Assembly: GCA_003281065.1 (NCBI GenBank)
Contig: QCDA01000002.1
Location: 41,862-105,861, forward strand
DNA: 64,000 nucleotides
Direction of reading: 5' to 3'
Source: Pelagibacteraceae bacterium AG-349-E10
GTDB lineage: Bacteria > Pseudomonadota > Alphaproteobacteria > HIMB59
In this document: one piece after another, positions 1-64,000 of the stretch
How positions within the stretch are numbered: position 1 is the stretch's first letter
Layout of the letters: each line of letters starts with the position of its first letter
Program-made: the position numbers and the translations under genes
Notes under the pieces: generated by a model
What the model saw: the letters and a program-made list of their open reading frames with translations, nothing else
The model's database searches: none
Told to the model about the DNA's origin: nothing

Positions 1-669
1 GTTTCTTATTTTTAAAGTTTTCTTATTTATCAAAGATTTTATGATATCCGGCAATATTCTATTTGAGGAAAAATCACCACCTCCAATAACATTTCCTGCC
101 CTTGCCGTAGCTACAGAAATTAACTTATTTTTTTTAAAATACGTGTTGAAATATGACTTAAAATTGATTTCTGCACATGCTTTACTTGCACTATAAGGAT
201 CAATGCCCCCCAAAATGTCATTCTCATTATAACCTCTAATAATCTCTTTGTTTAGGTAACACTTATCACTTGTTACAATCACAGCAGAGCATTTTTTTTT
301 AATATAACGAAGGGACTCTAAAACATTAATAGTTCCAATTATGTTAGTATTAAATGTTTCAAGAGGGTTAACAACAGATTTACTAACTAATGATTGGGCT
401 GCTAAGTGAAAAATTATATCTGGTTTAGTCTTGATAAAGATATTTTTCAGTTTATTAAAATTATTGATATCAATTTTAAATTCTTTATTTATTTTTGAAC
501 CTATTTTTAGAATTTTATAATTTGATTTTATGCCTAAATTATAAGAACTAATACCTATAATTTTTGCTCCAAATAACCAGAGAACTAGACAAAGCCATGA
601 TCCCTTAAATCCTGTGTGTCCAGTGACTATGACAGTTTTATTTTTATAGAAACGTTTATATTTTTTCAT
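1..669 (-). CDS. rfbG: CDP-glucose 4,6-dehydratase-like NAD-dependent dehydratase (C-terminus runs off the window)
   Basis: Minus-strand reading from 669: MKKYKRFYKNKTVIVTGHTGFKGSWLCLVLWLFGAKI...PYSASKACAEI...SVATARAGNVIGGGDFSSNRILPDIIKS; Rossmann GHTGFKGSW and ARAGNVIGGGD signatures typical of RfbG. Confidence 0.85.
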   Translation of the reverse strand, partial: MKKYKRFYKNKTVIVTGHTGFKGSWLCLVLWLFGAKIIGISSYNLGIKSNYKILKIGSKINKEFKIDINNFNKLKNIFIKTKPDIIFHLAAQSLVSKSVVNPLETFNTNIIGTINVLESLRYIKKKCSAVIVTSDKCYLNKEIIRGYNENDILGGIDPYSASKACAEINFKSYFNTYFKKNKLISVATARAGNVIGGGDFSSNRILPDIIKSLINKKTLKIRN

Positions 670-2071
670 ATAATAATTTATAAATCTTGTTAATTTTGAA
701 TTCTTCAAAGTAATTTCTATAATAACTTGATGAATTTTCCATAAAACTTTTCAGTTTTAAATTATTATCAAATTTAAAAAAATTGTTTAAATTTGGAAAA
801 TTCTTCACTTTACACTTCCAAGGGTTGCTTAATTCTTCAAGAGGATCAGTATCAAAACTTTTATTTTCAACATAAATAGGGCGAACCCCACAACAAACAG
901 CATTAATTATCGAAGAGGATATTGTATAAAATGCTAATTTACTTCTTCTCAGATCATAATCAAGATCGTTACTAGATAATTCAATTTTTGGATAATCTTT
1001 AAACAGATTTTTTAGATTATTGTTATCAAAAGGGTGCCCCCTCCAAATGTAATTGTAATACGGAAAACGATCATGAAATTTAAGTATTAATTTTAATAAA
1101 TATTTGATTTCATCTTTATTCGAACTTGGCAAAAAAATTATCAGATCTGAGTTTTTAAATCTTTTTGTATATTTAATTGTTTGTTTTTTTGTGGACCCGA
1201 TATTATACGTATTGGAAAATTTTCCATCTAATTTATTTTTTAAAATTGTACCACTAGTCAAAAGATTACTGGGATTAAATTTTGTGTTTAAAAAATCAAA
1301 AAAGTTTTTTTTATTTTTTGGAATATATGAATGTTGTACAGCAAAAAGTTTTAATTTTTTTTTATAATTTTTATTATGATCAAATAAAATTCCAAATAAA
1401 ACCCTTTCCCAATGAATTCCCTCAAATGTCACAAAAATATTACTATTTTTGTTATAGTTTTTAAGTATATTTTTAATTTGAGTTGGTATTCTAAGATTAT
1501 GCGCAGTTTTATTTGATAAATGAAATGACAATATAATAAGTATCAAATAAAATTTTTTATTATTTGAATTTAAATTTTTTTTTAAAAATTTTAATAATTC
1601 GATTATTGATATGTAGATTCTCAAAAATAAAATAATTTCATTATTTAAGCTCATATAGTAATTAATCAAATTTATATTCGAATTTTTTTTATTAGTATGG
1701 TCAATTTGATAAAGTGAGTATTTTATTGATTTCGATTGAAAATAATTAATTAATTTATAAAAATAAAAATCATTATTATGAAGATTATTAATTTTGTGAC
1801 CTATAATGATATTCTTATTTTTTTTAAAAAAGTTAGTTTTGAAATAAGATTTCTTTGATTTTAATAAAACTGCAATTATGTATAAAAAAATATTTATGAA
1901 AAGAATTGAAATTACTCTCAAATAAGAAAATATTGATGTATTTTTTGAAAAGTAATTTTTATAGATTTCATTTGTGTTATCTAAATCAAAAAAATAATTG
2001 GCGTAAATATATGGTGAATTAACATTTTTTCTAATTTTTTTTATAATTAGATAAAGGTCTTTCTTTTTCAT
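656..2071 (-). CDS. Putative surface-carbohydrate biosynthesis protein / GT-B-like transferase
   Basis: 471 aa ORF; FVTFEGIHWERVLF...LFAVQHSYIP and ...YYNYIWRGHPF... resemble surface carbohydrate/CDP-glycerol-type transferases; glycan island context. Confidence 0.45.
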   Translation of the reverse strand: MKKKDLYLIIKKIRKNVNSPYIYANYFFDLDNTNEIYKNYFSKNTSIFSYLRVISILFINIFLYIIAVLLKSKKSYFKTNFFKKNKNIIIGHKINNLHNNDFYFYKLINYFQSKSIKYSLYQIDHTNKKNSNINLINYYMSLNNEIILFLRIYISIIELLKFLKKNLNSNNKKFYLILIILSFHLSNKTAHNLRIPTQIKNILKNYNKNSNIFVTFEGIHWERVLFGILFDHNKNYKKKLKLFAVQHSYIPKNKKNFFDFLNTKFNPSNLLTSGTILKNKLDGKFSNTYNIGSTKKQTIKYTKRFKNSDLIIFLPSSNKDEIKYLLKLILKFHDRFPYYNYIWRGHPFDNNNLKNLFKDYPKIELSSNDLDYDLRRSKLAFYTISSSIINAVCCGVRPIYVENKSFDTDPLEELSNPWKCKVKNFPNLNNFFKFDNNLKLKSFMENSSSYYRNYFEEFKINKIYKLLYEKI

Positions 2072-2848
2072 TTATTGTAATTTTTTAAAAGTATATATTC
2101 CACATCCAAAATTTATGTGATTTAAAATATTATCTAAATCCTGATTTATTAATAATTTTGAATTATCATCAATTAAATCAAATGAAATTAACTTTAAATC
2201 ACTAATATTTAATTTTGTAATCCAATTAAAAATGTCTTTAAAATGAAATACTCTATGCGCATTAAACTCTATTCTACTTGTTGATGATATTGGAAAGCTT
2301 AAATACAACTTTCCGCCTTTGTCTAACAAGTTATATAGATTTTTAAAACCAATTAGGTAACCTTGTGGATTTATATCATCGCTGTATCTTCCTAAACCAA
2401 AATGCTCAAGAGTGTGTAAACAACTAACTGATTTAAATTTTTTATGTAAATCAAATTTCTCATCCATTATATCGCCTTGAATAAAATTGATATTATTTTT
2501 TTTTATATCCAACTTTCTAATATCTAAAACACTAACTTCCATAAAAATTGATATACTAGATATAAAACCGTCTATTCTACTTCCAACATCAATATGGCTG
2601 GATGGTTTATCTTTAAACAATAAAGAAGATACTCTTAAATCTTGATGAAAATAATGACTTTTTATATTTCCAGCATGATCATTGTAATCATACAATATAG
2701 GAAAATAATTATTAATTTTTCCACCTTTTTTTTTAAAAATAAAAATTTCCTTAATAAATCTTGGAAAGTTATATAAAGAAAATACTATTTTTAAATTTAA
2801 TCCAACAAAATGGAAAAAGAAATTGTATATGATTTTTAAAAGTTTCAA
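2072..2848 (-). CDS. DUF268-type protein (SAM-methyltransferase-like)
   Basis: 258 aa; HIDVGSRIDGFISS...VSCLHTLEHFGLGRYSDDINPQGYLIGFKNLYNLLDKGGKLYLSFPIS matches the remembered DUF268 pattern. Confidence 0.7.
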   Translation of the reverse strand: MKLLKIIYNFFFHFVGLNLKIVFSLYNFPRFIKEIFIFKKKGGKINNYFPILYDYNDHAGNIKSHYFHQDLRVSSLLFKDKPSSHIDVGSRIDGFISSISIFMEVSVLDIRKLDIKKNNINFIQGDIMDEKFDLHKKFKSVSCLHTLEHFGLGRYSDDINPQGYLIGFKNLYNLLDKGGKLYLSFPISSTSRIEFNAHRVFHFKDIFNWITKLNISDLKLISFDLIDDNSKLLINQDLDNILNHINFGCGIYTFKKLQ

Positions 2849-2919
2849 TTTTTTACTGCATATACTATATCAAATATATAAAGTAAAATAATAATTAATT
2901 AATACGACTAACTTCTAAT

Positions 2920-3792
2920 ATGAAATCATTGATAAAAAGACTTTTAAAAATACCACTAGCATTAGTATTCTCTTACATTAGGGTTTTAAAACATTTTAGT
3001 TTTAGATCTCACTATTATTTAATTGATACTCTTACAAATTACACAAAAGAAAAAAAATTTTTAATTCAACACAAAGGTAAAAATTTTTATATATTTACTC
3101 CAAATCAATTATGTGAATTTCGAGCATCTACTTTTTTTTCAAAAGAACCTGAGACAATAAACTGGATTGAAAAATATGGCAAAGACATGGTTTTGTACGA
3201 TATAGGTGCTAATATAGGTCTATATTCGATTTATCACTCATTAATAAATCGTAGTAAAAGTTACGCTTTTGAGCCATCTGTTTTTAATTTAATGCAAATA
3301 ACAAAAAATATAAATATAAACGGATGTAATCAATTAATATCATTAATATCTAACCCATTATCTAATGTAAATTCACTTGAGGAATTTAATTATACTTCAA
3401 ATATTGAGGGAGGTGCTTTATCATCTTTTGGAGTAAACTTTAATTATGAAGGTAAATTAATTGACAAAAAACTTAGTATAAAAAAATTAGGCTTTTCACT
3501 TGATGAGCTTGTCTTTGGAGGTTACATAAAAGATAAGCCTAATCTTATAAAAATAGATGTTGATGGAATTGAACATTTAATTCTTCAGGGTGCCAGAAGA
3601 ACTTTAGAAAGTAAAAATTGTACTTCTGTGTTGGTTGAGATTAATGATACTTTTAAAGAGCAACACGATCTTTCAACAAACATTTTAAAAGAATGTGGTT
3701 TTGAGCTAGAGGAAAAAGAAAGATCTATATATGCTAAAGAAAATAAAGGCTTTGAAGATACGTATAATCAAATTTGGCACAAAAATTATTAA
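2920..3792 (+). CDS. FkbM-family methyltransferase
   Basis: 290 aa; VLYDIGANIGLYSIYHS...YAFEPS...LIKIDVDGIEHLILQGA. Confidence 0.85.
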   Translation: MKSLIKRLLKIPLALVFSYIRVLKHFSFRSHYYLIDTLTNYTKEKKFLIQHKGKNFYIFTPNQLCEFRASTFFSKEPETINWIEKYGKDMVLYDIGANIGLYSIYHSLINRSKSYAFEPSVFNLMQITKNININGCNQLISLISNPLSNVNSLEEFNYTSNIEGGALSSFGVNFNYEGKLIDKKLSIKKLGFSLDELVFGGYIKDKPNLIKIDVDGIEHLILQGARRTLESKNCTSVLVEINDTFKEQHDLSTNILKECGFELEEKERSIYAKENKGFEDTYNQIWHKNY

Positions 3793-4598
3793 CCATGAAA
3801 AATATCAAAATAGGTTTGATATTTTTTTAAAACCATTGGTCTAAATAAAATCATATTAGATTTAATTTCTACATAACTTTTTTTTGAGTCTCCTAGATGT
3901 AAAATTTTTGTATTTTTAGGCTTAGTAATTTCGTGAATATGATCTAACTTTACCCAATTTTTATCATATAGATTAACAGTTGTTCGAAGATCTTTGTCTA
4001 AAGGATTATTAAAGATTAATGATGACTCATTACAGTCATCAAATCTAACCTGGGGTATATATGAGTTTGTTTTTAGTAGAGTTGATGAGAGAAGAGGGAA
4101 AATTTTCATATCGGCAGAAAAAGATAATGAACTGTTATTACCATGTACATAGCTCCAAGGTCCATTATCATAATTATATCCTACATATCCTTTTTCGGTA
4201 ACAAATGAACCGTGATCTTTAAGCTCTTTATAATTTTTAAAACTATGGAATATAGCCACTGATCCAAAATTATTTGGACAGTATTTTGAAACTAAAAAAC
4301 TATAGGATTGAAAATATTTTAAATTGATTTCATTTTTAAAAATAATATTTCCATTTGAGTCAAAAAAAATAAAAATAACATTACAATCTTGATGAATCTT
4401 TGGCAATACCTGTGATGCTAAATTTGTAATATTTATTTTTGTGTCAAATTTATTTTGTGTATTCCAAAAAAAAAAATCACTAATAGATATTATATTTTTT
4501 TTTAAGTAAGAGTATCCCAAAGGTCGTAAATTTAAATTATTTCTTAAAAAGAGGAGAATATCTTTAGAAATTAGATGCTTAATTAATTTTTTCATCAA
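3789..4598 (-). CDS. Hypothetical beta-rich protein, possible paralog of the neighbouring 259 aa ORF
   Basis: 269 aa ORF in the co-oriented array, 20 nt overlap with the upstream gene; no family recognised. Confidence 0.6.
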   Translation of the reverse strand: MMKKLIKHLISKDILLFLRNNLNLRPLGYSYLKKNIISISDFFFWNTQNKFDTKINITNLASQVLPKIHQDCNVIFIFFDSNGNIIFKNEINLKYFQSYSFLVSKYCPNNFGSVAIFHSFKNYKELKDHGSFVTEKGYVGYNYDNGPWSYVHGNNSSLSFSADMKIFPLLSSTLLKTNSYIPQVRFDDCNESSLIFNNPLDKDLRTTVNLYDKNWVKLDHIHEITKPKNTKILHLGDSKKSYVEIKSNMILFRPMVLKKYQTYFDIFHG

Positions 4599-5358
4599 GC
4601 CAATGTTTTTTCTTTAGTTTTTGAAAATGACTTCTATCTCCAGAAAAAATATACTCAAGAGGAGGATGGGTATGCTCAATACCCATTCTTTTTTTGTCAG
4701 GAGATTTTGTAAAATATAAAGGAACTCCTCCAAATTTATCTGATTTAAAAACATAAAAATTATCAGTAAATTTATAATCAAGTTTATTTAAATCAAAAAT
4801 ATTAATAGTATTTGTAAAACATTGGAGCTGAGCTATTTTTTTAAATTCTGTGTTCATTACACTTACATAAAATTTTATTTTTTTTGGATTATCAGTTAAA
4901 TTGATCATATAAAAATATGTTTCAAAATCACTTTGTATCATAGGACTGCAGCTTACTAGGCTAATATTTTTTGATAAGATACTAGCTGGATATTCACCTT
5001 GATAGGAAGTAGATGTATAATTATTAAAGATTTTTGTATTTGATCTCCACTGAGGAGATGAATTCATGTAATTTTGATTTTCAAGACTTTTATTGAATTC
5101 ATTAGTTTTGAATGAAAACGATACAAAAACTGACTCATTCCTTGTTTCTTTTGGTAGATCATTTTTTTTTATAATACGCGATTCATTTTTTTTGATCTTA
5201 TCTAGCTCAAAATATATCCATTCTTCTCCATTAGAATAAAAAGCGTAAGGATAAATATCTTTAAGTACATCTTTGCAAAATTTTGAATTTGGAGGAAAAT
5301 TAAAAATATCTATTGAAGAACTTGAGTCGTAATGGTCTAAAAAAAAATAAATATTCAT
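4579..5358 (-). CDS. Hypothetical beta-rich protein, possible paralog of the neighbouring 269 aa ORF
   Basis: 259 aa ORF in the co-oriented array; C-terminal GIEHTHPPLEYIFSGD; no family recognised. Confidence 0.6.
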   Translation of the reverse strand: MNIYFFLDHYDSSSSIDIFNFPPNSKFCKDVLKDIYPYAFYSNGEEWIYFELDKIKKNESRIIKKNDLPKETRNESVFVSFSFKTNEFNKSLENQNYMNSSPQWRSNTKIFNNYTSTSYQGEYPASILSKNISLVSCSPMIQSDFETYFYMINLTDNPKKIKFYVSVMNTEFKKIAQLQCFTNTINIFDLNKLDYKFTDNFYVFKSDKFGGVPLYFTKSPDKKRMGIEHTHPPLEYIFSGDRSHFQKLKKKHWLDEKIN

Positions 5359-5361
5359 AAA

Positions 5362-6312
5362 CTATTTATATATTAATATTTTAATAATTTTTTTTATTAT
5401 TTTAAATATATCTAAAAAAGGAAGAAATATAAGCTTTAAAATTTTATTTTTTCTTAAAATCTTTTTTGTGTCATTATAATTATTAATAATTCGATTTTCA
5501 GAATTATATGGTTCAATAACTGCATGAATTTTACTATTTATATATTTTATTTTAAAACCTTTTAAATTAATAAGATTCATAAATGTTTTTTTTGTAAAAT
5601 GTGTAACATGTGCTATGTGTAAAAAGTTTTTAATTTCATAGTGATAATGTTCAGATATACTTTCGAGCGAGGGGACTTCTATATAAATAATACCTTTATC
5701 ATTTAGTAAATTTTTACATTTTGCTAAAACATCATCTACTGAAACTAAGTGCTCAAGGACATGCGAAAGAATAATTAAGTCAAATTTTCTGTTAATTTTT
5801 TTATAATTTGAAAATGTTGTTATATTTTTTTTCTTAGCATAATCTAAATGATCATTTTGGTAGTCAAGTCCATATACTTCATAGTTCTTAGTTTGAAAAA
5901 ATGAGAGTATACCCCCTGAACCACAACCAATTTCAAGGACTGAGTTTTTAATATTATTTTTTAAATATTTTTTAATAATATCATATTTATATTGTGCTGA
6001 TTTAAATCTACTATTAAATCTATCTTCCGGGCTTTTAAAGAATGAATATAGATCATTATAATATTTTTCATAAAACATATTCACAAAATCATTATTTGGG
6101 TATTTGTATTGTTGCATGAGTCCACAATCTTTACAAATACCAGTAAAATATTTAATACCATATCTATCTGTATTAGATATATGTTGGTAATTGTAACTAT
6201 TACAAATAATACAATTTCTATCGATAAGATTATTTTCTTGAGATAATAAATTATTTAATTTACTTGAAATTTTTAGTTGTTTTGAATTAAAAAGATATTG
6301 TTTTCTGATCAA
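5362..6312 (-). CDS. Class I SAM-dependent methyltransferase with N-terminal Cys4 zinc-binding segment
   Basis: CIICNSYN...CKDCGLMQ; VLEIGCGSGGILSFF; LSHVLEHLVSVDDVL. Confidence 0.85.
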   Translation of the reverse strand: MIRKQYLFNSKQLKISSKLNNLLSQENNLIDRNCIICNSYNYQHISNTDRYGIKYFTGICKDCGLMQQYKYPNNDFVNMFYEKYYNDLYSFFKSPEDRFNSRFKSAQYKYDIIKKYLKNNIKNSVLEIGCGSGGILSFFQTKNYEVYGLDYQNDHLDYAKKKNITTFSNYKKINRKFDLIILSHVLEHLVSVDDVLAKCKNLLNDKGIIYIEVPSLESISEHYHYEIKNFLHIAHVTHFTKKTFMNLINLKGFKIKYINSKIHAVIEPYNSENRIINNYNDTKKILRKNKILKLIFLPFLDIFKIIKKIIKILIYK

Positions 6313-6333
6313 TTAATTTACCTTTATAATGTT

Positions 6334-7284
6334 TTATTCATAACCATATTTGTATAATCTTCTAAAACTAACAAAATTATCTAAACCTCTTATAGCAGTA
6401 AGACCCATGTTGATAATTGACTCATTTGTTGAACCACCTATATGTGGGGTGCAATAAAAATTTTCTAGCTTTAACAACTTGTTGTTCATAGGAGGTTCAT
6501 TTTGAAAGACATCAAAAGCAGCATTTGCAATTTTATTAATTTTTAAAAATTTATAAATAGCATCTTCATTTATAATCCCACCACGTGAGCAATTAATAAA
6601 TAAAATATTTTTTTTACAATATTTTAAATTATCTTCATTAATAAGACTTATTGTTTTTTTTGTCAAAGGTGTGTGTATACTTACAATATCCGAATTTTTT
6701 AAAAGTTCATTTATTGAACATTGAATATGATTAGAATTATTAATTTTAATTTTTCTTATATCATTAATATAAATTTTACATTTCAATGGAGTTAATAATT
6801 TAAGTAAATCAGATCCGATAGAACCACACCCAATTATTCCTATTTTTTTATTAGTAATCTCCTCTGATGGTATTTGTTTAAATATATTATTCTGTTTTAA
6901 AGATTTTTGATAAGAGTATAGGTTTCTAGATATAGAAAAAATATAACCCATGACTAATTCTGAAACAGCTCTTGAATTTTGTCCTTTTTCCCAACCTAGT
7001 TTTACTTTAAATTTTTCTAAATCTTTTAAATTGATCATATCTAGACCTACACCGTACTTGCTTATGACTTTAAGCTTAGGCAAATTTACTAACACATTTT
7101 TATCAATTTTATCAAGTGCAACTATAATTTTATTACAATCAATAGCTGAAGATATAAGCTCACTATTTTTGAGTTTTCTTCCTGTTTCATTAAAAATACT
7201 ATTAGGGTAAATTGATAATAGTTTTTTTCTTAAAAATTTATTTTGAGAAAAAGATCTAGAAGTTACAAATACCTTATCTTTCAT
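6334..7284 (-). CDS. D-isomer-specific 2-hydroxyacid dehydrogenase (phosphoglycerate dehydrogenase-like)
   Basis: IGIIGCGSIGSDLLKLL; CKKNILFINCSRGGIINEDAIYKFL; AAFDVFQNEPP; PHIGGSTNES. Confidence 0.88.
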   Translation of the reverse strand: MKDKVFVTSRSFSQNKFLRKKLLSIYPNSIFNETGRKLKNSELISSAIDCNKIIVALDKIDKNVLVNLPKLKVISKYGVGLDMINLKDLEKFKVKLGWEKGQNSRAVSELVMGYIFSISRNLYSYQKSLKQNNIFKQIPSEEITNKKIGIIGCGSIGSDLLKLLTPLKCKIYINDIRKIKINNSNHIQCSINELLKNSDIVSIHTPLTKKTISLINEDNLKYCKKNILFINCSRGGIINEDAIYKFLKINKIANAAFDVFQNEPPMNNKLLKLENFYCTPHIGGSTNESIINMGLTAIRGLDNFVSFRRLYKYGYE

Positions 7285-7286
7285 AT

Positions 7287-8267
7287 TTAATAAACTTTAT
7301 TAATTAGTTTCATTAGGTTTAATGCGTCTATTGAATTTCCGTGATTAATATTTTTGTTTTTCAAAATTGAGTCAAAAAAATGATTTACCTCAATTTCCCA
7401 TGAATTATCAACCTTGAATAATAAATTTTTTTCTTTTGTCCAATTAGCTTCAGGTGGATTTGATCTATTAAGTGCATAAGTTAGATTCTCTTTACCATAA
7501 GAATTCGTTGAAGTTTTTAATCCATTTAATGTCATATATCCTTTTTCTAAAAATATTTCTAATGAAAATAAATGCCTCCACTGTGTCATTGTTGAGTGTA
7601 ATGAGCATAAAATATTTTTTTTAGAGTTTTTTAAGTTTATAAAAACATTATCTTCAATATCTTTATTCCAATAAGAACTTGATTTCATGGATTGTATAAC
7701 ATCGAAATTACCACAAAAATAATTTAAAAGATCAAGCATGTGAATACCTTGGTCTATCAAAATACCACCACCAGATATAGTTTTATCAGATCTCCAATTA
7801 TTAAAAAAGTCTTTGGAAACGCTTTTACCATACCTACCCCTGGCCCAAAGAATTTTTCCATATTCTTCAGAGTCTATTTTATGTTTCATTAATATAATGC
7901 TTTTATGATGTCTGTGATTAAAACCATACATTAACTTTTTTTTATATTTTTTTTCATACCTTATTACTTTTTTCATTTCCTTTAAATTTATCGTAGGAGG
8001 TTTTTCACAAAAAACGTTTTTTTTGTATTTTAAACCTAAACATGTGTAAAAGGAATTTAGGTTATTAGGTGTACAAACAAAAATACTATTAATTTTTTTA
8101 TCTAAAAAAATATCATTATAATTTTCACAAGATAATTTTTGGGGAATTTTTTGATATGGATCGTAAATCTTATAAATATTTATATTTTTAATTTTTTTTA
8201 GAACTTTATGTCTTAACTTACCGATTTTACCATAACCAATAATTGCAACGTTAATTTTATTTTTCAT
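7287..8267 (-). CDS. Gfo/Idh/MocA-family oxidoreductase
   Basis: VAIIGYGKIGKLRHKVLKK; FCEKPPT; GGILIDQGIHMLDLLNYF. Confidence 0.9.
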   Translation of the reverse strand: MKNKINVAIIGYGKIGKLRHKVLKKIKNINIYKIYDPYQKIPQKLSCENYNDIFLDKKINSIFVCTPNNLNSFYTCLGLKYKKNVFCEKPPTINLKEMKKVIRYEKKYKKKLMYGFNHRHHKSIILMKHKIDSEEYGKILWARGRYGKSVSKDFFNNWRSDKTISGGGILIDQGIHMLDLLNYFCGNFDVIQSMKSSSYWNKDIEDNVFINLKNSKKNILCSLHSTMTQWRHLFSLEIFLEKGYMTLNGLKTSTNSYGKENLTYALNRSNPPEANWTKEKNLLFKVDNSWEIEVNHFFDSILKNKNINHGNSIDALNLMKLINKVY

Positions 8268-8271
8268 TATC

Positions 8272-9309
8272 TTAATTATATTTCAAATTAAATTTCTTAA
8301 AATCTAATAAGTATTTTAAAAGTAAACTATCTTTTTCAAATTTCTTTATAAATGGTTTGCCAATATTTTTTATGAGAATTAATCTAATCTTATTATTGAT
8401 TGTTTTTTTATCTTTTTTTAATATTTTAATCATTTCCAATTCATTATATTTTTTTAAATTATAATTTTTTGAAATTAATTTAAGAGGTTTCTGTAGAGTA
8501 AAAAGCTGGTCTAAAGACAAAAAGCCTAGCCTGAATGAAATATAATTAGCAATTTGTAAACCAAAGCATACAGCTATACCATGAGGTATTTTAAAATTAG
8601 ATATAGCCTCAATGGCATGCCCGAAAGAATGGCCATAATTTAAATAAATTCTGATATTTTTCTCCAATTCATCTTTTTCAATAAAGGTTTGTTTAATTTT
8701 CAGAGATTTTTTTATCATTTTATCTAATTCTATATTTTTTTTATCAAAGTAACTGTGAATATTTTTAGTGAAAAAATTAAATTTATTTTTATCAGATAAA
8801 TAATAGTAATGAGCCATTTCTCCAAGGCCAGATAATAAATCTTTTTCTTTTAATGATTTTAGAAAGTTTTGATTAATATATATTTTTTGTGGTGGATAAT
8901 ATCCACCTAAAATATTTTTTACACCTTTGAAATTTATAGATATTTTACTTCCAATACAGCTGTCTGATTGGGCTAAAAGAGTAGTTGGTATAAAAATCCA
9001 ACTTATTCCCCTAAATAATATGTGTGCTATAAAAGAAGTTATATCCTGTAAAGTACCTCCTCCAATGCAGACTATAATTGAGTTTTTATCAATATTTTTT
9101 TTTAATAATTTATTTATGATAGTTGAAACATGAATATAGCTTTTGGCTTTTTCAGAAGCCTTTATATAGATAGTATTAGTTTCTTTGAGTTTAATATTTT
9201 TTTTTTTAAAAAAGCTATCAACTAAATAAAAATATTTCTGTTTCTTATTTTCATTAAAATAATTTTTAAATTCAACAGTATAATTTCCAAATTTTGATTT
9301 AATTATCAT
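8272..9309 (-). CDS. 3-dehydroquinate synthase-like sugar-phosphate cyclase family protein
   Basis: VCIGGGTLQDITSFIAHILFRGISWIFIPTTLLAQSDSCIGSKISINFKGVKNILGGYYPP; LNYGHSFGHAIEA; IPHGIAVCFGLQ (AroB-family motifs). Confidence 0.85.
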   Translation of the reverse strand: MIIKSKFGNYTVEFKNYFNENKKQKYFYLVDSFFKKKNIKLKETNTIYIKASEKAKSYIHVSTIINKLLKKNIDKNSIIVCIGGGTLQDITSFIAHILFRGISWIFIPTTLLAQSDSCIGSKISINFKGVKNILGGYYPPQKIYINQNFLKSLKEKDLLSGLGEMAHYYYLSDKNKFNFFTKNIHSYFDKKNIELDKMIKKSLKIKQTFIEKDELEKNIRIYLNYGHSFGHAIEAISNFKIPHGIAVCFGLQIANYISFRLGFLSLDQLFTLQKPLKLISKNYNLKKYNELEMIKILKKDKKTINNKIRLILIKNIGKPFIKKFEKDSLLLKYLLDFKKFNLKYN

Positions 9310-10037
9310 TATATAATTGTATATCCCCCATCTACGACTATATTTTGACCTGTAATATACGTATTGAGATCACTAGATAGAAAAATTACAACTGAGCCAA
9401 TTTCATTTGTTTTTGCAAGGCGTTTAAGTGGAATTTTATTTTTTATAACATTTATTTCTTTACCCAAGTTTCTCTTTGTCAATTCTGTATAAACGATACC
9501 AGGTGAAATACTATTTACTAAAATATTGTACTTGCCAAGTTCGGCTGCTAGTGTTCTTGTCAGTCCATTTAATCCTGATTTAGAGGATGCGTATGAAGAT
9601 CTTTTTGGTTTGGATACTATACTCCAAATTGATGAAATATTAATTATCTTTCCCTTATTTTGTTTGATCATTTTTGTTGATATTGACTGAGAGAGTTTAT
9701 AAGGAATTTTTAAATTATTTTCTAAAATGAAATCAAATTCTGAGTGTCTGATATTTTTTAAGTTATTTATTTTATTTATACCCATATTGTTTATGAGAAT
9801 ATCTATATGTTTAAATTTATTAACTTTATCGAAAAAATTATCTACAGAAGTATCTGATAAAGTGTCAAATTGAATAAAATCATATAATTTACTAGGTAGT
9901 TTATAATTTTGACTAGTTTTAGTTCCTGTAATTATTACTTTAGAACCATGTTCAATAAATTGATCACAAATATTTTTTCCGATACCTCTAGTTCCCCCAG
10001 TTAAAAGAACAAATTTATTTTTAAGATTTAATTTCAT
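9309..10037 (-). CDS. Short-chain dehydrogenase/reductase
   Basis: LLTGGTRGIGKNIC; NNMGINK; YASSKSGLNGLTRTLA; NSISPGIVYTE. Confidence 0.9.
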   Translation of the reverse strand: MKLNLKNKFVLLTGGTRGIGKNICDQFIEHGSKVIITGTKTSQNYKLPSKLYDFIQFDTLSDTSVDNFFDKVNKFKHIDILINNMGINKINNLKNIRHSEFDFILENNLKIPYKLSQSISTKMIKQNKGKIINISSIWSIVSKPKRSSYASSKSGLNGLTRTLAAELGKYNILVNSISPGIVYTELTKRNLGKEINVIKNKIPLKRLAKTNEIGSVVIFLSSDLNTYITGQNIVVDGGYTII

Positions 10038-11232
10038 TCATAGATTTGGAAAAAATTTTTTTAAATAAAGATATTTCTTTTAAACTAGTATTTAAACGAG
10101 GTCTTAATCTTACAGTGTTAAATCTAGTGGGATTAACTAACATACCATTTTCAAAAAGTTTTTTTACTAATAAATCTCTAAATTTAGGGCTATCTAAATC
10201 AAATGCAATTAAATATCCTGAACTTCGTACATTCTTCAAAATTTTAAATTTTCTAAGATAATTAGATATATCTTTAGAGTATTTTTTTATTTGTCTTGTT
10301 AAATTATTTCTTTCTAAGTAATTTATTATTAAATTAGACCTATACATATCAATAAGATCTGAATTCCATGTTACGTTTAATAAAAACTCATCATTAAAAA
10401 TTTCAGAAAATTTTTTTTTAACCATAATTCCTGAAACTTGACTTTTTTTTCCAAATATTACGATATCAGGACTTACACCAATTTGTTGAAAATACCATTT
10501 TTTTCCTGAAGTATAAAATCCTGTCTGTATCTCATCAAAAATCAAAGGTATATTTTTTTTATTACAAATATTTTGAATGTCTTTTAAAAAATTTTCATCT
10601 AAATATCTGTCTCCAAATGTAGATTGTATTGGCTCTACCAAAACAGCACTTGATTTATCTTCTTTTATTTTTTTTTTTAAAAAAGTAATTATTTCTTGAT
10701 ATTTACTTTTTTCAAATTTTGCTGGTTGTTTTACTGCATTTGTTACATCGATATGATCTATATATGCTCCAGGAAAATATTGAAGTCTTGGGTAGACACT
10801 ATCAAATCTATCAGTAAATACTCCCCCATAGCCGTTTATGCCATGAAAATTTCCTTTTAAAACAATAATATTTTTACTCTTATATTTTGAATAATAAATA
10901 GATGTTTTTATTGCAGCTTCAACTGCAAGTGCACCAGTTGAACAAAAATGAAAACTTTTATATATTCCCAATCCTAGAAATTTTTTAAAGTTTTTTTTAA
11001 AATCTCTTAAAATTTCTGAGTCTAATTCGCAATTTACAATCTTTTGAGGGAAAATTTTGAGTAAATTTTTTTGTATTGATTTTTTTTTAAAAATATCTGA
11101 GTTATAACCTAGAGTAAGGGTTGAATATTGTCCAAAAAAATCAAGGTACTTTTTATTTGTCCTTTTATCATATAGTAGACCTCCTTTGCTTTTATTAAAG
11201 TCAATATGAATATTAAAAATTGTATTTTTCAA
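10021..11232 (-). CDS. Class III PLP aminotransferase, L-lysine 6-aminotransferase-like
   Basis: LIFDEIQTGFYTSGKKWYFQQIGVSPDIVIFGKKSQVSGIM...VTWNSDLIDMYRS...NTVRLRPRL; FGKKxQVxGI and TVRxRPxL recall the LAT family. Confidence 0.75.
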   Translation of the reverse strand: MKNTIFNIHIDFNKSKGGLLYDKRTNKKYLDFFGQYSTLTLGYNSDIFKKKSIQKNLLKIFPQKIVNCELDSEILRDFKKNFKKFLGLGIYKSFHFCSTGALAVEAAIKTSIYYSKYKSKNIIVLKGNFHGINGYGGVFTDRFDSVYPRLQYFPGAYIDHIDVTNAVKQPAKFEKSKYQEIITFLKKKIKEDKSSAVLVEPIQSTFGDRYLDENFLKDIQNICNKKNIPLIFDEIQTGFYTSGKKWYFQQIGVSPDIVIFGKKSQVSGIMVKKKFSEIFNDEFLLNVTWNSDLIDMYRSNLIINYLERNNLTRQIKKYSKDISNYLRKFKILKNVRSSGYLIAFDLDSPKFRDLLVKKLFENGMLVNPTRFNTVRLRPRLNTSLKEISLFKKIFSKSMNEIKS

Positions 11233-11244
11233 AACAAATATAAA

Positions 11245-12369
11245 TTAGAAATCTTTCTGAGTGTATATATGTGCAACATCAGATCTACTTACAGCCAATC
11301 GTATAGATAAATTTTTACTCATAGCTGTAATCTTGTGCTTTTTATATCTTTCAATAAAAACAACATCACCTTTCTTAATTAATATGTCTCTATCTTCAAT
11401 AGTCCACTTCCATTTTCCTTCAATAATATACCACCACTCATCCCAGTTTGGATGAAAATGCATTCTATTACCCTCTCCTTTTAATTGAGCAATGAGAGTT
11501 GCTGAATTAGATTTAGAGTTGATCAGTCTATATGACCATGATTTATCTTTTGGTTGATTTTTTATAATATCATTAATTGATATTTTTTCTTTATTAAAAA
11601 CATCTAAAATATTATCTAATACACCGTCATCTTTTAGAATTTTACTTACATTTGACTGACTTATTAATTTTTTTTGTTTGATTGAGCTGTTTGTTTCTTT
11701 TTTTAAGTCTTTTAATATTGCTTCAGCAATTTGAAAGTCTTCTTCGTAATCAATATCAAAGGACTCGATTTCTGAAATATCAAAAAAGTTTGTTTTACCA
11801 CTTGGTCCATGATATGCACATTGAAATTTTTTCATATTAGTAATAAATTTTTTAGATTTCCAGCCCATGATACAACAAGCATATGCTTTTATCGGTTCTA
11901 AATCTTGCGAGGGGGGTGTTTTCTTTTTAGAATTAAAGTTAATTGGTTTTTTTTTATAAATACATTCTATTCTGACATCTTTTGTAGAAATCAAAGTATC
12001 TAGATTATTATCAATCATATGTTCAATAAACCTATTTACAGTTTTACTTTTTAGAAAAGGTCCAGTCGGTAAGAGTTGAATGAGGAGGTCACATTCTATA
12101 TTGTTCAAAAAATCTAAGCTAAAATCATCATTAAGAGCTTTGTTTGAAGCTAAAGATTTTTTTCTTTTATAAAATAATATATTTTCCTTATTTGCAATTT
12201 TTTCAAATTTTTTAGACTCTGAATTAATATAAATTTGATTAAAATATTTAACAGATTTAGCTGTATCAATTATATGATTAATTAGTGGTTTATTCCCTAG
12301 AAATCTCAAATTTTTATTTTTTACTCTTTGACTTCCTAGTCTAGCAGGTATCATACAAACGATTTTCAT
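11245..12369 (-). CDS. Acylneuraminate-type cytidylyltransferase domain fused to a C-terminal cupin domain
   Basis: N-term MIPARLGSQRVKNKNLRFLGNKPLINHIID; C-term GNRMHFHPNWDEWWYIIEGKWKWTIEDRDILIKKGDVVFIERYKKHKI cupin. Confidence 0.85.
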   Translation of the reverse strand: MKIVCMIPARLGSQRVKNKNLRFLGNKPLINHIIDTAKSVKYFNQIYINSESKKFEKIANKENILFYKRKKSLASNKALNDDFSLDFLNNIECDLLIQLLPTGPFLKSKTVNRFIEHMIDNNLDTLISTKDVRIECIYKKKPINFNSKKKTPPSQDLEPIKAYACCIMGWKSKKFITNMKKFQCAYHGPSGKTNFFDISEIESFDIDYEEDFQIAEAILKDLKKETNSSIKQKKLISQSNVSKILKDDGVLDNILDVFNKEKISINDIIKNQPKDKSWSYRLINSKSNSATLIAQLKGEGNRMHFHPNWDEWWYIIEGKWKWTIEDRDILIKKGDVVFIERYKKHKITAMSKNLSIRLAVSRSDVAHIYTQKDF

Positions 12370-12420
12370 TTTTAAAAAATTAAACTAAAGATACATTTCT
12401 ATCAATAATATAATAATAGA

Positions 12421-13962
12421 TTATTTTTTTAACGTAGTGAGTATATTGTTAAGATGTAAATTTAATTCATCTTTACCATTTATTAATTTTAAGTTTTGCC
12501 TCGCCCTATCATCTTTATCAATCATAATTTCAGGGTCGTAAAAGAAATTATAATTAGTTTTTGTTTCAAAAAAACCAGCTGTTGTAAAAGGTGCAGATAT
12601 TGAAAAAAGGCTCTTTTTTGCCAATAACTTTGGAGAATATCTAGGATTTAACAGCGTTATTTTATTTAAATTAAGTTTTTTAATATAGTTATAATAATCC
12701 ATCGGGTAGTTTCTAGAATTTAATGAATGTTTTGATTTTAATATAATTTGAAAGTCTTTATCTTTAAAATAATTGATGATGTCATCAAGAAATTTTATAC
12801 AAATACTAGATATTCGATATCTATCCTCAGGTAACATTAGAGCTCTGCTAAAAATATGATGTGGTACCACATCAAAAATACATATATTTTTCATTTTACT
12901 ATCTATGCTTATTCCTTGCTCTGAATGAAATGGTGATACTTTATCTTCTAAGAAAATTACTGTAGGTATAATTTTTTTAATATGTTCATAAAATATCTTA
13001 CTATCAACATAATAATTATCCCATAAATTTAAATGATGATACATGGTATCTGTTGGATAAAAACCATCTTTACTCTTAAATCCATAATAACCAGATGCAT
13101 GATTGATTAAATGAAATTTAAAATTATGATTCTGAGCTAGATATGACCAAAACGGTCTTAAAAGTTGATCATGAAAAGTAAAAATAACATGGTTAATTTT
13201 AGCATCATTTTTTATAGTCGATAATTTATAAGCATGAATATAATTTTCCTGATCAAGGAGATACAGTTTTTGCCATTTATTTATAACAAAATATAAAAGT
13301 GATATCAAAAATTTATATAAAAAGTTAATTAATAGAAAAAATTTCATTTTCATGTTTAAGGCATTTATTGGATAACCAAATTCATATTTAACGTTATCAA
13401 TTTTAAATTTTTCTAAACTTTTGTTATTATGAAAAATATTATTGGGTGTTATACCTAAACACTTAATAGAACTTAAAATAAATGAGTAATCTTGATTATC
13501 ATGTTGATTACTTGGTATCAAAAATTTTTCAGAAACCTTGGGAAAAAAAATATTTGTAGATCTTTTATCAAATTCAATTTGTTTCAAATTTAAAATATGA
13601 AAAATTGAAGAAAAATTTTTTTTCAAAGAGATATAAAGTATGTACGGGTAAAAAAGTAAAAAAGATAAAAAAACTGAACAATTTATATTTTGTTTCTTTA
13701 GAAAAATTGCGTGTTTAAATGGTAAAGGAAAAATAATAGGAAGCCCAATACTATAAAAAAAAATATATAATTTTGAGAAGTGTGGCATTATAAGAAAATT
13801 ATAAAATAAGCCTTGTAAAGTTTTATTGATTAGCTTGTCTTTATGTAAAGGCAAGGATAATAGCTCTTTTTCGGTGATTTTGAGATTTCTCAATTCTGAT
13901 AAGCTCAGAGCATTATATTTATTTACTATTTTTTTTCTAAAAAAGTTTTTTATAAGACTCAT
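12421..13962 (-). CDS. Putative surface-carbohydrate biosynthesis/glycosyltransferase-like protein
   Basis: 513 aa; FHDQLLRPFWSYLAQNHNFKFHLINHASGYYGFKSKDGF...ILKSKHSLNSRNYP...SISAPFTTAGFFE; GT-B-like layout, family uncertain. Confidence 0.45.
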   Translation of the reverse strand: MSLIKNFFRKKIVNKYNALSLSELRNLKITEKELLSLPLHKDKLINKTLQGLFYNFLIMPHFSKLYIFFYSIGLPIIFPLPFKHAIFLKKQNINCSVFLSFLLFYPYILYISLKKNFSSIFHILNLKQIEFDKRSTNIFFPKVSEKFLIPSNQHDNQDYSFILSSIKCLGITPNNIFHNNKSLEKFKIDNVKYEFGYPINALNMKMKFFLLINFLYKFLISLLYFVINKWQKLYLLDQENYIHAYKLSTIKNDAKINHVIFTFHDQLLRPFWSYLAQNHNFKFHLINHASGYYGFKSKDGFYPTDTMYHHLNLWDNYYVDSKIFYEHIKKIIPTVIFLEDKVSPFHSEQGISIDSKMKNICIFDVVPHHIFSRALMLPEDRYRISSICIKFLDDIINYFKDKDFQIILKSKHSLNSRNYPMDYYNYIKKLNLNKITLLNPRYSPKLLAKKSLFSISAPFTTAGFFETKTNYNFFYDPEIMIDKDDRARQNLKLINGKDELNLHLNNILTTLKK

Positions 13963-15035
13963 AAAAAGTCTTTCATATATTTCTGCTCATAATCATAAGA
14001 TAGGTTCTCTATTAAGTTTTTGTATTTTATAGAGATTTTATTCTTAAAAACTTCATTAAGTTTATTCTCAATTTCATCTTTTTCGCTAAAGTTTCGTGTT
14101 CCTTTTTTCCAACCATATTTTCTGTAAATATTTGTGTCTCTTCCTTCAATTACTTTCTGTCTAGGTACTTTTTCATTTTTTAATGTTTTGTAAAAATTTT
14201 TATCAAATTTAATTTGTAAAAATTTTTCAATTTTTTTTATAAATGGATAAGGATCTAATACAAATCTCTCAAATGGTATCTTTAAGAATTTTTTAGGATA
14301 GAGTGAGTGAATTTTTTTTTCTTGATCAGTATTAAGTTGATTTAAAATATACATTTGTTGAATTGCTTTCTCAAAAGGACTTTTTATCTCTAAGTATTTT
14401 TTAGGATTGGCTCTCCACAAAAAAGGTATTTCATGATTTTTAAATTTAAATGTTTGAATTAATTGTCGTGCTGAACTTTTTTTAAATTCTATATGATTCA
14501 TTGCTTGCTGATGTATCATATATGCTGGATGTCTTACAATATTTATAAATCGAATTTTTTTTCTTAAAGTCTTAAATAATATTTCACTGTTACTTAGAAT
14601 ATTATGTGTAGAAAAGTGAAGTATTGGTTGGTATTTATTTATTAAACTTGGAACTACTGAGTCACCCTCAGAAAACAATCTTTTAAAATAAATTTTTTTT
14701 TTTGAGCTCTGAAAAACACTAGATAGGTCTGTATATCTAAAGTTTGTATTTCTCGACATCATTTGGCTGTACAAAGTTTCGTCAGCATAGGTCTCAATAA
14801 AAAATTTAGCTGAGTCAAAAGATATTTTTCTATATTTATAAAATGCACATATGTTTTCAAGTTCAGATGAATATCTATAAATCTCTATTTTATTAGTACT
14901 CCCAAGTATTCTGTTAAAAAGAGTTTTTCCACAGCCTGCTTGACCATCTATAATCAATACTTTTTTTGATAAAGTTTTATTTTTATGAAATAACATTAAT
15001 GCTAACTTTTCCAAATTGGTTTTTTTAAAGACCAT
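13959..15035 (-). CDS. Sulfotransferase-like P-loop protein
   Basis: VLIIDGQAGCGKTLFNRIL; FINIVRHPAYMIHQQ; IPFERFVLDPYPFIKKIEKFL; an internal ATG at about 14996 would avoid the 34-nt overlap with the upstream gene. Confidence 0.65.
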   Translation of the reverse strand: MVFKKTNLEKLALMLFHKNKTLSKKVLIIDGQAGCGKTLFNRILGSTNKIEIYRYSSELENICAFYKYRKISFDSAKFFIETYADETLYSQMMSRNTNFRYTDLSSVFQSSKKKIYFKRLFSEGDSVVPSLINKYQPILHFSTHNILSNSEILFKTLRKKIRFINIVRHPAYMIHQQAMNHIEFKKSSARQLIQTFKFKNHEIPFLWRANPKKYLEIKSPFEKAIQQMYILNQLNTDQEKKIHSLYPKKFLKIPFERFVLDPYPFIKKIEKFLQIKFDKNFYKTLKNEKVPRQKVIEGRDTNIYRKYGWKKGTRNFSEKDEIENKLNEVFKNKISIKYKNLIENLSYDYEQKYMKDFL

Positions 15036-16198
15036 TTACCATTTTTTTTTTGCCAAATATGCTCTAAACGCCAGCTATCAACTACTTCCCAAAAAGTATT
15101 CTCCTTTATTTCAAGGTAATCTAAAAATTCTTTAAAATATTTATTTGGAAATTCACCGTCATACCTTTTAACTAAATCTATTCCCTCTTCACGCGTAATA
15201 TGTCCATCTCTTATTTCATGAGAAGTGTCTTCAACGCATCTTCCTATGCCAAGTTTTATATACCTCATGTAATAATGAAAGCCGTCAAATTTATCATCTA
15301 AACTAGCATATTTTGAATAAGTACCTTCTGACCTATCAGGGTTTGGAAGTAAACCTGTATTTTGTGCACAATAATAAAAATTCTCCTGAGGATGCCATTT
15401 TATAAAGTAATTCATAAAATATTGCTTAGATATATTTTTTTTTCTCATTTCTTTCTCAGAAGGTGGATTGTAAAAGGTTAAATCTGATTTTTTTATATTT
15501 AAACCCTTCATATAGTTTTTTTCAGAAATACCGTATTTTATAAGTTCATTTATTGGAGTACCTTTTAGGTAACCACTGATCCACTTACTGTCATCTAGGT
15601 AATCATTATATGGCTTATCCTTTGATTTTGGATCACCTGCATACTCAAGTTCACCATTTTCTCCAAAAAAAATTAATTTTATATTTAACATTAAAGCAAT
15701 GTGTACTGGAAAATAAACTTGACCAAGAACAAATGTGTGGAAAGCATCTCCAAATTCTTCAAAACATAACCTAGATAGTTTGCTATTTAGAATACCATCT
15801 TGTGTACATTTAATATTTTGAAAACCAGAATTATTTAAATTTATGAAATTTTTAAAACCAATCTCTGTGTATTTAAGTGGGCTCCAAGTTACTAATATAG
15901 GATTCATATTGTATTTATATTTTAAGATATGTGCTACATAACCTGAGTCTTTACCACCACTGCTTGGTACAATCACATCCCAATTTCCATTTTTACTTCT
16001 ATGAGTATCTAGTAATTTTAATAATTCCTTTTCTCTGGCTTCCCAGTTTATAGAATTTTTATAGTCTTTATTATTACAAGCAGAACAAATACCATTTTTA
16101 TCAAATATAATTCTAGGTCTTTGGTTTGATACTGTACAATTTTTACACCACTTAACTTCTTTTGGTAAATATTGTATTTGTTTTTCAAATTTCTTCAT
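15002..16198 (-). CDS. N-acetyl sugar amidotransferase (WbpG/PseA-like)
   Basis: KWCKNCTVSNQRPRIIFDKNGICSACNN; VIVPSSGGKDSGYVAHILK (PP-loop); adjacent to HisH/HisF-like genes. Confidence 0.88.
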   Translation of the reverse strand: MKKFEKQIQYLPKEVKWCKNCTVSNQRPRIIFDKNGICSACNNKDYKNSINWEAREKELLKLLDTHRSKNGNWDVIVPSSGGKDSGYVAHILKYKYNMNPILVTWSPLKYTEIGFKNFINLNNSGFQNIKCTQDGILNSKLSRLCFEEFGDAFHTFVLGQVYFPVHIALMLNIKLIFFGENGELEYAGDPKSKDKPYNDYLDDSKWISGYLKGTPINELIKYGISEKNYMKGLNIKKSDLTFYNPPSEKEMRKKNISKQYFMNYFIKWHPQENFYYCAQNTGLLPNPDRSEGTYSKYASLDDKFDGFHYYMRYIKLGIGRCVEDTSHEIRDGHITREEGIDLVKRYDGEFPNKYFKEFLDYLEIKENTFWEVVDSWRLEHIWQKKNGKWSLKKPIWKS

Positions 16199-16803
16199 TT
16201 ATCTAGTATATGTTTAAGTAACTTCTTTCCATCTTCACCACTTTTTTCAGGATGAAATTGAAATCCGTAAACATTATCAAAACAAGCAGCAGAGGGAAAT
16301 TTATATTTGTTATTAAATGAATATGAAAGTATTTTTTTGTTTTCAGAAAATTCTGTATGATATGAATGTACATGATAAAAATATTTTTCATTAATTAAAT
16401 CTTTAGGGATAGCATTATTATTCTCATTCAACACTACTTTCCCCCATCCAATATTTACTTTGTTACAATTTTCACCAAAAGGAATTACGCGACCTTTAAT
16501 TATTCCCAGTCCTTCAGTTAAACCAAATTCATAGCTTTGTTCAAATAAAAATTGAAAACCAAGGCAAATTGCTATCAAGGTCTTCCCTTTTTCAATATGG
16601 TCATATATCATTCTGTCAAATTTTTTTTTCTTTAACTCTTTGATACCGTGACTAAAAGATCCTACACCAGGTATTATAAGAACATCTACTCCATGAGTTG
16701 AATCATCTAAAAATAATGGATTATGATTTAAATTTTTTATCATATAGTAAATACTACTTAAATTATTGAGTTTGTAGTTAATAATCCCTACTTTTTTTTT
16801 CAA
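16195..16803 (-). CDS. HisH-like glutamine amidotransferase subunit, probable partner of the sugar amidotransferase
   Basis: LIIPGVGSFSHGIKEL; LIAICLGFQFLFE (nucleophilic Cys); GFQFHPEKSG. Confidence 0.9.
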   Translation of the reverse strand: MKKKVGIINYKLNNLSSIYYMIKNLNHNPLFLDDSTHGVDVLIIPGVGSFSHGIKELKKKKFDRMIYDHIEKGKTLIAICLGFQFLFEQSYEFGLTEGLGIIKGRVIPFGENCNKVNIGWGKVVLNENNNAIPKDLINEKYFYHVHSYHTEFSENKKILSYSFNNKYKFPSAACFDNVYGFQFHPEKSGEDGKKLLKHILDK

Positions 16804-17621
16804 AATTTAACCTCAATTTTATTTGATAAAAGGTTTTCTTTTATATCAGAAATTTTATAGGTTTTTAAATTAGGTAAATTATTTTTGATATTAAAATTTA
16901 ATTTTTGTTTGTTAGAATTTTCTATTTTAAAAAAATTGTAATGTATAATTGAACTCAAAGCTACACCTTGTACATTGTATTTAAGTTTTAAATCAACAAT
17001 GTCCTCTATTGACCCTGCTCCTCCATGAATTAACAAAGGAATATTTATAATATTTCTTACATTTTCTATTAACTTAATATCAAAACCTTTCATTAATCCT
17101 TCATTATTTATAGAAGTTAAAATAATTTCGCCAGCACCTTCGTTTTGGATTGATTTAATCCATTCACTTACAGTTATACCAGAGGATGATTTGCCATTAT
17201 TATAAAATGCATAAAATTTATCATCCACTTTCATTGATTGAACATTTATACTAATTGTCGATGACCCAAATTTTTTTGCAACTTTATTTATAAATTTTAA
17301 ATTAGAAAAAGAATACGAGTTTAATGAAATTCTATCTGCTCCATTGGATAGTAGTAGTTCAATGTCTTCAATAGATTTAATACCACCACCAACTGTGATA
17401 GGTATAAAACAATCTTTTGAGATATTTTTTATAATATTTAAAAGCGAATATCTCCCATAAAGACTTGCAACAACATCTTGTACAATTATTTCATCTGCTC
17501 CATTCTTATAATATTCAGATATGAAATAATTCGGTTCACCAAGTACTCTGAGACCCTCTAAATTTATACCCTTAACAAGATTAGCTCCCTTGATATCAAT
17601 TTTGGGAATAATTCTGAACAT
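16800..17621 (-). CDS. HisF-like protein, probable ammonia-channel partner of the sugar amidotransferase
   Basis: FRIIPKIDIKGANLVKGINLEGLR; ITVGGGIKSIEDIE; AGEIILTSINNEGLMKGFD; HGGAGS. Confidence 0.9.
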   Translation of the reverse strand: MFRIIPKIDIKGANLVKGINLEGLRVLGEPNYFISEYYKNGADEIIVQDVVASLYGRYSLLNIIKNISKDCFIPITVGGGIKSIEDIELLLSNGADRISLNSYSFSNLKFINKVAKKFGSSTISINVQSMKVDDKFYAFYNNGKSSSGITVSEWIKSIQNEGAGEIILTSINNEGLMKGFDIKLIENVRNIINIPLLIHGGAGSIEDIVDLKLKYNVQGVALSSIIHYNFFKIENSNKQKLNFNIKNNLPNLKTYKISDIKENLLSNKIEVKF

Positions 17622-17630
17622 TTTAACTTG

Positions 17631-18434
17631 TTAAATTATTGAAATACCGCCATCTACAATTAGATTGGACCCAGTTATATATGAAGATTTTGGTGAACAT
17701 AAAAATATAATTGATTTTGATATTTCGCTTGGATAGCCAAGTCTGCTTAATGGTGTTTTCTTTTCATACCTTTTAATAAAAGATCTAGTTTGATTATTAG
17801 ATACGCCAGCATTATGACCGTATAAACCCCCTGGGCTTAAGCAATTCACTCTTATGTTGAATTTGCCGTAGTAAGCACTCATTTGTTTGACTAAATTTAT
17901 TATGCCACCTTTAATAATTGAATAAGTCATATTTTCTCTCATTTGAGTATTTTCATAAAGATTTAAGTCTTGACCAAGAAAACCATAAATAGAACCTAAA
18001 AGTAAGATATTACCTTTAATTTTTTTTTCATACATAAAATTAGCTGTTTCTTTAGCAATCCATGAGTAACTTAAAAGATTTAGCTCAATATTTTTTTTTA
18101 ATGAGCTGTACTCAATATTTGAGAAATTATTCTCAGACCATTTGTTGTCTCTTGGATAAGAACAATTTACTAAAGAATATGGAAAACCATTTTTATCGAA
18201 AATATCAATTATGTTAAATTTTTCATTCTCAATATTTTCACAATCAAAATGTATAAATTTAAAATTTTTGCTATTACATAATCTTGAATTAGGTTTAATT
18301 ACGTCTAGTGAAATAACTTTTGCTCCTAAAATTAGTAAATCTTCAACTAGTTCTTTTCCTATCAACCCTGATCCACCTAATATATAAAAAATTTTATTTT
18401 TTAATTGAAAAAAATTTTTTGTTTTATTTTTCAT
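17631..18434 (-). CDS. SDR oxidoreductase (PtmA-like by context)
   Basis: YILGGSGLIGKELVEDL; YSIIKGGIINLVKQM; VNCLSPGGLYG; next to a neuA/ptmB-type gene. Confidence 0.85.
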   Translation of the reverse strand: MKNKTKNFFQLKNKIFYILGGSGLIGKELVEDLLILGAKVISLDVIKPNSRLCNSKNFKFIHFDCENIENEKFNIIDIFDKNGFPYSLVNCSYPRDNKWSENNFSNIEYSSLKKNIELNLLSYSWIAKETANFMYEKKIKGNILLLGSIYGFLGQDLNLYENTQMRENMTYSIIKGGIINLVKQMSAYYGKFNIRVNCLSPGGLYGHNAGVSNNQTRSFIKRYEKKTPLSRLGYPSEISKSIIFLCSPKSSYITGSNLIVDGGISII

Positions 18435-19117
18435 TTTTTATAAAATAAATTTACAAGTTTCCAATCTGTTTCAGTGTCAATATCGATGGATCTTTCAAAT
18501 GGCATTTTATATAAGTATGTTTTTTTTCTAAAAAAAGAATTATTAGAAAACAAAATATTTCTTTTCCAAATATAAATTGATGCGTTCATTTCGTATACTT
18601 TTGGTGCTTGCTGTCTAGAGTTGTATTTCTTATTTGAATTTATAACTCTTTTAACTATACCATCTTTTATTTGCACCATATTAAAATATGGATTTTTTCT
18701 TGCATCACAAATAGTCAATAGATTGTCACTCTTAGACTCAAGAAAATAATCAAAACTTTTTTTTATATCTAATATCTTTCTTAATGGTGATGTTACATCT
18801 AAATCAATTATATATTCAAATTTTTTGTCAAAAAATTTTTCCGACTCTAAACAAACATCTCTGATAACATCAATTTTTGGAGCATTATCTGAGGAAAGTT
18901 TTTTATTTCTTAAGGATAATGAAATTGCTCCACTGTTTTGAGCAATACTTTTAATCCTATTTGAGTCAGTGCTTACTACTATTTGATCAAAAATCTTTGA
19001 TTTTAATGCTTGTTTAATTGTAATACTTATTAAAGGTTCACCTTTAAGTAACTTTATATTTTTATTTTTCAAACCTTTAGAATTAGCTCTAGCACAAATA
19101 GTACATAAAACACTCAT
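18431..19117 (-). CDS. neuA: Acylneuraminate (nonulosonate) cytidylyltransferase; start trimmed to MSVLCTICARANSKGLKNKNIK
   Basis: ICARANSKGLKNKNIKLL; DLDVTSPLRKILDI; NASIYIWKR; track ORF starts at 19159 but the internal ATG gives a 4-nt overlap with the upstream gene. Confidence 0.85.
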   Translation of the reverse strand: MSVLCTICARANSKGLKNKNIKLLKGEPLISITIKQALKSKIFDQIVVSTDSNRIKSIAQNSGAISLSLRNKKLSSDNAPKIDVIRDVCLESEKFFDKKFEYIIDLDVTSPLRKILDIKKSFDYFLESKSDNLLTICDARKNPYFNMVQIKDGIVKRVINSNKKYNSRQQAPKVYEMNASIYIWKRNILFSNNSFFRKKTYLYKMPFERSIDIDTETDWKLVNLFYKK

Positions 19118-20025
19118 TTGGTAATATTTATATATTGCATAGCATCTTTTATGGTACAAAGATTATCATAGTTCTTACTTAAAATTGCTTCATGTTGTTT
19201 TTTATATGAAAAATTTCTTTCGTAGTTTTTAAGGTTTTTAGATATATTTTTGTTTGATTTAACAAATTTTACTAATAATTTATTATTTATTAAGTCTAAA
19301 TGGATGGATTTTTTATCAAAATCAATAATCATTTTTCTGTAAGAAATTTTTGAGTAATAATTTAATGTTATATTTAATATGACTTTTTTATTTATCTTAC
19401 CTATTAGGGTCAAATGATCATTACTAGATATCTTGAGTGATGAAATTTTCTTATTAATTATTTGAGTAGTTTTAAAACCTCCAAAGAGCCAATATACATA
19501 ATCAAACTCATGACTTAAATCATTTTCTACTCCTCCACCTCTATTTTTATGAGCGCTATAGCTTTTAAAATACTTTTGATTGTCTCTCCATTTTGGTAAG
19601 AAAGATCCTGAATATATATTTATACTTAATAAGTTATCTTTTCTTTTATTTATAAAGTTTTTTAAGTATGAAAGAAGTGGGTGAAATCTTAAGTTATATC
19701 CAACAAATATTTTATTATTAATGTTTTTTAAATTCAAAGAACTAGAGTGAAATATTGGTTTTTCAATTAATATAATTTTATTTTTAAAAAGAATATTAAT
19801 TTTTTTTAAATATTTATAATGTGTTGATGTCTCAGATGAAACGATAATGTAATCTGGATTATAGTCAATTAATTTTGATTTTTTAAAATCTAACTTAAAT
19901 TTTGAAGGTACTTTCAACCTTGTAACAATTTTGATCTCTTTAATTTTTTTAAATTTAGATAATATGCTGTGGTGTCGCCTACCTATAGATCCATATCCAA
20001 TTATTAATACTTTGATATTAATCAA
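19114..20025 (-). CDS. Gfo/Idh/MocA-family oxidoreductase (PtmF-like by context)
   Basis: VLIIGYGSIGRRHHSIL; IEKPIFH; GGGVENDLSHEFDYVYWLFG. Confidence 0.85.
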   Translation of the reverse strand: MINIKVLIIGYGSIGRRHHSILSKFKKIKEIKIVTRLKVPSKFKLDFKKSKLIDYNPDYIIVSSETSTHYKYLKKINILFKNKIILIEKPIFHSSSLNLKNINNKIFVGYNLRFHPLLSYLKNFINKRKDNLLSINIYSGSFLPKWRDNQKYFKSYSAHKNRGGGVENDLSHEFDYVYWLFGGFKTTQIINKKISSLKISSNDHLTLIGKINKKVILNITLNYYSKISYRKMIIDFDKKSIHLDLINNKLLVKFVKSNKNISKNLKNYERNFSYKKQHEAILSKNYDNLCTIKDAMQYINITK

Positions 20026-21094
20026 GTTTAATTATTTTGTTAAACGTATCTAGTTCAGATGTTTTACCTATTTCTACCCAATTATTGTTAGATATATGGT
20101 GGGTATGTATTTTCTTTTTCATTTTTTTTGCTCTCATAATTAAATCTGTTGCATCAAAAAATTTATTTTTAGGAATAAGTTTAATAATATCTTTTTTTAT
20201 AATATAGAAACCAACATTAATTACGAAATCAAATATTGGTTTTTCTATAATTTCAATAAATTCAGATTTATTTTTAGTTTTGATTTGACCATATGGAAAT
20301 TCAAGTTTTTTGTTTGTAACAAGAAGGGTGATATCAGAATTATTTTTAATGTGTTTCTCAACTATTTTGTAAATATTTTCTGAGATAATTGTATCACAAT
20401 TAGTTATAATTATATTTTCTGAAAGTTTCTTAACATCTATATTTCTAATTGCACCAATAGTTCCTAAAGGCTTAGTTTCATTTATAAACGTTAGTTTAGA
20501 GTTATTCAGATCTTCAAATTTTTTTTTCAAAACATCCTTTAAAATTTTTTTTTGATAAAAAGCAGATATATAAAAGTTATTAAAACCTTGCATGTAATAC
20601 TTATCTAAAATTCTTATTATCATCGGAATACCTCCGATAGGCATTAAAGCTTTTGGATAAGTATTAGTGAATGGAGCTAATCTTTTACCTCTTCCACCAG
20701 CCATAATAATCATATCTATATTATGTGAATATGTGTCATCATTTAATGTAAAAAATTGATCCCAAGAAAATATGTCAACAATACTATTTTTTTTATTTAT
20801 TACAGGAATTAATTCAAATTTATTAATTTGTAATATTTTTTTAATTTCATTCTTATCAACCTCATTTTCGTAAACTTTAATTGGATCTGGATTATAAATA
20901 TTTTTGATTGATCTTTCTAAATTAGGGTCTTTTAAAATAGATTTTCTTATATCACCATCTGTTATAGTTCCTAAAAGTTTTTTTTTTACATTTGTAACCA
21001 TAAGACATTTATGCGGTGATACATTTAAGTATGATAAGGCAGTTTTAATTGTTGCATTACTGAAGATAAAATATTTCTTATTTAAATTTTTCAT
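20018..21094 (-). CDS. CBS-domain plus nucleotidyltransferase fusion (PtmE-like)
   Basis: N-term LGTITDGDIRKSIL CBS; IDMIIMAGGRGKRLAPFTNTYPKALMPIGGIPMI nucleotidyltransferase. Confidence 0.88.
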   Translation of the reverse strand: MKNLNKKYFIFSNATIKTALSYLNVSPHKCLMVTNVKKKLLGTITDGDIRKSILKDPNLERSIKNIYNPDPIKVYENEVDKNEIKKILQINKFELIPVINKKNSIVDIFSWDQFFTLNDDTYSHNIDMIIMAGGRGKRLAPFTNTYPKALMPIGGIPMIIRILDKYYMQGFNNFYISAFYQKKILKDVLKKKFEDLNNSKLTFINETKPLGTIGAIRNIDVKKLSENIIITNCDTIISENIYKIVEKHIKNNSDITLLVTNKKLEFPYGQIKTKNKSEFIEIIEKPIFDFVINVGFYIIKKDIIKLIPKNKFFDATDLIMRAKKMKKKIHTHHISNNNWVEIGKTSELDTFNKIIKLD

Positions 21095-21123
21095 TGTTCT
21101 TACAGCTTTTTAATGAACCATGT

Positions 21124-22251
21124 CTAAAGATCATTGAAAGATTTAACATAAGTCTCAGATTTTAAAAGTTTTTTTAATTTCTTAATTATCAAATCGGAGG
21201 GATCATTTTTATATAAATTTTTAACGGGTATTAATTTAGATTTATCTTCGTAAATTTTTTTAATACTTTTGATTATTTTTTTTGAGTTTGGTGGGCAATT
21301 AATGATAGAATTATGCATTATTCTACCATTTTGTCTTGAGCCTATATTTATTGTAGGCTTTCCAAATAAAGGCACCTCAGTTACACCACTTGATGAATTA
21401 CCTAAAACACAATCTGAAATTTTGATCAATGAATAGTAAAATTCTTGACCAAAAGATTTAACAAATATTGCATTATTATTAAATAATATGAATTTTTTTA
21501 TTTTTTTTAAAATTATATCATTTCCTTTATCCATATTTGGTGAAGTAAATACATATTGAATATTTTTAAAATGATTTAAGGCTTTAAGCACCTCGTTAAA
21601 CTCTTCTGCTTTATAATTCTTAACTAATGTCATTGGATGATAAGTAATTAAAATTATTTTATTTATTAGTTTTATATTTAATTTTTTTTCGATTTGAAGC
21701 CTATTAAGAAGCTTAGTTTTTTTTAAATTTTCACTCGCTAAATTGCCTGTAATAAAAACCCTTTTTTTTTCCTCACCTAATTGTAGTACTCTCTTGTAAT
21801 ACTCTTTATTTGAGACAAAATGGTAATATGAGAGTTTAGTTATTGCATGCCTAAAACAATCATCTTTTGAACCAGTAGTAACTTCACCACCGCTAATGTG
21901 AGCTATTGGTATATTACATATAAAAGCTGCAGCCACTACTAAAAAAGTTTCTACCCTGTCACCTAGCACTAAAATAGACTTAGGTTTTATTTTATTTAAA
22001 ACTTTATTTATGTTATTTAAAAATTTTGAATTTAGTAAATTTTTTGAGTCTAGATTATTTGGAAAACTGATTAAATTATATTTAAACTTATCTTTTTGAA
22101 TTTCAGAAATAGTATTTCCATATTTATCTTTATTATGAGACCCAGATACAATTAACTTTAATTTAATTTTTTTTTCTCTTCTTAACTTTATTAAAACTGG
22201 TTTTAATAGTCCGTAATCTGCTCGACTAGAGGAAAAAACACATATATTCAT
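21124..22251 (-). CDS. neuC: UDP-GlcNAc 2-epimerase (hydrolysing), NeuC/LegG family
   Basis: SSSRADYGLLKPVL; VLGDRVETFLVVAAA; HISGGEVTTGSKDDCFRHAITKLSYYHFVS; GNSSSGVTEVPLFG. Confidence 0.92.
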   Translation of the reverse strand: MNICVFSSSRADYGLLKPVLIKLRREKKIKLKLIVSGSHNKDKYGNTISEIQKDKFKYNLISFPNNLDSKNLLNSKFLNNINKVLNKIKPKSILVLGDRVETFLVVAAAFICNIPIAHISGGEVTTGSKDDCFRHAITKLSYYHFVSNKEYYKRVLQLGEEKKRVFITGNLASENLKKTKLLNRLQIEKKLNIKLINKIILITYHPMTLVKNYKAEEFNEVLKALNHFKNIQYVFTSPNMDKGNDIILKKIKKFILFNNNAIFVKSFGQEFYYSLIKISDCVLGNSSSGVTEVPLFGKPTINIGSRQNGRIMHNSIINCPPNSKKIIKSIKKIYEDKSKLIPVKNLYKNDPSDLIIKKLKKLLKSETYVKSFNDL

Positions 22252-22252
22252 A

Positions 22253-23242
22253 TTATTTTATTCTCTCATTTTGTTTATAATTTCTTTTAGCTTTTTTCCC
22301 AAGGTAATTATCTATTTTCATTGGGGATACGCCATATCCAGGTCTTTTTATACATAAATTATCGTTTGTGAAAATTTCTCCCCTCTTAATTGATTTTTTT
22401 GTAAATATAGATTTTCTTACTACATTTTTAATTAGCATTTCAGATTTTGTAAGTTTTTTATTAAAAGAACCTTTAGCTTTTTCAATATTTCTAATTAATG
22501 ATATCATCTTCTCAAAATCCTTAATATTCATACTAGCTTTATGATCCGGACCGCTCATATTTCTATTAAATGTAATATGTTTTTCTATGCACTCAGCACC
22601 TAAAGAAACTGCAGCTATTGGAACCTCAAATCCATTTGTGTGATCAGAATATCCAATTCGTAAATTATATTTTTTCTTAAAAGTAGAAATGACATTTAAA
22701 TTAACCTCATTAAAATTCGTTGGATAACTTGAAGTACAATGCATTAAAATAATGTTTTTTTTATTTAATAACTTTAGAGCATCATCAATTTCTTTATGAT
22801 TTGACATACCTGTTGAAAGAATAAGTGTTTTTTTCGATTTGGATAAGATTTTCAAATAAGGCTTATTTGTAATCTCTCCAGATGGAATTTTAATTTTTTC
22901 TATAGAAGAATTTTTAATAATAAAATTAAGACTCTCTTCATCGAATGCGCTAAACATGATTTCTATTTTCTTTTTTTTAGAATATTCAATTAATTTTTTA
23001 TATTCAGAAAGTGTTAGATGGAGACGTTTAATCATATCAAATTGTGTCTCTTTATCTTTACTATTTTTTTTTTGATATCTTGCCTTCTTTGTATTCTGAA
23101 TTATGACATTCTCAGGTATAGCAATTTGAAACTTAATAATATCGACATTAATTTTTTTACATGCGTCAATGTATTTTTTTGCCTCAATAAAATTACCATT
23201 GTGATTAACCCCAACTTCAGCAATAATTATAGTTTTGGTCAT
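22253..23242 (-). CDS. neuB: N-acetylneuraminate/legionaminate synthase family
   Basis: IIAEVGVNHNGNFIEAKKYIDAC; IKIPSGEITNKPYLK; HCTSSYPT; IGYSDHTNG; IEKHITFNRNMSGPDHKASM; C-terminal SAF-like region. Confidence 0.95.
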   Translation of the reverse strand: MTKTIIIAEVGVNHNGNFIEAKKYIDACKKINVDIIKFQIAIPENVIIQNTKKARYQKKNSKDKETQFDMIKRLHLTLSEYKKLIEYSKKKKIEIMFSAFDEESLNFIIKNSSIEKIKIPSGEITNKPYLKILSKSKKTLILSTGMSNHKEIDDALKLLNKKNIILMHCTSSYPTNFNEVNLNVISTFKKKYNLRIGYSDHTNGFEVPIAAVSLGAECIEKHITFNRNMSGPDHKASMNIKDFEKMISLIRNIEKAKGSFNKKLTKSEMLIKNVVRKSIFTKKSIKRGEIFTNDNLCIKRPGYGVSPMKIDNYLGKKAKRNYKQNERIK

Positions 23243-24288
23243 TTAAAATGAGTAGAAGTAATATTAAAGTTCTCAAAAACTATTTCATCTTTAAAGCTTT
23301 GAGCAGATATACAAATATTTTTAAATTTTTTTAAATTTTTTTTATGCTGTATTTTCTTCGGTGAAGATGGAAGATATTTTCCAACCTTGGTAATATCTCC
23401 ATCAATTATTGAATAATTAGAATTATATTTATCAATTTTTGATAAAAATATAAGATTATTTAAACCATTCGTTGCCCCATAGAAAACTAAATTATTTTTA
23501 TTACTTGTATATTTTTTAAATCTAATAAGCTGATGTTGAAAAATTTTGATAAAATCACAAAAGTCATATCTAATAAAATTATTATTGTTTTTAAATTTTA
23601 GTTTTCTTTTTAAAGTAAAATAACCACAATCATTTGAAATTTTAAATTTAATTACTTTGAGACAAAACTTGTTAAATAAATTTATAAGTCCAAAATTCGT
23701 AAAATAGTACGTATGCTCGTGTAACAATGAATTAAAGTCGCCTCTGCAAAATTGATTATCAATAATAGGTGTAGTTATATATATAAAGCCGTCATATTTT
23801 ATATTTCTCATAATTTTTTTAAAAAATGACTCAAGATTTTCAATGTGCTCAATAACTGAAAAAAGAATAATATGATCGTATTTTTTTTTAAGATTTAAAT
23901 TTTCAAAAAAATCGTCATACACTTCAATATTTTTTTTTGTTTTAATTTTATTTTTAATTGAAGGATCGACTAAAGTAAGGTGTTTAAAGTTAATATATTT
24001 TTGTATATTAGAGTCACCCCCTCCAATTTCTAGAACTGTATGGTGTTTTTTGAATCTTCCCTTTAGTAATTGCATTTTTTTATTTCTCAAACCCCTTATA
24101 TATTTTGATCCTTTTAAAGGAGTCATGTGTGTGTATTCATCTTTATAATTGATAACCCTCTTAGATTTTTGCATATAAATTCCGTCTATATTTGACTCGA
24201 CTATTTCCAAAACTGATATTTTTTGTTTAATTTTCTCTTTTTTAACACCATTCCAAACTGGTAATTTATAATAAATTTTATTTGACAA
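23239..24288 (-). CDS. SAM-dependent methyltransferase (sugar C-methyltransferase-like layout)
   Basis: VLEIGGGDSNIQKYI; ILFSVIEHIENLESFF; C-terminal second Rossmann-like part LVFYGATNGLNNLIF. Confidence 0.75.
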   Translation of the reverse strand: MSNKIYYKLPVWNGVKKEKIKQKISVLEIVESNIDGIYMQKSKRVINYKDEYTHMTPLKGSKYIRGLRNKKMQLLKGRFKKHHTVLEIGGGDSNIQKYINFKHLTLVDPSIKNKIKTKKNIEVYDDFFENLNLKKKYDHIILFSVIEHIENLESFFKKIMRNIKYDGFIYITTPIIDNQFCRGDFNSLLHEHTYYFTNFGLINLFNKFCLKVIKFKISNDCGYFTLKRKLKFKNNNNFIRYDFCDFIKIFQHQLIRFKKYTSNKNNLVFYGATNGLNNLIFLSKIDKYNSNYSIIDGDITKVGKYLPSSPKKIQHKKNLKKFKNICISAQSFKDEIVFENFNITSTHFK

Positions 24289-24289
24289 A

Positions 24290-25135
24290 TTATTTTAGAT
24301 TTCTAATTTTGGTAAAATCTACATTAAAATTAATATCTGATTTTACATTACCTTTTTTGAAATGAATTTTCGAATTCTTTTTCCCAATTTTTTTTATTGC
24401 CATCTTTGCCAAACTTTCAATGCTTATGTTTTTTGTTCCAACATTGATTATACCTGAAAAATTAGAATTAATAATTATGTTAATGTATTTTATAAGATCT
24501 GCAAAAAAAATTATTGGGACCTTTCTTTTACCAGAGCCATAAATGTCAATTATATTTTTTTTAATTAATTGTTGTTTAAATAATGGATAAATTCTATTTT
24601 TTGGCATATTTTCAGAAATCACTTGTGCTACTCGTAAATGAATAATTCTTAAATTTAAATCTGATAATAAATTGTTGAATAAAAACTCTGAGTTTATTTT
24701 TGAAAGTGCATAAAAAAAATCATTATTTTTTGAGGGATTAACATTTGCTAGTTCATCAAAATAACCTTTTACGTAAGGATATACAGAAGTAGAGGAGAAA
24801 TTTAGAAAAATTTTAGGTTTCAAGTATTTTATAATTTTAATCATAGAATGAGTAATATTAAGGTTTGTGTTAAATATTTTTTCATTATTTGATAAATTTG
24901 ATTTATTTACTTCGTTTGCCAGATGAATAACACATTCAATTTTTTGTTTTTTTAAGATTTTTAAATCATCTTTATAATTGTTATGTAGATTATCAAGAGT
25001 GGTATAAAAAATACTTTTTTCTAATGATTGCTTTGATTTATGTCTTGTTATTTCATAAATTTTATTTTTATATGAGAATTCTCTTTTTATAACCTCTCCT
25101 ATATACCCAGTAGAGCCTGTAATAAGGATTTTCAT
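24290..25135 (-). CDS. NAD-dependent epimerase/dehydratase
   Basis: ILITGSTGYIGEVI; NFSSTSVYP; FYALSKINSEFL. Confidence 0.85.
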   Translation of the reverse strand: MKILITGSTGYIGEVIKREFSYKNKIYEITRHKSKQSLEKSIFYTTLDNLHNNYKDDLKILKKQKIECVIHLANEVNKSNLSNNEKIFNTNLNITHSMIKIIKYLKPKIFLNFSSTSVYPYVKGYFDELANVNPSKNNDFFYALSKINSEFLFNNLLSDLNLRIIHLRVAQVISENMPKNRIYPLFKQQLIKKNIIDIYGSGKRKVPIIFFADLIKYINIIINSNFSGIINVGTKNISIESLAKMAIKKIGKKNSKIHFKKGNVKSDINFNVDFTKIRNLK

Positions 25136-26130
25136 ATTTTTTTAATTTTTTTAATAACACCGCTTTTTAAAAAAAAGTCATCAAGGAATCTAAATACTAT
25201 GCCTTTCTTTATATTGTAATTATAGTTTTTATTTGAATAAATTGTCTCTAATATAGCTTGATATTCATTTAATCCAAATTTTTCCCTAATTGGTGTTGTC
25301 CCAGAAAAACGAGGATTTATTTCAAATATAATTGGTCCATTGATAGTTAATTTTAATTGAAAATTCATCGGACCAAATGGCTTTAATATTTTAGTTACTT
25401 TCTTCACGTAATTATTTACTAATGAATTTTTTTCTGAAAATGCAATTGATGTATTTCCATTCTTAAGATATCTCCTGAGTGATATAGAAGAGATTACCTT
25501 ACTTCCCAAAAATATTGTCCCACAGGTGTATTCATCACCTTCTAAAAGTTCTTGAATAATAGGCAATTTACATTTTTTAATTGCATGCTTCAGTTCTAAA
25601 TTATTTTTGACTATGAAGACATTTTTTGAAGTACTGCCTTTTCTTGGCTTTACAATTAAAGGAAATTTTTTTTTGCTCTCGTAAAATTTTTTGTTAGGTA
25701 TTGAGCTTTTTGGATAATCTAAATTTAATTTTTTTAAAAGATTAACAGTTTTTAATTTATCATTACATTTATCAACTAGACTGAAATCACTTACTAAAAT
25801 TATTATATTATATCTTTCTTCAATATATTTTCGAAATTTTGCGAAAAGAATAATTTCAAAATCTGCACATGGTATTAAAATATCAATTTTTTCTTTTGAA
25901 ATAATTTTTAAAATGCTTTTAAGCCATTTTTTTTCTGAAATTTTTTTATCTAAAATATCCGGTAATAAGTATGTTTTTTCACACCAATACAGTCCAACTG
26001 AATTTTTAATATAATCTGCACCAACTATTTTACTTTTTAAAGAATAGGATTTAATTGTTTTGATAAGACCTTGTCCAATTAGAGAACCTGCACCAGTAAT
26101 AAGAATATTTTTATTTATTTTTTTTTTCAT
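25132..26130 (-). CDS. ATP-grasp domain protein
   Basis: ILITGAGSLIGQGLIKTI...FPLIVKPRKGSTSKNVFIVKN...IIQELLEGDEYTCGTIF...IFEINPRFSGTTPIR. Confidence 0.88.
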   Translation of the reverse strand: MKKKINKNILITGAGSLIGQGLIKTIKSYSLKSKIVGADYIKNSVGLYWCEKTYLLPDILDKKISEKKWLKSILKIISKEKIDILIPCADFEIILFAKFRKYIEERYNIIILVSDFSLVDKCNDKLKTVNLLKKLNLDYPKSSIPNKKFYESKKKFPLIVKPRKGSTSKNVFIVKNNLELKHAIKKCKLPIIQELLEGDEYTCGTIFLGSKVISSISLRRYLKNGNTSIAFSEKNSLVNNYVKKVTKILKPFGPMNFQLKLTINGPIIFEINPRFSGTTPIREKFGLNEYQAILETIYSNKNYNYNIKKGIVFRFLDDFFLKSGVIKKIKKI

Positions 26131-26740
26131 AATAATCTATACATTTTAATGGGTATCCCAAAGATTTCATTTTTTTTATTATTAATTCAGAATTATATTC
26201 TTTATTGATAAATTGAAATTTATTTTTATCATGATCAAAAAAACAATATGAAACTATATTAATATTTGATCTATTTTGACCAGCACTTCCAGGGTTTACT
26301 ATAAATAAATTCTTTATTTTTCTAAAGTATTGTTGATGAGAGTGACCTATAATATAGTTTGAGTCGATATCTATATCTGTGTCTTTAAATATATATTGTT
26401 CATTTATAGTATGAATACATACAAACTCCTCGAATTTAGCCTTGTCTTTATAGGACTTTAAAATATTTATATTTTTAAATTTGTTATAACAAAAATTAAA
26501 AAAATCATTTACTAACCCTTCTTTGGGATAACATCCATCGATAAAATATTTTTCATGATTTCCTCTTATACATACTTTGTTTTTTAAGCTATCTAAAAGC
26601 TCAACACATTCATCGCTCCAGGGCCCATAATTTACAACATCACCTAAAATAATTACTTTATCATCATGATTTAAATCATTAAGAGCAATTTCTAGAGCTG
26701 GAAGATTTCCATGAATATCAGCTAAAAAATATGTTCTCAT
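26111..26740 (-). CDS. Calcineurin-like metallophosphoesterase
   Basis: YFLADIHGNLPAL; VIILGDVVNYGP; IRGNHEKY; IIGHSHQQ; VNPGSAGQNR. Confidence 0.93.
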   Translation of the reverse strand: MRTYFLADIHGNLPALEIALNDLNHDDKVIILGDVVNYGPWSDECVELLDSLKNKVCIRGNHEKYFIDGCYPKEGLVNDFFNFCYNKFKNINILKSYKDKAKFEEFVCIHTINEQYIFKDTDIDIDSNYIIGHSHQQYFRKIKNLFIVNPGSAGQNRSNINIVSYCFFDHDKNKFQFINKEYNSELIIKKMKSLGYPLKCIDYYEKKNK

Positions 26741-26747
26741 AAAATCT

Positions 26748-27683
26748 TTAAGTTATTTTAAAATTATTATTTAATGAAGTTCCTTTGAGCATTTTATTAA
26801 GACCTTTTAAAAAAACCTTGTGATGTATAATTGAATTTTTGTATTTAACTAAATTTGTAGAATTATATTTTATAATAGAATTTAAGATTTTTGTTGTAGT
26901 ATCACTTACAAGAAAATTATCAACCATCTTAACTTTGGTATAAATATTATTTCTTAAATGCTTAATTATCATCAATTTTTTATTTTCGTATATCTCAATA
27001 ATCTTTTTATTTGTAGTAATAGAAATCTTGTTTTGCATATAAACTGAGTTATCAACTAAAGATAAAATTTTTGATCCAGATCTTAAATATATTGAACCAT
27101 GTATTTCATTGAATAACCTCCTCTTGGAAAATGTTTTTTTGTCAAATTGAGAGCCCAGGTATGTCAATTTTTTTTCTCCAGTTAAAAACATAAAAAGATC
27201 AATAAAGTGTATACTATTTGACATAAAACCCCATTTGTGTCCAAAAACCTGAAAGCTAATAATATCTTTGCCAACTACTTTTTTTAACCACAAATAGTCT
27301 CTAGAAATTCTTCTATTACAATTCACGTATGCTTTTATTTTATTTTTTTGTAATTTTTTTAAAATGTAATTAAATTGGTAATTATAATTAAATAAAAATT
27401 TTTCAAATATTATATTTTTTGTATTATTTTTTCTTAAAAAACTTAATGTTACATCATACCTTTTTAAAGAATCGGTGGCTATTATTGTTAAAAAAATATT
27501 TTCATTTAATTTAGAAATTTCTTTTTTCAAATAAATTCTTTTATCATCATTAAATTTATAATTTTTTACACTCCGAAAATTAGTCTCGAAAATATATATC
27601 TTACTAATTTTTTTATTTTTACTAACTGACTCAAAATGGCGTTTACCAATATTTCCAAAACCTATAATTGCAACGCTATACAC
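26748..27683 (-). CDS. Divergent Gfo/Idh/MocA-family oxidoreductase
   Basis: VAIIGFGNIGKRHFESV; IIFEKFLFN in the EKP position; NSIHFIDLFMFLTG. Confidence 0.75.
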   Translation of the reverse strand: MYSVAIIGFGNIGKRHFESVSKNKKISKIYIFETNFRSVKNYKFNDDKRIYLKKEISKLNENIFLTIIATDSLKRYDVTLSFLRKNNTKNIIFEKFLFNYNYQFNYILKKLQKNKIKAYVNCNRRISRDYLWLKKVVGKDIISFQVFGHKWGFMSNSIHFIDLFMFLTGEKKLTYLGSQFDKKTFSKRRLFNEIHGSIYLRSGSKILSLVDNSVYMQNKISITTNKKIIEIYENKKLMIIKHLRNNIYTKVKMVDNFLVSDTTTKILNSIIKYNSTNLVKYKNSIIHHKVFLKGLNKMLKGTSLNNNFKIT

Positions 27684-28623
27684 TTATTTCGTTTATTATT
27701 TGGAAAGTTTTTAGAATTTCATTAATATTTTGTGAAGGGTAACAGTTTTTTCTATATTTTATTAAATAAATAAATGATTTCATTTGTTTATAAAAACCAT
27801 ACTTGTAATTCAAATCACATGAATCTGGTCTAATGATATGCTTTTTTGAGTTATTTTTTATATAATAACCTTGCTCTAGTGGTTCAAAAATTATTTTTAG
27901 ATTTTTTGCATAGAGTCTCACAGACCAACCACCCGGTGAAAGCCAATTTGAGATGTAGGTTCCTATAGCGCCATTTTTATATTTAAATGAACAAGAAAAA
28001 TGATCACCATTTTTTAAAATTTCAGATTTTTTTACAAACTTCAAATATTTTAATTCGCCTCCAAAATACCTTATCAGGTCAATTGTATGGCAGCTATTTG
28101 CGTACAACCATTTTTTTAATATTTTTTTTGAAAATAAATTTTTGATAACTGAAAACCTCTCATGACCTTCAATTATAACAGATAGTAGACCACCATTTTG
28201 ATCAATTAATTTTTTCCCCTTTTCAAAAATTGAATAAAATCTTCTGTTCATTCCAATCATGTTTGGAGCATTGTTTTTATTTAAAATTTTATTTAATTTT
28301 TTTAATTCAATAAAATTTAGGCTTGGTGGTTTTTCTATAAAAAGTGGTATAGAAAACTTTGCTAAATCTTTAGTAACTTTATAAATTTGATCAACTGATA
28401 CTAAAATCATAATTCCATGAATTTTATAAAAATTATTGTTTATAAATTTATTTGTATCAGTAGTTGTGTTTTCAATTTTATATTTTCTTGCCAAATTATT
28501 TGCTTTTTTCAAAGTTCTAGAACATATGCAAAGCAAATTTATCTCTTTTAAAGATGATAAAACTTTACAATGCTCTAAAGCAATTTTACCTGCACCAACT
28601 ATTACAATATTAATTTTAGACAT
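27676..28623 (-). CDS. Gfo/Idh/MocA-family oxidoreductase
   Basis: IVIVGAGKIALEHCKVL; LFIEKPPSL; ANSCHTIDLIRYFGG. Confidence 0.88.
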   Translation of the reverse strand: MSKINIVIVGAGKIALEHCKVLSSLKEINLLCICSRTLKKANNLARKYKIENTTTDTNKFINNNFYKIHGIMILVSVDQIYKVTKDLAKFSIPLFIEKPPSLNFIELKKLNKILNKNNAPNMIGMNRRFYSIFEKGKKLIDQNGGLLSVIIEGHERFSVIKNLFSKKILKKWLYANSCHTIDLIRYFGGELKYLKFVKKSEILKNGDHFSCSFKYKNGAIGTYISNWLSPGGWSVRLYAKNLKIIFEPLEQGYYIKNNSKKHIIRPDSCDLNYKYGFYKQMKSFIYLIKYRKNCYPSQNINEILKTFQIINEISV

Positions 28624-29587
28624 TATAAAGATAGTCTTTATAAATACTTTTATTTTTTTTAATCCAAGTCAGTGTTTTTTTTAAACCATTATCCAGTGAA
28701 ATTTTAGGTTTCCAATTTGTTAATTGTAAGATTTTATTGTTATCACATAATAATTTATCTACTTCACTTTTTGTTGATCTCACTCTTTCTGAAACCTGGG
28801 AAAAAGTTTTCTTTGACTTTAAAATTTTCTGAATTTTACTATACAGATCTGCAATACTAACATAATTATTTGAGCCAACATTGACAATATCTCCTACAAA
28901 TTTTTTAGATTTAACAATTACCTCATAAGCATTACAGAGATCTGAAACGTATGTAAAATCTCTCATTGTATGAACATTGCCTAATTTAATTTTTTTTGAA
29001 GAAATTATTTGAGAGGCAATTGTTGGAATTACTGCTCTTGAGGATTGTCTAGGACCATAAGTATTGAAAGGTCTAATAATACTGACTGGCAAATCGAAAG
29101 AATTAAAATAACTCATAGAAATATTATCAGCACTAATTTTTGATGCAGAATATGGTGATTGAGGTTGTAGTGGATGTTTCTCATCAATGGGTAAATATAA
29201 GGCTGAGCCATACACCTCACTTGTTGAAGTTATAATAGTCTTTTCAATGTTGAGTTCTTTTGCTGATTCTAAAACATTGTATGTACCCTCTACATTTGTT
29301 TTTATATATGCGAGAGGTGATAAATATGAGTATGGAATTCCTATAAGGGCTGCTAAATGAATTACAATTTTGTTTCCTTTTATAGCTTTTTTTACTGAGT
29401 CAATATCTCTAATATCTCCAAGCACAACATTGAAATTTTTTTTTAATTTGGAATTTTCAAGAAATCCCCAATGATTATTAATATTATACCTATCAAAAGC
29501 AGTGACTTCGTATCCATTTAAAGTCATGTGCTCTACTAAATGTGAGCCAATGAAACCACAACCTCCTGTGATAAGTATTTTTTTCAT
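28616..29587 (-). CDS. NAD-dependent 4,6-dehydratase/epimerase (LegB-like)
   Basis: ILITGGCGFIGSHLVEHM; TSTSEVYGSALYLPIDEKHPLQPQSPYSASKISADNISMSY; RPFNTYGPRQSSRAVIPTI. Confidence 0.88.
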   Translation of the reverse strand: MKKILITGGCGFIGSHLVEHMTLNGYEVTAFDRYNINNHWGFLENSKLKKNFNVVLGDIRDIDSVKKAIKGNKIVIHLAALIGIPYSYLSPLAYIKTNVEGTYNVLESAKELNIEKTIITSTSEVYGSALYLPIDEKHPLQPQSPYSASKISADNISMSYFNSFDLPVSIIRPFNTYGPRQSSRAVIPTIASQIISSKKIKLGNVHTMRDFTYVSDLCNAYEVIVKSKKFVGDIVNVGSNNYVSIADLYSKIQKILKSKKTFSQVSERVRSTKSEVDKLLCDNNKILQLTNWKPKISLDNGLKKTLTWIKKNKSIYKDYLYNV

Positions 29588-29620
29588 ATTTATTTTATAG
29601 ATAGGGAATGTAAGTTTAAT

Positions 29621-30190
29621 TTAACTTGCACTATATTCAATCTTTCCAATTATTAGATCACACACAAGTAGTAACCAGAACTGATGTGTATTTTCAATTA
29701 TATTGTAAGCCTTGCTATCAGTCCATAAAGACAAATTGCCAAGTTTTGATAATTTATTATTTTTATTGAAGCCAGTTAAAGTAACCAATTTATTTTTTTT
29801 TTTATTAACAAACTTAGCTGCATTAATTAAGTTTGGAGAATTACCGCTAGAACTAATTAAAATTACTAAATCATTTTTCTCAAGATGAATTTCAAGAGCT
29901 TTTTTAACCCAGTTTTCATATCCATAATCGTTAGCTAAACATGTTATAAAATCGTATTCATTGAAATTATAAGATTTAATACCCACGACCTTATTTAGAT
30001 CTACAGAAACATGGCTAGCAATAGCAGAGCTACCACCATTACCAACGATTATAACTTTTCCTTTGTTAAGTTTGGTTTTTAAAAAAAATTTTTTTAATTC
30101 AATTATTTTGGGGATGATATTCTTATCAAGAGATGATTTTTGAAATTTATCAAAATAAATGTCAATAAAATTGATGTCTTTCATGTTCAA
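29621..30190 (-). CDS. SIS-domain sugar isomerase (GmhA-like)
   Basis: VIIVGNGGSSAIASHVSVDLNK; LVILISSSGNSPNLINAA. Confidence 0.88.
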   Translation of the reverse strand: MNMKDINFIDIYFDKFQKSSLDKNIIPKIIELKKFFLKTKLNKGKVIIVGNGGSSAIASHVSVDLNKVVGIKSYNFNEYDFITCLANDYGYENWVKKALEIHLEKNDLVILISSSGNSPNLINAAKFVNKKKNKLVTLTGFNKNNKLSKLGNLSLWTDSKAYNIIENTHQFWLLLVCDLIIGKIEYSAS

Positions 30191-30304
30191 AACTTATATA
30201 TAATAATCTATTAATTTCAATTCATTATAAATTAAAGTCGTCTTAAATGCTCTTTAAAAAAAAATATTCTTGGTTATGATTACATATATATTTGAATAAT
30301 AATA

Positions 30305-33097
30305 ATGTATATAAAAACAAGAAATTCAACGAAAATTTATCTTTATGAATTTGTAAAAAAAGTTTTCTTATATAAAAATATCCTATTAGTTTTTATAATT
30401 TTTTTTTTTTCTATCTTTATCTCAGTTTTATCAATTAACCTTTATAAAAATGGATATACCCAAGACATAAAAAAATTTATCAAAAATATTGACTTCATTT
30501 CAGTGAATTACCTTAAAGGTTTCATGACAGATGTAGATAAAATTACTATAAACATTGATTTTGAAAACTATAATCAACTAAATTCATGGAGGCTTGAAGC
30601 TCTTGAAAAATACTCTCTAAGATTTGTTGAACATGATTATGTATCAGCAGAATTGATACACGCAAATAAAAGTTATCTAATTGATATAAGACTTAAAGGT
30701 AGTACTGCTAGTGAACACCTATCTACAGATAAATGGTCATTTAGAGTTGATATGAAGAATAATTTTTTTTATGGAATGAATAATTTTTCTCTTATGGCGC
30801 CTGAACGAAGAATGACACTCATGGAGTGGTTTCTTAGAAAGATATTGTACAGAGAAGGCATGATAGAAAAAAAGTATGATTTCATCAGAGTTAATTTAAA
30901 TGGAGAGGATTTGGGTATTTATTCAATAGATGAGGGTTTAGAAAAAACAATGATTGAAAGAAATAAAAGAAGAGAAGGGCCTATTATTAGACTTGATAGG
31001 GATCCAATCTGGATTGAAAAAGCAGCCTTTACATTAGAGCCCAAAGATTGGGATCATTATTACTACTCAGCAGAAGTAATTGGCGTAAACATGAAGAGGA
31101 TAATTCAAAATGATGTGTTATATAATAACTATTTAAGAGGAAAATTTCTTTTTGACTCTTTCAGAGATGGCTCGCTTACAGCAAAACAAGTATTTGATAT
31201 AGGAATGCTTTCAAAATACATGGCGATAAATAATATTTTCGACTCATGGCACGGGGCTTTAATTTTTAATTTAAATTTTTATTACAATCCCATCACAGAT
31301 AAACTTGAGCCTATTCCAGATGACAATTACGGAGAAACATTAAAATGGACTTCTAAAGATATGAATTATATAGATGAATTCTCAAAGCAATTAATTCAAG
31401 ACTTAGATTTTGCTGAACTTTATTTAAAAGAATTAGAATTAAAAACACAAAAAAAATATTTAGATAAAATTTTTCATGATTTAGAAGAAGAAATAATAAA
31501 TAAAGAAAAGATAATTCATAAAGACAATCTTTTATATAAGTTTCCAAAAGAAAATATATATAATTTACAATCAGAGGTAAGAGAAAGTTTAGAGTCCATA
31601 AATTCTATTATTGCTTACCTCGAAATTCAAAATAATGATGAAGAAATATTACTTTACACTTCAGCCCTAAAATCAAGATATCCTATAGAATTAATAAAAG
31701 TTATAGATAAAAACGGAGCAGTTTTTACACCTAAAATAAAAACAGTCATTACCAAAAATAAAAATAAAAATTTAGAATTTAATAAAACGTTATTTTTGCA
31801 AAAAGAAAGTAATACAGGTATTACAACTTCTAATTATAGACTTATATATAAGGTCCTTGGCACAGAAAAGGAATTACAATATAAACTTAAGATTATAGAT
31901 AATATTCAGGATAAAAAAATTTATTTTGATAGTTCAATAGAGGATCTAATTCAATTGAAATTTATAGAATTAGATAAAACAAATAAAATTATCTCAATAA
32001 AAAAAGGAAAATGGCTAGTAGATAAGGATATAGTTATTCCAAAAAATTATGAACTTCATGTTCATTCTGACACAGTTTTGGATTTAATTAATCATTCATC
32101 AATAGTTAGCTATTCACCAGTATTTTTTGATGGTGATTTTTTTAAAAATATTTTAGTAAAGTCATCTGATAAAACAGGTCAAGGTTTATTAGTTTTAAAT
32201 ACGAATGATAAACTTTCTAAAGTTAATCATACAATTTTTCAAAATTTAGATAGTTTGAGCCATAGAAAGAAATTTTTAAATATTACAGGTGCAATAACAT
32301 TTTATAAATCTCCTGTGAAAATAACTAACTCAAAATTTTTAAAAAACTACTCAGAGGATTTTATCAATATAATTGACACTCAATTCGAAATAGAAAATAT
32401 ATATGTTGATGAAAGTTATTCAGATGCGATAGATATAGATTTTGGAAACGGTCATCTTAGTGAGATAGAAATTATTAATAGTTCAAATGATGCAGTTGAC
32501 TTTAGTGGAAGTAACGCAAGACTTCATAATATAAAAATAAATTCAGCTGGAGATAAGGCCATAAGTGTCGGTGAGAATAGTGAAATTAAAATTAAAAACA
32601 TTGAAATTTCAAAAGCAAAATATGGAATTGTTAGTAAAGACTTATCGAACGTGTATGTTAAAAATGTTTCTATATCAGACTCATTTTATGGATTTGGAGT
32701 ATATCAGAAAAAACCAGAATTTGGCCCTGGAAAAATAACTGCAGAAAGTATCAATCTAGTAAATGATATTCATGCAGTATCGTTAAAAGAAAATATAGGT
32801 AAATTTAACTCCGTTGATAAAATTAATCATGAAAGCACTAAAATTTTAGTTAAACTCAATACTAAAGAAGAATTACAAGCTAAAAGTACTTTTTTTTATT
32901 CAAGGTTGTTTACAACAGAAAATCTGAATGCATACGATGCTTTGAAAAGTAAAAATATTGATATAGTTTTGTTAAATAATGATGATTTGAACAAATTAAT
33001 TTCAACTCACAATGAAATTATAGAGCTACCTATTAATCTGGAAATCCCTAATTTTGTTGAAAAAAATTCTTTTTTAGAGATTAGCTTGAATGAATAA
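30305..33097 (+). CDS. CotH-like domain protein with N-terminal TM and C-terminal parallel beta-helix
   Basis: IRLKGSTASEHLSTDKWSFRVDMKN...LMEWFLRKILYREG...FIRVNLNGEDLGIYSIDEGLEKTMIERNKRREGPIIRLD; repeated ISN/DAVDFSG rungs from about residue 620. Confidence 0.75.
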   Translation: MYIKTRNSTKIYLYEFVKKVFLYKNILLVFIIFFFSIFISVLSINLYKNGYTQDIKKFIKNIDFISVNYLKGFMTDVDKITINIDFENYNQLNSWRLEALEKYSLRFVEHDYVSAELIHANKSYLIDIRLKGSTASEHLSTDKWSFRVDMKNNFFYGMNNFSLMAPERRMTLMEWFLRKILYREGMIEKKYDFIRVNLNGEDLGIYSIDEGLEKTMIERNKRREGPIIRLDRDPIWIEKAAFTLEPKDWDHYYYSAEVIGVNMKRIIQNDVLYNNYLRGKFLFDSFRDGSLTAKQVFDIGMLSKYMAINNIFDSWHGALIFNLNFYYNPITDKLEPIPDDNYGETLKWTSKDMNYIDEFSKQLIQDLDFAELYLKELELKTQKKYLDKIFHDLEEEIINKEKIIHKDNLLYKFPKENIYNLQSEVRESLESINSIIAYLEIQNNDEEILLYTSALKSRYPIELIKVIDKNGAVFTPKIKTVITKNKNKNLEFNKTLFLQKESNTGITTSNYRLIYKVLGTEKELQYKLKIIDNIQDKKIYFDSSIEDLIQLKFIELDKTNKIISIKKGKWLVDKDIVIPKNYELHVHSDTVLDLINHSSIVSYSPVFFDGDFFKNILVKSSDKTGQGLLVLNTNDKLSKVNHTIFQNLDSLSHRKKFLNITGAITFYKSPVKITNSKFLKNYSEDFINIIDTQFEIENIYVDESYSDAIDIDFGNGHLSEIEIINSSNDAVDFSGSNARLHNIKINSAGDKAISVGENSEIKIKNIEISKAKYGIVSKDLSNVYVKNVSISDSFYGFGVYQKKPEFGPGKITAESINLVNDIHAVSLKENIGKFNSVDKINHESTKILVKLNTKEELQAKSTFFYSRLFTTENLNAYDALKSKNIDIVLLNNDDLNKLISTHNEIIELPINLEIPNFVEKNSFLEISLNE

Positions 33098-34208
33098 AAA
33101 AGCAAAATTAATAATTTTTTTTATATTAATTTTGTTTTCTCAATTATTGTTGAAAAATTTAATGTCAAGTGAAGTAAATGGAATTAACGATTATAAATTA
33201 AATACTGACAATTTAGGAAGCAATTATAATTTTACAGTAGCTGGACATATGTATGGTGCACCAAGCCCATCTATATATCCGTCTGCATCTTTTTTATCTA
33301 ATTTAAATAAAATTAATGAGCTAAAAAGTGATTTTTTAATATTATTGGGTGATTTTATTCAACATCCAAATCAAATTGAAATTGATGTATTTAATAATTT
33401 GGTATCTGAGGAATTAAAAATTCCTATATTTAATACACCAGGTAATCATGACTTAGGTTATCCAGAGTTGTACGAAAAAAACTTTGGTAAAACATTTAAT
33501 ACTTTTACAATTAGCCAAGAAGCTTATATTTTACTAAATACAGAATTATCTCAATGTAATATAGATGGTTACCAGGCAAGTTTCTTCTCTGATAAATTGA
33601 AAACCTATAGTAAAAATGATGAAATATTAAATATTTTTATTTTAATGCATCAGCCATTATGGAGTATTAACAATAAACCGTTAGACATAATAAACCCTTG
33701 GGTTAATGGTGGTCCTTATTCTATGAGTGAGTGCGCTTCTTTTTCTGAACAATTTATCCCAAAGATTAAGGATATTGCAAAGAATAAAAATATTTACTTA
33801 ATCTCTGGAGATTTTGGTTGTAAAAATTATGAGTTAGGTAAGTATCCTATGGAAACATTTCCAATTTTTTATCATAAAGACTCAAACTTGACTTATATAG
33901 GCACTGGTATATGTGAAAATATTTATGACAATTTAATTAATATAAGTGTTAATGAGGGAACTGTAGATTTGAATTTGATTTCTCTTAGTAAAAAAGATAT
34001 GGGATCAATTGAAAAGTATGATTTAAATTATTGGAAAGAAGAATTTAAAAATGATACACCAAAGAAAAAAAAGCCTGTCAAAAGTAATAGTTTACTAGAG
34101 AGGATATTTACAAATAAATATTTTTATTTAGGTTTTATATTGGGTATTGGATTTATTTTAGTTTTATTTTTCGCAAGAATTGTTTACAAACTAAACATAA
34201 GTAATTGA
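33090..34208 (+). CDS. Membrane-anchored metallophosphoesterase-like protein
   Basis: LILLGDFIQHPNQ; IFNTPGNHDLGYPE; ILMHQPLW; ISGDFGCKNYE; N- and C-terminal hydrophobic segments. Confidence 0.7.
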   Translation: MNKKAKLIIFFILILFSQLLLKNLMSSEVNGINDYKLNTDNLGSNYNFTVAGHMYGAPSPSIYPSASFLSNLNKINELKSDFLILLGDFIQHPNQIEIDVFNNLVSEELKIPIFNTPGNHDLGYPELYEKNFGKTFNTFTISQEAYILLNTELSQCNIDGYQASFFSDKLKTYSKNDEILNIFILMHQPLWSINNKPLDIINPWVNGGPYSMSECASFSEQFIPKIKDIAKNKNIYLISGDFGCKNYELGKYPMETFPIFYHKDSNLTYIGTGICENIYDNLINISVNEGTVDLNLISLSKKDMGSIEKYDLNYWKEEFKNDTPKKKKPVKSNSLLERIFTNKYFYLGFILGIGFILVLFFARIVYKLNISN

Positions 34209-34894
34209 CTAAAAATAATAACTATAGATACGAGAGAAAATTTATATTTGATACTATTGACAAAAAACTAATATTAACTCTAATAAAAATTCATCCCGCA
34301 AATTTCAAAAAAGCTTTTCCATCGAGAAAAGTAAATAATATTTACTTTGACTCTAATGACGTTCAAAGCTTTGATGATAATATAGATGGGATCGCAAATA
34401 GATCTAAAATTAGAGTAAGATGGTATGGTACAAATAAATTTAAAGTAAAAAATCCTGTTTTAGAGATTAAAAGTAAAAAAGGATTGATTGGAAAGAAAAA
34501 TTCATACAATTTAAAGACATTTAATATTGACAACAATTTTACAAAAAAAAATTTGATAAGTTTAATAAACACATCAAATCTGAGTGATCATGATAAAGAT
34601 ATATTAAAAACATACAATTTGTCAGTAATGAATAACTATGATCGAGATTACTTTATTAGTGATGACAAAAAATTTCGAATTACACTTGATGAAAATATAA
34701 AATATTATTCAATAAAAAACGCAAATAATCTTTTTAATGAAGTTTACAAAATTTATTATCAAGTAATAATGGAAATTAAATATTTAGACAAATACGACTC
34801 CTATTCTGAACAAATTACTAATTTTTTTCCTTTAAGATTGTCTAAAAATTCAAAGTATGTAGAGGGATTAATAAATATTAATAGATTTATTTGA
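34205..34894 (+). CDS. VTC-domain polyphosphate polymerase-like protein (TTG start)
   Basis: YRYERKFIFDT; NIYFDSNDVQSFDDN; RSKIRVRWYG; PVLEIKSKKG; VIMEIKYLD. Confidence 0.85.
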   Translation: MTKNNNYRYERKFIFDTIDKKLILTLIKIHPANFKKAFPSRKVNNIYFDSNDVQSFDDNIDGIANRSKIRVRWYGTNKFKVKNPVLEIKSKKGLIGKKNSYNLKTFNIDNNFTKKNLISLINTSNLSDHDKDILKTYNLSVMNNYDRDYFISDDKKFRITLDENIKYYSIKNANNLFNEVYKIYYQVIMEIKYLDKYDSYSEQITNFFPLRLSKNSKYVEGLININRFI

Positions 34895-35322
34895 TAGATT
34901 TTAAAAAAAAAAGATACTGGTTTCCAATAATTCTTTTTTTTTTAATTATATTAATAATTTCAAAAGAAAATTATTTTCATAATAATTTTAAAGAAGATGA
35001 GATATATGGACTTTGGATGGATGATAATGATCAGTATTTATTCAGAATAGAATTTAAACAAGATTATGAATGTAATTTATTTTTTTTTGATAAAACTAAA
35101 GAAACAAGCCTAAATTTTAGTGGCTTTTTTAATATAGATACAGAAAAAAACCCAGTATTACTTGAAATAAAAAAAATAAGAAATTTTGAATTCCCTTTGT
35201 ATTCTATTGTGGATATAGATAATAAAGGATATTTAAAAATTGCTAGATTTTCAAATAAATGGAGAATAAGGCCTATTGATTTTAAAGAAGACTACTTTAA
35301 ATTGAAAAAAATAATCAAATAA
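34891..35322 (+). CDS. Small membrane-anchored hypothetical protein (TTG start)
   Basis: 143 aa, N-terminal TM (WFPIILFFLIILII), translationally coupled within the CotH/VTC/DUF4956 operon. Confidence 0.6.
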   Translation: MIDFKKKRYWFPIILFFLIILIISKENYFHNNFKEDEIYGLWMDDNDQYLFRIEFKQDYECNLFFFDKTKETSLNFSGFFNIDTEKNPVLLEIKKIRNFEFPLYSIVDIDNKGYLKIARFSNKWRIRPIDFKEDYFKLKKIIK

Positions 35323-35325
35323 ATT

Positions 35326-36012
35326 ATGAATGATAAAAATTTGTTAGATAATTTTCTGTTTTCAGCAGACTCACAATTGTCTCAAGTTGAATTTATAATT
35401 AATCTAATTATAGCTGGTCTTTTAGCAATTATTTTAGGGCAAATATATCAAAAATTTGGTAACGCTCTTTCAAATAGAAAGAGTTTTAGTCATAATTTTA
35501 TATTACTGACGCTAGTCACTGTTTTAGTAATAAGTATTATAAAATCCTCATTAGCTTTATCATTAGGTTTAGTTGGTGCTCTTTCTATCGTTAGATTTAG
35601 AGGTGCAATTAAAGAACCAGAGGAATTAGCTTATTTGTTCTTTTCTATTGGCATAGGCCTGGGGATTGGAGCTAATCAAGTTACATTAACAATAACTGCA
35701 TTTTTGGTAATTATATTATTTGTTATAATTATTAAATTAATAAAAAGAGATAAAATCGGTTTTCAAAATTTGTATTTAACTATATCTTGTAAAAAAAATA
35801 AAAAAGTTGAAACAAATAAAATAATTAATTGTTTGTCAAAACATTTTACTTCTATAAATATTAAAAGATTGGAAGAGAGCGACAATATTATTGAAATTTC
35901 TTTTTTAGTAGAATTCGAAAATATTGAAAAACTTGAAATTGTTAAATCTGAATTATTTAAATTAAGCCCAAAAATAAATTTTAATTTTATTGACAACAAA
36001 GGAATATTGTAA
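35326..36012 (+). CDS. DUF4956 membrane protein
   Basis: SLALSLGLVGALSIVRFRGAIKEPEELAYLFFSIGIGLGIGANQ. Confidence 0.9.
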   Translation: MNDKNLLDNFLFSADSQLSQVEFIINLIIAGLLAIILGQIYQKFGNALSNRKSFSHNFILLTLVTVLVISIIKSSLALSLGLVGALSIVRFRGAIKEPEELAYLFFSIGIGLGIGANQVTLTITAFLVIILFVIIIKLIKRDKIGFQNLYLTISCKKNKKVETNKIINCLSKHFTSINIKRLEESDNIIEISFLVEFENIEKLEIVKSELFKLSPKINFNFIDNKGIL

Positions 36013-36879
36013 TTGGTTATAAGAAAAAAAGCCTTAAATCTAATTAGAAAAAAACTTATCTATTACCCTTTTCATAACTATAACCCCTATTTTTCTTTCC
36101 TATATGGCAAAGTGAGATTTTATCCTTTCTACATATGGCATATTTTTTTTCAAATTTTTGCTAAATTAAAATTTATAAATTCATTTAATAAATTAAAAAA
36201 AAATAGATATACAGAATTTTTTAGTAATAACGGTTTTTTTAAAACATCATTTAAAAATAATGAAATTATAAATGATGTTTTCAGTTATTTAGAAAATGAA
36301 CACTTAAATAATAAGAATAGAAAAAGAATTTTTTGTCATTTAGATAATTTTTTCTTTATTGACAAAGTTGCTAAAGTAGATAGCCAATTTTTTCTTTATA
36401 ATATTGATAAAAGATACATAGATAATTTAAATTATTTTGTAAAATCTAATAAAATATTTGACAAGATAATTAAGACTTACTTTAAGTCTGACTATAGAAT
36501 TGTAAATTTTCGGATATGGAGATATTACTCAAGAAGTAGAGAAAATGTAAAGGCTGATGTCAAAGCTCATTACGATGGACTGCCGCCAAAAACAATAAAA
36601 TTGATGATATATAAAGGATTTTTTGATAAAGAAAATTCTGCTTTGGAAACCTTAGACTCCAACGGTGAAAAAGTAATTTACAAAGTTAGAGGTTTAAATC
36701 CCATGATATTAATTGATACCTGCCAACTTATCCATAGAGCAAAACTACCTTTAAAAGATAGGGATACTATTGAAATTACTATTCAACCGAGATTATTTGA
36801 TGACTCGCCACTATTTGGCGGCTTTAGTGCAGGAACACCTATTAACCCTTTTGTTAGCTCGAAACCTAAAATAATTTAA
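36013..36879 (+). CDS. Putative Fe(II)/2-oxoglutarate dioxygenase-like protein (TTG start)
   Basis: 288 aa; FRIWRYYS...AHYDGLPP...MILIDTCQLIHRAKLPLKDRDTIEITIQPR is compatible with HxD...H...R of a double-stranded beta-helix oxygenase. Confidence 0.4.
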   Translation: MVIRKKALNLIRKKLIYYPFHNYNPYFSFLYGKVRFYPFYIWHIFFQIFAKLKFINSFNKLKKNRYTEFFSNNGFFKTSFKNNEIINDVFSYLENEHLNNKNRKRIFCHLDNFFFIDKVAKVDSQFFLYNIDKRYIDNLNYFVKSNKIFDKIIKTYFKSDYRIVNFRIWRYYSRSRENVKADVKAHYDGLPPKTIKLMIYKGFFDKENSALETLDSNGEKVIYKVRGLNPMILIDTCQLIHRAKLPLKDRDTIEITIQPRLFDDSPLFGGFSAGTPINPFVSSKPKII

Positions 36880-36881
36880 TT

Positions 36882-37922
36882 TTAAATCTTTATTAAAAAA
36901 TTTTTTATTTTTTTTAATTCATTATAATATTGATATTTATTTTCTACATAGTTATCTATTAGATTATGTTTATTTCTCAATTTATTTATTAGAAACCTAA
37001 TACTTGAATAATTATAAAAATGACTTTTAATAAGTTTTAAATAAGAATAAATTTTTATTTTAATTTTTAATCTAATAGTAGTTCTTTCAAAAAATTGATA
37101 CATATCTTTTCTTAAAACATCATATACTTCTTTGTTTTCTTTAAGAGACAAATACTTAATTGCATATCTTTCTATTGTATTGACAAAAAAGTCGATCGAT
37201 ATATCAAGTTTTTTTTTGTTAAAATCTTTTGGTAAATTTGAATTATTTCCATGAATAGTTCTGACTAATAACAATTTCTCTTTGTGTATTATTTTTGAAG
37301 ATAAAACCATTAAAGCACCTACAAGTATTTCATCATTTATTGATCTTATTGGGCATTTTGTTTTTAATTCATTTTTTGAAGGTGTTATATTCAAAATATC
37401 AATGAGGTGTTTTGTAGATATTATTGATGTATTTATAGGACCATATTCATTAATATAATTGGAAACTCTTTCTAATGGATTTCCTTTATTTAATTTTTCA
37501 CTAATAAAATATTTATTAACAAGAACTCTATCTATATTAACAATGTCTAATCTTAGAGCTTTACCGTTAATAATATTAGTATTTTTATGGGAATTTAGAT
37601 AATTTACGAAATAATTTATTGTTTTAACCACAAAGAAATCATCATCAGATGCCATAATACAATATTTTGTTTTAACTTTTATGATAAAGTTTTTAATAAT
37701 TTGAGTAGGAAAATCATCTTTGTAAAACACCTCTAGATTGATTTTTTGCTTATACTTAAAAATAACTTCTTTATTCCTATTTTTTTCTCGGGAATTTGAG
37801 CTATCTAGTATCATTAAAGATCCCTTGAAATTATTCGTCACATAATATTCAATACAATTGTCAAGAAAATGGCTTCGATTTTTTGTTGGAATTATTATTG
37901 TAATCTCATTACTCATGAGCAT
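36882..37922 (-). CDS. Family 2 glycosyltransferase (TIGR00180-like)
   Basis: EITIIIPTKNRSHFLDNCIEYY; CIMASDDDFFV. Confidence 0.85.
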   Translation of the reverse strand: MLMSNEITIIIPTKNRSHFLDNCIEYYVTNNFKGSLMILDSSNSREKNRNKEVIFKYKQKINLEVFYKDDFPTQIIKNFIIKVKTKYCIMASDDDFFVVKTINYFVNYLNSHKNTNIINGKALRLDIVNIDRVLVNKYFISEKLNKGNPLERVSNYINEYGPINTSIISTKHLIDILNITPSKNELKTKCPIRSINDEILVGALMVLSSKIIHKEKLLLVRTIHGNNSNLPKDFNKKKLDISIDFFVNTIERYAIKYLSLKENKEVYDVLRKDMYQFFERTTIRLKIKIKIYSYLKLIKSHFYNYSSIRFLINKLRNKHNLIDNYVENKYQYYNELKKIKNFLIKI

Positions 37923-39699
37923 TTATTAATTCTTTAAAATATTTATTTTTTTTGTTCAAAAATTTATAATCGCCTTGTCCTATAAGTTTTCCATTATCTA
38001 AAACAAAAATTTCATCAAAATTTTTAATAGTTTGTAATCTATGTGTAACAACGATCATTGTTTTGTTTTTAAAATTTTTATCAATATTTTTATATATTTT
38101 TGCCTCTGTTATGTTATCTAGAGCACTGGTAGCTTCGTCAAATACAATTATATTTGAATTGTGATATAAAGCTCTTGCGATGCCAACTCGCTGTCTTTGT
38201 CCTCCAGAGAGTTTTTCTCCTCTTTCGCCTACAATAGAATTATATTTCTTTCTTGTCTTATTAGCAAAATCTTCGACTAATGAAGATGTTATTGATTTTT
38301 TAAAGAGATCGTTGTTAAACTTGTCTTCATTTCCAAATAAAATATTCTCTTTTATTGAGGAGTTTGAGAGATAAATATTTTGAGATACATATGAAATATT
38401 GAGTTTATTTGTATTATGGAATTTTTTGGAAGACTTTTTATTATCATAATAAAGTTCACCATTTGTAGGATTTATTAATCCTAAAATTAGATCAAGTAGA
38501 GTGGTTTTACCGGAGCCACTTGAGCCAACTATGGCATATTTTTTACCTAACTCTAAATTTAAAGAAATATTTGAAAGACAATTAGTAGATGAACTAGGAT
38601 ACTTAAATGAAATTTTATTTAGTTTAATATATTTTTTGATTGAAAAATTATTGTATTTCTTTTTTGAATTATACATAAAATTTATATCTTTAATTTCTTT
38701 TTTTAAAATTAAAAATGCATTAAGATTGGCTTTAATAGTTGCTGCAGATATAAATATTTGTTGAAAGCTTGGGATTAATCTATAGCTAGCAAATCCGAAT
38801 AATGCAATTGTCGTTATAATTTCATTGAAATTATTACCATCTTTTTTAATGAATATTATAATCGCAAGGATAACAGCATTAAATAAAATTAGGTCAACTA
38901 AAACACGAGGTGCTTGATTGATTAATGCAGAAAAACTGTTTGCTTTTATTATTCCACGATTAAGGTTATCAACTTGGTTCGTATAAAAATATTGATTTTT
39001 TTTGAATAAAATATCTTTTATTGCTAAGAAGGTTTCACTATAAACACTGTATCTTTTCTCTTGAATATTTGTAATTGTCTCTCCAATTTTATAAGCTTTG
39101 TTTTTAATAAGTTTGTATATAAATAAGTATAATGCACTTAAAATAATTATTGATGAAATTGCTACTTGAGGACTAATTATAACTATTAAAACTATGATAA
39201 ATAAACTTGAAATAATTTTTGAATTTGCTCTTAGAGCTGGAAGTAATATTCCAGATGAAATCTTATTTATTTCAAAAGAAAGATTCTTGATCATTAAACC
39301 ACTCGATGTATCTTTATGGTATAAAAGACTCTTTGTAAGATAGTATTTATAAAAATTTGTTGTATAAAAATAAGAATTATATTCTCCAAATAATGAAAAA
39401 AGAAGAGATGACAATAAGCTTATAATTATTGAAATTGAGTAAACTAATATAGTAAATAATCCTAAAAATGTAATTACCTCAACTTGATTTTGTAATTTGA
39501 AATATGAAATCATCCATTGAAAATATTGGTTAGATAAAACACTTTGATAATCTGTAACTGCGGTAAAAAAAGGGATTATAGAAAAAACACTCACCATTTC
39601 TAAAGTAGCATTAAAAATTATTAGTATTTGTAATATGAAAAGATAAACTTGTTGTCTTTTAGGTATTAGAAAAAATAGTTCTTTAACTAATTTAATCAT
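37909..39699 (-). CDS. ABC transporter, fused permease/ATPase (PglK/MsbA-like)
   Basis: IVGSSGSGKTTLLDLILGL; LSGGQRQRVGIARALYHNSNIIVFDEATSALDN; N-terminal six-TM region. Confidence 0.93.
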   Translation of the reverse strand: MIKLVKELFFLIPKRQQVYLFILQILIIFNATLEMVSVFSIIPFFTAVTDYQSVLSNQYFQWMISYFKLQNQVEVITFLGLFTILVYSISIIISLLSSLLFSLFGEYNSYFYTTNFYKYYLTKSLLYHKDTSSGLMIKNLSFEINKISSGILLPALRANSKIISSLFIIVLIVIISPQVAISSIIILSALYLFIYKLIKNKAYKIGETITNIQEKRYSVYSETFLAIKDILFKKNQYFYTNQVDNLNRGIIKANSFSALINQAPRVLVDLILFNAVILAIIIFIKKDGNNFNEIITTIALFGFASYRLIPSFQQIFISAATIKANLNAFLILKKEIKDINFMYNSKKKYNNFSIKKYIKLNKISFKYPSSSTNCLSNISLNLELGKKYAIVGSSGSGKTTLLDLILGLINPTNGELYYDNKKSSKKFHNTNKLNISYVSQNIYLSNSSIKENILFGNEDKFNNDLFKKSITSSLVEDFANKTRKKYNSIVGERGEKLSGGQRQRVGIARALYHNSNIIVFDEATSALDNITEAKIYKNIDKNFKNKTMIVVTHRLQTIKNFDEIFVLDNGKLIGQGDYKFLNKKNKYFKELINAHE

Positions 39700-39709
39700 T
39701 TAATAAGAG

Positions 39710-40705
39710 TCAACTATGTGAATAGTAAACAATTTTGGATCCTGTGCTTTCAAATCGTATAGGAACAAATAGATATTTACCTAATTTTAATTTAATAATT
39801 TCATGTTTATATGGTGGGGCAATAAGAATTAAAAAACCTCCTGCTCCAGCACCACATACTTTTCCACCATAAGCACCGTTTGCAATAGCTTTTTTATAAA
39901 TTCTATCTATTTGACTATTAGTCGTAGATTTATTTAAATATTTTTTTAATTTCCATTGTTCATTTAAAAGTTGTCCAAATTCTTTAATATTTATTTGTTT
40001 ATTTTTAATAATTTTAAGAGCTTCATCAGATAAAGACCTCATATTTTGCAATTCTATTTTTTTACTTGAGATATTTTTAATTTGTTTTTTTGCTACTTTA
40101 TCGGAGTCTCTAGATAGCCCTGTGTAACAAAAAATAATAGAGTTTTGAAGTTTATTAATATTTTTATCTGATAGCAAAATTGGGTCTACACTAAAAGTAT
40201 TTCCGAATAATTTAATTTTATTAAAACCACCAAAAGCGGCTGCTATTTGATCTTGTGAGCCAACATTTTCTTTTAGAATATTTTGTTCTATATGAATAGC
40301 TTTTAAAGCAAGTTCTCTTTTAGTAGGCATGTATCCTATATGAGTATATAAGGCATTTAAAAAGCCCACTGTAAAAGATGAGCTAGAACCAACACCTGAT
40401 CTTGCAGGGATATCTCCAGTGTGTAGCATTTCAATACCATTTTTTTTATATTTTAAATGTTTTAGAGTCTCTCTAATTACAGGGTGCTTAATTTTATTTA
40501 TTTGTGAAGTCTGCTCTGTTAAGAAATATCTTAACCTGTATTTATAATCAAAATAAGGTGGTAAATCTCTTAAATTAACGTAGCTGTATTTATTTATAGT
40601 AGTACTGATAATTTGAGACTCATTATCAGAATACCATGAGGGGTGGTCTGTTCCACCACCGAAAAAGCTTATTCTATATGGTGTTCTGCTAATTATCATT
40701 TTCAT
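39710..40705 (-). CDS. GHMP kinase (heptose-7-phosphate kinase HddA-like)
   Basis: MIISRTPYRISFFGGGTDHPSWY; GDIPARSGVGSSSSFTVG; GSQDQIAAAFGG; KVCGAGAGGFLI. Confidence 0.9.
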   Translation of the reverse strand: MKMIISRTPYRISFFGGGTDHPSWYSDNESQIISTTINKYSYVNLRDLPPYFDYKYRLRYFLTEQTSQINKIKHPVIRETLKHLKYKKNGIEMLHTGDIPARSGVGSSSSFTVGFLNALYTHIGYMPTKRELALKAIHIEQNILKENVGSQDQIAAAFGGFNKIKLFGNTFSVDPILLSDKNINKLQNSIIFCYTGLSRDSDKVAKKQIKNISSKKIELQNMRSLSDEALKIIKNKQINIKEFGQLLNEQWKLKKYLNKSTTNSQIDRIYKKAIANGAYGGKVCGAGAGGFLILIAPPYKHEIIKLKLGKYLFVPIRFESTGSKIVYYSHS

Positions 40706-41669
40706 AATCCTCTGGGGATTTATTGCTAAAATGGTCTTTATACCAAATAATTGTTTTTTTTAGGCCTTCATCCATAGGAATTTTAGGTGACCAATTAATT
40801 TTATTTGTAATTTTTCTAATATTAATTTTCCTTATCGGTATCATAGACGGTTTGGTTTTATCATGGTTAACTCTAAGATTATTTTTATTAAGTATTTTTT
40901 TTAAAATATCTATAATTTCATTTATTGTAATTGGTACACCAGACGCAATGTTGAAAATATCTGTGTTTTTATAATTTAAGATTAATTCAAAAAGGGCATC
41001 AACAAAATCATCAATGTATAAGAAATCTTTTATATCTTTACCATCTCCCCAAACATTTATTTGTTCGTCATTTTCGATAATCTTTCTAATAAGTGCGGGG
41101 ACAACTTTTGACTTTTCCCAATCAAATTTATCGTGTGGACCATATAAATTTCCAGGTCTGATAATTAAAGTATTCATACTTTGATTTAATTTTGTTGAAT
41201 ACATGTCACACATAACCTCTGTGAACCTTTTCATCCAAGCAACAATGTGGTAACTTTTATAAAAATCATACCTTGCGTCTTCCTCAATTACAGAATTTTC
41301 TGTTAAAGGATAAACAGTGTTACTACTTATAAATATAAATTTTTTTACTTTTTGTTTGTAGGACTCTTCAAGAGCAATTGTATTCATTAAAATATTATCA
41401 TTGAGATGTATCAATGGATTTGATTCGATTATTTTTGCTCCAGAGCTCACTGCAGCAGCCATTAACACACAGTCGATATCCTGATAAACCTGTTTGCAAT
41501 TGGATCTGTCAGTTAAATCAACTTTTAAATATTCAATATTTTTAGAAATTATATTTGGCTTCTTATTAAAATAAGTTGACTTAATATTCAATTTTGTTGA
41601 TGCTAACTTTGATAAAATATTTGTACCTATAAAACCAGAACCTCCTGTTACTAAAATGTTCTTAACCAT
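40689..41669 (-). CDS. NAD-dependent epimerase/dehydratase (GDP-fucose synthase-like)
   Basis: ILVTGGSGFIGTNIL; FISSNTVYPL; IIRPGNLYGPHDKFDWEKSKVVPALIRK; DFLYIDDFVDAL. Confidence 0.88.
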   Translation of the reverse strand: MVKNILVTGGSGFIGTNILSKLASTKLNIKSTYFNKKPNIISKNIEYLKVDLTDRSNCKQVYQDIDCVLMAAAVSSGAKIIESNPLIHLNDNILMNTIALEESYKQKVKKFIFISSNTVYPLTENSVIEEDARYDFYKSYHIVAWMKRFTEVMCDMYSTKLNQSMNTLIIRPGNLYGPHDKFDWEKSKVVPALIRKIIENDEQINVWGDGKDIKDFLYIDDFVDALFELILNYKNTDIFNIASGVPITINEIIDILKKILNKNNLRVNHDKTKPSMIPIRKINIRKITNKINWSPKIPMDEGLKKTIIWYKDHFSNKSPEDYENDN

Positions 41670-41801
41670 TATGTTTAAAATCTATCTTTTATTAAAATAA
41701 GCTGATAATAAAGACTTAAAATAGAGAATATTTTAAAAAATAGAACTACTAATTCCATATATTTTATATAATTTAATAATGAATTTTTTGTTCTAAAAAA
41801 T

Positions 41802-42812
41802 ATGAAAATAAAATGTTTAATCACAGGTGTAACTGGAATGGTTGGCTCACACTTAGCCGATTATTTAGCAAAAAATACAAATTGGATGATTTATGGAATG
41901 TGTCGGTGGAGGAGCCCTTTAGATAATGTAAAACATCTTTTTAAAGATGTGAATGAAGGAAAAAGGATATTTTTTGACTACGGTGATTTGCTTGATCAAA
42001 ACTCGCTTGATGTTTTATTAAAAAAAATAAAACCAAACTATATATTTCATTTAGCCGCTCAAAGTTTTCCTCAAACAAGTTTTACACATTCTTCTTTAAC
42101 ATATGACACTAATATAAAAGGAACCTCAAACTTATTAGAAACAGTTAGGAAATTAAATTTAAATCCAATTATTCACGTTTGTTCATCTTCTGAAATATTT
42201 GGAAGGGTTCCAAAGAAAAATTTGCCAATAAGTGAGGATTGTGCTTTTCATCCTGCCTCTCCATACGCAATTTCAAAGGTTGGAACAGATTTAATTGGAA
42301 GATATTATAATGAAGCATATGGGCTTAAGACACTTATAACAAGAATGTTTACCCATACTGGACCAAGGAGAGGTGATGTTTTTGCTGAGTCTAGTTTTGC
42401 TAAACAAATAGCCTTAATCGAGAAAAGATTAATCAAACCAGTTATTGAAGTTGGAAATTTAAATTCATTGAGAACAATTGCTGATGTGAGGGATGCTGTT
42501 GAAGCATATTTCTTATTAGTTACAAAATCAAATAAATTTGGCGAAACATATAATATTGGTGGTGATTATTTTTGTAAGGTATCTGATATATTAAATTTTC
42601 TAATTAGCAAATCTACATATCAAAATAAAATTAAAATTATTGTTGATAAAAAAAGGTTAAGACCTATAGATGCAGATTTGCAGTTACCAAATTCTAATAA
42701 ATTCAAAAGAAATTTTAAGTGGAGGCCTAAGTATAAATTTGAAGATACTATGATTGATTTGTTAAACTATTGGAGAGATAAAATAGATAATCATGGTTAT
42801 TTAAGAAGATAA
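41802..42812 (+). CDS. GDP-mannose 4,6-dehydratase-like (GDP-heptose dehydratase possible)
   Basis: LITGVTGMVGSHLADYL; HLAAQSFPQTSF; SSSEIFGRVP...PASPYAISKVGTDLIGRYY; RMFTHTGPRRGDVFAESSFAKQIA. Confidence 0.88.
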   Translation: MKIKCLITGVTGMVGSHLADYLAKNTNWMIYGMCRWRSPLDNVKHLFKDVNEGKRIFFDYGDLLDQNSLDVLLKKIKPNYIFHLAAQSFPQTSFTHSSLTYDTNIKGTSNLLETVRKLNLNPIIHVCSSSEIFGRVPKKNLPISEDCAFHPASPYAISKVGTDLIGRYYNEAYGLKTLITRMFTHTGPRRGDVFAESSFAKQIALIEKRLIKPVIEVGNLNSLRTIADVRDAVEAYFLLVTKSNKFGETYNIGGDYFCKVSDILNFLISKSTYQNKIKIIVDKKRLRPIDADLQLPNSNKFKRNFKWRPKYKFEDTMIDLLNYWRDKIDNHGYLRR

Positions 42813-43619
42813 GTGTCAATGAAAAAAAAAGATGAAATAAATATTATTTTAAATAATAAAAATGCTCTTATATCAGGTGGATCAAGTGGAATTGGTTCAT
42901 CTATTGCACAATCTCTTTTAAAATCAGGTTGCAAAATAGGTATTTTTTCAAGAGATATAGATAACTTATATAAATTTAAAAAAAAACAAACTAAAGATTT
43001 TCAAAATAAAATTTTTATATACGAATATGATGCAACTAAAGAAGAAAATTTCCAAGAAATGTATAATTACTTTAATACTAAATTATCAAAAATAGATATT
43101 TTAATAAATAATGTTGGAGGTGGAGGTACATGGGGCAGTAAAGATTTTGAAAAAACAGATTTTTTTACTTGGGAGGAAGTTTTTAATAAGAACTTTAAAA
43201 TTACTTATAAGCTTACAATGAAAGTATTAAAAGATATGTTAAAATCAAAATGGGGTAGAGTAATTACAATTTCATCAATATATGGAAAAGAGTTTGGGGG
43301 TAGGCCTTGGTTTAATTCCACAAAAGCAGCACAGATTTCTCTGATGAAAAATTTATCACATTATGATAAAGCTACAAAAAAAAATATAACTTTTAATTCA
43401 ATATCTCCTGGTGCAACTTTTACAGATAAAAGTGGGTGGGCTAAAATGAAGAATAAAAATTCAAAAAAATTTAAGGCTTTTGAAAAATCAATTCCGGTAG
43501 GTAAATTTGTTAATGCTGATGATATTGGTAAACTTGTTCTATTCTTATGCTCAGATTTTTCAAAATCAATTAACGGCACTAACATAACAATTGATGGTGG
43601 GGAATCGTACAGCTATTAA
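42813..43619 (+). CDS. SDR oxidoreductase (GTG start at 42813 or ATG at 42819)
   Basis: ALISGGSSGIGSSIAQSL; ITISSIYGKEFGGRPWFNSTKAAQ; NSISPGATFTD. Confidence 0.88.
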   Translation: MSMKKKDEINIILNNKNALISGGSSGIGSSIAQSLLKSGCKIGIFSRDIDNLYKFKKKQTKDFQNKIFIYEYDATKEENFQEMYNYFNTKLSKIDILINNVGGGGTWGSKDFEKTDFFTWEEVFNKNFKITYKLTMKVLKDMLKSKWGRVITISSIYGKEFGGRPWFNSTKAAQISLMKNLSHYDKATKKNITFNSISPGATFTDKSGWAKMKNKNSKKFKAFEKSIPVGKFVNADDIGKLVLFLCSDFSKSINGTNITIDGGESYSY

Positions 43620-44461
43620 TGCTAGGTTATAAAAACATTGGAAATATTAAAAACAAGTCAAATATTTATAGGCTAAAAATACTTGATTTAATTTATAAAT
43701 CACAAAAAGGACATATTGGTGGATCTTATTCAATTGTTGATTTATTATCCTATTTATACCTCAGTGACAGCTTAGATCATTCTAAAAAAAAAAGTATTAA
43801 CCCCTATGTTGATAATATCTGCATTTTAAGTAAGGGGCATTGTGCTATAGCTCAATACGTGATTCTTGAAGACTTAAAATTTCTAAAGAAAAATGAACTT
43901 GAAAAATTTAATTTGAATGGAAGCAAATTAGGCGAACATCCAGATCTTAGAATAAATGGAATAAACATTAATTCTGGATCTTTAGGTCATATCCTTAGTT
44001 ACTCAACAGGAATTTGTTATGATAGGTTTGTAAAAAATAATCATAATAAAATTTACGTTATTTTAGGTGATGGCGAATTAAATGAGGGATCAAATTGGGA
44101 GGCTTTTATTTTTCTTAGAGAATATAATTTTTTAAAGAATTTAGTAATAATCATAGATTTTAACAAATTTATGACACTAAAAGACACGAAAAAAACAATT
44201 AATTCAAAGCTGATTAAAAATTTTTTTAAAGATAAAAAAATAGATTTTTTTCAAGTCGATGGGCATAATTTAAATGAAATTGATAAATATTTTTCTAAAA
44301 TTAGAAAATCTAATAAATTAACAGTAGTTTTTTTGAATACCATTAAAGGAAAAGGTATTAAATTTATGGAAAATAAAAAACAATGGCATCATAGAGTGCC
44401 CAATCGGGAAGAATATTTGGAGGGTAAGAGACAACTCAGTAAAATAATTAATGGTATGTGA
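43619..44461 (+). CDS. Transketolase N-terminal (TPP-binding) subunit
   Basis: GHIGGSYSIVDLLSYLYL; ILSKGHCAIAQYV; SGSLGHILSYSTGI; VILGDGELNEGSNWEAF; NTIKGKGIKFMEN. Confidence 0.92.
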   Translation: MLGYKNIGNIKNKSNIYRLKILDLIYKSQKGHIGGSYSIVDLLSYLYLSDSLDHSKKKSINPYVDNICILSKGHCAIAQYVILEDLKFLKKNELEKFNLNGSKLGEHPDLRINGININSGSLGHILSYSTGICYDRFVKNNHNKIYVILGDGELNEGSNWEAFIFLREYNFLKNLVIIIDFNKFMTLKDTKKTINSKLIKNFFKDKKIDFFQVDGHNLNEIDKYFSKIRKSNKLTVVFLNTIKGKGIKFMENKKQWHHRVPNREEYLEGKRQLSKIINGM

Positions 44462-45368
44462 ACAAAATGATATTAGAGATGGTTTTTTTAATGATCTACT
44501 GAAAAAATTTAAAAAAAATAAAAAAATATATTTTTTAACTGCTGATCAAGGAACTTTTAAATTAAATGATTTCCAAAAATTTGATAGAAATAGAGTCATA
44601 AATGTTGGAATATCTGAGCAACATTTAATCTCATTTGCAGCAGGGTTGGCTCAATCTGGGAACATAGTTTATGTTTACGCAATAAGTACCTTTTTAATTT
44701 TTAGGGCTTTTGAGCAAATAAAAATAGATTTAGTTCTTAATAATTCAAATGTTAAAATAATAGGAATGGGAACGGGGTTTTGTTATTCTAAAGATGGCCC
44801 TACCCACCATTCACTTGAAGATATCGGCGTATTAAGGAATTATAAGAATATAAATATTTATACACCCTCAAATGCGATTACCTCACAGATAATTTCTGAA
44901 AAAGTATATAATAACAAGGGTTTGGATTACATTCGGTTAGATAAAGGTTCTTATAATTTTGATAACAAATATTTATTTAAAAACCATAAAGAGAATTTTT
45001 ATATTTTCAAATACGGAAGATTTAATAAGTGTATAATTTCTTCCGGCGTTATTCTAAATAGTGTTTATAAAATTTTTTATAAGAGAAATGATATTCAAAT
45101 AATTGATATTTTTAAATTGCCTATTTTTGCCAAAAAAACATTAGCTATTTTGTTCAAATTTGAAAAGATTGTTGTGATTGAAGAAAATATAGTTAACTCC
45201 TCGATTGGTAGTATCCTTGAAAGCCATTTATTTCATAAGAATATAGATTTGATCAAGATAGGTGTGGACACTATTATTAATTACCATTACGGTGATAGGG
45301 ATTTTTTAATAAAAAAGTTAATTCTGAATAATAAAAACATTAAATTAATTAACAAATTCCTAGATTAA
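44451..45368 (+). CDS. Transketolase C-terminal (pyrimidine-binding) subunit
   Basis: DRNRVINVGISEQHLISFAAGLAQSG; YSKDGPTHHSLEDIGVLR. Confidence 0.9.
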   Translation: MVCEQNDIRDGFFNDLLKKFKKNKKIYFLTADQGTFKLNDFQKFDRNRVINVGISEQHLISFAAGLAQSGNIVYVYAISTFLIFRAFEQIKIDLVLNNSNVKIIGMGTGFCYSKDGPTHHSLEDIGVLRNYKNINIYTPSNAITSQIISEKVYNNKGLDYIRLDKGSYNFDNKYLFKNHKENFYIFKYGRFNKCIISSGVILNSVYKIFYKRNDIQIIDIFKLPIFAKKTLAILFKFEKIVVIEENIVNSSIGSILESHLFHKNIDLIKIGVDTIINYHYGDRDFLIKKLILNNKNIKLINKFLD

Positions 45369-45376
45369 AAAAATTT

Positions 45377-46303
45377 ATGAGAAAAGTTACGTTAAAAGAT
45401 TTAGCTAATAGTTTTGGTGATGATTATAATAAATTTAGTAAAAAATTCATTGATAAGTTTAATTCTGTAAATTTAAATTATGAATTTATTCAAGATGAGG
45501 ATTTAGAAAAATTATATATTAAAATAATTGATAGATTATTTTCAGATAATCAAAAAATTGGAGCTTTTGAGAGAACAAAAGTATGGGAAAAAGGATGGGG
45601 AGAAAATTTAAACGATTTCTTATCTGAGCCAAATAATGAAAATACATTAATACCAAAATTTATAAGGCCAGGTTTACCAATAAGGTTTTTTCAAAAATTT
45701 ATTAGAACAGAAAATCCAATGTTTGAATTAGAATATTTTAAATTATATAGGCAATGGTTGTTTGAAAAATATTTGAAAGATTATAATCATATATATGAAT
45801 TTGGATGTGGAACTGGCTTTAACCTTCTTGAGGGTTGCAGAATGTACGAAGATAAAAGATTTTATGGAAGTGATTTTGTAAGTAGCTCAGTTAAATTAGT
45901 AAATGAAATATCAAAAAAATTTAATTTGAAACTTGAGTCTGAATTGTTTGATTTTGTAAAGCCTAATTACCAATATAAAATAAAAGAAAATAGTTTGGTT
46001 AGCACATTTGGTGCTTTGGAACAAATAAAATCAAAATTTATACCATTTATTGATTTTTTGAGAAAAAAAAGGCCTGACATTATTATACATACTGAACCTG
46101 TAAAAGAACTTTATCATTTAGATAATTTTAACGATTATACTGCATATTTGTTTCATACAAAGCGAGGTTATACTGAAGGATTGCTTCCTTATTTACAAGA
46201 GCTTGAAAAAAAAGATGAGATAGAAATTTTAAAAGTTAAAAGACTTTTTTTTGGTAGCTTAATGATGGAGGGTTTTAATCTAATTGTGTGGAGATTTAGA
46301 TAA
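45377..46303 (+). CDS. Class I SAM-dependent methyltransferase
   Basis: HIYEFGCGTGFNLLEGCRMYEDKRFYGSDF. Confidence 0.75.
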   Translation: MRKVTLKDLANSFGDDYNKFSKKFIDKFNSVNLNYEFIQDEDLEKLYIKIIDRLFSDNQKIGAFERTKVWEKGWGENLNDFLSEPNNENTLIPKFIRPGLPIRFFQKFIRTENPMFELEYFKLYRQWLFEKYLKDYNHIYEFGCGTGFNLLEGCRMYEDKRFYGSDFVSSSVKLVNEISKKFNLKLESELFDFVKPNYQYKIKENSLVSTFGALEQIKSKFIPFIDFLRKKRPDIIIHTEPVKELYHLDNFNDYTAYLFHTKRGYTEGLLPYLQELEKKDEIEILKVKRLFFGSLMMEGFNLIVWRFR

Positions 46304-46342
46304 AATAATTTATTATTAGTTCGCTAAACATATTAAAGATCA

Positions 46343-46969
46343 ATGAAAATTCCTAAAAATCTAACAAGAGTTAATAAAGTTAAAATTTCAATCGAAGAGT
46401 TAATTGATTTTGAAGACAAAATAAAAAAAATATACGAAACAGGAAAAATTTTAGCTCCTATTCACTTGTCAAAGGGTAATGAAAAAGAATTAATAGATAT
46501 TTTTTCATATATTAGTCCAAATGATTGGGTATTTTCATCTTGGAGAAGTCATTATCATGCTTTACTTCATGGAATAAGTAAAAAAAAATTAACTGAAATT
46601 ATACTAAACGGTAAAAGTATGGGTGTTATAACAAAAAAGCCAAAATTTTACTCCTCTTCAATTGTAGGTGGATCAATACCAATTGCTTTGGGCACTGCAC
46701 TTGCAATTAAAAAGAACAAACAGAAAGAAAAAGTTTTTTGTTTTATTGGTGATATGACCTATGAAACTGGGATTTTTCATGAGGCATATAAATACTCAAG
46801 AAATTTTAAACTTCCATTACATTTTGTTGTAGAGGATAATAATTTAAGCACTAATACGCCTACCAACAAGGCTTGGAATAAAAAATCATCTATAAAAAAA
46901 GATATTTTTTATTACAAATATAAAAGACAACTTCCTCATCACGGCACAGGAAATTGGGTACTCTTTTAA
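46343..46969 (+). CDS. TPP-dependent dehydrogenase E1-alpha-like subunit
   Basis: GGSIPIALGTALAIK; FCFIGDMTYETGIFHEAYKYSRNFKLPLHFVVEDNNLSTNTPT. Confidence 0.85.
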   Translation: MKIPKNLTRVNKVKISIEELIDFEDKIKKIYETGKILAPIHLSKGNEKELIDIFSYISPNDWVFSSWRSHYHALLHGISKKKLTEIILNGKSMGVITKKPKFYSSSIVGGSIPIALGTALAIKKNKQKEKVFCFIGDMTYETGIFHEAYKYSRNFKLPLHFVVEDNNLSTNTPTNKAWNKKSSIKKDIFYYKYKRQLPHHGTGNWVLF

Positions 46970-47499
46970 TGAAATACAAAGATGAGCTAATTAGATCGAT
47001 GAATTGGTTATCCAAAAAGAAAAATACAATATTTATTGGCCAATCTGTTAACTATTCTGGAAATGCTATATTTAATACACTGAAGGATGTAAATAAGTCT
47101 AAAAAAATTGAATTACCAGTTTTTGAAGATTTACAAATGGGAATTTCAACGGGTATGGCGCTGAATGGTTTTGTTCCAATAAGTTGTTACCCTAGATTTG
47201 ATTTTCTCATTTTAGCTATGAACCAATTAGTAAATCATTTGGATAAATTACAAGTAATGTCAGAAAATGTTTATAAACCAAAAGTGATTATCAGAGTTGC
47301 AATTGGTTCGAAAAAACCTCTAAATGGTGGTGTTCAACACACCCAAGATTATACAGATGTAATGAAAAAAGTTTTAACAGAGGTAAATGTAGTATTATTA
47401 AATGAACCTAAAAAAATTTTTAAAGAATTTAAAAAAGCTTATACGGCAAGTTACTCATCAATGATAATTGAAAACGCAGATTACTATAATGACAAATAA
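46954..47499 (+). CDS. E1-beta/transketolase pyrimidine-binding-domain-only subunit (short)
   Basis: LPVFEDLQMGISTGMALNGFVPISCYPRFDFLILAMNQLVNHLDKL; GGVQHTQDY; ends before a C-terminal transketolase domain. Confidence 0.75.
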   Translation: MGTLLMKYKDELIRSMNWLSKKKNTIFIGQSVNYSGNAIFNTLKDVNKSKKIELPVFEDLQMGISTGMALNGFVPISCYPRFDFLILAMNQLVNHLDKLQVMSENVYKPKVIIRVAIGSKKPLNGGVQHTQDYTDVMKKVLTEVNVVLLNEPKKIFKEFKKAYTASYSSMIIENADYYNDK

Positions 47500-48475
47500 T
47501 TTATCTATTCAAGATTTTTACAAAAATAAAAATGTTCTAGTTACTGGTGGAACTGGGCTAATTGGAAGACAACTTGTAAGTAAATTATGTGATTTAGGAT
47601 CTAATGTATTAAGTGTGTCCATGGATGATCTTCAACTAGATAGAAGATCTAAATATATAAAAATAGACTTAACCCTTTTAGATAATTGCAAAGATGTTAC
47701 AAAAGATATGGATATAGTCCTTCATGTAGCAGGTATTAAAGGTTCTGTCGATGTAACTAAATCGAAACCTGCAAGTTTTATGGTTCCAATGCTTCTTTTT
47801 AATACTGGTATATTAGAGGCTTCAAGGATTAATAGTGTTAAAAATCTAGTTTTTACAAGTTCAATTGGAGCATACAGTTCCTCAGAAATATTTTCTGAGT
47901 CAGATGAGGAAGAGATCAAACCACCTATGGATTTTTATCCTGGCTGGGCAAAAAGAATAGCCGAATTGCAAATCAAAGCGTACCAAGAACAATATGATAT
48001 AAACTGGGGCGTTGTTAGACCTTCCAACGTTTATGGACCTGGAGATAATTTTGATGAAAATAATGCCATGGTAATACCATCTTTAATTTCAAAAATTTAT
48101 AAAAAACAATTTCCTTTAAAAGTCTGGGGTGATGGCAGTTCTGTTAGAGACTTTATTTTTTCCGGAGATGTTGCAGACGGTATCCTTAATTGTGCTTTTT
48201 TTAAAAATAATAGTAGATATTTAAACTTAGGTAGTGGCACTGGAATAACTATTAAAGAATTAATATTATCTTTACAGTCTATAATAAAATTTGATTTTGA
48301 ATTTGATACCTCAAAATCAAACGGTTTTCCAAAAAGAGTAATGAACATTGATAGAGCTAAAAAAGAAATTAATTTTTTTCCAAAAACTACAATATTAGAG
48401 GGTTTGAGAATAACTTGGGATTGGTTCATACAAAACAATAAAGAATATTTGAAAAGAAAAAACTATTTTAAATAA
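47489..48475 (+). CDS. NAD-dependent epimerase/dehydratase; start set to MTNNLSIQDF
   Basis: VLVTGGTGLIGRQLV; FTSSIGAYSS; RPSNVYGPGDNFDENNAMVIPSLISK; track start at 47468 is an upstream TTG. Confidence 0.87.
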   Translation: MTNNLSIQDFYKNKNVLVTGGTGLIGRQLVSKLCDLGSNVLSVSMDDLQLDRRSKYIKIDLTLLDNCKDVTKDMDIVLHVAGIKGSVDVTKSKPASFMVPMLLFNTGILEASRINSVKNLVFTSSIGAYSSSEIFSESDEEEIKPPMDFYPGWAKRIAELQIKAYQEQYDINWGVVRPSNVYGPGDNFDENNAMVIPSLISKIYKKQFPLKVWGDGSSVRDFIFSGDVADGILNCAFFKNNSRYLNLGSGTGITIKELILSLQSIIKFDFEFDTSKSNGFPKRVMNIDRAKKEINFFPKTTILEGLRITWDWFIQNNKEYLKRKNYFK

Positions 48476-48481
48476 CTTTTA

Positions 48482-49003
48482 ATGATTAAGAAAATTACAG
48501 AATGCGATCTCTTTGGTGTTAAATTGATTGAAACTGATTTATTTGAAGATTTCAGAGGAACTTATCAAGAGACATATAATTTCAATGAGTACTATAATAA
48601 TGGATTAGATATTAACTTTGTTCAAGATGATATATCTATTTCAAAGTTCAATGTTTTGCGAGGACTTCATGGTGACAAAAACACATGGAAACTAGTGTCC
48701 TGCCTTCAAGGAGAATTTTTTTTAGCTGTTGTAAATTTTGATAAAACATCGAAGGAGTTTTGTAAACATCATACATTTGTTCTTAACGGAAGTGATAATT
48801 ATCAAGTTTTAATTCCACCCTCTTTTGCAAATGGACATTTAGTATTGAGTGAAGAAACTATTTTTCACTACAAGCAGAGCACTTACTATGAGGGTATGGA
48901 AAAACAATTTACATTAAGATGGGATGATCCAAAATTAAATATTACATGGCCAACCAATAATCCAATTTTGTCTAAAAGAGACCTTGAAGCATCATTTATA
49001 TAA
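48482..49003 (+). CDS. dTDP-4-dehydrorhamnose 3,5-epimerase-like (RfbC family)
   Basis: FEDFRGTYQETYNFNEY; FVQDDISISKFNVLRGLHGD; IPPSFANGHLVLSE. Confidence 0.9.
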   Translation: MIKKITECDLFGVKLIETDLFEDFRGTYQETYNFNEYYNNGLDINFVQDDISISKFNVLRGLHGDKNTWKLVSCLQGEFFLAVVNFDKTSKEFCKHHTFVLNGSDNYQVLIPPSFANGHLVLSEETIFHYKQSTYYEGMEKQFTLRWDDPKLNITWPTNNPILSKRDLEASFI

Positions 49004-49009
49004 TTAAGA

Positions 49010-49858
49010 TTGAAAAATAATAAAATTAGTGTGTTCGGACCGGCAATAAGAACTGAAAGGTGGCCGTCCCTCTACAAAAATATTTGTGAAGGAAATGATA
49101 TAGAAATAGAAATAGTTTTTTGTGGAAATGTAAAACCAGATTTTAATTTACCAAAAAATTTCATTTTTATTTATTCTGAGGTTAAACCATCTCAATGTGC
49201 TCAAATCGCCCTGAAATATACTAACTCTGAAATAGTCTCATTAATTGGAGATGATTGTGTTTTTTCAAAAAACTACTTTGATAATTTATATGAAGCGTAC
49301 ATAAAAAATAGTTCTTTCATATATGGGGGAGCTTTTAAAAGAAACAATATATTTTATGCAAAAAGAGATTATATGCTTTTAGATGAAATTTCTGATAGTC
49401 CTTTTTTCCCATTATCTCCATTACTTTGTAAAAAAGAAATCATGTCTTTGGGCGGTATAGATAAAAACTTTATAGCAGTTATGTGGCATGAGGACTTATT
49501 GATGAGGTTAATCACTAATTTTAATAAAAAATGCAAGATAATTGATAAATCTGTGTGTTATGAAGAAACGACTAAAGATTTAAGTTTAATTAAGCGGGTT
49601 TATATAAAATACATATCAAAAGTGTTCTCTAAAAAATATGTAAGACCCGGAGCGAATTTGTTTGAAAAATATGGTATTAATCATGACTTACCATATTTAA
49701 AATCATGCTGGATAGACACAATTAAAAACATTGGATTTAACAAAGTTCTATGTAGAAATGAAACATATTTTATCTCAAAAAATAGACTAATAAAATTTGA
49801 TCCTTTCAATGAAATAAATCTTGAAACAGTAACTCAGGGAAAAAAAGGAAAGTGGTAA
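49010..49858 (+). CDS. Glycosyltransferase family 2-like
   Basis: 282 aa; EIVSLIGDDCVFSKNYFDNLYEAY; LGGIDKNFIAVMWHEDLLMRL. Confidence 0.6.
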   Translation: MKNNKISVFGPAIRTERWPSLYKNICEGNDIEIEIVFCGNVKPDFNLPKNFIFIYSEVKPSQCAQIALKYTNSEIVSLIGDDCVFSKNYFDNLYEAYIKNSSFIYGGAFKRNNIFYAKRDYMLLDEISDSPFFPLSPLLCKKEIMSLGGIDKNFIAVMWHEDLLMRLITNFNKKCKIIDKSVCYEETTKDLSLIKRVYIKYISKVFSKKYVRPGANLFEKYGINHDLPYLKSCWIDTIKNIGFNKVLCRNETYFISKNRLIKFDPFNEINLETVTQGKKGKW

Positions 49859-49865
49859 AAATTTT

Positions 49866-49885
49866 AGAGGGCCAAAAGGCCCCCT
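49866..49885. terminator. GC-rich hairpin between convergent genes, likely terminator for groEL (minus) and/or the glycan operon (plus)
   Basis: AGAGGGCC-AAAA-GGCCCCCT; T/A runs follow on the minus strand (AAAATTTTT). Confidence 0.65.
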
Positions 49886-49908
49886 ATAAGTTTAAGTGAG
49901 ATTTTTGA

Positions 49909-51567
<1,659 letters not shown>

Positions 51568-51585
51568 TTATAAAATACCTTTCAA

Positions 51586-51876
51586 TTACTTCTCAATAAT
51601 TCCCATGATGTCTGACTCCTTCATTATTAAGAGTTCTTTACCATCAATTTTTACTTCTGTACCAGACCATTTACCAAACAAAATTCGATCACCTTTTTTT
51701 ACATCTAAAGCAACTACTTGTCCGTTTTCATTTCTAGCACCACCACCTACGGATACAACTTTTCCTTCCATAGGCTTTTCTTGAGCAGTATCAGGAATTA
51801 TGATACCGCCTTTAGTACGATCTTCTTGTTCAACTCTCTCAACCAAGACTCTATCGTGTAAGGGTTTTAAATTCAT
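51586..51876 (-). CDS. groES: 10 kDa co-chaperonin GroES
   Basis: [46 protein letters not shown]. Confidence 0.99.
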
Positions 51877-51906
51877 ATTTGTACCTCTATATCTAAAGTT
51901 TAATTT

Positions 51907-51933
51907 TTAGCACTCACTTTTATAGAGTGCTAA
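51907..51933. promoter_or_regulatory. CIRCE element (HrcA operator) upstream of groES
   Basis: TTAGCACTC-ACTTTTATA-GAGTGCTAA: perfect 9-9-9 inverted repeat. Confidence 0.97.
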
Positions 51934-51944
51934 ACTATATATGT

Positions 51945-51972
51945 AAATGGTAAATAAATTTCTGGTTTCAAG
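51945..51972 (-). promoter_or_regulatory. Candidate RpoH-type promoter for groESL
   Basis: Minus strand CTTGAAA-N15-CCATTT, just upstream of CIRCE. Confidence 0.45.
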
Positions 51973-52114
51973 TTGAAATAGCCAAAAATCATTAAAAATA
52001 TTGAAATTTCTCTTTAATTGAATGATTATCTTAATATGCAAAATAGCTCAAATTTAAGGACTATAAAGATCCTCAACATGATTCCCAATTTTTTGAAAAG
52101 ATCGGCTATTAATT

Positions 52115-54271
52115 TTGTTTGAAAATAGATTTATTAAACAATTGGTGCTTATAGGAGGTGGGCACGCAAATGTACAAATTTTAAAGAAATTATGTATGAA
52201 CAGAATAAAAGGATTGCATACAATTTTAATTAGTGAGCATTTTGAAGCTACTTACTCAGGTATGACACCTGGATATATCCATAAAGATTTTAGCAAAGAA
52301 GAAATAAGCATTGATCTTCAAAGACTCTGCTTTAATGCAGGTGCAACTTTTATAAAAGATAAAGTAATTAAATTAGAAACTAATCATAAAAAAGTAGTAT
52401 TAAAAAATTTTCCATCAATAAACTATAATTTATTATCAATTAATACTGGTTCGGTCTCAAATACAAAAGGAATAAAAATAGAAAAATTATCTAAATGTTT
52501 TTTTGCAAAACCTATTAGCTCATTAGTAAATAACTTGAGTCACATTGATCTAATTATAAGTAACAAAAAAAATAGAATTTCAATTATTGGTGGAGGTGTA
52601 GCATCTTATGAATTAGCTTTCAGCTTATTAAGAAGATATGAAAATAATTTAGAAATAACTATTTTTGGAAAAAATATTTTAAAGGAAAAAAATCTAAATC
52701 AGAAAACAAAAAAAAACCTAAAAAAAATTTCATCCGATTTAGGTATTAAAGAATATTTAGGAGAAGTTGTTTCGATAACTGAAACTCATTTAGTCCTAAA
52801 TAGTGGTGAAAAATTTGATAGTGATTTAAATTTACTTTCTTCTGGTGCTAATATTGAAACATGGCTCTCAGAGAGTAATCTAGATAAAGATAAAAATGGA
52901 TTTATAGTTGTAGATAATAATCTTTTGTCTACAAATGATAAAAATATATTTGTTACAGGTGATGCCTGTACAGTTGAAGATAATTTGAGACCAAAATCAG
53001 GTGTGATGGCAGTTCGTCAAGGACAAGTTTTAAAAGAAAATATTTTCTCAAAATTAACTGGTAAGCCCTTATTAAAATTTAAAGCACAAAAAAACTGGTT
53101 ATATTTAATTGGCACTCATAAAAATAAAGCATTATTGAATTATTTTTTCTTATCTTTTCATGGTCTATGGTGCTGGAAACTAAAAGAGTGGATTGATAGA
53201 GGTTTTATTAACAAATTTAAATTTACTTACAATTCAAAGATGTCTTTTAGAAATTTTGAATTAGAAAAGCCAACAGACATTAAGATGTATTGCCAGGGTT
53301 GTGGCTCTAAAGTATCAAAAAACACTTTAGTTAATTATTTAAATGAGGAAGATTCACACAGTGATTTACCTGACTCGTCAATAATAAATACTAATTCTTC
53401 ATCTTTATTACAAAGTATAGATCACATAAAGTTATTTACATCACTCAACCCTTTTGATTTTGGAATTATTAGCTATCTGCATTCTCAAAATGATATTTTA
53501 TCAAGTGGGGGTTCTGTAAAAACTATAAGTGTTTCACAAGCCCTACCGTTCTCTGATGGCATTATAGAAAGTTTTTTTATGGAATATTTTATGAAAGGTA
53601 TTAAATCAGAAGCCATAAAAGATGGTTCAATTATTGCATCAGGACACAGCTATCAATCAAAAGAACCTGGTATTACAATTACAATGAATGGCTCATATGA
53701 AAAACAAATTACAAAAAGCCAAGCACAAGAGAGTGAACTAATATATCTTTCAAAACCTTTAGGCACAGGATATCTCTTGGCCGCTTATTTTAATAATTCA
53801 GAACTTTTATCAAGTTTTGATTTTCAAAAATTGATAACTTGGATGAAAAAAGGAAATAAAAAAATATCAGAAATATCAAAAAATTTTAATAGCAAAATTA
53901 CAACAGATATAAGTGGTTTTGGATTAGCATCACATTTATCAGATATTTGTATATCTTCAGGTTTATCTGCTGAAATAAAACTTAATGAAGAAATACTAAT
54001 TAATAAAAATATTGATATTTTAAATAAATTTAAAAGCACAGGTTTTGAAAATAATTATTTATCCTCAGCAAATGAAATCTCAATATCTGATAATAATAAA
54101 TTACAAAATATACTTTATGATCCTCAAACAAATGGGCCACTTTTGATATCTATTGAGAAAGAAGATCAAATTAAATTTGAAAAAGAGTTTCAATCAGTAA
54201 TTGGTTTTAGTCCTATATTAGTCGGACAGTTTAAAAAGTTCAAAAATAAGTTAATTAATGTAATAAATTAA
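52115..54271 (+). CDS. selD: FAD/NAD(P)H dehydrogenase-like domain fused to selenide,water dikinase (SelD) (TTG start)
   Basis: N-term LVLIGGGHANVQILKKL, FVTGDACTVED; C-term YCQGCGSKVSKNTLVNYL, SIDHIKLFTSLNPFDFGIISYLHSQNDI, DPQTNGPLLIS. Confidence 0.88.
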   Translation: MFENRFIKQLVLIGGGHANVQILKKLCMNRIKGLHTILISEHFEATYSGMTPGYIHKDFSKEEISIDLQRLCFNAGATFIKDKVIKLETNHKKVVLKNFPSINYNLLSINTGSVSNTKGIKIEKLSKCFFAKPISSLVNNLSHIDLIISNKKNRISIIGGGVASYELAFSLLRRYENNLEITIFGKNILKEKNLNQKTKKNLKKISSDLGIKEYLGEVVSITETHLVLNSGEKFDSDLNLLSSGANIETWLSESNLDKDKNGFIVVDNNLLSTNDKNIFVTGDACTVEDNLRPKSGVMAVRQGQVLKENIFSKLTGKPLLKFKAQKNWLYLIGTHKNKALLNYFFLSFHGLWCWKLKEWIDRGFINKFKFTYNSKMSFRNFELEKPTDIKMYCQGCGSKVSKNTLVNYLNEEDSHSDLPDSSIINTNSSSLLQSIDHIKLFTSLNPFDFGIISYLHSQNDILSSGGSVKTISVSQALPFSDGIIESFFMEYFMKGIKSEAIKDGSIIASGHSYQSKEPGITITMNGSYEKQITKSQAQESELIYLSKPLGTGYLLAAYFNNSELLSSFDFQKLITWMKKGNKKISEISKNFNSKITTDISGFGLASHLSDICISSGLSAEIKLNEEILINKNIDILNKFKSTGFENNYLSSANEISISDNNKLQNILYDPQTNGPLLISIEKEDQIKFEKEFQSVIGFSPILVGQFKKFKNKLINVIN

Positions 54272-54278
54272 TTGAAGT

Positions 54279-54974
54279 TTAATTTTTAAATTTTTTTTTG
54301 AATAAAATAATCATAATTATCAGAAAAGCAATAAAACCTAGGGGAATTAAGTATTCTGGCTGAACTATTAGCGAAAAATTTAATTTTGTTTTATTTATGA
54401 ATATTTCTTCTAACCCTTGGCCAATACTCCCAAAGATAAATGACCATGGGGCTAGTCCAAATAAAGTAGTAAAAAAGAACTTTTTATTATTTGCGTCGAG
54501 ACCTGCTAAAATGAGGTTTTGTATGAAAAAAGGAGCTGCAGGAACAATACGAATTAATATCATTAACTCTAAATCATTATTATTGAAATAATTTTCTATA
54601 TAGGAGTATTTATTTAAAAATTTATTTTTAATAAAGTCTGAGAAAAAAATTTTTGCTATTATAAATATTCCAAAAGCACCAAGTGTTCCAGCAATTAAAG
54701 ATATGGTTCCACCTATCCATGTTCCAAATAAGAAACCATTTATCATTGATAATAAGGAAGCAAATGGAAAATTACACAAAATTAAAAAGCTATATAAAAT
54801 TAAAAATGTAAATATTGATAATAAGTAGTTCTGAGATATGAAGTTTTGAATAAAGTCCAAATTAGAGAAAAAAGTTTCAAGTTGAAAAAAGTCTTTATTT
54901 ATAAAATATATAATCCATAAAATTACAAAAAATGTTAATAAAAATAAAATTGATATTTTTTTTGATAATTGCAC
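54279..54974 (-). CDS. TVP38/TMEM64-family membrane protein
   Basis: NGFLFGTWIGGTISLIAGTLGAFGIFIIAK; ILIRIVPAAPFFIQNLILAG. Confidence 0.88.
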   Translation of the reverse strand: MQLSKKISILFLLTFFVILWIIYFINKDFFQLETFFSNLDFIQNFISQNYLLSIFTFLILYSFLILCNFPFASLLSMINGFLFGTWIGGTISLIAGTLGAFGIFIIAKIFFSDFIKNKFLNKYSYIENYFNNNDLELMILIRIVPAAPFFIQNLILAGLDANNKKFFFTTLFGLAPWSFIFGSIGQGLEEIFINKTKLNFSLIVQPEYLIPLGFIAFLIIMIILFKKKFKN

Positions 54975-55702
54975 TAGATAAGTAGCATTTCTAGTGATGG
55001 TAAAATTGAATTTAATTGAAATCCTAAAGATTGAATAGAGCCATTAAAAATTAAAATACCTGTTACAAGCAAAATAATACCAGTAGTGAATTGAAAATAA
55101 CGAATATATTTATTTAAAAAACTAGTCATGATCAATATTTTACTCATCATTAATCCGACAATTATAAAAGGAACCGCCAAACCAATTGAGTAAAAAGACA
55201 ATAATATAATTCCATTAACACTATCCTTAATAGCAACAGCTAATACAGATCCTAAAATTGGTCCAATGCATGGACTCCAGCCAAATGCAAAAGCAACTCC
55301 AATTAAAAATGGAAAAAAATGATTATTTTGAAAACCTTGTAAATGGAACTTACGCTCAAAATCTAAAAAAGGAATTTTAATTATTCCAATAAAATATAGT
55401 CCCAAAATTACTATTAATAATCCTGATATGAAATTTAATTGTTTTTTAAAATCAAAAAATATGTCACTTAAAAAATCAATAGAAGCACCCATGATTATAA
55501 AGACAAAAGAAAAACCTAGAGTAAATAGTAGAACATGAGGTAATAGCTTTAGTGTGTTCACTGCTGATGAATTTTGTAAATCTGCAAAAGATTTGCCTAC
55601 AATATATGATATAAATCCTGGAACTATGGGTAGAACACAAGGTGAGAGAAAACTGAGAATACCAGCTAAAAAAGCTATAGTTAGAGGGATATCTTGAACC
55701 AT
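54974..55702 (-). CDS. ccdA: Cytochrome c biogenesis protein CcdA
   Basis: FLAGILSFLSPCVLPIVPGFISYIVG; FAFGWSPCIGPILGSVLA. Confidence 0.95.
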   Translation of the reverse strand: MVQDIPLTIAFLAGILSFLSPCVLPIVPGFISYIVGKSFADLQNSSAVNTLKLLPHVLLFTLGFSFVFIIMGASIDFLSDIFFDFKKQLNFISGLLIVILGLYFIGIIKIPFLDFERKFHLQGFQNNHFFPFLIGVAFAFGWSPCIGPILGSVLAVAIKDSVNGIILLSFYSIGLAVPFIIVGLMMSKILIMTSFLNKYIRYFQFTTGIILLVTGILIFNGSIQSLGFQLNSILPSLEMLLI

Positions 55703-55742
55703 GAAATTATAGTAACATTATACTATCCATACAATAACACAG

Positions 55743-56360
55743 ATGTTTGATCGCCAAATTCAAAATTTTACCCAAAAACCATTAATAATAATGGCTAAAC
55801 TTTTTTTAAAGTTTTTAAAACCTAATCAAATGACAATATTAGGTTTCATATTAGGTTTTTTTATGTGTATTTTAATTTTTTTTCAATTCTATTTTGCTGC
55901 ACTAGCACTTTTACTTTTGAATAGATTTTGTGATGGCTTAGATGGAACAATGGCCAGACTAACAACCCCCACTCCTTTGGGTGGATATTTAGATATTGTC
56001 AGTGACTTCACAATTTATTCTGGGTTTGTTTTAGCATTTGGGTTCAGTAATAGTAGTTACACAACTTTATCAATGATTTTACTTTTTTTGTATATAGGTA
56101 CGGGTACAACATTTCTTGCAAAAGCTGCAATTCAAACTCATTTAGATAAAATCTCAGAGACAAATGATGCTATTGAAGGATTACCAAAAAGTTTTCATTA
56201 CACATCCGGATTAGTTGAAGGTACAGAAACAATAATTTTCATGGTTTTGTGTCTCTTATTTCCAAATTTTTTTATTTTAATATCTATTATTTTTGGGATT
56301 TTATGTTTTATAACTTTTATTTCTAGGGTTATTGTTTGTTACGTTGAATTTAATTTATAA
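55743..56360 (+). CDS. CDP-alcohol phosphatidyltransferase family protein
   Basis: LKPNQMTILGF; NRFCDGLDGTMARLTTPTPLGGYLDIVSDF (DG-AR-G-D-D motif). Confidence 0.93.
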   Translation: MFDRQIQNFTQKPLIIMAKLFLKFLKPNQMTILGFILGFFMCILIFFQFYFAALALLLLNRFCDGLDGTMARLTTPTPLGGYLDIVSDFTIYSGFVLAFGFSNSSYTTLSMILLFLYIGTGTTFLAKAAIQTHLDKISETNDAIEGLPKSFHYTSGLVEGTETIIFMVLCLLFPNFFILISIIFGILCFITFISRVIVCYVEFNL

Positions 56361-56706
56361 AAGTTAAATAAGCTTCCATAAACATTTTTGATATAATCAT
56401 AGTAATTATAAAAAAAGATAATTTTAACAAAATTCTTATTATTCTTCCAAGTTCAAAACCTGCATAATAAGCTTCAAATATATCAAAGTTATTGAAAAAC
56501 CTCTTATTTACAAAGTTTTTAAGTAAAAAGAATAATTTTGCTAATGGTCTTACGACTACGAAATTTCCAATTATAGAAAATACGATAACAATTACTAAAC
56601 TTACATTCATTGCAAAGGACCAAATAATTAGTGACCCAATCCAGTATCCTAAAAATAGTAACCTCTCCTTTTGCTGAGGGTGAGTATAAACTTGAAAGAA
56701 ATTCAT
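56350..56706 (-). CDS. Small hypothetical membrane protein
   Basis: 118 aa, several hydrophobic segments, between annotated neighbours. Confidence 0.5.
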   Translation of the reverse strand: MNFFQVYTHPQQKERLLFLGYWIGSLIIWSFAMNVSLVIVIVFSIIGNFVVVRPLAKLFFLLKNFVNKRFFNNFDIFEAYYAGFELGRIIRILLKLSFFIITMIISKMFMEAYLTFIN

Positions 56707-56707
56707 T

Positions 56708-57739
56708 TTATTTTAATCCATCTAAAGCCATTTCACTTGCAATATTGGATGCTAAAGTCATGTCTTTTTGGGATTTTTCTAAGATAAATTTTGTACGTGA
56801 TTTTATTTTTTTTAGAAGGTCATCTACAATTTTGTCATCTGGTTCGAGATCTTCTTTAATACTAATTCTTGAACCTAATATAATTACGCCACCAGCGTTG
56901 GCACAATAATCAGGACAATATAATATACCTTTGTTATATAATTCTTCTTCTATATCAATATTATCAAGTTGATTATTTGCAGATCCAGTAATCATTAATA
57001 TTTTATTATTTGCAAAATTTAAAAACTCCGTATTCAAATCACCTCCCCCTGCACAAGGAGAGTAAATATCAATTTTTTCAAAGGATGTATCTTGGAGTTG
57101 ACTACAAAATTTATAACCATCTCTCTCAATCAAATCTTTTTTATGCTCTAAGTCAGAAATTTCAATATTTGCACCGTCTTTTTTACACAAAGAAGCAATT
57201 CTAGATCCAGTCTTACCATATCCTTTGATAAATATATTTTTATTTACTAATGAGTCTTGGCCGAATTTAAATTCGACACATCCTAACATTGAGTAATAAA
57301 CACCTAATGCGGTACCTAATCCGGAGTCAGAACCAATAGGGTTACAAACATGATCTGAGTATTCTCTAAATCCTCTTAAGTCCTCATCGACCGTTCCCAT
57401 ATCTCCAGCTGTTATATAAGTACCATTTAGTTTGTTTAAAACTTCTCCAAATAAACTATATGCATCTTTTTTATTTATTTTAGAATGAATAGTAGCTTTC
57501 CCACCACCAAAGGGAAGTTCAGCCAAAGAATTCTTATATGTCATTGCTTCAGCTAATTTTAAAACATCTTCTTCTTGCTTATGCAAATCCTGATAATTGA
57601 AATATCTACATCCACCCAAGGCAGGGCCTCTTTTAGTATTATGAATAGCAATTACTGAGTAAAAATTAAATTTATCCTCCTCAGCATAAATAACTCTTTC
57701 AAATCCATCTTTTGGTTTATCTTTAATATTTAAAGTCAT
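56708..57739 (-). CDS. Glu/Leu/Phe/Val dehydrogenase family (leucine dehydrogenase-like)
   Basis: AIHNTKRGPALGGCRYFNY; AMTYKNSLAELPFGGGKATI; FIKGYGKTGSRIASL. Confidence 0.9.
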   Translation of the reverse strand: MTLNIKDKPKDGFERVIYAEEDKFNFYSVIAIHNTKRGPALGGCRYFNYQDLHKQEEDVLKLAEAMTYKNSLAELPFGGGKATIHSKINKKDAYSLFGEVLNKLNGTYITAGDMGTVDEDLRGFREYSDHVCNPIGSDSGLGTALGVYYSMLGCVEFKFGQDSLVNKNIFIKGYGKTGSRIASLCKKDGANIEISDLEHKKDLIERDGYKFCSQLQDTSFEKIDIYSPCAGGGDLNTEFLNFANNKILMITGSANNQLDNIDIEEELYNKGILYCPDYCANAGGVIILGSRISIKEDLEPDDKIVDDLLKKIKSRTKFILEKSQKDMTLASNIASEMALDGLK

Positions 57740-58133
57740 TACTACTTATATGGTCAATTATTTTAAGGTCTCCTTCTAAAAAATCATATTCACGAATATC
57801 CTTGATTTCAATCCATTTTAGTTCTTTATGAAAATTATTTAAAACCTTACCACTGAAATTATTGACTATATAAAAATATATGAATACCTTTTTATTCAAG
57901 TCTTTATAATTGAAATTATAACTGATTAGTTCCTCATAATTTATTATGTTAATCGATAACTCTTCATTTATTTCTCTAATTAAGGCCTCTTCATTAGTCT
58001 CATCATTTTTGATTTTACCTCCAGGAAATTCCCATTTTAACGGATGATCGTTAAATTTTGGTCTTTGACATATTAAAAGTTTATTATTTTGAAGTATTAA
58101 GCCTGCTACAACTTTTATTTGTTCAATTTTCAT
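57723..58133 (-). CDS. NUDIX hydrolase, MutT-like (start trimmed to MKIEQIKVVAG)
   Basis: WEFPGGKIKNDETNEEALIREINEELSI Nudix box. Confidence 0.92.
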   Translation of the reverse strand: MKIEQIKVVAGLILQNNKLLICQRPKFNDHPLKWEFPGGKIKNDETNEEALIREINEELSINIINYEELISYNFNYKDLNKKVFIYFYIVNNFSGKVLNNFHKELKWIEIKDIREYDFLEGDLKIIDHISSNDFKY

Positions 58134-58998
58134 ATTTTGTTTTAGCAATATAAATCCCAATCAGGATTAATGTACTTCCAAAAAATTGGATCAATGTTAA
58201 TTTTTCTTGGAAAAAAAGGTAAGCCAATAAGGTTGCGGCAATAGGTTGTATCAAAAGACTCAAAGATGATAAGGAAGCAGATAAAAATGCTAGAGAGTAA
58301 GCTATAAAAGATTGTCCAATGAATTGGCATACAAAACCTAATAAAAATAGAATTGCTATCGCGTAAAAAGACTTTGGCACTAAACTTTGTTCAAAAAATA
58401 TAGCGACTAAAAGTAAAATAATTGCACTTACACATCCTGAAGAAAACATAATCGTACTTGAATTTAAATTTTTTCTTAATTGGCTGATAGTAAGAATATA
58501 ACAACCATACCAAATTGCAGTTAGAACACCTAAAAGATCTCCCAAAAATTGGGATTTATAAAATTGAAAACTCTCACCTAATAACAAGGTCATGCCACTC
58601 ATCGAAATAAATATGGCAATAAAAAAAAACTTAGAAAATTTTTCTTTAAGAAATATTAAAGAAAATAAAATCACAACAATTGGAGCTAAATTAGATAAAA
58701 ATGTTGCCTTAGAAACTGTGGTAAGTTTGATAGACAAATGCCAACAAATTAAATCTAATGAAAAAAAGACACCTGAAATAAAAATAATTAAAAATTTATT
58801 TTTTAAAACAGGAAAGTTTACTTTTTCAATAATTTTCAGTGACCCAAACATTAAAAAAAAGGGAAGGCTCACAAATATTCTAAAAAAAGCTGTCATTATT
58901 GGATCAACCTCTGAAAGTCGAACAAATATAGGAGAAAAAGCAATACTTACTGCGCCTATAATCAGTATGAGAAAAGGATTAATCTTTAAATTAGGCAA
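58123..58998 (-). CDS. EamA/DMT-family transporter
   Basis: 291 aa, about 10 hydrophobic segments; two EamA-like repeats (FIFVRLSEVDPIMTAFFR; LIQPIAATLLAYLFFQEKL). Confidence 0.9.
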   Translation of the reverse strand: MPNLKINPFLILIIGAVSIAFSPIFVRLSEVDPIMTAFFRIFVSLPFFLMFGSLKIIEKVNFPVLKNKFLIIFISGVFFSLDLICWHLSIKLTTVSKATFLSNLAPIVVILFSLIFLKEKFSKFFFIAIFISMSGMTLLLGESFQFYKSQFLGDLLGVLTAIWYGCYILTISQLRKNLNSSTIMFSSGCVSAIILLLVAIFFEQSLVPKSFYAIAILFLLGFVCQFIGQSFIAYSLAFLSASLSSLSLLIQPIAATLLAYLFFQEKLTLIQFFGSTLILIGIYIAKTKYEN

Positions 58999-60187
58999 AA
59001 ACTTCTTCGGATTTTTCTTTTTCTATAATTGGAAAATGGATGATTGCAGAAAAAAGAGAAATTATTATCGCCATAATCCAGGCTATATCGAGTGAACCAT
59101 AAATATCTATAACTAAACCACCAATAAAAGAGCCAAGAAATGCTCCTGCTTGATGGGAAACCATTACAATTCCAAATAAGGTTGAAAGGTATCTTGTGCC
59201 AAATCTATTTGAAACAATTCCTGAGGTCGGTGGGACAGTTGATAACCATAAAAGACCAATACAACAACTGAAGGCTATAATTGTGAAATTGTTAGTAGGC
59301 AAAATTAATAATAAAAAAATTACTATGCTCCTTACGAAATAAATAAATGATAATATATATTTTTTTTTAATAATGCCTGAAACCTTTCCTGAAATTAAAG
59401 TACCAATCATATTAAATAACCCAATTAAAGTAAGTCCTGTTGCAGCTATTGTAGTTTCTAAACCTTTAATTTTTGCAAAAACTGGAAGATAGTTTGAAAT
59501 TAAAGCAACATGTAAGCCACAAACAAAAAATCCTAAAATAAGATAGTTATAACTTTTATCCTTAAAGGCTTTTTTTATGACATCTGATATTTTTCTTTTT
59601 GTAAATTCTTTCTTATCTTTTTTTTGAGGCTTAGGTAAAAGAAATATAAGTGAAAGAGGAATTATGAACAAAAAAAACATAGATGTAATTTGAAAAGAAA
59701 AGCTCCATTTAAAGGTTGTGACTAAAAATTGGTTAATAGGTGTAAATATAAACATCCCTGTTGCAGCAAGAGACATAAGTATTCCTGTAACTGTGCTTTG
59801 TGTTTTATCATCCTCAAAATATTTTGAGACTCCTCCAATTATAACTGGTACAGAAATAACACCAGCTGAAATACCTCCAATTATGCCAATACCAAATAAA
59901 AAATGTAATGGGTGTATCGCTGAAGAAGCAACATAGAAACTAAGAGAGACACCAAAGAAACCAAAACAAAGAGTTTTTACATAACCCTTTTGTTCAGCAA
60001 ATGCACCTGCAATGGGTGACATAGCTCCCCAAAGCAAATTAAAAAGACCATATGTTAGACCTATAATTGAAGCACTAAAAACTGTGGAACTTAAAAGATC
60101 TGGGACATATATCCCCAGAGACATTCTAAATCCATTTCCAACTGACAGTATTAATCCAGCAACTAAAACTAATAGAATTGTTCTCAT
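58991..60187 (-). CDS. MFS transporter
   Basis: 398 aa, about 12 hydrophobic segments, GNGFRMSLGIYVPDL, GIVSNRFGTRYLSTLFG. Confidence 0.9.
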   Translation of the reverse strand: MRTILLVLVAGLILSVGNGFRMSLGIYVPDLLSSTVFSASIIGLTYGLFNLLWGAMSPIAGAFAEQKGYVKTLCFGFFGVSLSFYVASSAIHPLHFLFGIGIIGGISAGVISVPVIIGGVSKYFEDDKTQSTVTGILMSLAATGMFIFTPINQFLVTTFKWSFSFQITSMFFLFIIPLSLIFLLPKPQKKDKKEFTKRKISDVIKKAFKDKSYNYLILGFFVCGLHVALISNYLPVFAKIKGLETTIAATGLTLIGLFNMIGTLISGKVSGIIKKKYILSFIYFVRSIVIFLLLILPTNNFTIIAFSCCIGLLWLSTVPPTSGIVSNRFGTRYLSTLFGIVMVSHQAGAFLGSFIGGLVIDIYGSLDIAWIMAIIISLFSAIIHFPIIEKEKSEEVFA

Positions 60188-60259
60188 TTGCTTAAAATAT
60201 ATGAATCATTTCAAAAAAATATGTTTATTTTTGAGGTTAAATATCTATTATACGCCGTC

Positions 60260-60343
60260 ATGGGTTATCCTAAAAAACACAGAGGCAGAAGAAAAATCGG
60301 TTCACGAAAAAGAAGAGCTAAAAGAAGAGCTAAAAAGAAATAG
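60260..60343 (+). CDS. 27-aa highly basic peptide MGYPKKHRGRRKIGSRKRRAKRRAKKK
   Basis: ATG at 60260, TAG at 60341-60343, absent from the supplied ORF track; 16 of 27 residues are K/R; lies in an otherwise unexplained intergenic gap. Confidence 0.6.
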   Translation: MGYPKKHRGRRKIGSRKRRAKRRAKKK

Positions 60344-60378
60344 TATTTTCAATTATTATAATTTATCCCTGATATTTT

Positions 60379-60846
60379 ATGGTTGTTTTAAACAGAAGAA
60401 GATTTATATCAATACTTATTGGTGGATGCTTTGTTGGATATAAACCTTTAATTGCTATGGAAAAATTAATTCTTTCAGATGAGGAATGGAAAATGAGATT
60501 ATCGGAAGAGGAGTATTATATTTTGAGGCAGCATGGAACTGAACGACCCGGGTTTAGCGTGCTTAACAATGAAAAAAGGAAAGGTACCTACCATTGTGCA
60601 GGATGTGAATTACCACTATTTTCTTCAGATATGAAATATGATAGCGGAACTGGCTGGCCTTCATTTTTTGATTATCTCCCCAATGCTTTGGGTTTTAAAA
60701 CAGATTTTAAATTGGTGTTTCCACGAAAAGAATATCACTGTGCTAAATGTGGCGGACATCACGGACACGTCTTCAAAGATGGTCCAGAACCTACAGGTTT
60801 AAGATACTGTAATAACGGTATAGCTTTAAACTTTATACCAGATTAA
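60379..60846 (+). CDS. msrB: Peptide-methionine (R)-S-oxide reductase, apparently exported
   Basis: CAGCELPLFSSDMKYDSGTGWPSFFDYLP; CAKCGGHHGHVFKDGPEPTGLRYCNNGIALNF; N-term MVVLNRRRFISILIGGCF. Confidence 0.93.
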   Translation: MVVLNRRRFISILIGGCFVGYKPLIAMEKLILSDEEWKMRLSEEEYYILRQHGTERPGFSVLNNEKRKGTYHCAGCELPLFSSDMKYDSGTGWPSFFDYLPNALGFKTDFKLVFPRKEYHCAKCGGHHGHVFKDGPEPTGLRYCNNGIALNFIPD

Positions 60847-61388
60847 TTTTTTTTAATTAGCAAATATGTTAAAGAAATAGCAAGTGCTATCTTTAAAAGT
60901 TCACTGTAAATAAATGGGTATAAGCCTGCGTTTATAGATTTCTCTAGTCCTATGAAGCTTGATAAATGGGCAATACCACAAACAAAAATAATTAACGCGC
61001 CTATAAAAATAGATAAAATAATTTTTATTAAATTTTTATTGAAAAGATTTTTTGAAAAATATGCTATTACAAATGAAGCTAAAATCATTCCATAAAGAAA
61101 TCCAAATGTTGGAGACATGACATAACCAAAACCTCCACCAGCAGCAAAGATGGGAAAACCAATAAGTCCAAGAATAACGTATGAAACAGTTGCATAAAAC
61201 CCAACCATACCCATTGAGGCAGCAATAAAATATACAACAAAGGTTTGTAATGTCATCGGCACAGGATAGAAAGGAATACTAATTTTACTAGAAACTGATA
61301 AGAGAATAATTCCCAAAAGAGAAAATACTATCTTGGATAAATTACTTTGAGCGTACTGACTTAAAATTGTTATATTTTTATTTTCCAT
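60843..61388 (-). CDS. bioY: Biotin transporter BioY
   Basis: IPFYPVPMTLQTFVVYFIAASMG; LIGFPIFAAGGGFGYVMSPTFGFLYGM. Confidence 0.93.
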   Translation of the reverse strand: MENKNITILSQYAQSNLSKIVFSLLGIILLSVSSKISIPFYPVPMTLQTFVVYFIAASMGMVGFYATVSYVILGLIGFPIFAAGGGFGYVMSPTFGFLYGMILASFVIAYFSKNLFNKNLIKIILSIFIGALIIFVCGIAHLSSFIGLEKSINAGLYPFIYSELLKIALAISLTYLLIKKN

Positions 61389-61426
61389 ATTAATTATTTA
61401 TAATTTTGAAGTGATTTGTGCAATAA

Positions 61427-62386
61427 TTATAATTGGCCTCTAATCAATTCTTTTAACTTCAATAAATCCTTATTAAATAATCTAATACCCTCAGCTAGTT
61501 TAAAAGATGCCATCTGATTTTCATTTAAATGCCAACGAAATGAGCTCTCATTCACATTAATTCTCTCAATATCTAATAAAGATGAGTTTTCTTTTGATAA
61601 TTTAAGTTTAATTTCATCATCGTTTTGGCTTAACTCTTCTAAAAGAGTTGGGCTTATAGTTAATTTATCACATCCAGCTAAATTAATTATTTCATCCTTG
61701 TTTCTAAATGATGCTGCCATAACAATAGTGTTATAATTAAATTTTTTAAAATAATTAAAAATCTTCTCAACACTCTCAACACCTGGGTCATTTGATGAGT
61801 CATAATCTTTTTGTGTATTTGATTTAAACCAGTCAAGTATCCTTCCCACAAAAGGTGAAATTAAAAATGCTCCTGCTTCAGCACAAGCTATTGCTTGTGT
61901 TAAAGAAAAAATGAGTGTGCAATTACAAGAAATTCCCTCTGCCTCTAATTTTTTTACTGCTTGTATTCCTTCCCATGTGCCTGCAATTTTAATTAATATT
62001 CTATTCTTGGAGACACCTGATTGCTCATAGCTATTGATTATTTGCTTTGCCTTTTCAACAGTAGCTTCAGTATTGAATGATAAATCAGAGTCGACCTCGG
62101 TAGAAACATATCCAGGCACGATTTTTATTAATTCTATACCAAAAGCAATAGTTAGTTGATCAGCAATGTAATTAACTTGATCCTCAGTTTGAGAAAATTT
62201 TCTACTTTTTGAATTACTTATTACTTCATCAACTAATTTTTTGTATTTGTTTGATTGAACAGCTTTAAATATTAAAGATGGATTGGTTGTGCAGTCATCT
62301 GGATTAAATTTTTGAATACTGTCAATATCTCCGGTGTCTGCAACAACTGATGAAAATTTTTTAAGACTATCTAATTGAGATACCAT
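61427..62386 (-). CDS. tal: Transaldolase
   Basis: DDCTTNPSLI; ILIKIAGTWEGIQAVKKLEAEGISCNCTLIFSLTQAIACAEAGAFLISPFVGRILDWF. Confidence 0.96.
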   Translation of the reverse strand: MVSQLDSLKKFSSVVADTGDIDSIQKFNPDDCTTNPSLIFKAVQSNKYKKLVDEVISNSKSRKFSQTEDQVNYIADQLTIAFGIELIKIVPGYVSTEVDSDLSFNTEATVEKAKQIINSYEQSGVSKNRILIKIAGTWEGIQAVKKLEAEGISCNCTLIFSLTQAIACAEAGAFLISPFVGRILDWFKSNTQKDYDSSNDPGVESVEKIFNYFKKFNYNTIVMAASFRNKDEIINLAGCDKLTISPTLLEELSQNDDEIKLKLSKENSSLLDIERINVNESSFRWHLNENQMASFKLAEGIRLFNKDLLKLKELIRGQL

Positions 62387-62442
62387 GAAAATAAATATTC
62401 TTTCTTAACGATTGTTTAAGCTATATATTAATTGAACTTCTT

Positions 62443-62949
62443 ATGCAAAAAAAAATAATTATTTGTGGATTAGCAGATATCCAAGAGTGTGTTGATAAAT
62501 TCAGCCCAGATAAAATGCTTACCATTATTAATAAAAATTTTAAGCCTGAAACCCCATCAGGTATGGATAAAAATAGACACTTGAAAATGTTAATTGATGA
62601 TATTTCTGAGCCAAGAGAGGGATTTATATTACCAGAGAAACATCATGCTCAAGAATTATTAGATTTCACAGATAATTGGGATAAAACCAAACCTATTTTA
62701 GTCCATTGTCATATGGGTATAAGTAGATCTACTGCAACAAGTTTAGGCATAGCCGCAAAATACTCCCCTGAAAATATTGAGCTTATAATTGAAAACTTAA
62801 AAGAAATTGCACCACACGCTAGCCCTAATAAGATTATGATGAGATATTATGATGAAATATTGGGTTTAGATAACAGACTCTATGGTTCAGTTCCGTACTT
62901 TGACCCTGAGCCGATAGAAGAAAGTAGAATAGTAGAGTTAAATTTTTAG
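62443..62949 (+). CDS. Protein tyrosine phosphatase-like protein
   Basis: PILVHCHMGISRSTATSLGIA (HCxxGxxRS). Confidence 0.8.
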   Translation: MQKKIIICGLADIQECVDKFSPDKMLTIINKNFKPETPSGMDKNRHLKMLIDDISEPREGFILPEKHHAQELLDFTDNWDKTKPILVHCHMGISRSTATSLGIAAKYSPENIELIIENLKEIAPHASPNKIMMRYYDEILGLDNRLYGSVPYFDPEPIEESRIVELNF

Positions 62950-62958
62950 GATAACTAA

Positions 62959-63117
62959 ATGAATAATAGTTGTGAAGTATGTAAAAAAAAGATTGTGGAG
63001 CCTTTATATTGGGCTGATCCTAAGTTTTATAATATCCCAAAAAAAGTTTTTTTTTGCGATGCCAAATGTTCACTAATTTATTATAAGAAAATTAAAAAAT
63101 TATTTAAAAATCAATAA
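62959..63117 (+). CDS. 52-aa small zinc-binding-type protein
   Basis: MNNSCEVCKKKIVEPLYWADPKFYNIPKKVFFCDAKCSLIYYKKIKKLFKNQ; CxxC...CxxxC; below ORF-track length cutoff. Confidence 0.65.
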   Translation: MNNSCEVCKKKIVEPLYWADPKFYNIPKKVFFCDAKCSLIYYKKIKKLFKNQ

Positions 63118-63129
63118 ATTCAATACATA

Positions 63130-63154
63130 TAGCTGTGCAAATTTTGCACAGCTA
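63130..63154. repeat. Near-perfect palindrome/hairpin
   Basis: TAGCTGTGCAAA-T-TTTGCACAGCTA, 12-bp arms, 13 bp after the small zinc protein. Confidence 0.7.
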
Positions 63155-63172
63155 AGTTCTATTATCTGCAAT

Positions 63173-63200
63173 TTGACTTTAGAAAAAAAATTAGTATAAA
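63173..63200 (+). promoter_or_regulatory. Candidate sigma70-type promoter
   Basis: TTGACT-N16-TATAAA immediately upstream of the hairpin RNA candidate. Confidence 0.5.
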
Positions 63201-63206
63201 TCACCA

Positions 63207-63270
63207 ATCAAAAACTAGCTCCATCCTTATTCCTATCCTTACTTATTCCTCCGGAGCTAGTTTTATATAA
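63207..63270 (+). ncRNA. Candidate small RNA or 5' UTR element with anti-SD-like repeat loop
   Basis: 12-bp perfect stem AAAACTAGCTCC/GGAGCTAGTTTT (63211-63222 / 63253-63264) enclosing 30-nt loop ATCCTTATTCCTATCCTTACTTATTCCTCC; promoter-like sequence upstream, U-rich tail. Confidence 0.45.
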
Positions 63271-63334
63271 TCCCTCAAAATAACAAATTAAACTTAAACT
63301 TTATTATAATATTTAATTGATATAATTTTTTAAT

Positions 63335-64000
63335 ATGAGTGATCATTATATTTTCTGGGATCTCGAAACAACAGGTCGTAATGATAAATTTAATCAAATA
63401 ACACAAGTTGGTGCTGTGTTAACTAATAATAAATTTGAAGTTAAAGACAAATTAGAAATACATAGTAAGTTAAGAGAAGGAAAATGGTTTGAACCAGGTG
63501 CTTTAATAACAACTGGGGTAGATCCAACTAGTTTAATACAAAATAATTACCCTAATTATTATGAAGCTAGTGCTCAATTGTATGAAACATTTCAACAATG
63601 GTCATCCTCATCAGCCATTTTTGTAGGTTTCAATAATATAAATTTTGATGAACCCTTTTTACGACAGGCACTTTATCAAAACTTATTACCTGAAATTTAT
63701 ATGACTGTGACTAACAATAATGTGCGTATGGATGTTTTTGATATATTAAGATTAGTTTCAGTTTATAGCCCTGAACATATTAAATTTAATACTGACGATC
63801 AAGGGTATCCAATACTTAAATTAGATGAAATTTCAAAACTAAATAATATTTCAATAAACTATGATGCTGGTCCTCATGATGCTGTTTTTGATAGCTTAAT
63901 CACATTGGAACTTAATAAGATATTAAATATAAGGTGTCCAAAGATTTGGAACTCTGCATATGAATTTCGACTTAGAGACACTCCTAAGAGATTCATGCTA
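63335..64000 (+). CDS. sbcB: Exodeoxyribonuclease I-like DEDDh exonuclease (runs off window)
   Basis: HYIFWDLETTGRNDKFNQITQVGAVLT; VGFNNINFDEPFLRQALYQNL; YDAGPHDAVFDS. Confidence 0.9.
   Translation, partial: MSDHYIFWDLETTGRNDKFNQITQVGAVLTNNKFEVKDKLEIHSKLREGKWFEPGALITTGVDPTSLIQNNYPNYYEASAQLYETFQQWSSSSAIFVGFNNINFDEPFLRQALYQNLLPEIYMTVTNNNVRMDVFDILRLVSVYSPEHIKFNTDDQGYPILKLDEISKLNNISINYDAGPHDAVFDSLITLELNKILNIRCPKIWNSAYEFRLRDTPKRFML

Follow-up and report, generated by a model that had tools for sequence, protein, structure and literature searches.

A putative CMP-sugar operon with a dehydroquinate-synthase-type cyclase in a Pelagibacteraceae genome, and related cassettes in T4-like phages

The EEVS and DOIS pathways (validamycin, aminoglycosides) combine a sugar-phosphate cyclase with an oxidoreductase, an aminotransferase and nucleotidyl activation. 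EboD represents an uncharacterised clade of sugar-phosphate cyclases (PMC5133447), and the family TIGR04425 is described as an AroB-related putative sugar phosphate phospholyase (cyclizing). For dehydroquinate synthase (DHQS, AroB) itself, the 11 residues of the DAHP pocket are listed in PMC6262012.

Here we analysed 64,000 nucleotides from Pelagibacteraceae bacterium AG-349-E10 (the window), in which the general plan of the EEVS and DOIS pathways recurs in a single operon. Judging from gene content and conserved residues, this operon may supply the O-antigen or capsule of the cell with an acidic, CMP-activated unit made by way of a DHQS-type cyclase, a reading to which we give a probability of roughly 0.55. 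Our literature search found no described pathway matching this gene set, in line with the first-pass annotation, which had not recognised one. It also returned no description of the operon's cytidylyltransferase-cupin/aminotransferase combination or of the phage cassettes described below, and nothing on target concerning aroB-like auxiliary genes in viruses or phage GT29 enzymes.

Locus layout and gene assignments

All seven minus-strand ORFs of the operon are present and in order, with intergenic gaps of -17 to +21 bp, confirming the tight packing noted at first pass. They belong to a longer co-directional surface-glycan run of minus-strand genes between 656 and 30190, broken by a single plus-strand gene at 2920. 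The seven genes, followed by two others from the run, are:

11245..12369, minus strand: cytidylyltransferase (NeuA/PseF-like) fused to a metal-type cupin (CYT-cupin) in one 374-aa ORF (PF02348 and PF07883, Cupin_2)
10021..11232, minus strand: class-III (LAT-like) aminotransferase (PF00202; best NCBIfam model LAT, TIGR03251; PLP-lysine motif FGKK)
9309..10037, minus strand: SDR oxidoreductase (PF13561; YxxxK motif)
8272..9309, minus strand: putative phosphate-eliminating cyclase of the DHQS family, TIGR04425 clade (PF01761/PF24621; tree and pocket residues)
7287..8267, minus strand: Gfo/Idh/MocA dehydrogenase (PF01408/PF22725; EKP motif)
6334..7284, minus strand: D-2-hydroxyacid dehydrogenase (2HADH), PGDH-like (PF02826/PF00389; SRG and PHxG motifs)
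5362..6312, minus strand: SAM methyltransferase with a CxxC...CxxC pair at the N-terminus (PF13489)
29621..30190, minus strand: SIS-domain GmhA-like isomerase (PF13580/PF01380)
12421..13962, minus strand: PFTS-motif polysaccharide protein (TIGR04417, 57 bits, under the cut-off of 100)

The catalytic motifs of the SDR, the aminotransferase, the Gfo protein and the 2HADH are intact. Against the L-lysine 6-transaminase (LAT) model TIGR03251 the aminotransferase reaches 227.5 bits, under the cut-off of 520.8, and its sequence thus appears LAT-like rather than that of a certified LAT. The CYT domain has the PF02348 fold and the PAR..GS and DID..EDF motifs of a CMP-ulosonate synthetase. Its best PDB sequence matches are NeuA, also the nearest structure, and its best folds are CMP-Kdn/CMP-Neu5Ac synthetases; it scores under the PseF and KdsB equivalog cut-offs. 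The CYT-cupin fusion is conserved over its full length, at 41-55% identity, in SAR86, in another proteobacterium and in phages.

The GmhA-like isomerase lies ~17 kb away from the cassette. It is ~29-40% identical to SIS proteins linked with the cyclase elsewhere, and is a candidate counterpart of the isomerase that adjoins the cyclase at those loci. The PFTS protein is a candidate transferase for the pathway product; a second PFTS protein (100.4 bits) is found a few genes away from a clade cyclase at another locus (L040). The methyltransferase, counted at first pass as part of the operon, falls outside the conserved core, as its homologues are not consistently kept at cyclase-clade loci, and it probably serves in downstream tailoring.

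The cyclase and its substrate pocket

TIGR04425 is the family that the full-length cyclase matches best (359.6 bits, E 1.6e-107). Since this is below the cut-off of 400, which four other proteobacterial clade proteins exceed, the window cyclase is a divergent relative of the clade rather than a certified member. It matches the family in clade, in motifs (DSCIGSK, NYGHSFGHAIE) and in polysaccharide context. In our tree the TIGR04425 clade is separate from AroB, DOIS, EEVS, DDGS and EboD (support 0.95/0.94), and is an uncharacterised clade outside all of them.

The solved structures nearest to the cyclase are AroB, ten of the 11 DAHP-pocket residues are identical to those of dehydroquinate synthase, and family and protein searches found no other copy of aroB in the 68%-complete assembly to which the window belongs. 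These features could indicate a 3-dehydroquinate synthase of the shikimate pathway that has diverged or is carried by phages. However, aroK, the usual neighbour of aroB, is also missing from this assembly and the usual CNNM neighbour gives only a 32% partial match, so the absence of aroB fits an assembly gap; the aroK-aroB locus is probably missing. The cyclase scores 271 bits against the aroB equivalog TIGR01357, whose cut-off is 305, and both E. coli AroB and the AroB proteins of order relatives fall outside its clade. It also sits within an operon of glycan genes, and a genome of the same genus (G013) has both a plain aroB and a relative of the window cyclase. Based on the tree, gene context and this co-occurrence we reject an AroB identity, and a shikimate role is highly improbable. 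The first-pass view of the cyclase as distinct from AroB is therefore upheld by its separate clade; the bona fide aroB sought alongside it exists in G013, though none was found in the window's own assembly.

The sole pocket change in the window cyclase is H167 in place of Lys (K197). Across the clade all 11 residues are kept, except for K197 to His in one subclade; this position is Lys in all AroB, DOIS, EEVS, DDGS and EboD references compared. The clade retains R264, N268, K250, H275 and K356, with K356 alignment gaps at one among 110 loci and in two truncated relatives. In DOIS, EEVS, DDGS and EboD, by contrast, R264 and N268 are changed in all, and further residues in most, and the substitutions typical of these enzymes at R264 and N268 (and H275 or K250) are absent from the window cyclase. 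Since the DHQS substrate residues are kept in the clade and lost in DOIS and EEVS, the expected substrate is a carboxylated sugar phosphate. The pocket residues point to a DAHP-like compound rather than to sedoheptulose-7-P or glucose-6-P.

This bears on the analogy with secondary-metabolite cyclitol synthases drawn at first pass, in which a DOIS- or EEVS-like enzyme would act on one of the latter two substrates. The presence of an aminotransferase, a Gfo protein and a GmhA-like isomerase, whose family includes sedoheptulose-7-P isomerase, would suit such a pathway. The pocket residues lead us to reject a DOIS/EEVS-type cyclase, and with the tree also setting the clade apart, this reading is quite unlikely.

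Bacterial and phage versions of the cassette

Both other bacteria and phages keep this gene neighbourhood, far beyond what chance would produce; its conservation in related genomes was a check named at first pass. At 13 bacterial clade loci the cyclase stands alongside SDR and Gfo/Idh genes (Gfo/Idh/MocA homologues at all 13), usually with a GmhA-like isomerase and a 2-hydroxyacid dehydrogenase (D-2-hydroxyacid dehydrogenase homologues at 10/13). No partner accompanies the cyclase more constantly than the SDR, which is present at most clade loci. Across the wider family the aminotransferase is optional. K197H co-occurs with an SIS isomerase gene (38/38 vs 6/67, or 32/32 vs 5/47 once dereplicated at 70%). 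A NeuA- or KdsB-type cytidylyltransferase is nearby at 36 of 40 K197H loci vs 10 of 71 K197 loci, and clade members in TPP/aldolase-type clusters have none nearby. A connection between these sister clusters and bradyrhizose would be speculative.

The cyclase clade recurs in ~80 IMG/VR contigs, several of which carry T4 capsid, portal or terminase genes. One large group combines the CYT-cupin fusion, class-III aminotransferase and SDR of the window with GmhA-like and sialyltransferase-like (GT29) genes; no GT29 gene was found in the window. The minimal phage versions consist of four genes, with no Gfo, 2HADH or aldolase to account for a carboxylated substrate. A search of sequenced isolate phages and plasmids recovered no clade cassette: identity to the cyclase does not exceed 39% in any of its 15 phage-record hits, and nothing in these records matches the CYT-cupin fusion, for which plasmids give domain-level hits only.

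When the search was reversed and started from the CYT-cupin, it gave 53 phage loci, with an SIS gene at 52, the aminotransferase at 48, the SDR at 32 and the cyclase at 31. As the cyclase was not found at the other 22, it is not an obligate partner of the CYT-cupin. GT29-like transferases occur at 27/31 loci with the cyclase and 18/22 without. A small HAD phosphatase is present at 0/31 loci with the cyclase vs 13/22 without, so the two are mutually exclusive (dereplicated p = 1.3e-4). The HAD profile used for this count was built from stand-alone HAD proteins, as HAD-SIS fusions otherwise give false co-occurrence. On the CYT-cupin tree, the cyclase and phosphatase states interchange with 10 parsimony changes. 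This mutual exclusion suggests that the cyclase probably acts as the phosphate remover inside a CMP-sugar pathway.

The cyclitol and the CMP-sugar could instead be separate products of adjoining mini-pathways, for example a cyclitol acid decorating a glycan that carries an ordinary CMP-sugar. The loci where the CYT-cupin lacks a cyclase, and the TPP/aldolase-type clusters, would be expected in that case. However, it would not account for the mutual exclusion of cyclase and phosphatase at loci that share CYT-cupin, SIS and aminotransferase genes, nor for the ties of K197H to SIS and cytidylyltransferase genes, and we consider it improbable.

Proposed pathway and comparison with known systems

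For the favoured reading, a single pathway to a CMP-activated acidic product, we propose that the GmhA-like isomerase and the Gfo/Idh and 2-hydroxyacid dehydrogenases would prepare a carboxylated sugar phosphate of the 2-ulosonate, DAHP-like type. The TIGR04425-clade enzyme, with its DHQS fold and active site, would then carry out NAD oxidation, phosphate elimination, re-reduction and, most likely, closure of a carbon ring. The remaining ketone may undergo reduction by the SDR, transamination by the class-III enzyme, or both. The NeuA-like half of the CYT-cupin would load the product with CMP, and a transferase would place it on a surface glycan; this enzyme would be GT29-like in phages, and in the window the PFTS protein may fill the role. 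In T4-like phages the cassette would exist in portable form. CMP activation, already suggested at first pass, appears more probable given the NeuA-like domain and the GT29-like transferases adjoining the phage versions. The aminocyclitol of the first pass is a candidate product only, since the aminotransferase is not a fixed member of the wider family and an ulosonic acid suits CMP/GT29 chemistry better than a plain cyclitol does.

More specifically, and only tentatively, the product may be a CMP-activated carbocyclic analogue of an ulosonic acid (a "carba-ulosonate", optionally aminated) common to marine bacteria and T4-like phages, with the DHQS-type enzyme replacing the usual phosphatase. 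With the ring closed, the CMP ester of such a carbocycle would serve a GT29-type enzyme poorly as a glycosyl donor.

Clearly less probable than the favoured reading is a phospholyase that does not close the ring, where protonation of the enol would give a 7-deoxy-6-keto heptulosonate, which the SDR or the aminotransferase would convert to a 7-deoxy (or 6-amino) ulosonic acid, activated with CMP as a true sugar. NeuA-like enzymes and GT29 naturally act on anomeric 2-ulosonic acids, and this product would be a genuine one. The occurrence of the same CYT-cupin and GT29 lineages with and without the cyclase, across ~10 switches, is easier to explain if only the tail of the sugar differs, and the SDR tracks the cyclase in near-equal numbers of loci (32 vs 31 of 53). 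Against this, ring closure is, to our knowledge, common to all characterised sugar-phosphate cyclases, and the eliminated enolpyranose tends to self-cyclise. Asn 268, for which PMC6262012 describes a role in opening the ring and in the aldol condensation, is also retained in all clade members.

If the proposed CMP-sugar pathway is correct, a clade annotated until now only as putative cyclizing phospholyase or AroB would join the CMP-sugar metabolism of surface glycans, and natural T4-like phages would carry the whole cassette plus their own sialyltransferase-like enzyme. Phage-host recognition takes place at bacterial or phage surfaces, and the pathway would offer a concrete route by which unknown acidic sugars there could be made. 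Four or five small soluble proteins would suffice for a direct test of the chemistry.

Among known systems, TIGR04425 is closest in clade and motifs, with the window cyclase scoring under its cut-off. AroB shares the fold, the Zn/NAD site and 10 of the 11 DAHP-binding residues, but differs in clade, in the Lys-to-His change and in the glycan operon context of the window enzyme. Like the window cyclase, EboD is annotated as AroB yet forms a clade of its own and lies in a conserved gene cluster; its clade, pocket (R264S, N268D) and partners are different. The sialic and nonulosonic acid pathways (NeuA, PseF, KdsB) use the same CMP-synthetase family and share the GT29 sialyltransferase family with the phage cassettes, whereas the cassette is without an ulosonate synthase and has a DHQS-type enzyme putatively in the usual place of the phosphatase. 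The EEVS and DOIS pathways have the general plan in common with the window cassette, which differs from them in its substrate pocket, probably in its use of CMP as the nucleotide, and in the likely delivery of its product to a surface glycan.

The operon and its surface-glycan island

Seven minus-strand ORFs at 5362..12369, with intergenic gaps of -17 to +21 bp, encode a methyltransferase, a D-2-hydroxyacid dehydrogenase (2HADH), a Gfo/Idh/MocA dehydrogenase (Gfo), a DHQ-synthase-family protein (the cyclase), an SDR oxidoreductase (SDR), a LAT-like class-III aminotransferase and a cytidylyltransferase-cupin fusion (CYT-cupin). Both the tight packing and the families guessed in the first-pass annotation were borne out. 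The operon is part of a surface-glycan island whose minus-strand genes run from 656 to 30190, interrupted by one plus-strand gene; the island ends near the gene at 49909..51567, which we take to be groEL. The source assembly is 903 kb in 46 contigs and 68% complete.

Other genes of the island
29621..30190, minus strand, GmhA-like isomerase (SIS) gene, inside the island
18431..23242, minus-strand island, NeuC, NeuB, PtmE and NeuA-like genes, which we take to be a nonulosonic-acid-type operon

This second operon spans 15002-23242. After the gene for a PseA-like protein come HisH- and HisF-like genes, and the operon also contains a second SDR, NeuA, Gfo, and PtmE-, NeuC- and NeuB-like genes; locus L027 keeps part of its gene order. 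The same island holds two pairs of split transketolase/dehydrogenase-E1-like genes (43619-47499). Immediately downstream of the first operon, two adjacent ORFs of 269 and 259 aa (3789-5358) had no Pfam or NCBIfam match.

The cyclase and its active site

The cyclase (8272..9309, minus strand) scored 359.6 bits against TIGR04425 (cut-off 400) and 271 bits against the aroB model TIGR01357 (cut-off 305). TIGR04425 is a pre-existing family, 'AroB-related putative sugar phosphate phospholyase (cyclizing)', with no reaction assigned. In a tree of 160 sequences, the cyclase falls outside AroB, as one of the 112 tips of a clade (support 0.95, with 0.94 at an inner node) separate from AroB of E. coli, of Lactococcus and of the window's own order, and from DOIS, EEVS, DDGS and EboD references labeled by record annotation and gene context. 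Genome G013, of the same genus, encodes an ordinary aroB as well as a member of the clade, which is cut short by a contig end and scores 328 bits on TIGR04425; on this, the separate clade and the glycan-gene context, an AroB identity was rejected. In relatives, aroB lies within an aroK-aroB-CNNM operon. Since shikimate kinase was not found in the window's own 68%-complete genome, and the CNNM gene only as a 32% partial match, the lack of aroB there is best explained by a gap in the assembly.

In S. aureus DHQS, the DAHP pocket is formed by 11 listed residues (PMC6262012). Ten of the 11 were invariant across 110 clade loci, save one alignment gap at K356; the varying position, K197, has Lys at 71 loci and His at 39. 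In A. nidulans numbering, the pocket is D146, K152, N162, E194, K197, K250, R264, N268, H271, H275 and K356, corresponding to D116, K122, N132, E164, H167, K206, R220, N224, H227, H231 and K301 of the window cyclase. R264 and N268 are changed in all DOIS, EEVS, DDGS and EboD references, with further changes in most, whereas the clade keeps both. The proposed secondary-metabolite cyclitol type of cyclase was thus not supported, as pocket and tree both differ from DOIS and EEVS. Because the pocket residues are conserved, the clade substrate is probably a carboxylated, DAHP-like ulosonate phosphate. The AlphaFold2 model (pLDDT 85.8, pTM 0.86) best matched AroB structures.

Bacterial and phage loci

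We collected loci by searching whole genomes and by scanning 84,980 species genomes and IMG/VR. At 13 bacterial loci (L028, L030, L031, L033-L036, L038-L043), the cyclase occurs with SDR (13/13), Gfo (13/13), SIS (12/13) and 2HADH (10/13, two of the exceptions being cut off by a contig edge). All six core window genes occur together in a SAR86 single cell (L041), whose CYT-cupin is 55% identical to the window's over 99%; the fusion in genome G662 (L030) is 43% identical over 99%. The neighborhood is thus conserved elsewhere, in viral loci too. At the thresholds used, the clade is rare in bacteria, occurring in 1/385 genomes of the class, namely the window's own, and in 6/399 of a phylum draw, the window's own included. 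A FAD-linked D-2-hydroxyglutarate-dehydrogenase-like protein near the cassette in L031 (6708-9563) and L028 (2-1402) hints further at 2-hydroxyacid chemistry.

The phage distribution was unexpected. IMG/VR yielded 80 viral clade loci, the longest contig measuring 328 kb. A T4-type capsid protein (PF07068) was found on 9/32 contigs tested, and T4-type portal and terminase each on 7/29; contigs with T4-type genes include L113, L114, L123, L135, L137, L140 and L144, which carry a window-type cassette, and the viral status of the others rests on the IMG/VR classification. No record with the cassette was found in the isolate-phage collection searched. An unverified, unannotated human faecal phage record (L202, MT835555.1) has a DHQS-family gene 38.7% identical over 56% of the window cyclase.

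A search seeded on CYT-cupin gave 53 full-length phage loci, with SIS in 52, an aminotransferase in 48, SDR in 32 and the cyclase in 31. A protein of ~130 aa, with no Pfam match, which we take to be HAD phosphatase-like from its DFDG motif, is present in 13/22 loci lacking the cyclase versus 0/31 with it (dereplicated, 8/16 versus 0/25, p = 1.3e-4); the two are mutually exclusive. On the CYT-cupin tree, parsimony requires 10 changes between presence and absence of the cyclase, though a few absences may be artefacts because some cyclase-less loci are short contig ends. Sialyltransferase-like GT29 proteins (PF00777) adjoin 27/31 loci with the cyclase and 18/22 without; PF00777 was above cut-off in 6/8 newly tested proteins and in L213. 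Such genes lie beside CYT-cupin in T4-like environmental phages (L213, 7148-8002; L140, 7206-8039; ~80 more). The closest solved relatives of the cytidylyltransferase domain are CMP-Kdn/CMP-sialate synthetases, and the cupin half retains H304, H306, E311 and H345. Another 26 viral loci (L258-L284) have cupin-only or partial CYT-cupin matches, an SDR homologue in 25 and in many a fused HAD-SIS protein, without the cyclase or class-III aminotransferase; these may represent a third pathway variant.

Proposed pathway and two cluster types

Type I clusters combine SIS, SDR, cyclase and a cytidylyltransferase (fused, unfused or KdsB-like) with an aminotransferase or Gfo/2HADH. They are marked by K197H: SIS lies within seven genes in 38/38 His loci versus 6/67 Lys loci (32/32 versus 5/47 after dereplication at 70% identity; p = 3e-17, which overstates independence among related sequences). 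A CMP-ulosonate-type cytidylyltransferase is nearby in 36/40 His loci versus 10/71 Lys loci; of the His loci lacking one, L114 and L115 have the fusion just beyond the seven-gene limit and the other two are at a contig edge.

In the pathway we propose, SIS, Gfo and 2HADH would prepare a carboxylated sugar phosphate, in one possible order by isomerisation, C1 oxidation and C2 oxidation. The cyclase would then eliminate the phosphate that the phosphatase may remove in a sister pathway, probably with ring closure, since to our knowledge every known member of the family closes a ring. A non-cyclised 7-deoxy ulosonate is nonetheless a serious rival product, because CMP and GT29 chemistry better suits an anomeric ulosonic acid. 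The ketone resulting from the cyclase reaction would be the substrate of SDR and/or the aminotransferase, and CYT-cupin would make a CMP derivative for use by a transferase. The first-pass proposal of a CMP-activated glycan precursor without a described pathway still holds and has been strengthened.

Type II clusters lack a cytidylyltransferase and contain a TPP enzyme, SDR, cyclase and an aldolase or synthase of the pyruvate/PEP type (HpcH/HpaI-like, HMGL-like or NeuB-like). Known members of these three interchangeable families make 2-keto-3-deoxy or related 2-keto acids, products that agree with a DAHP-like pocket. In phages (L154, L164, L173, L190 and ~45 other viral loci), an ALS-like TPP enzyme, SDR and TIGR04425-like cyclase occur with an HpcH/HpaI-like aldolase or NeuB-like synthase and dTDP-glucose dehydratase-like genes. 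Among bradyrhizose genes, the dehydratase cluster alone has been identified (PMC4743980). We speculate that these phage cassettes could suit the synthesis of an inositol-fused sugar, for instance bradyrhizose.
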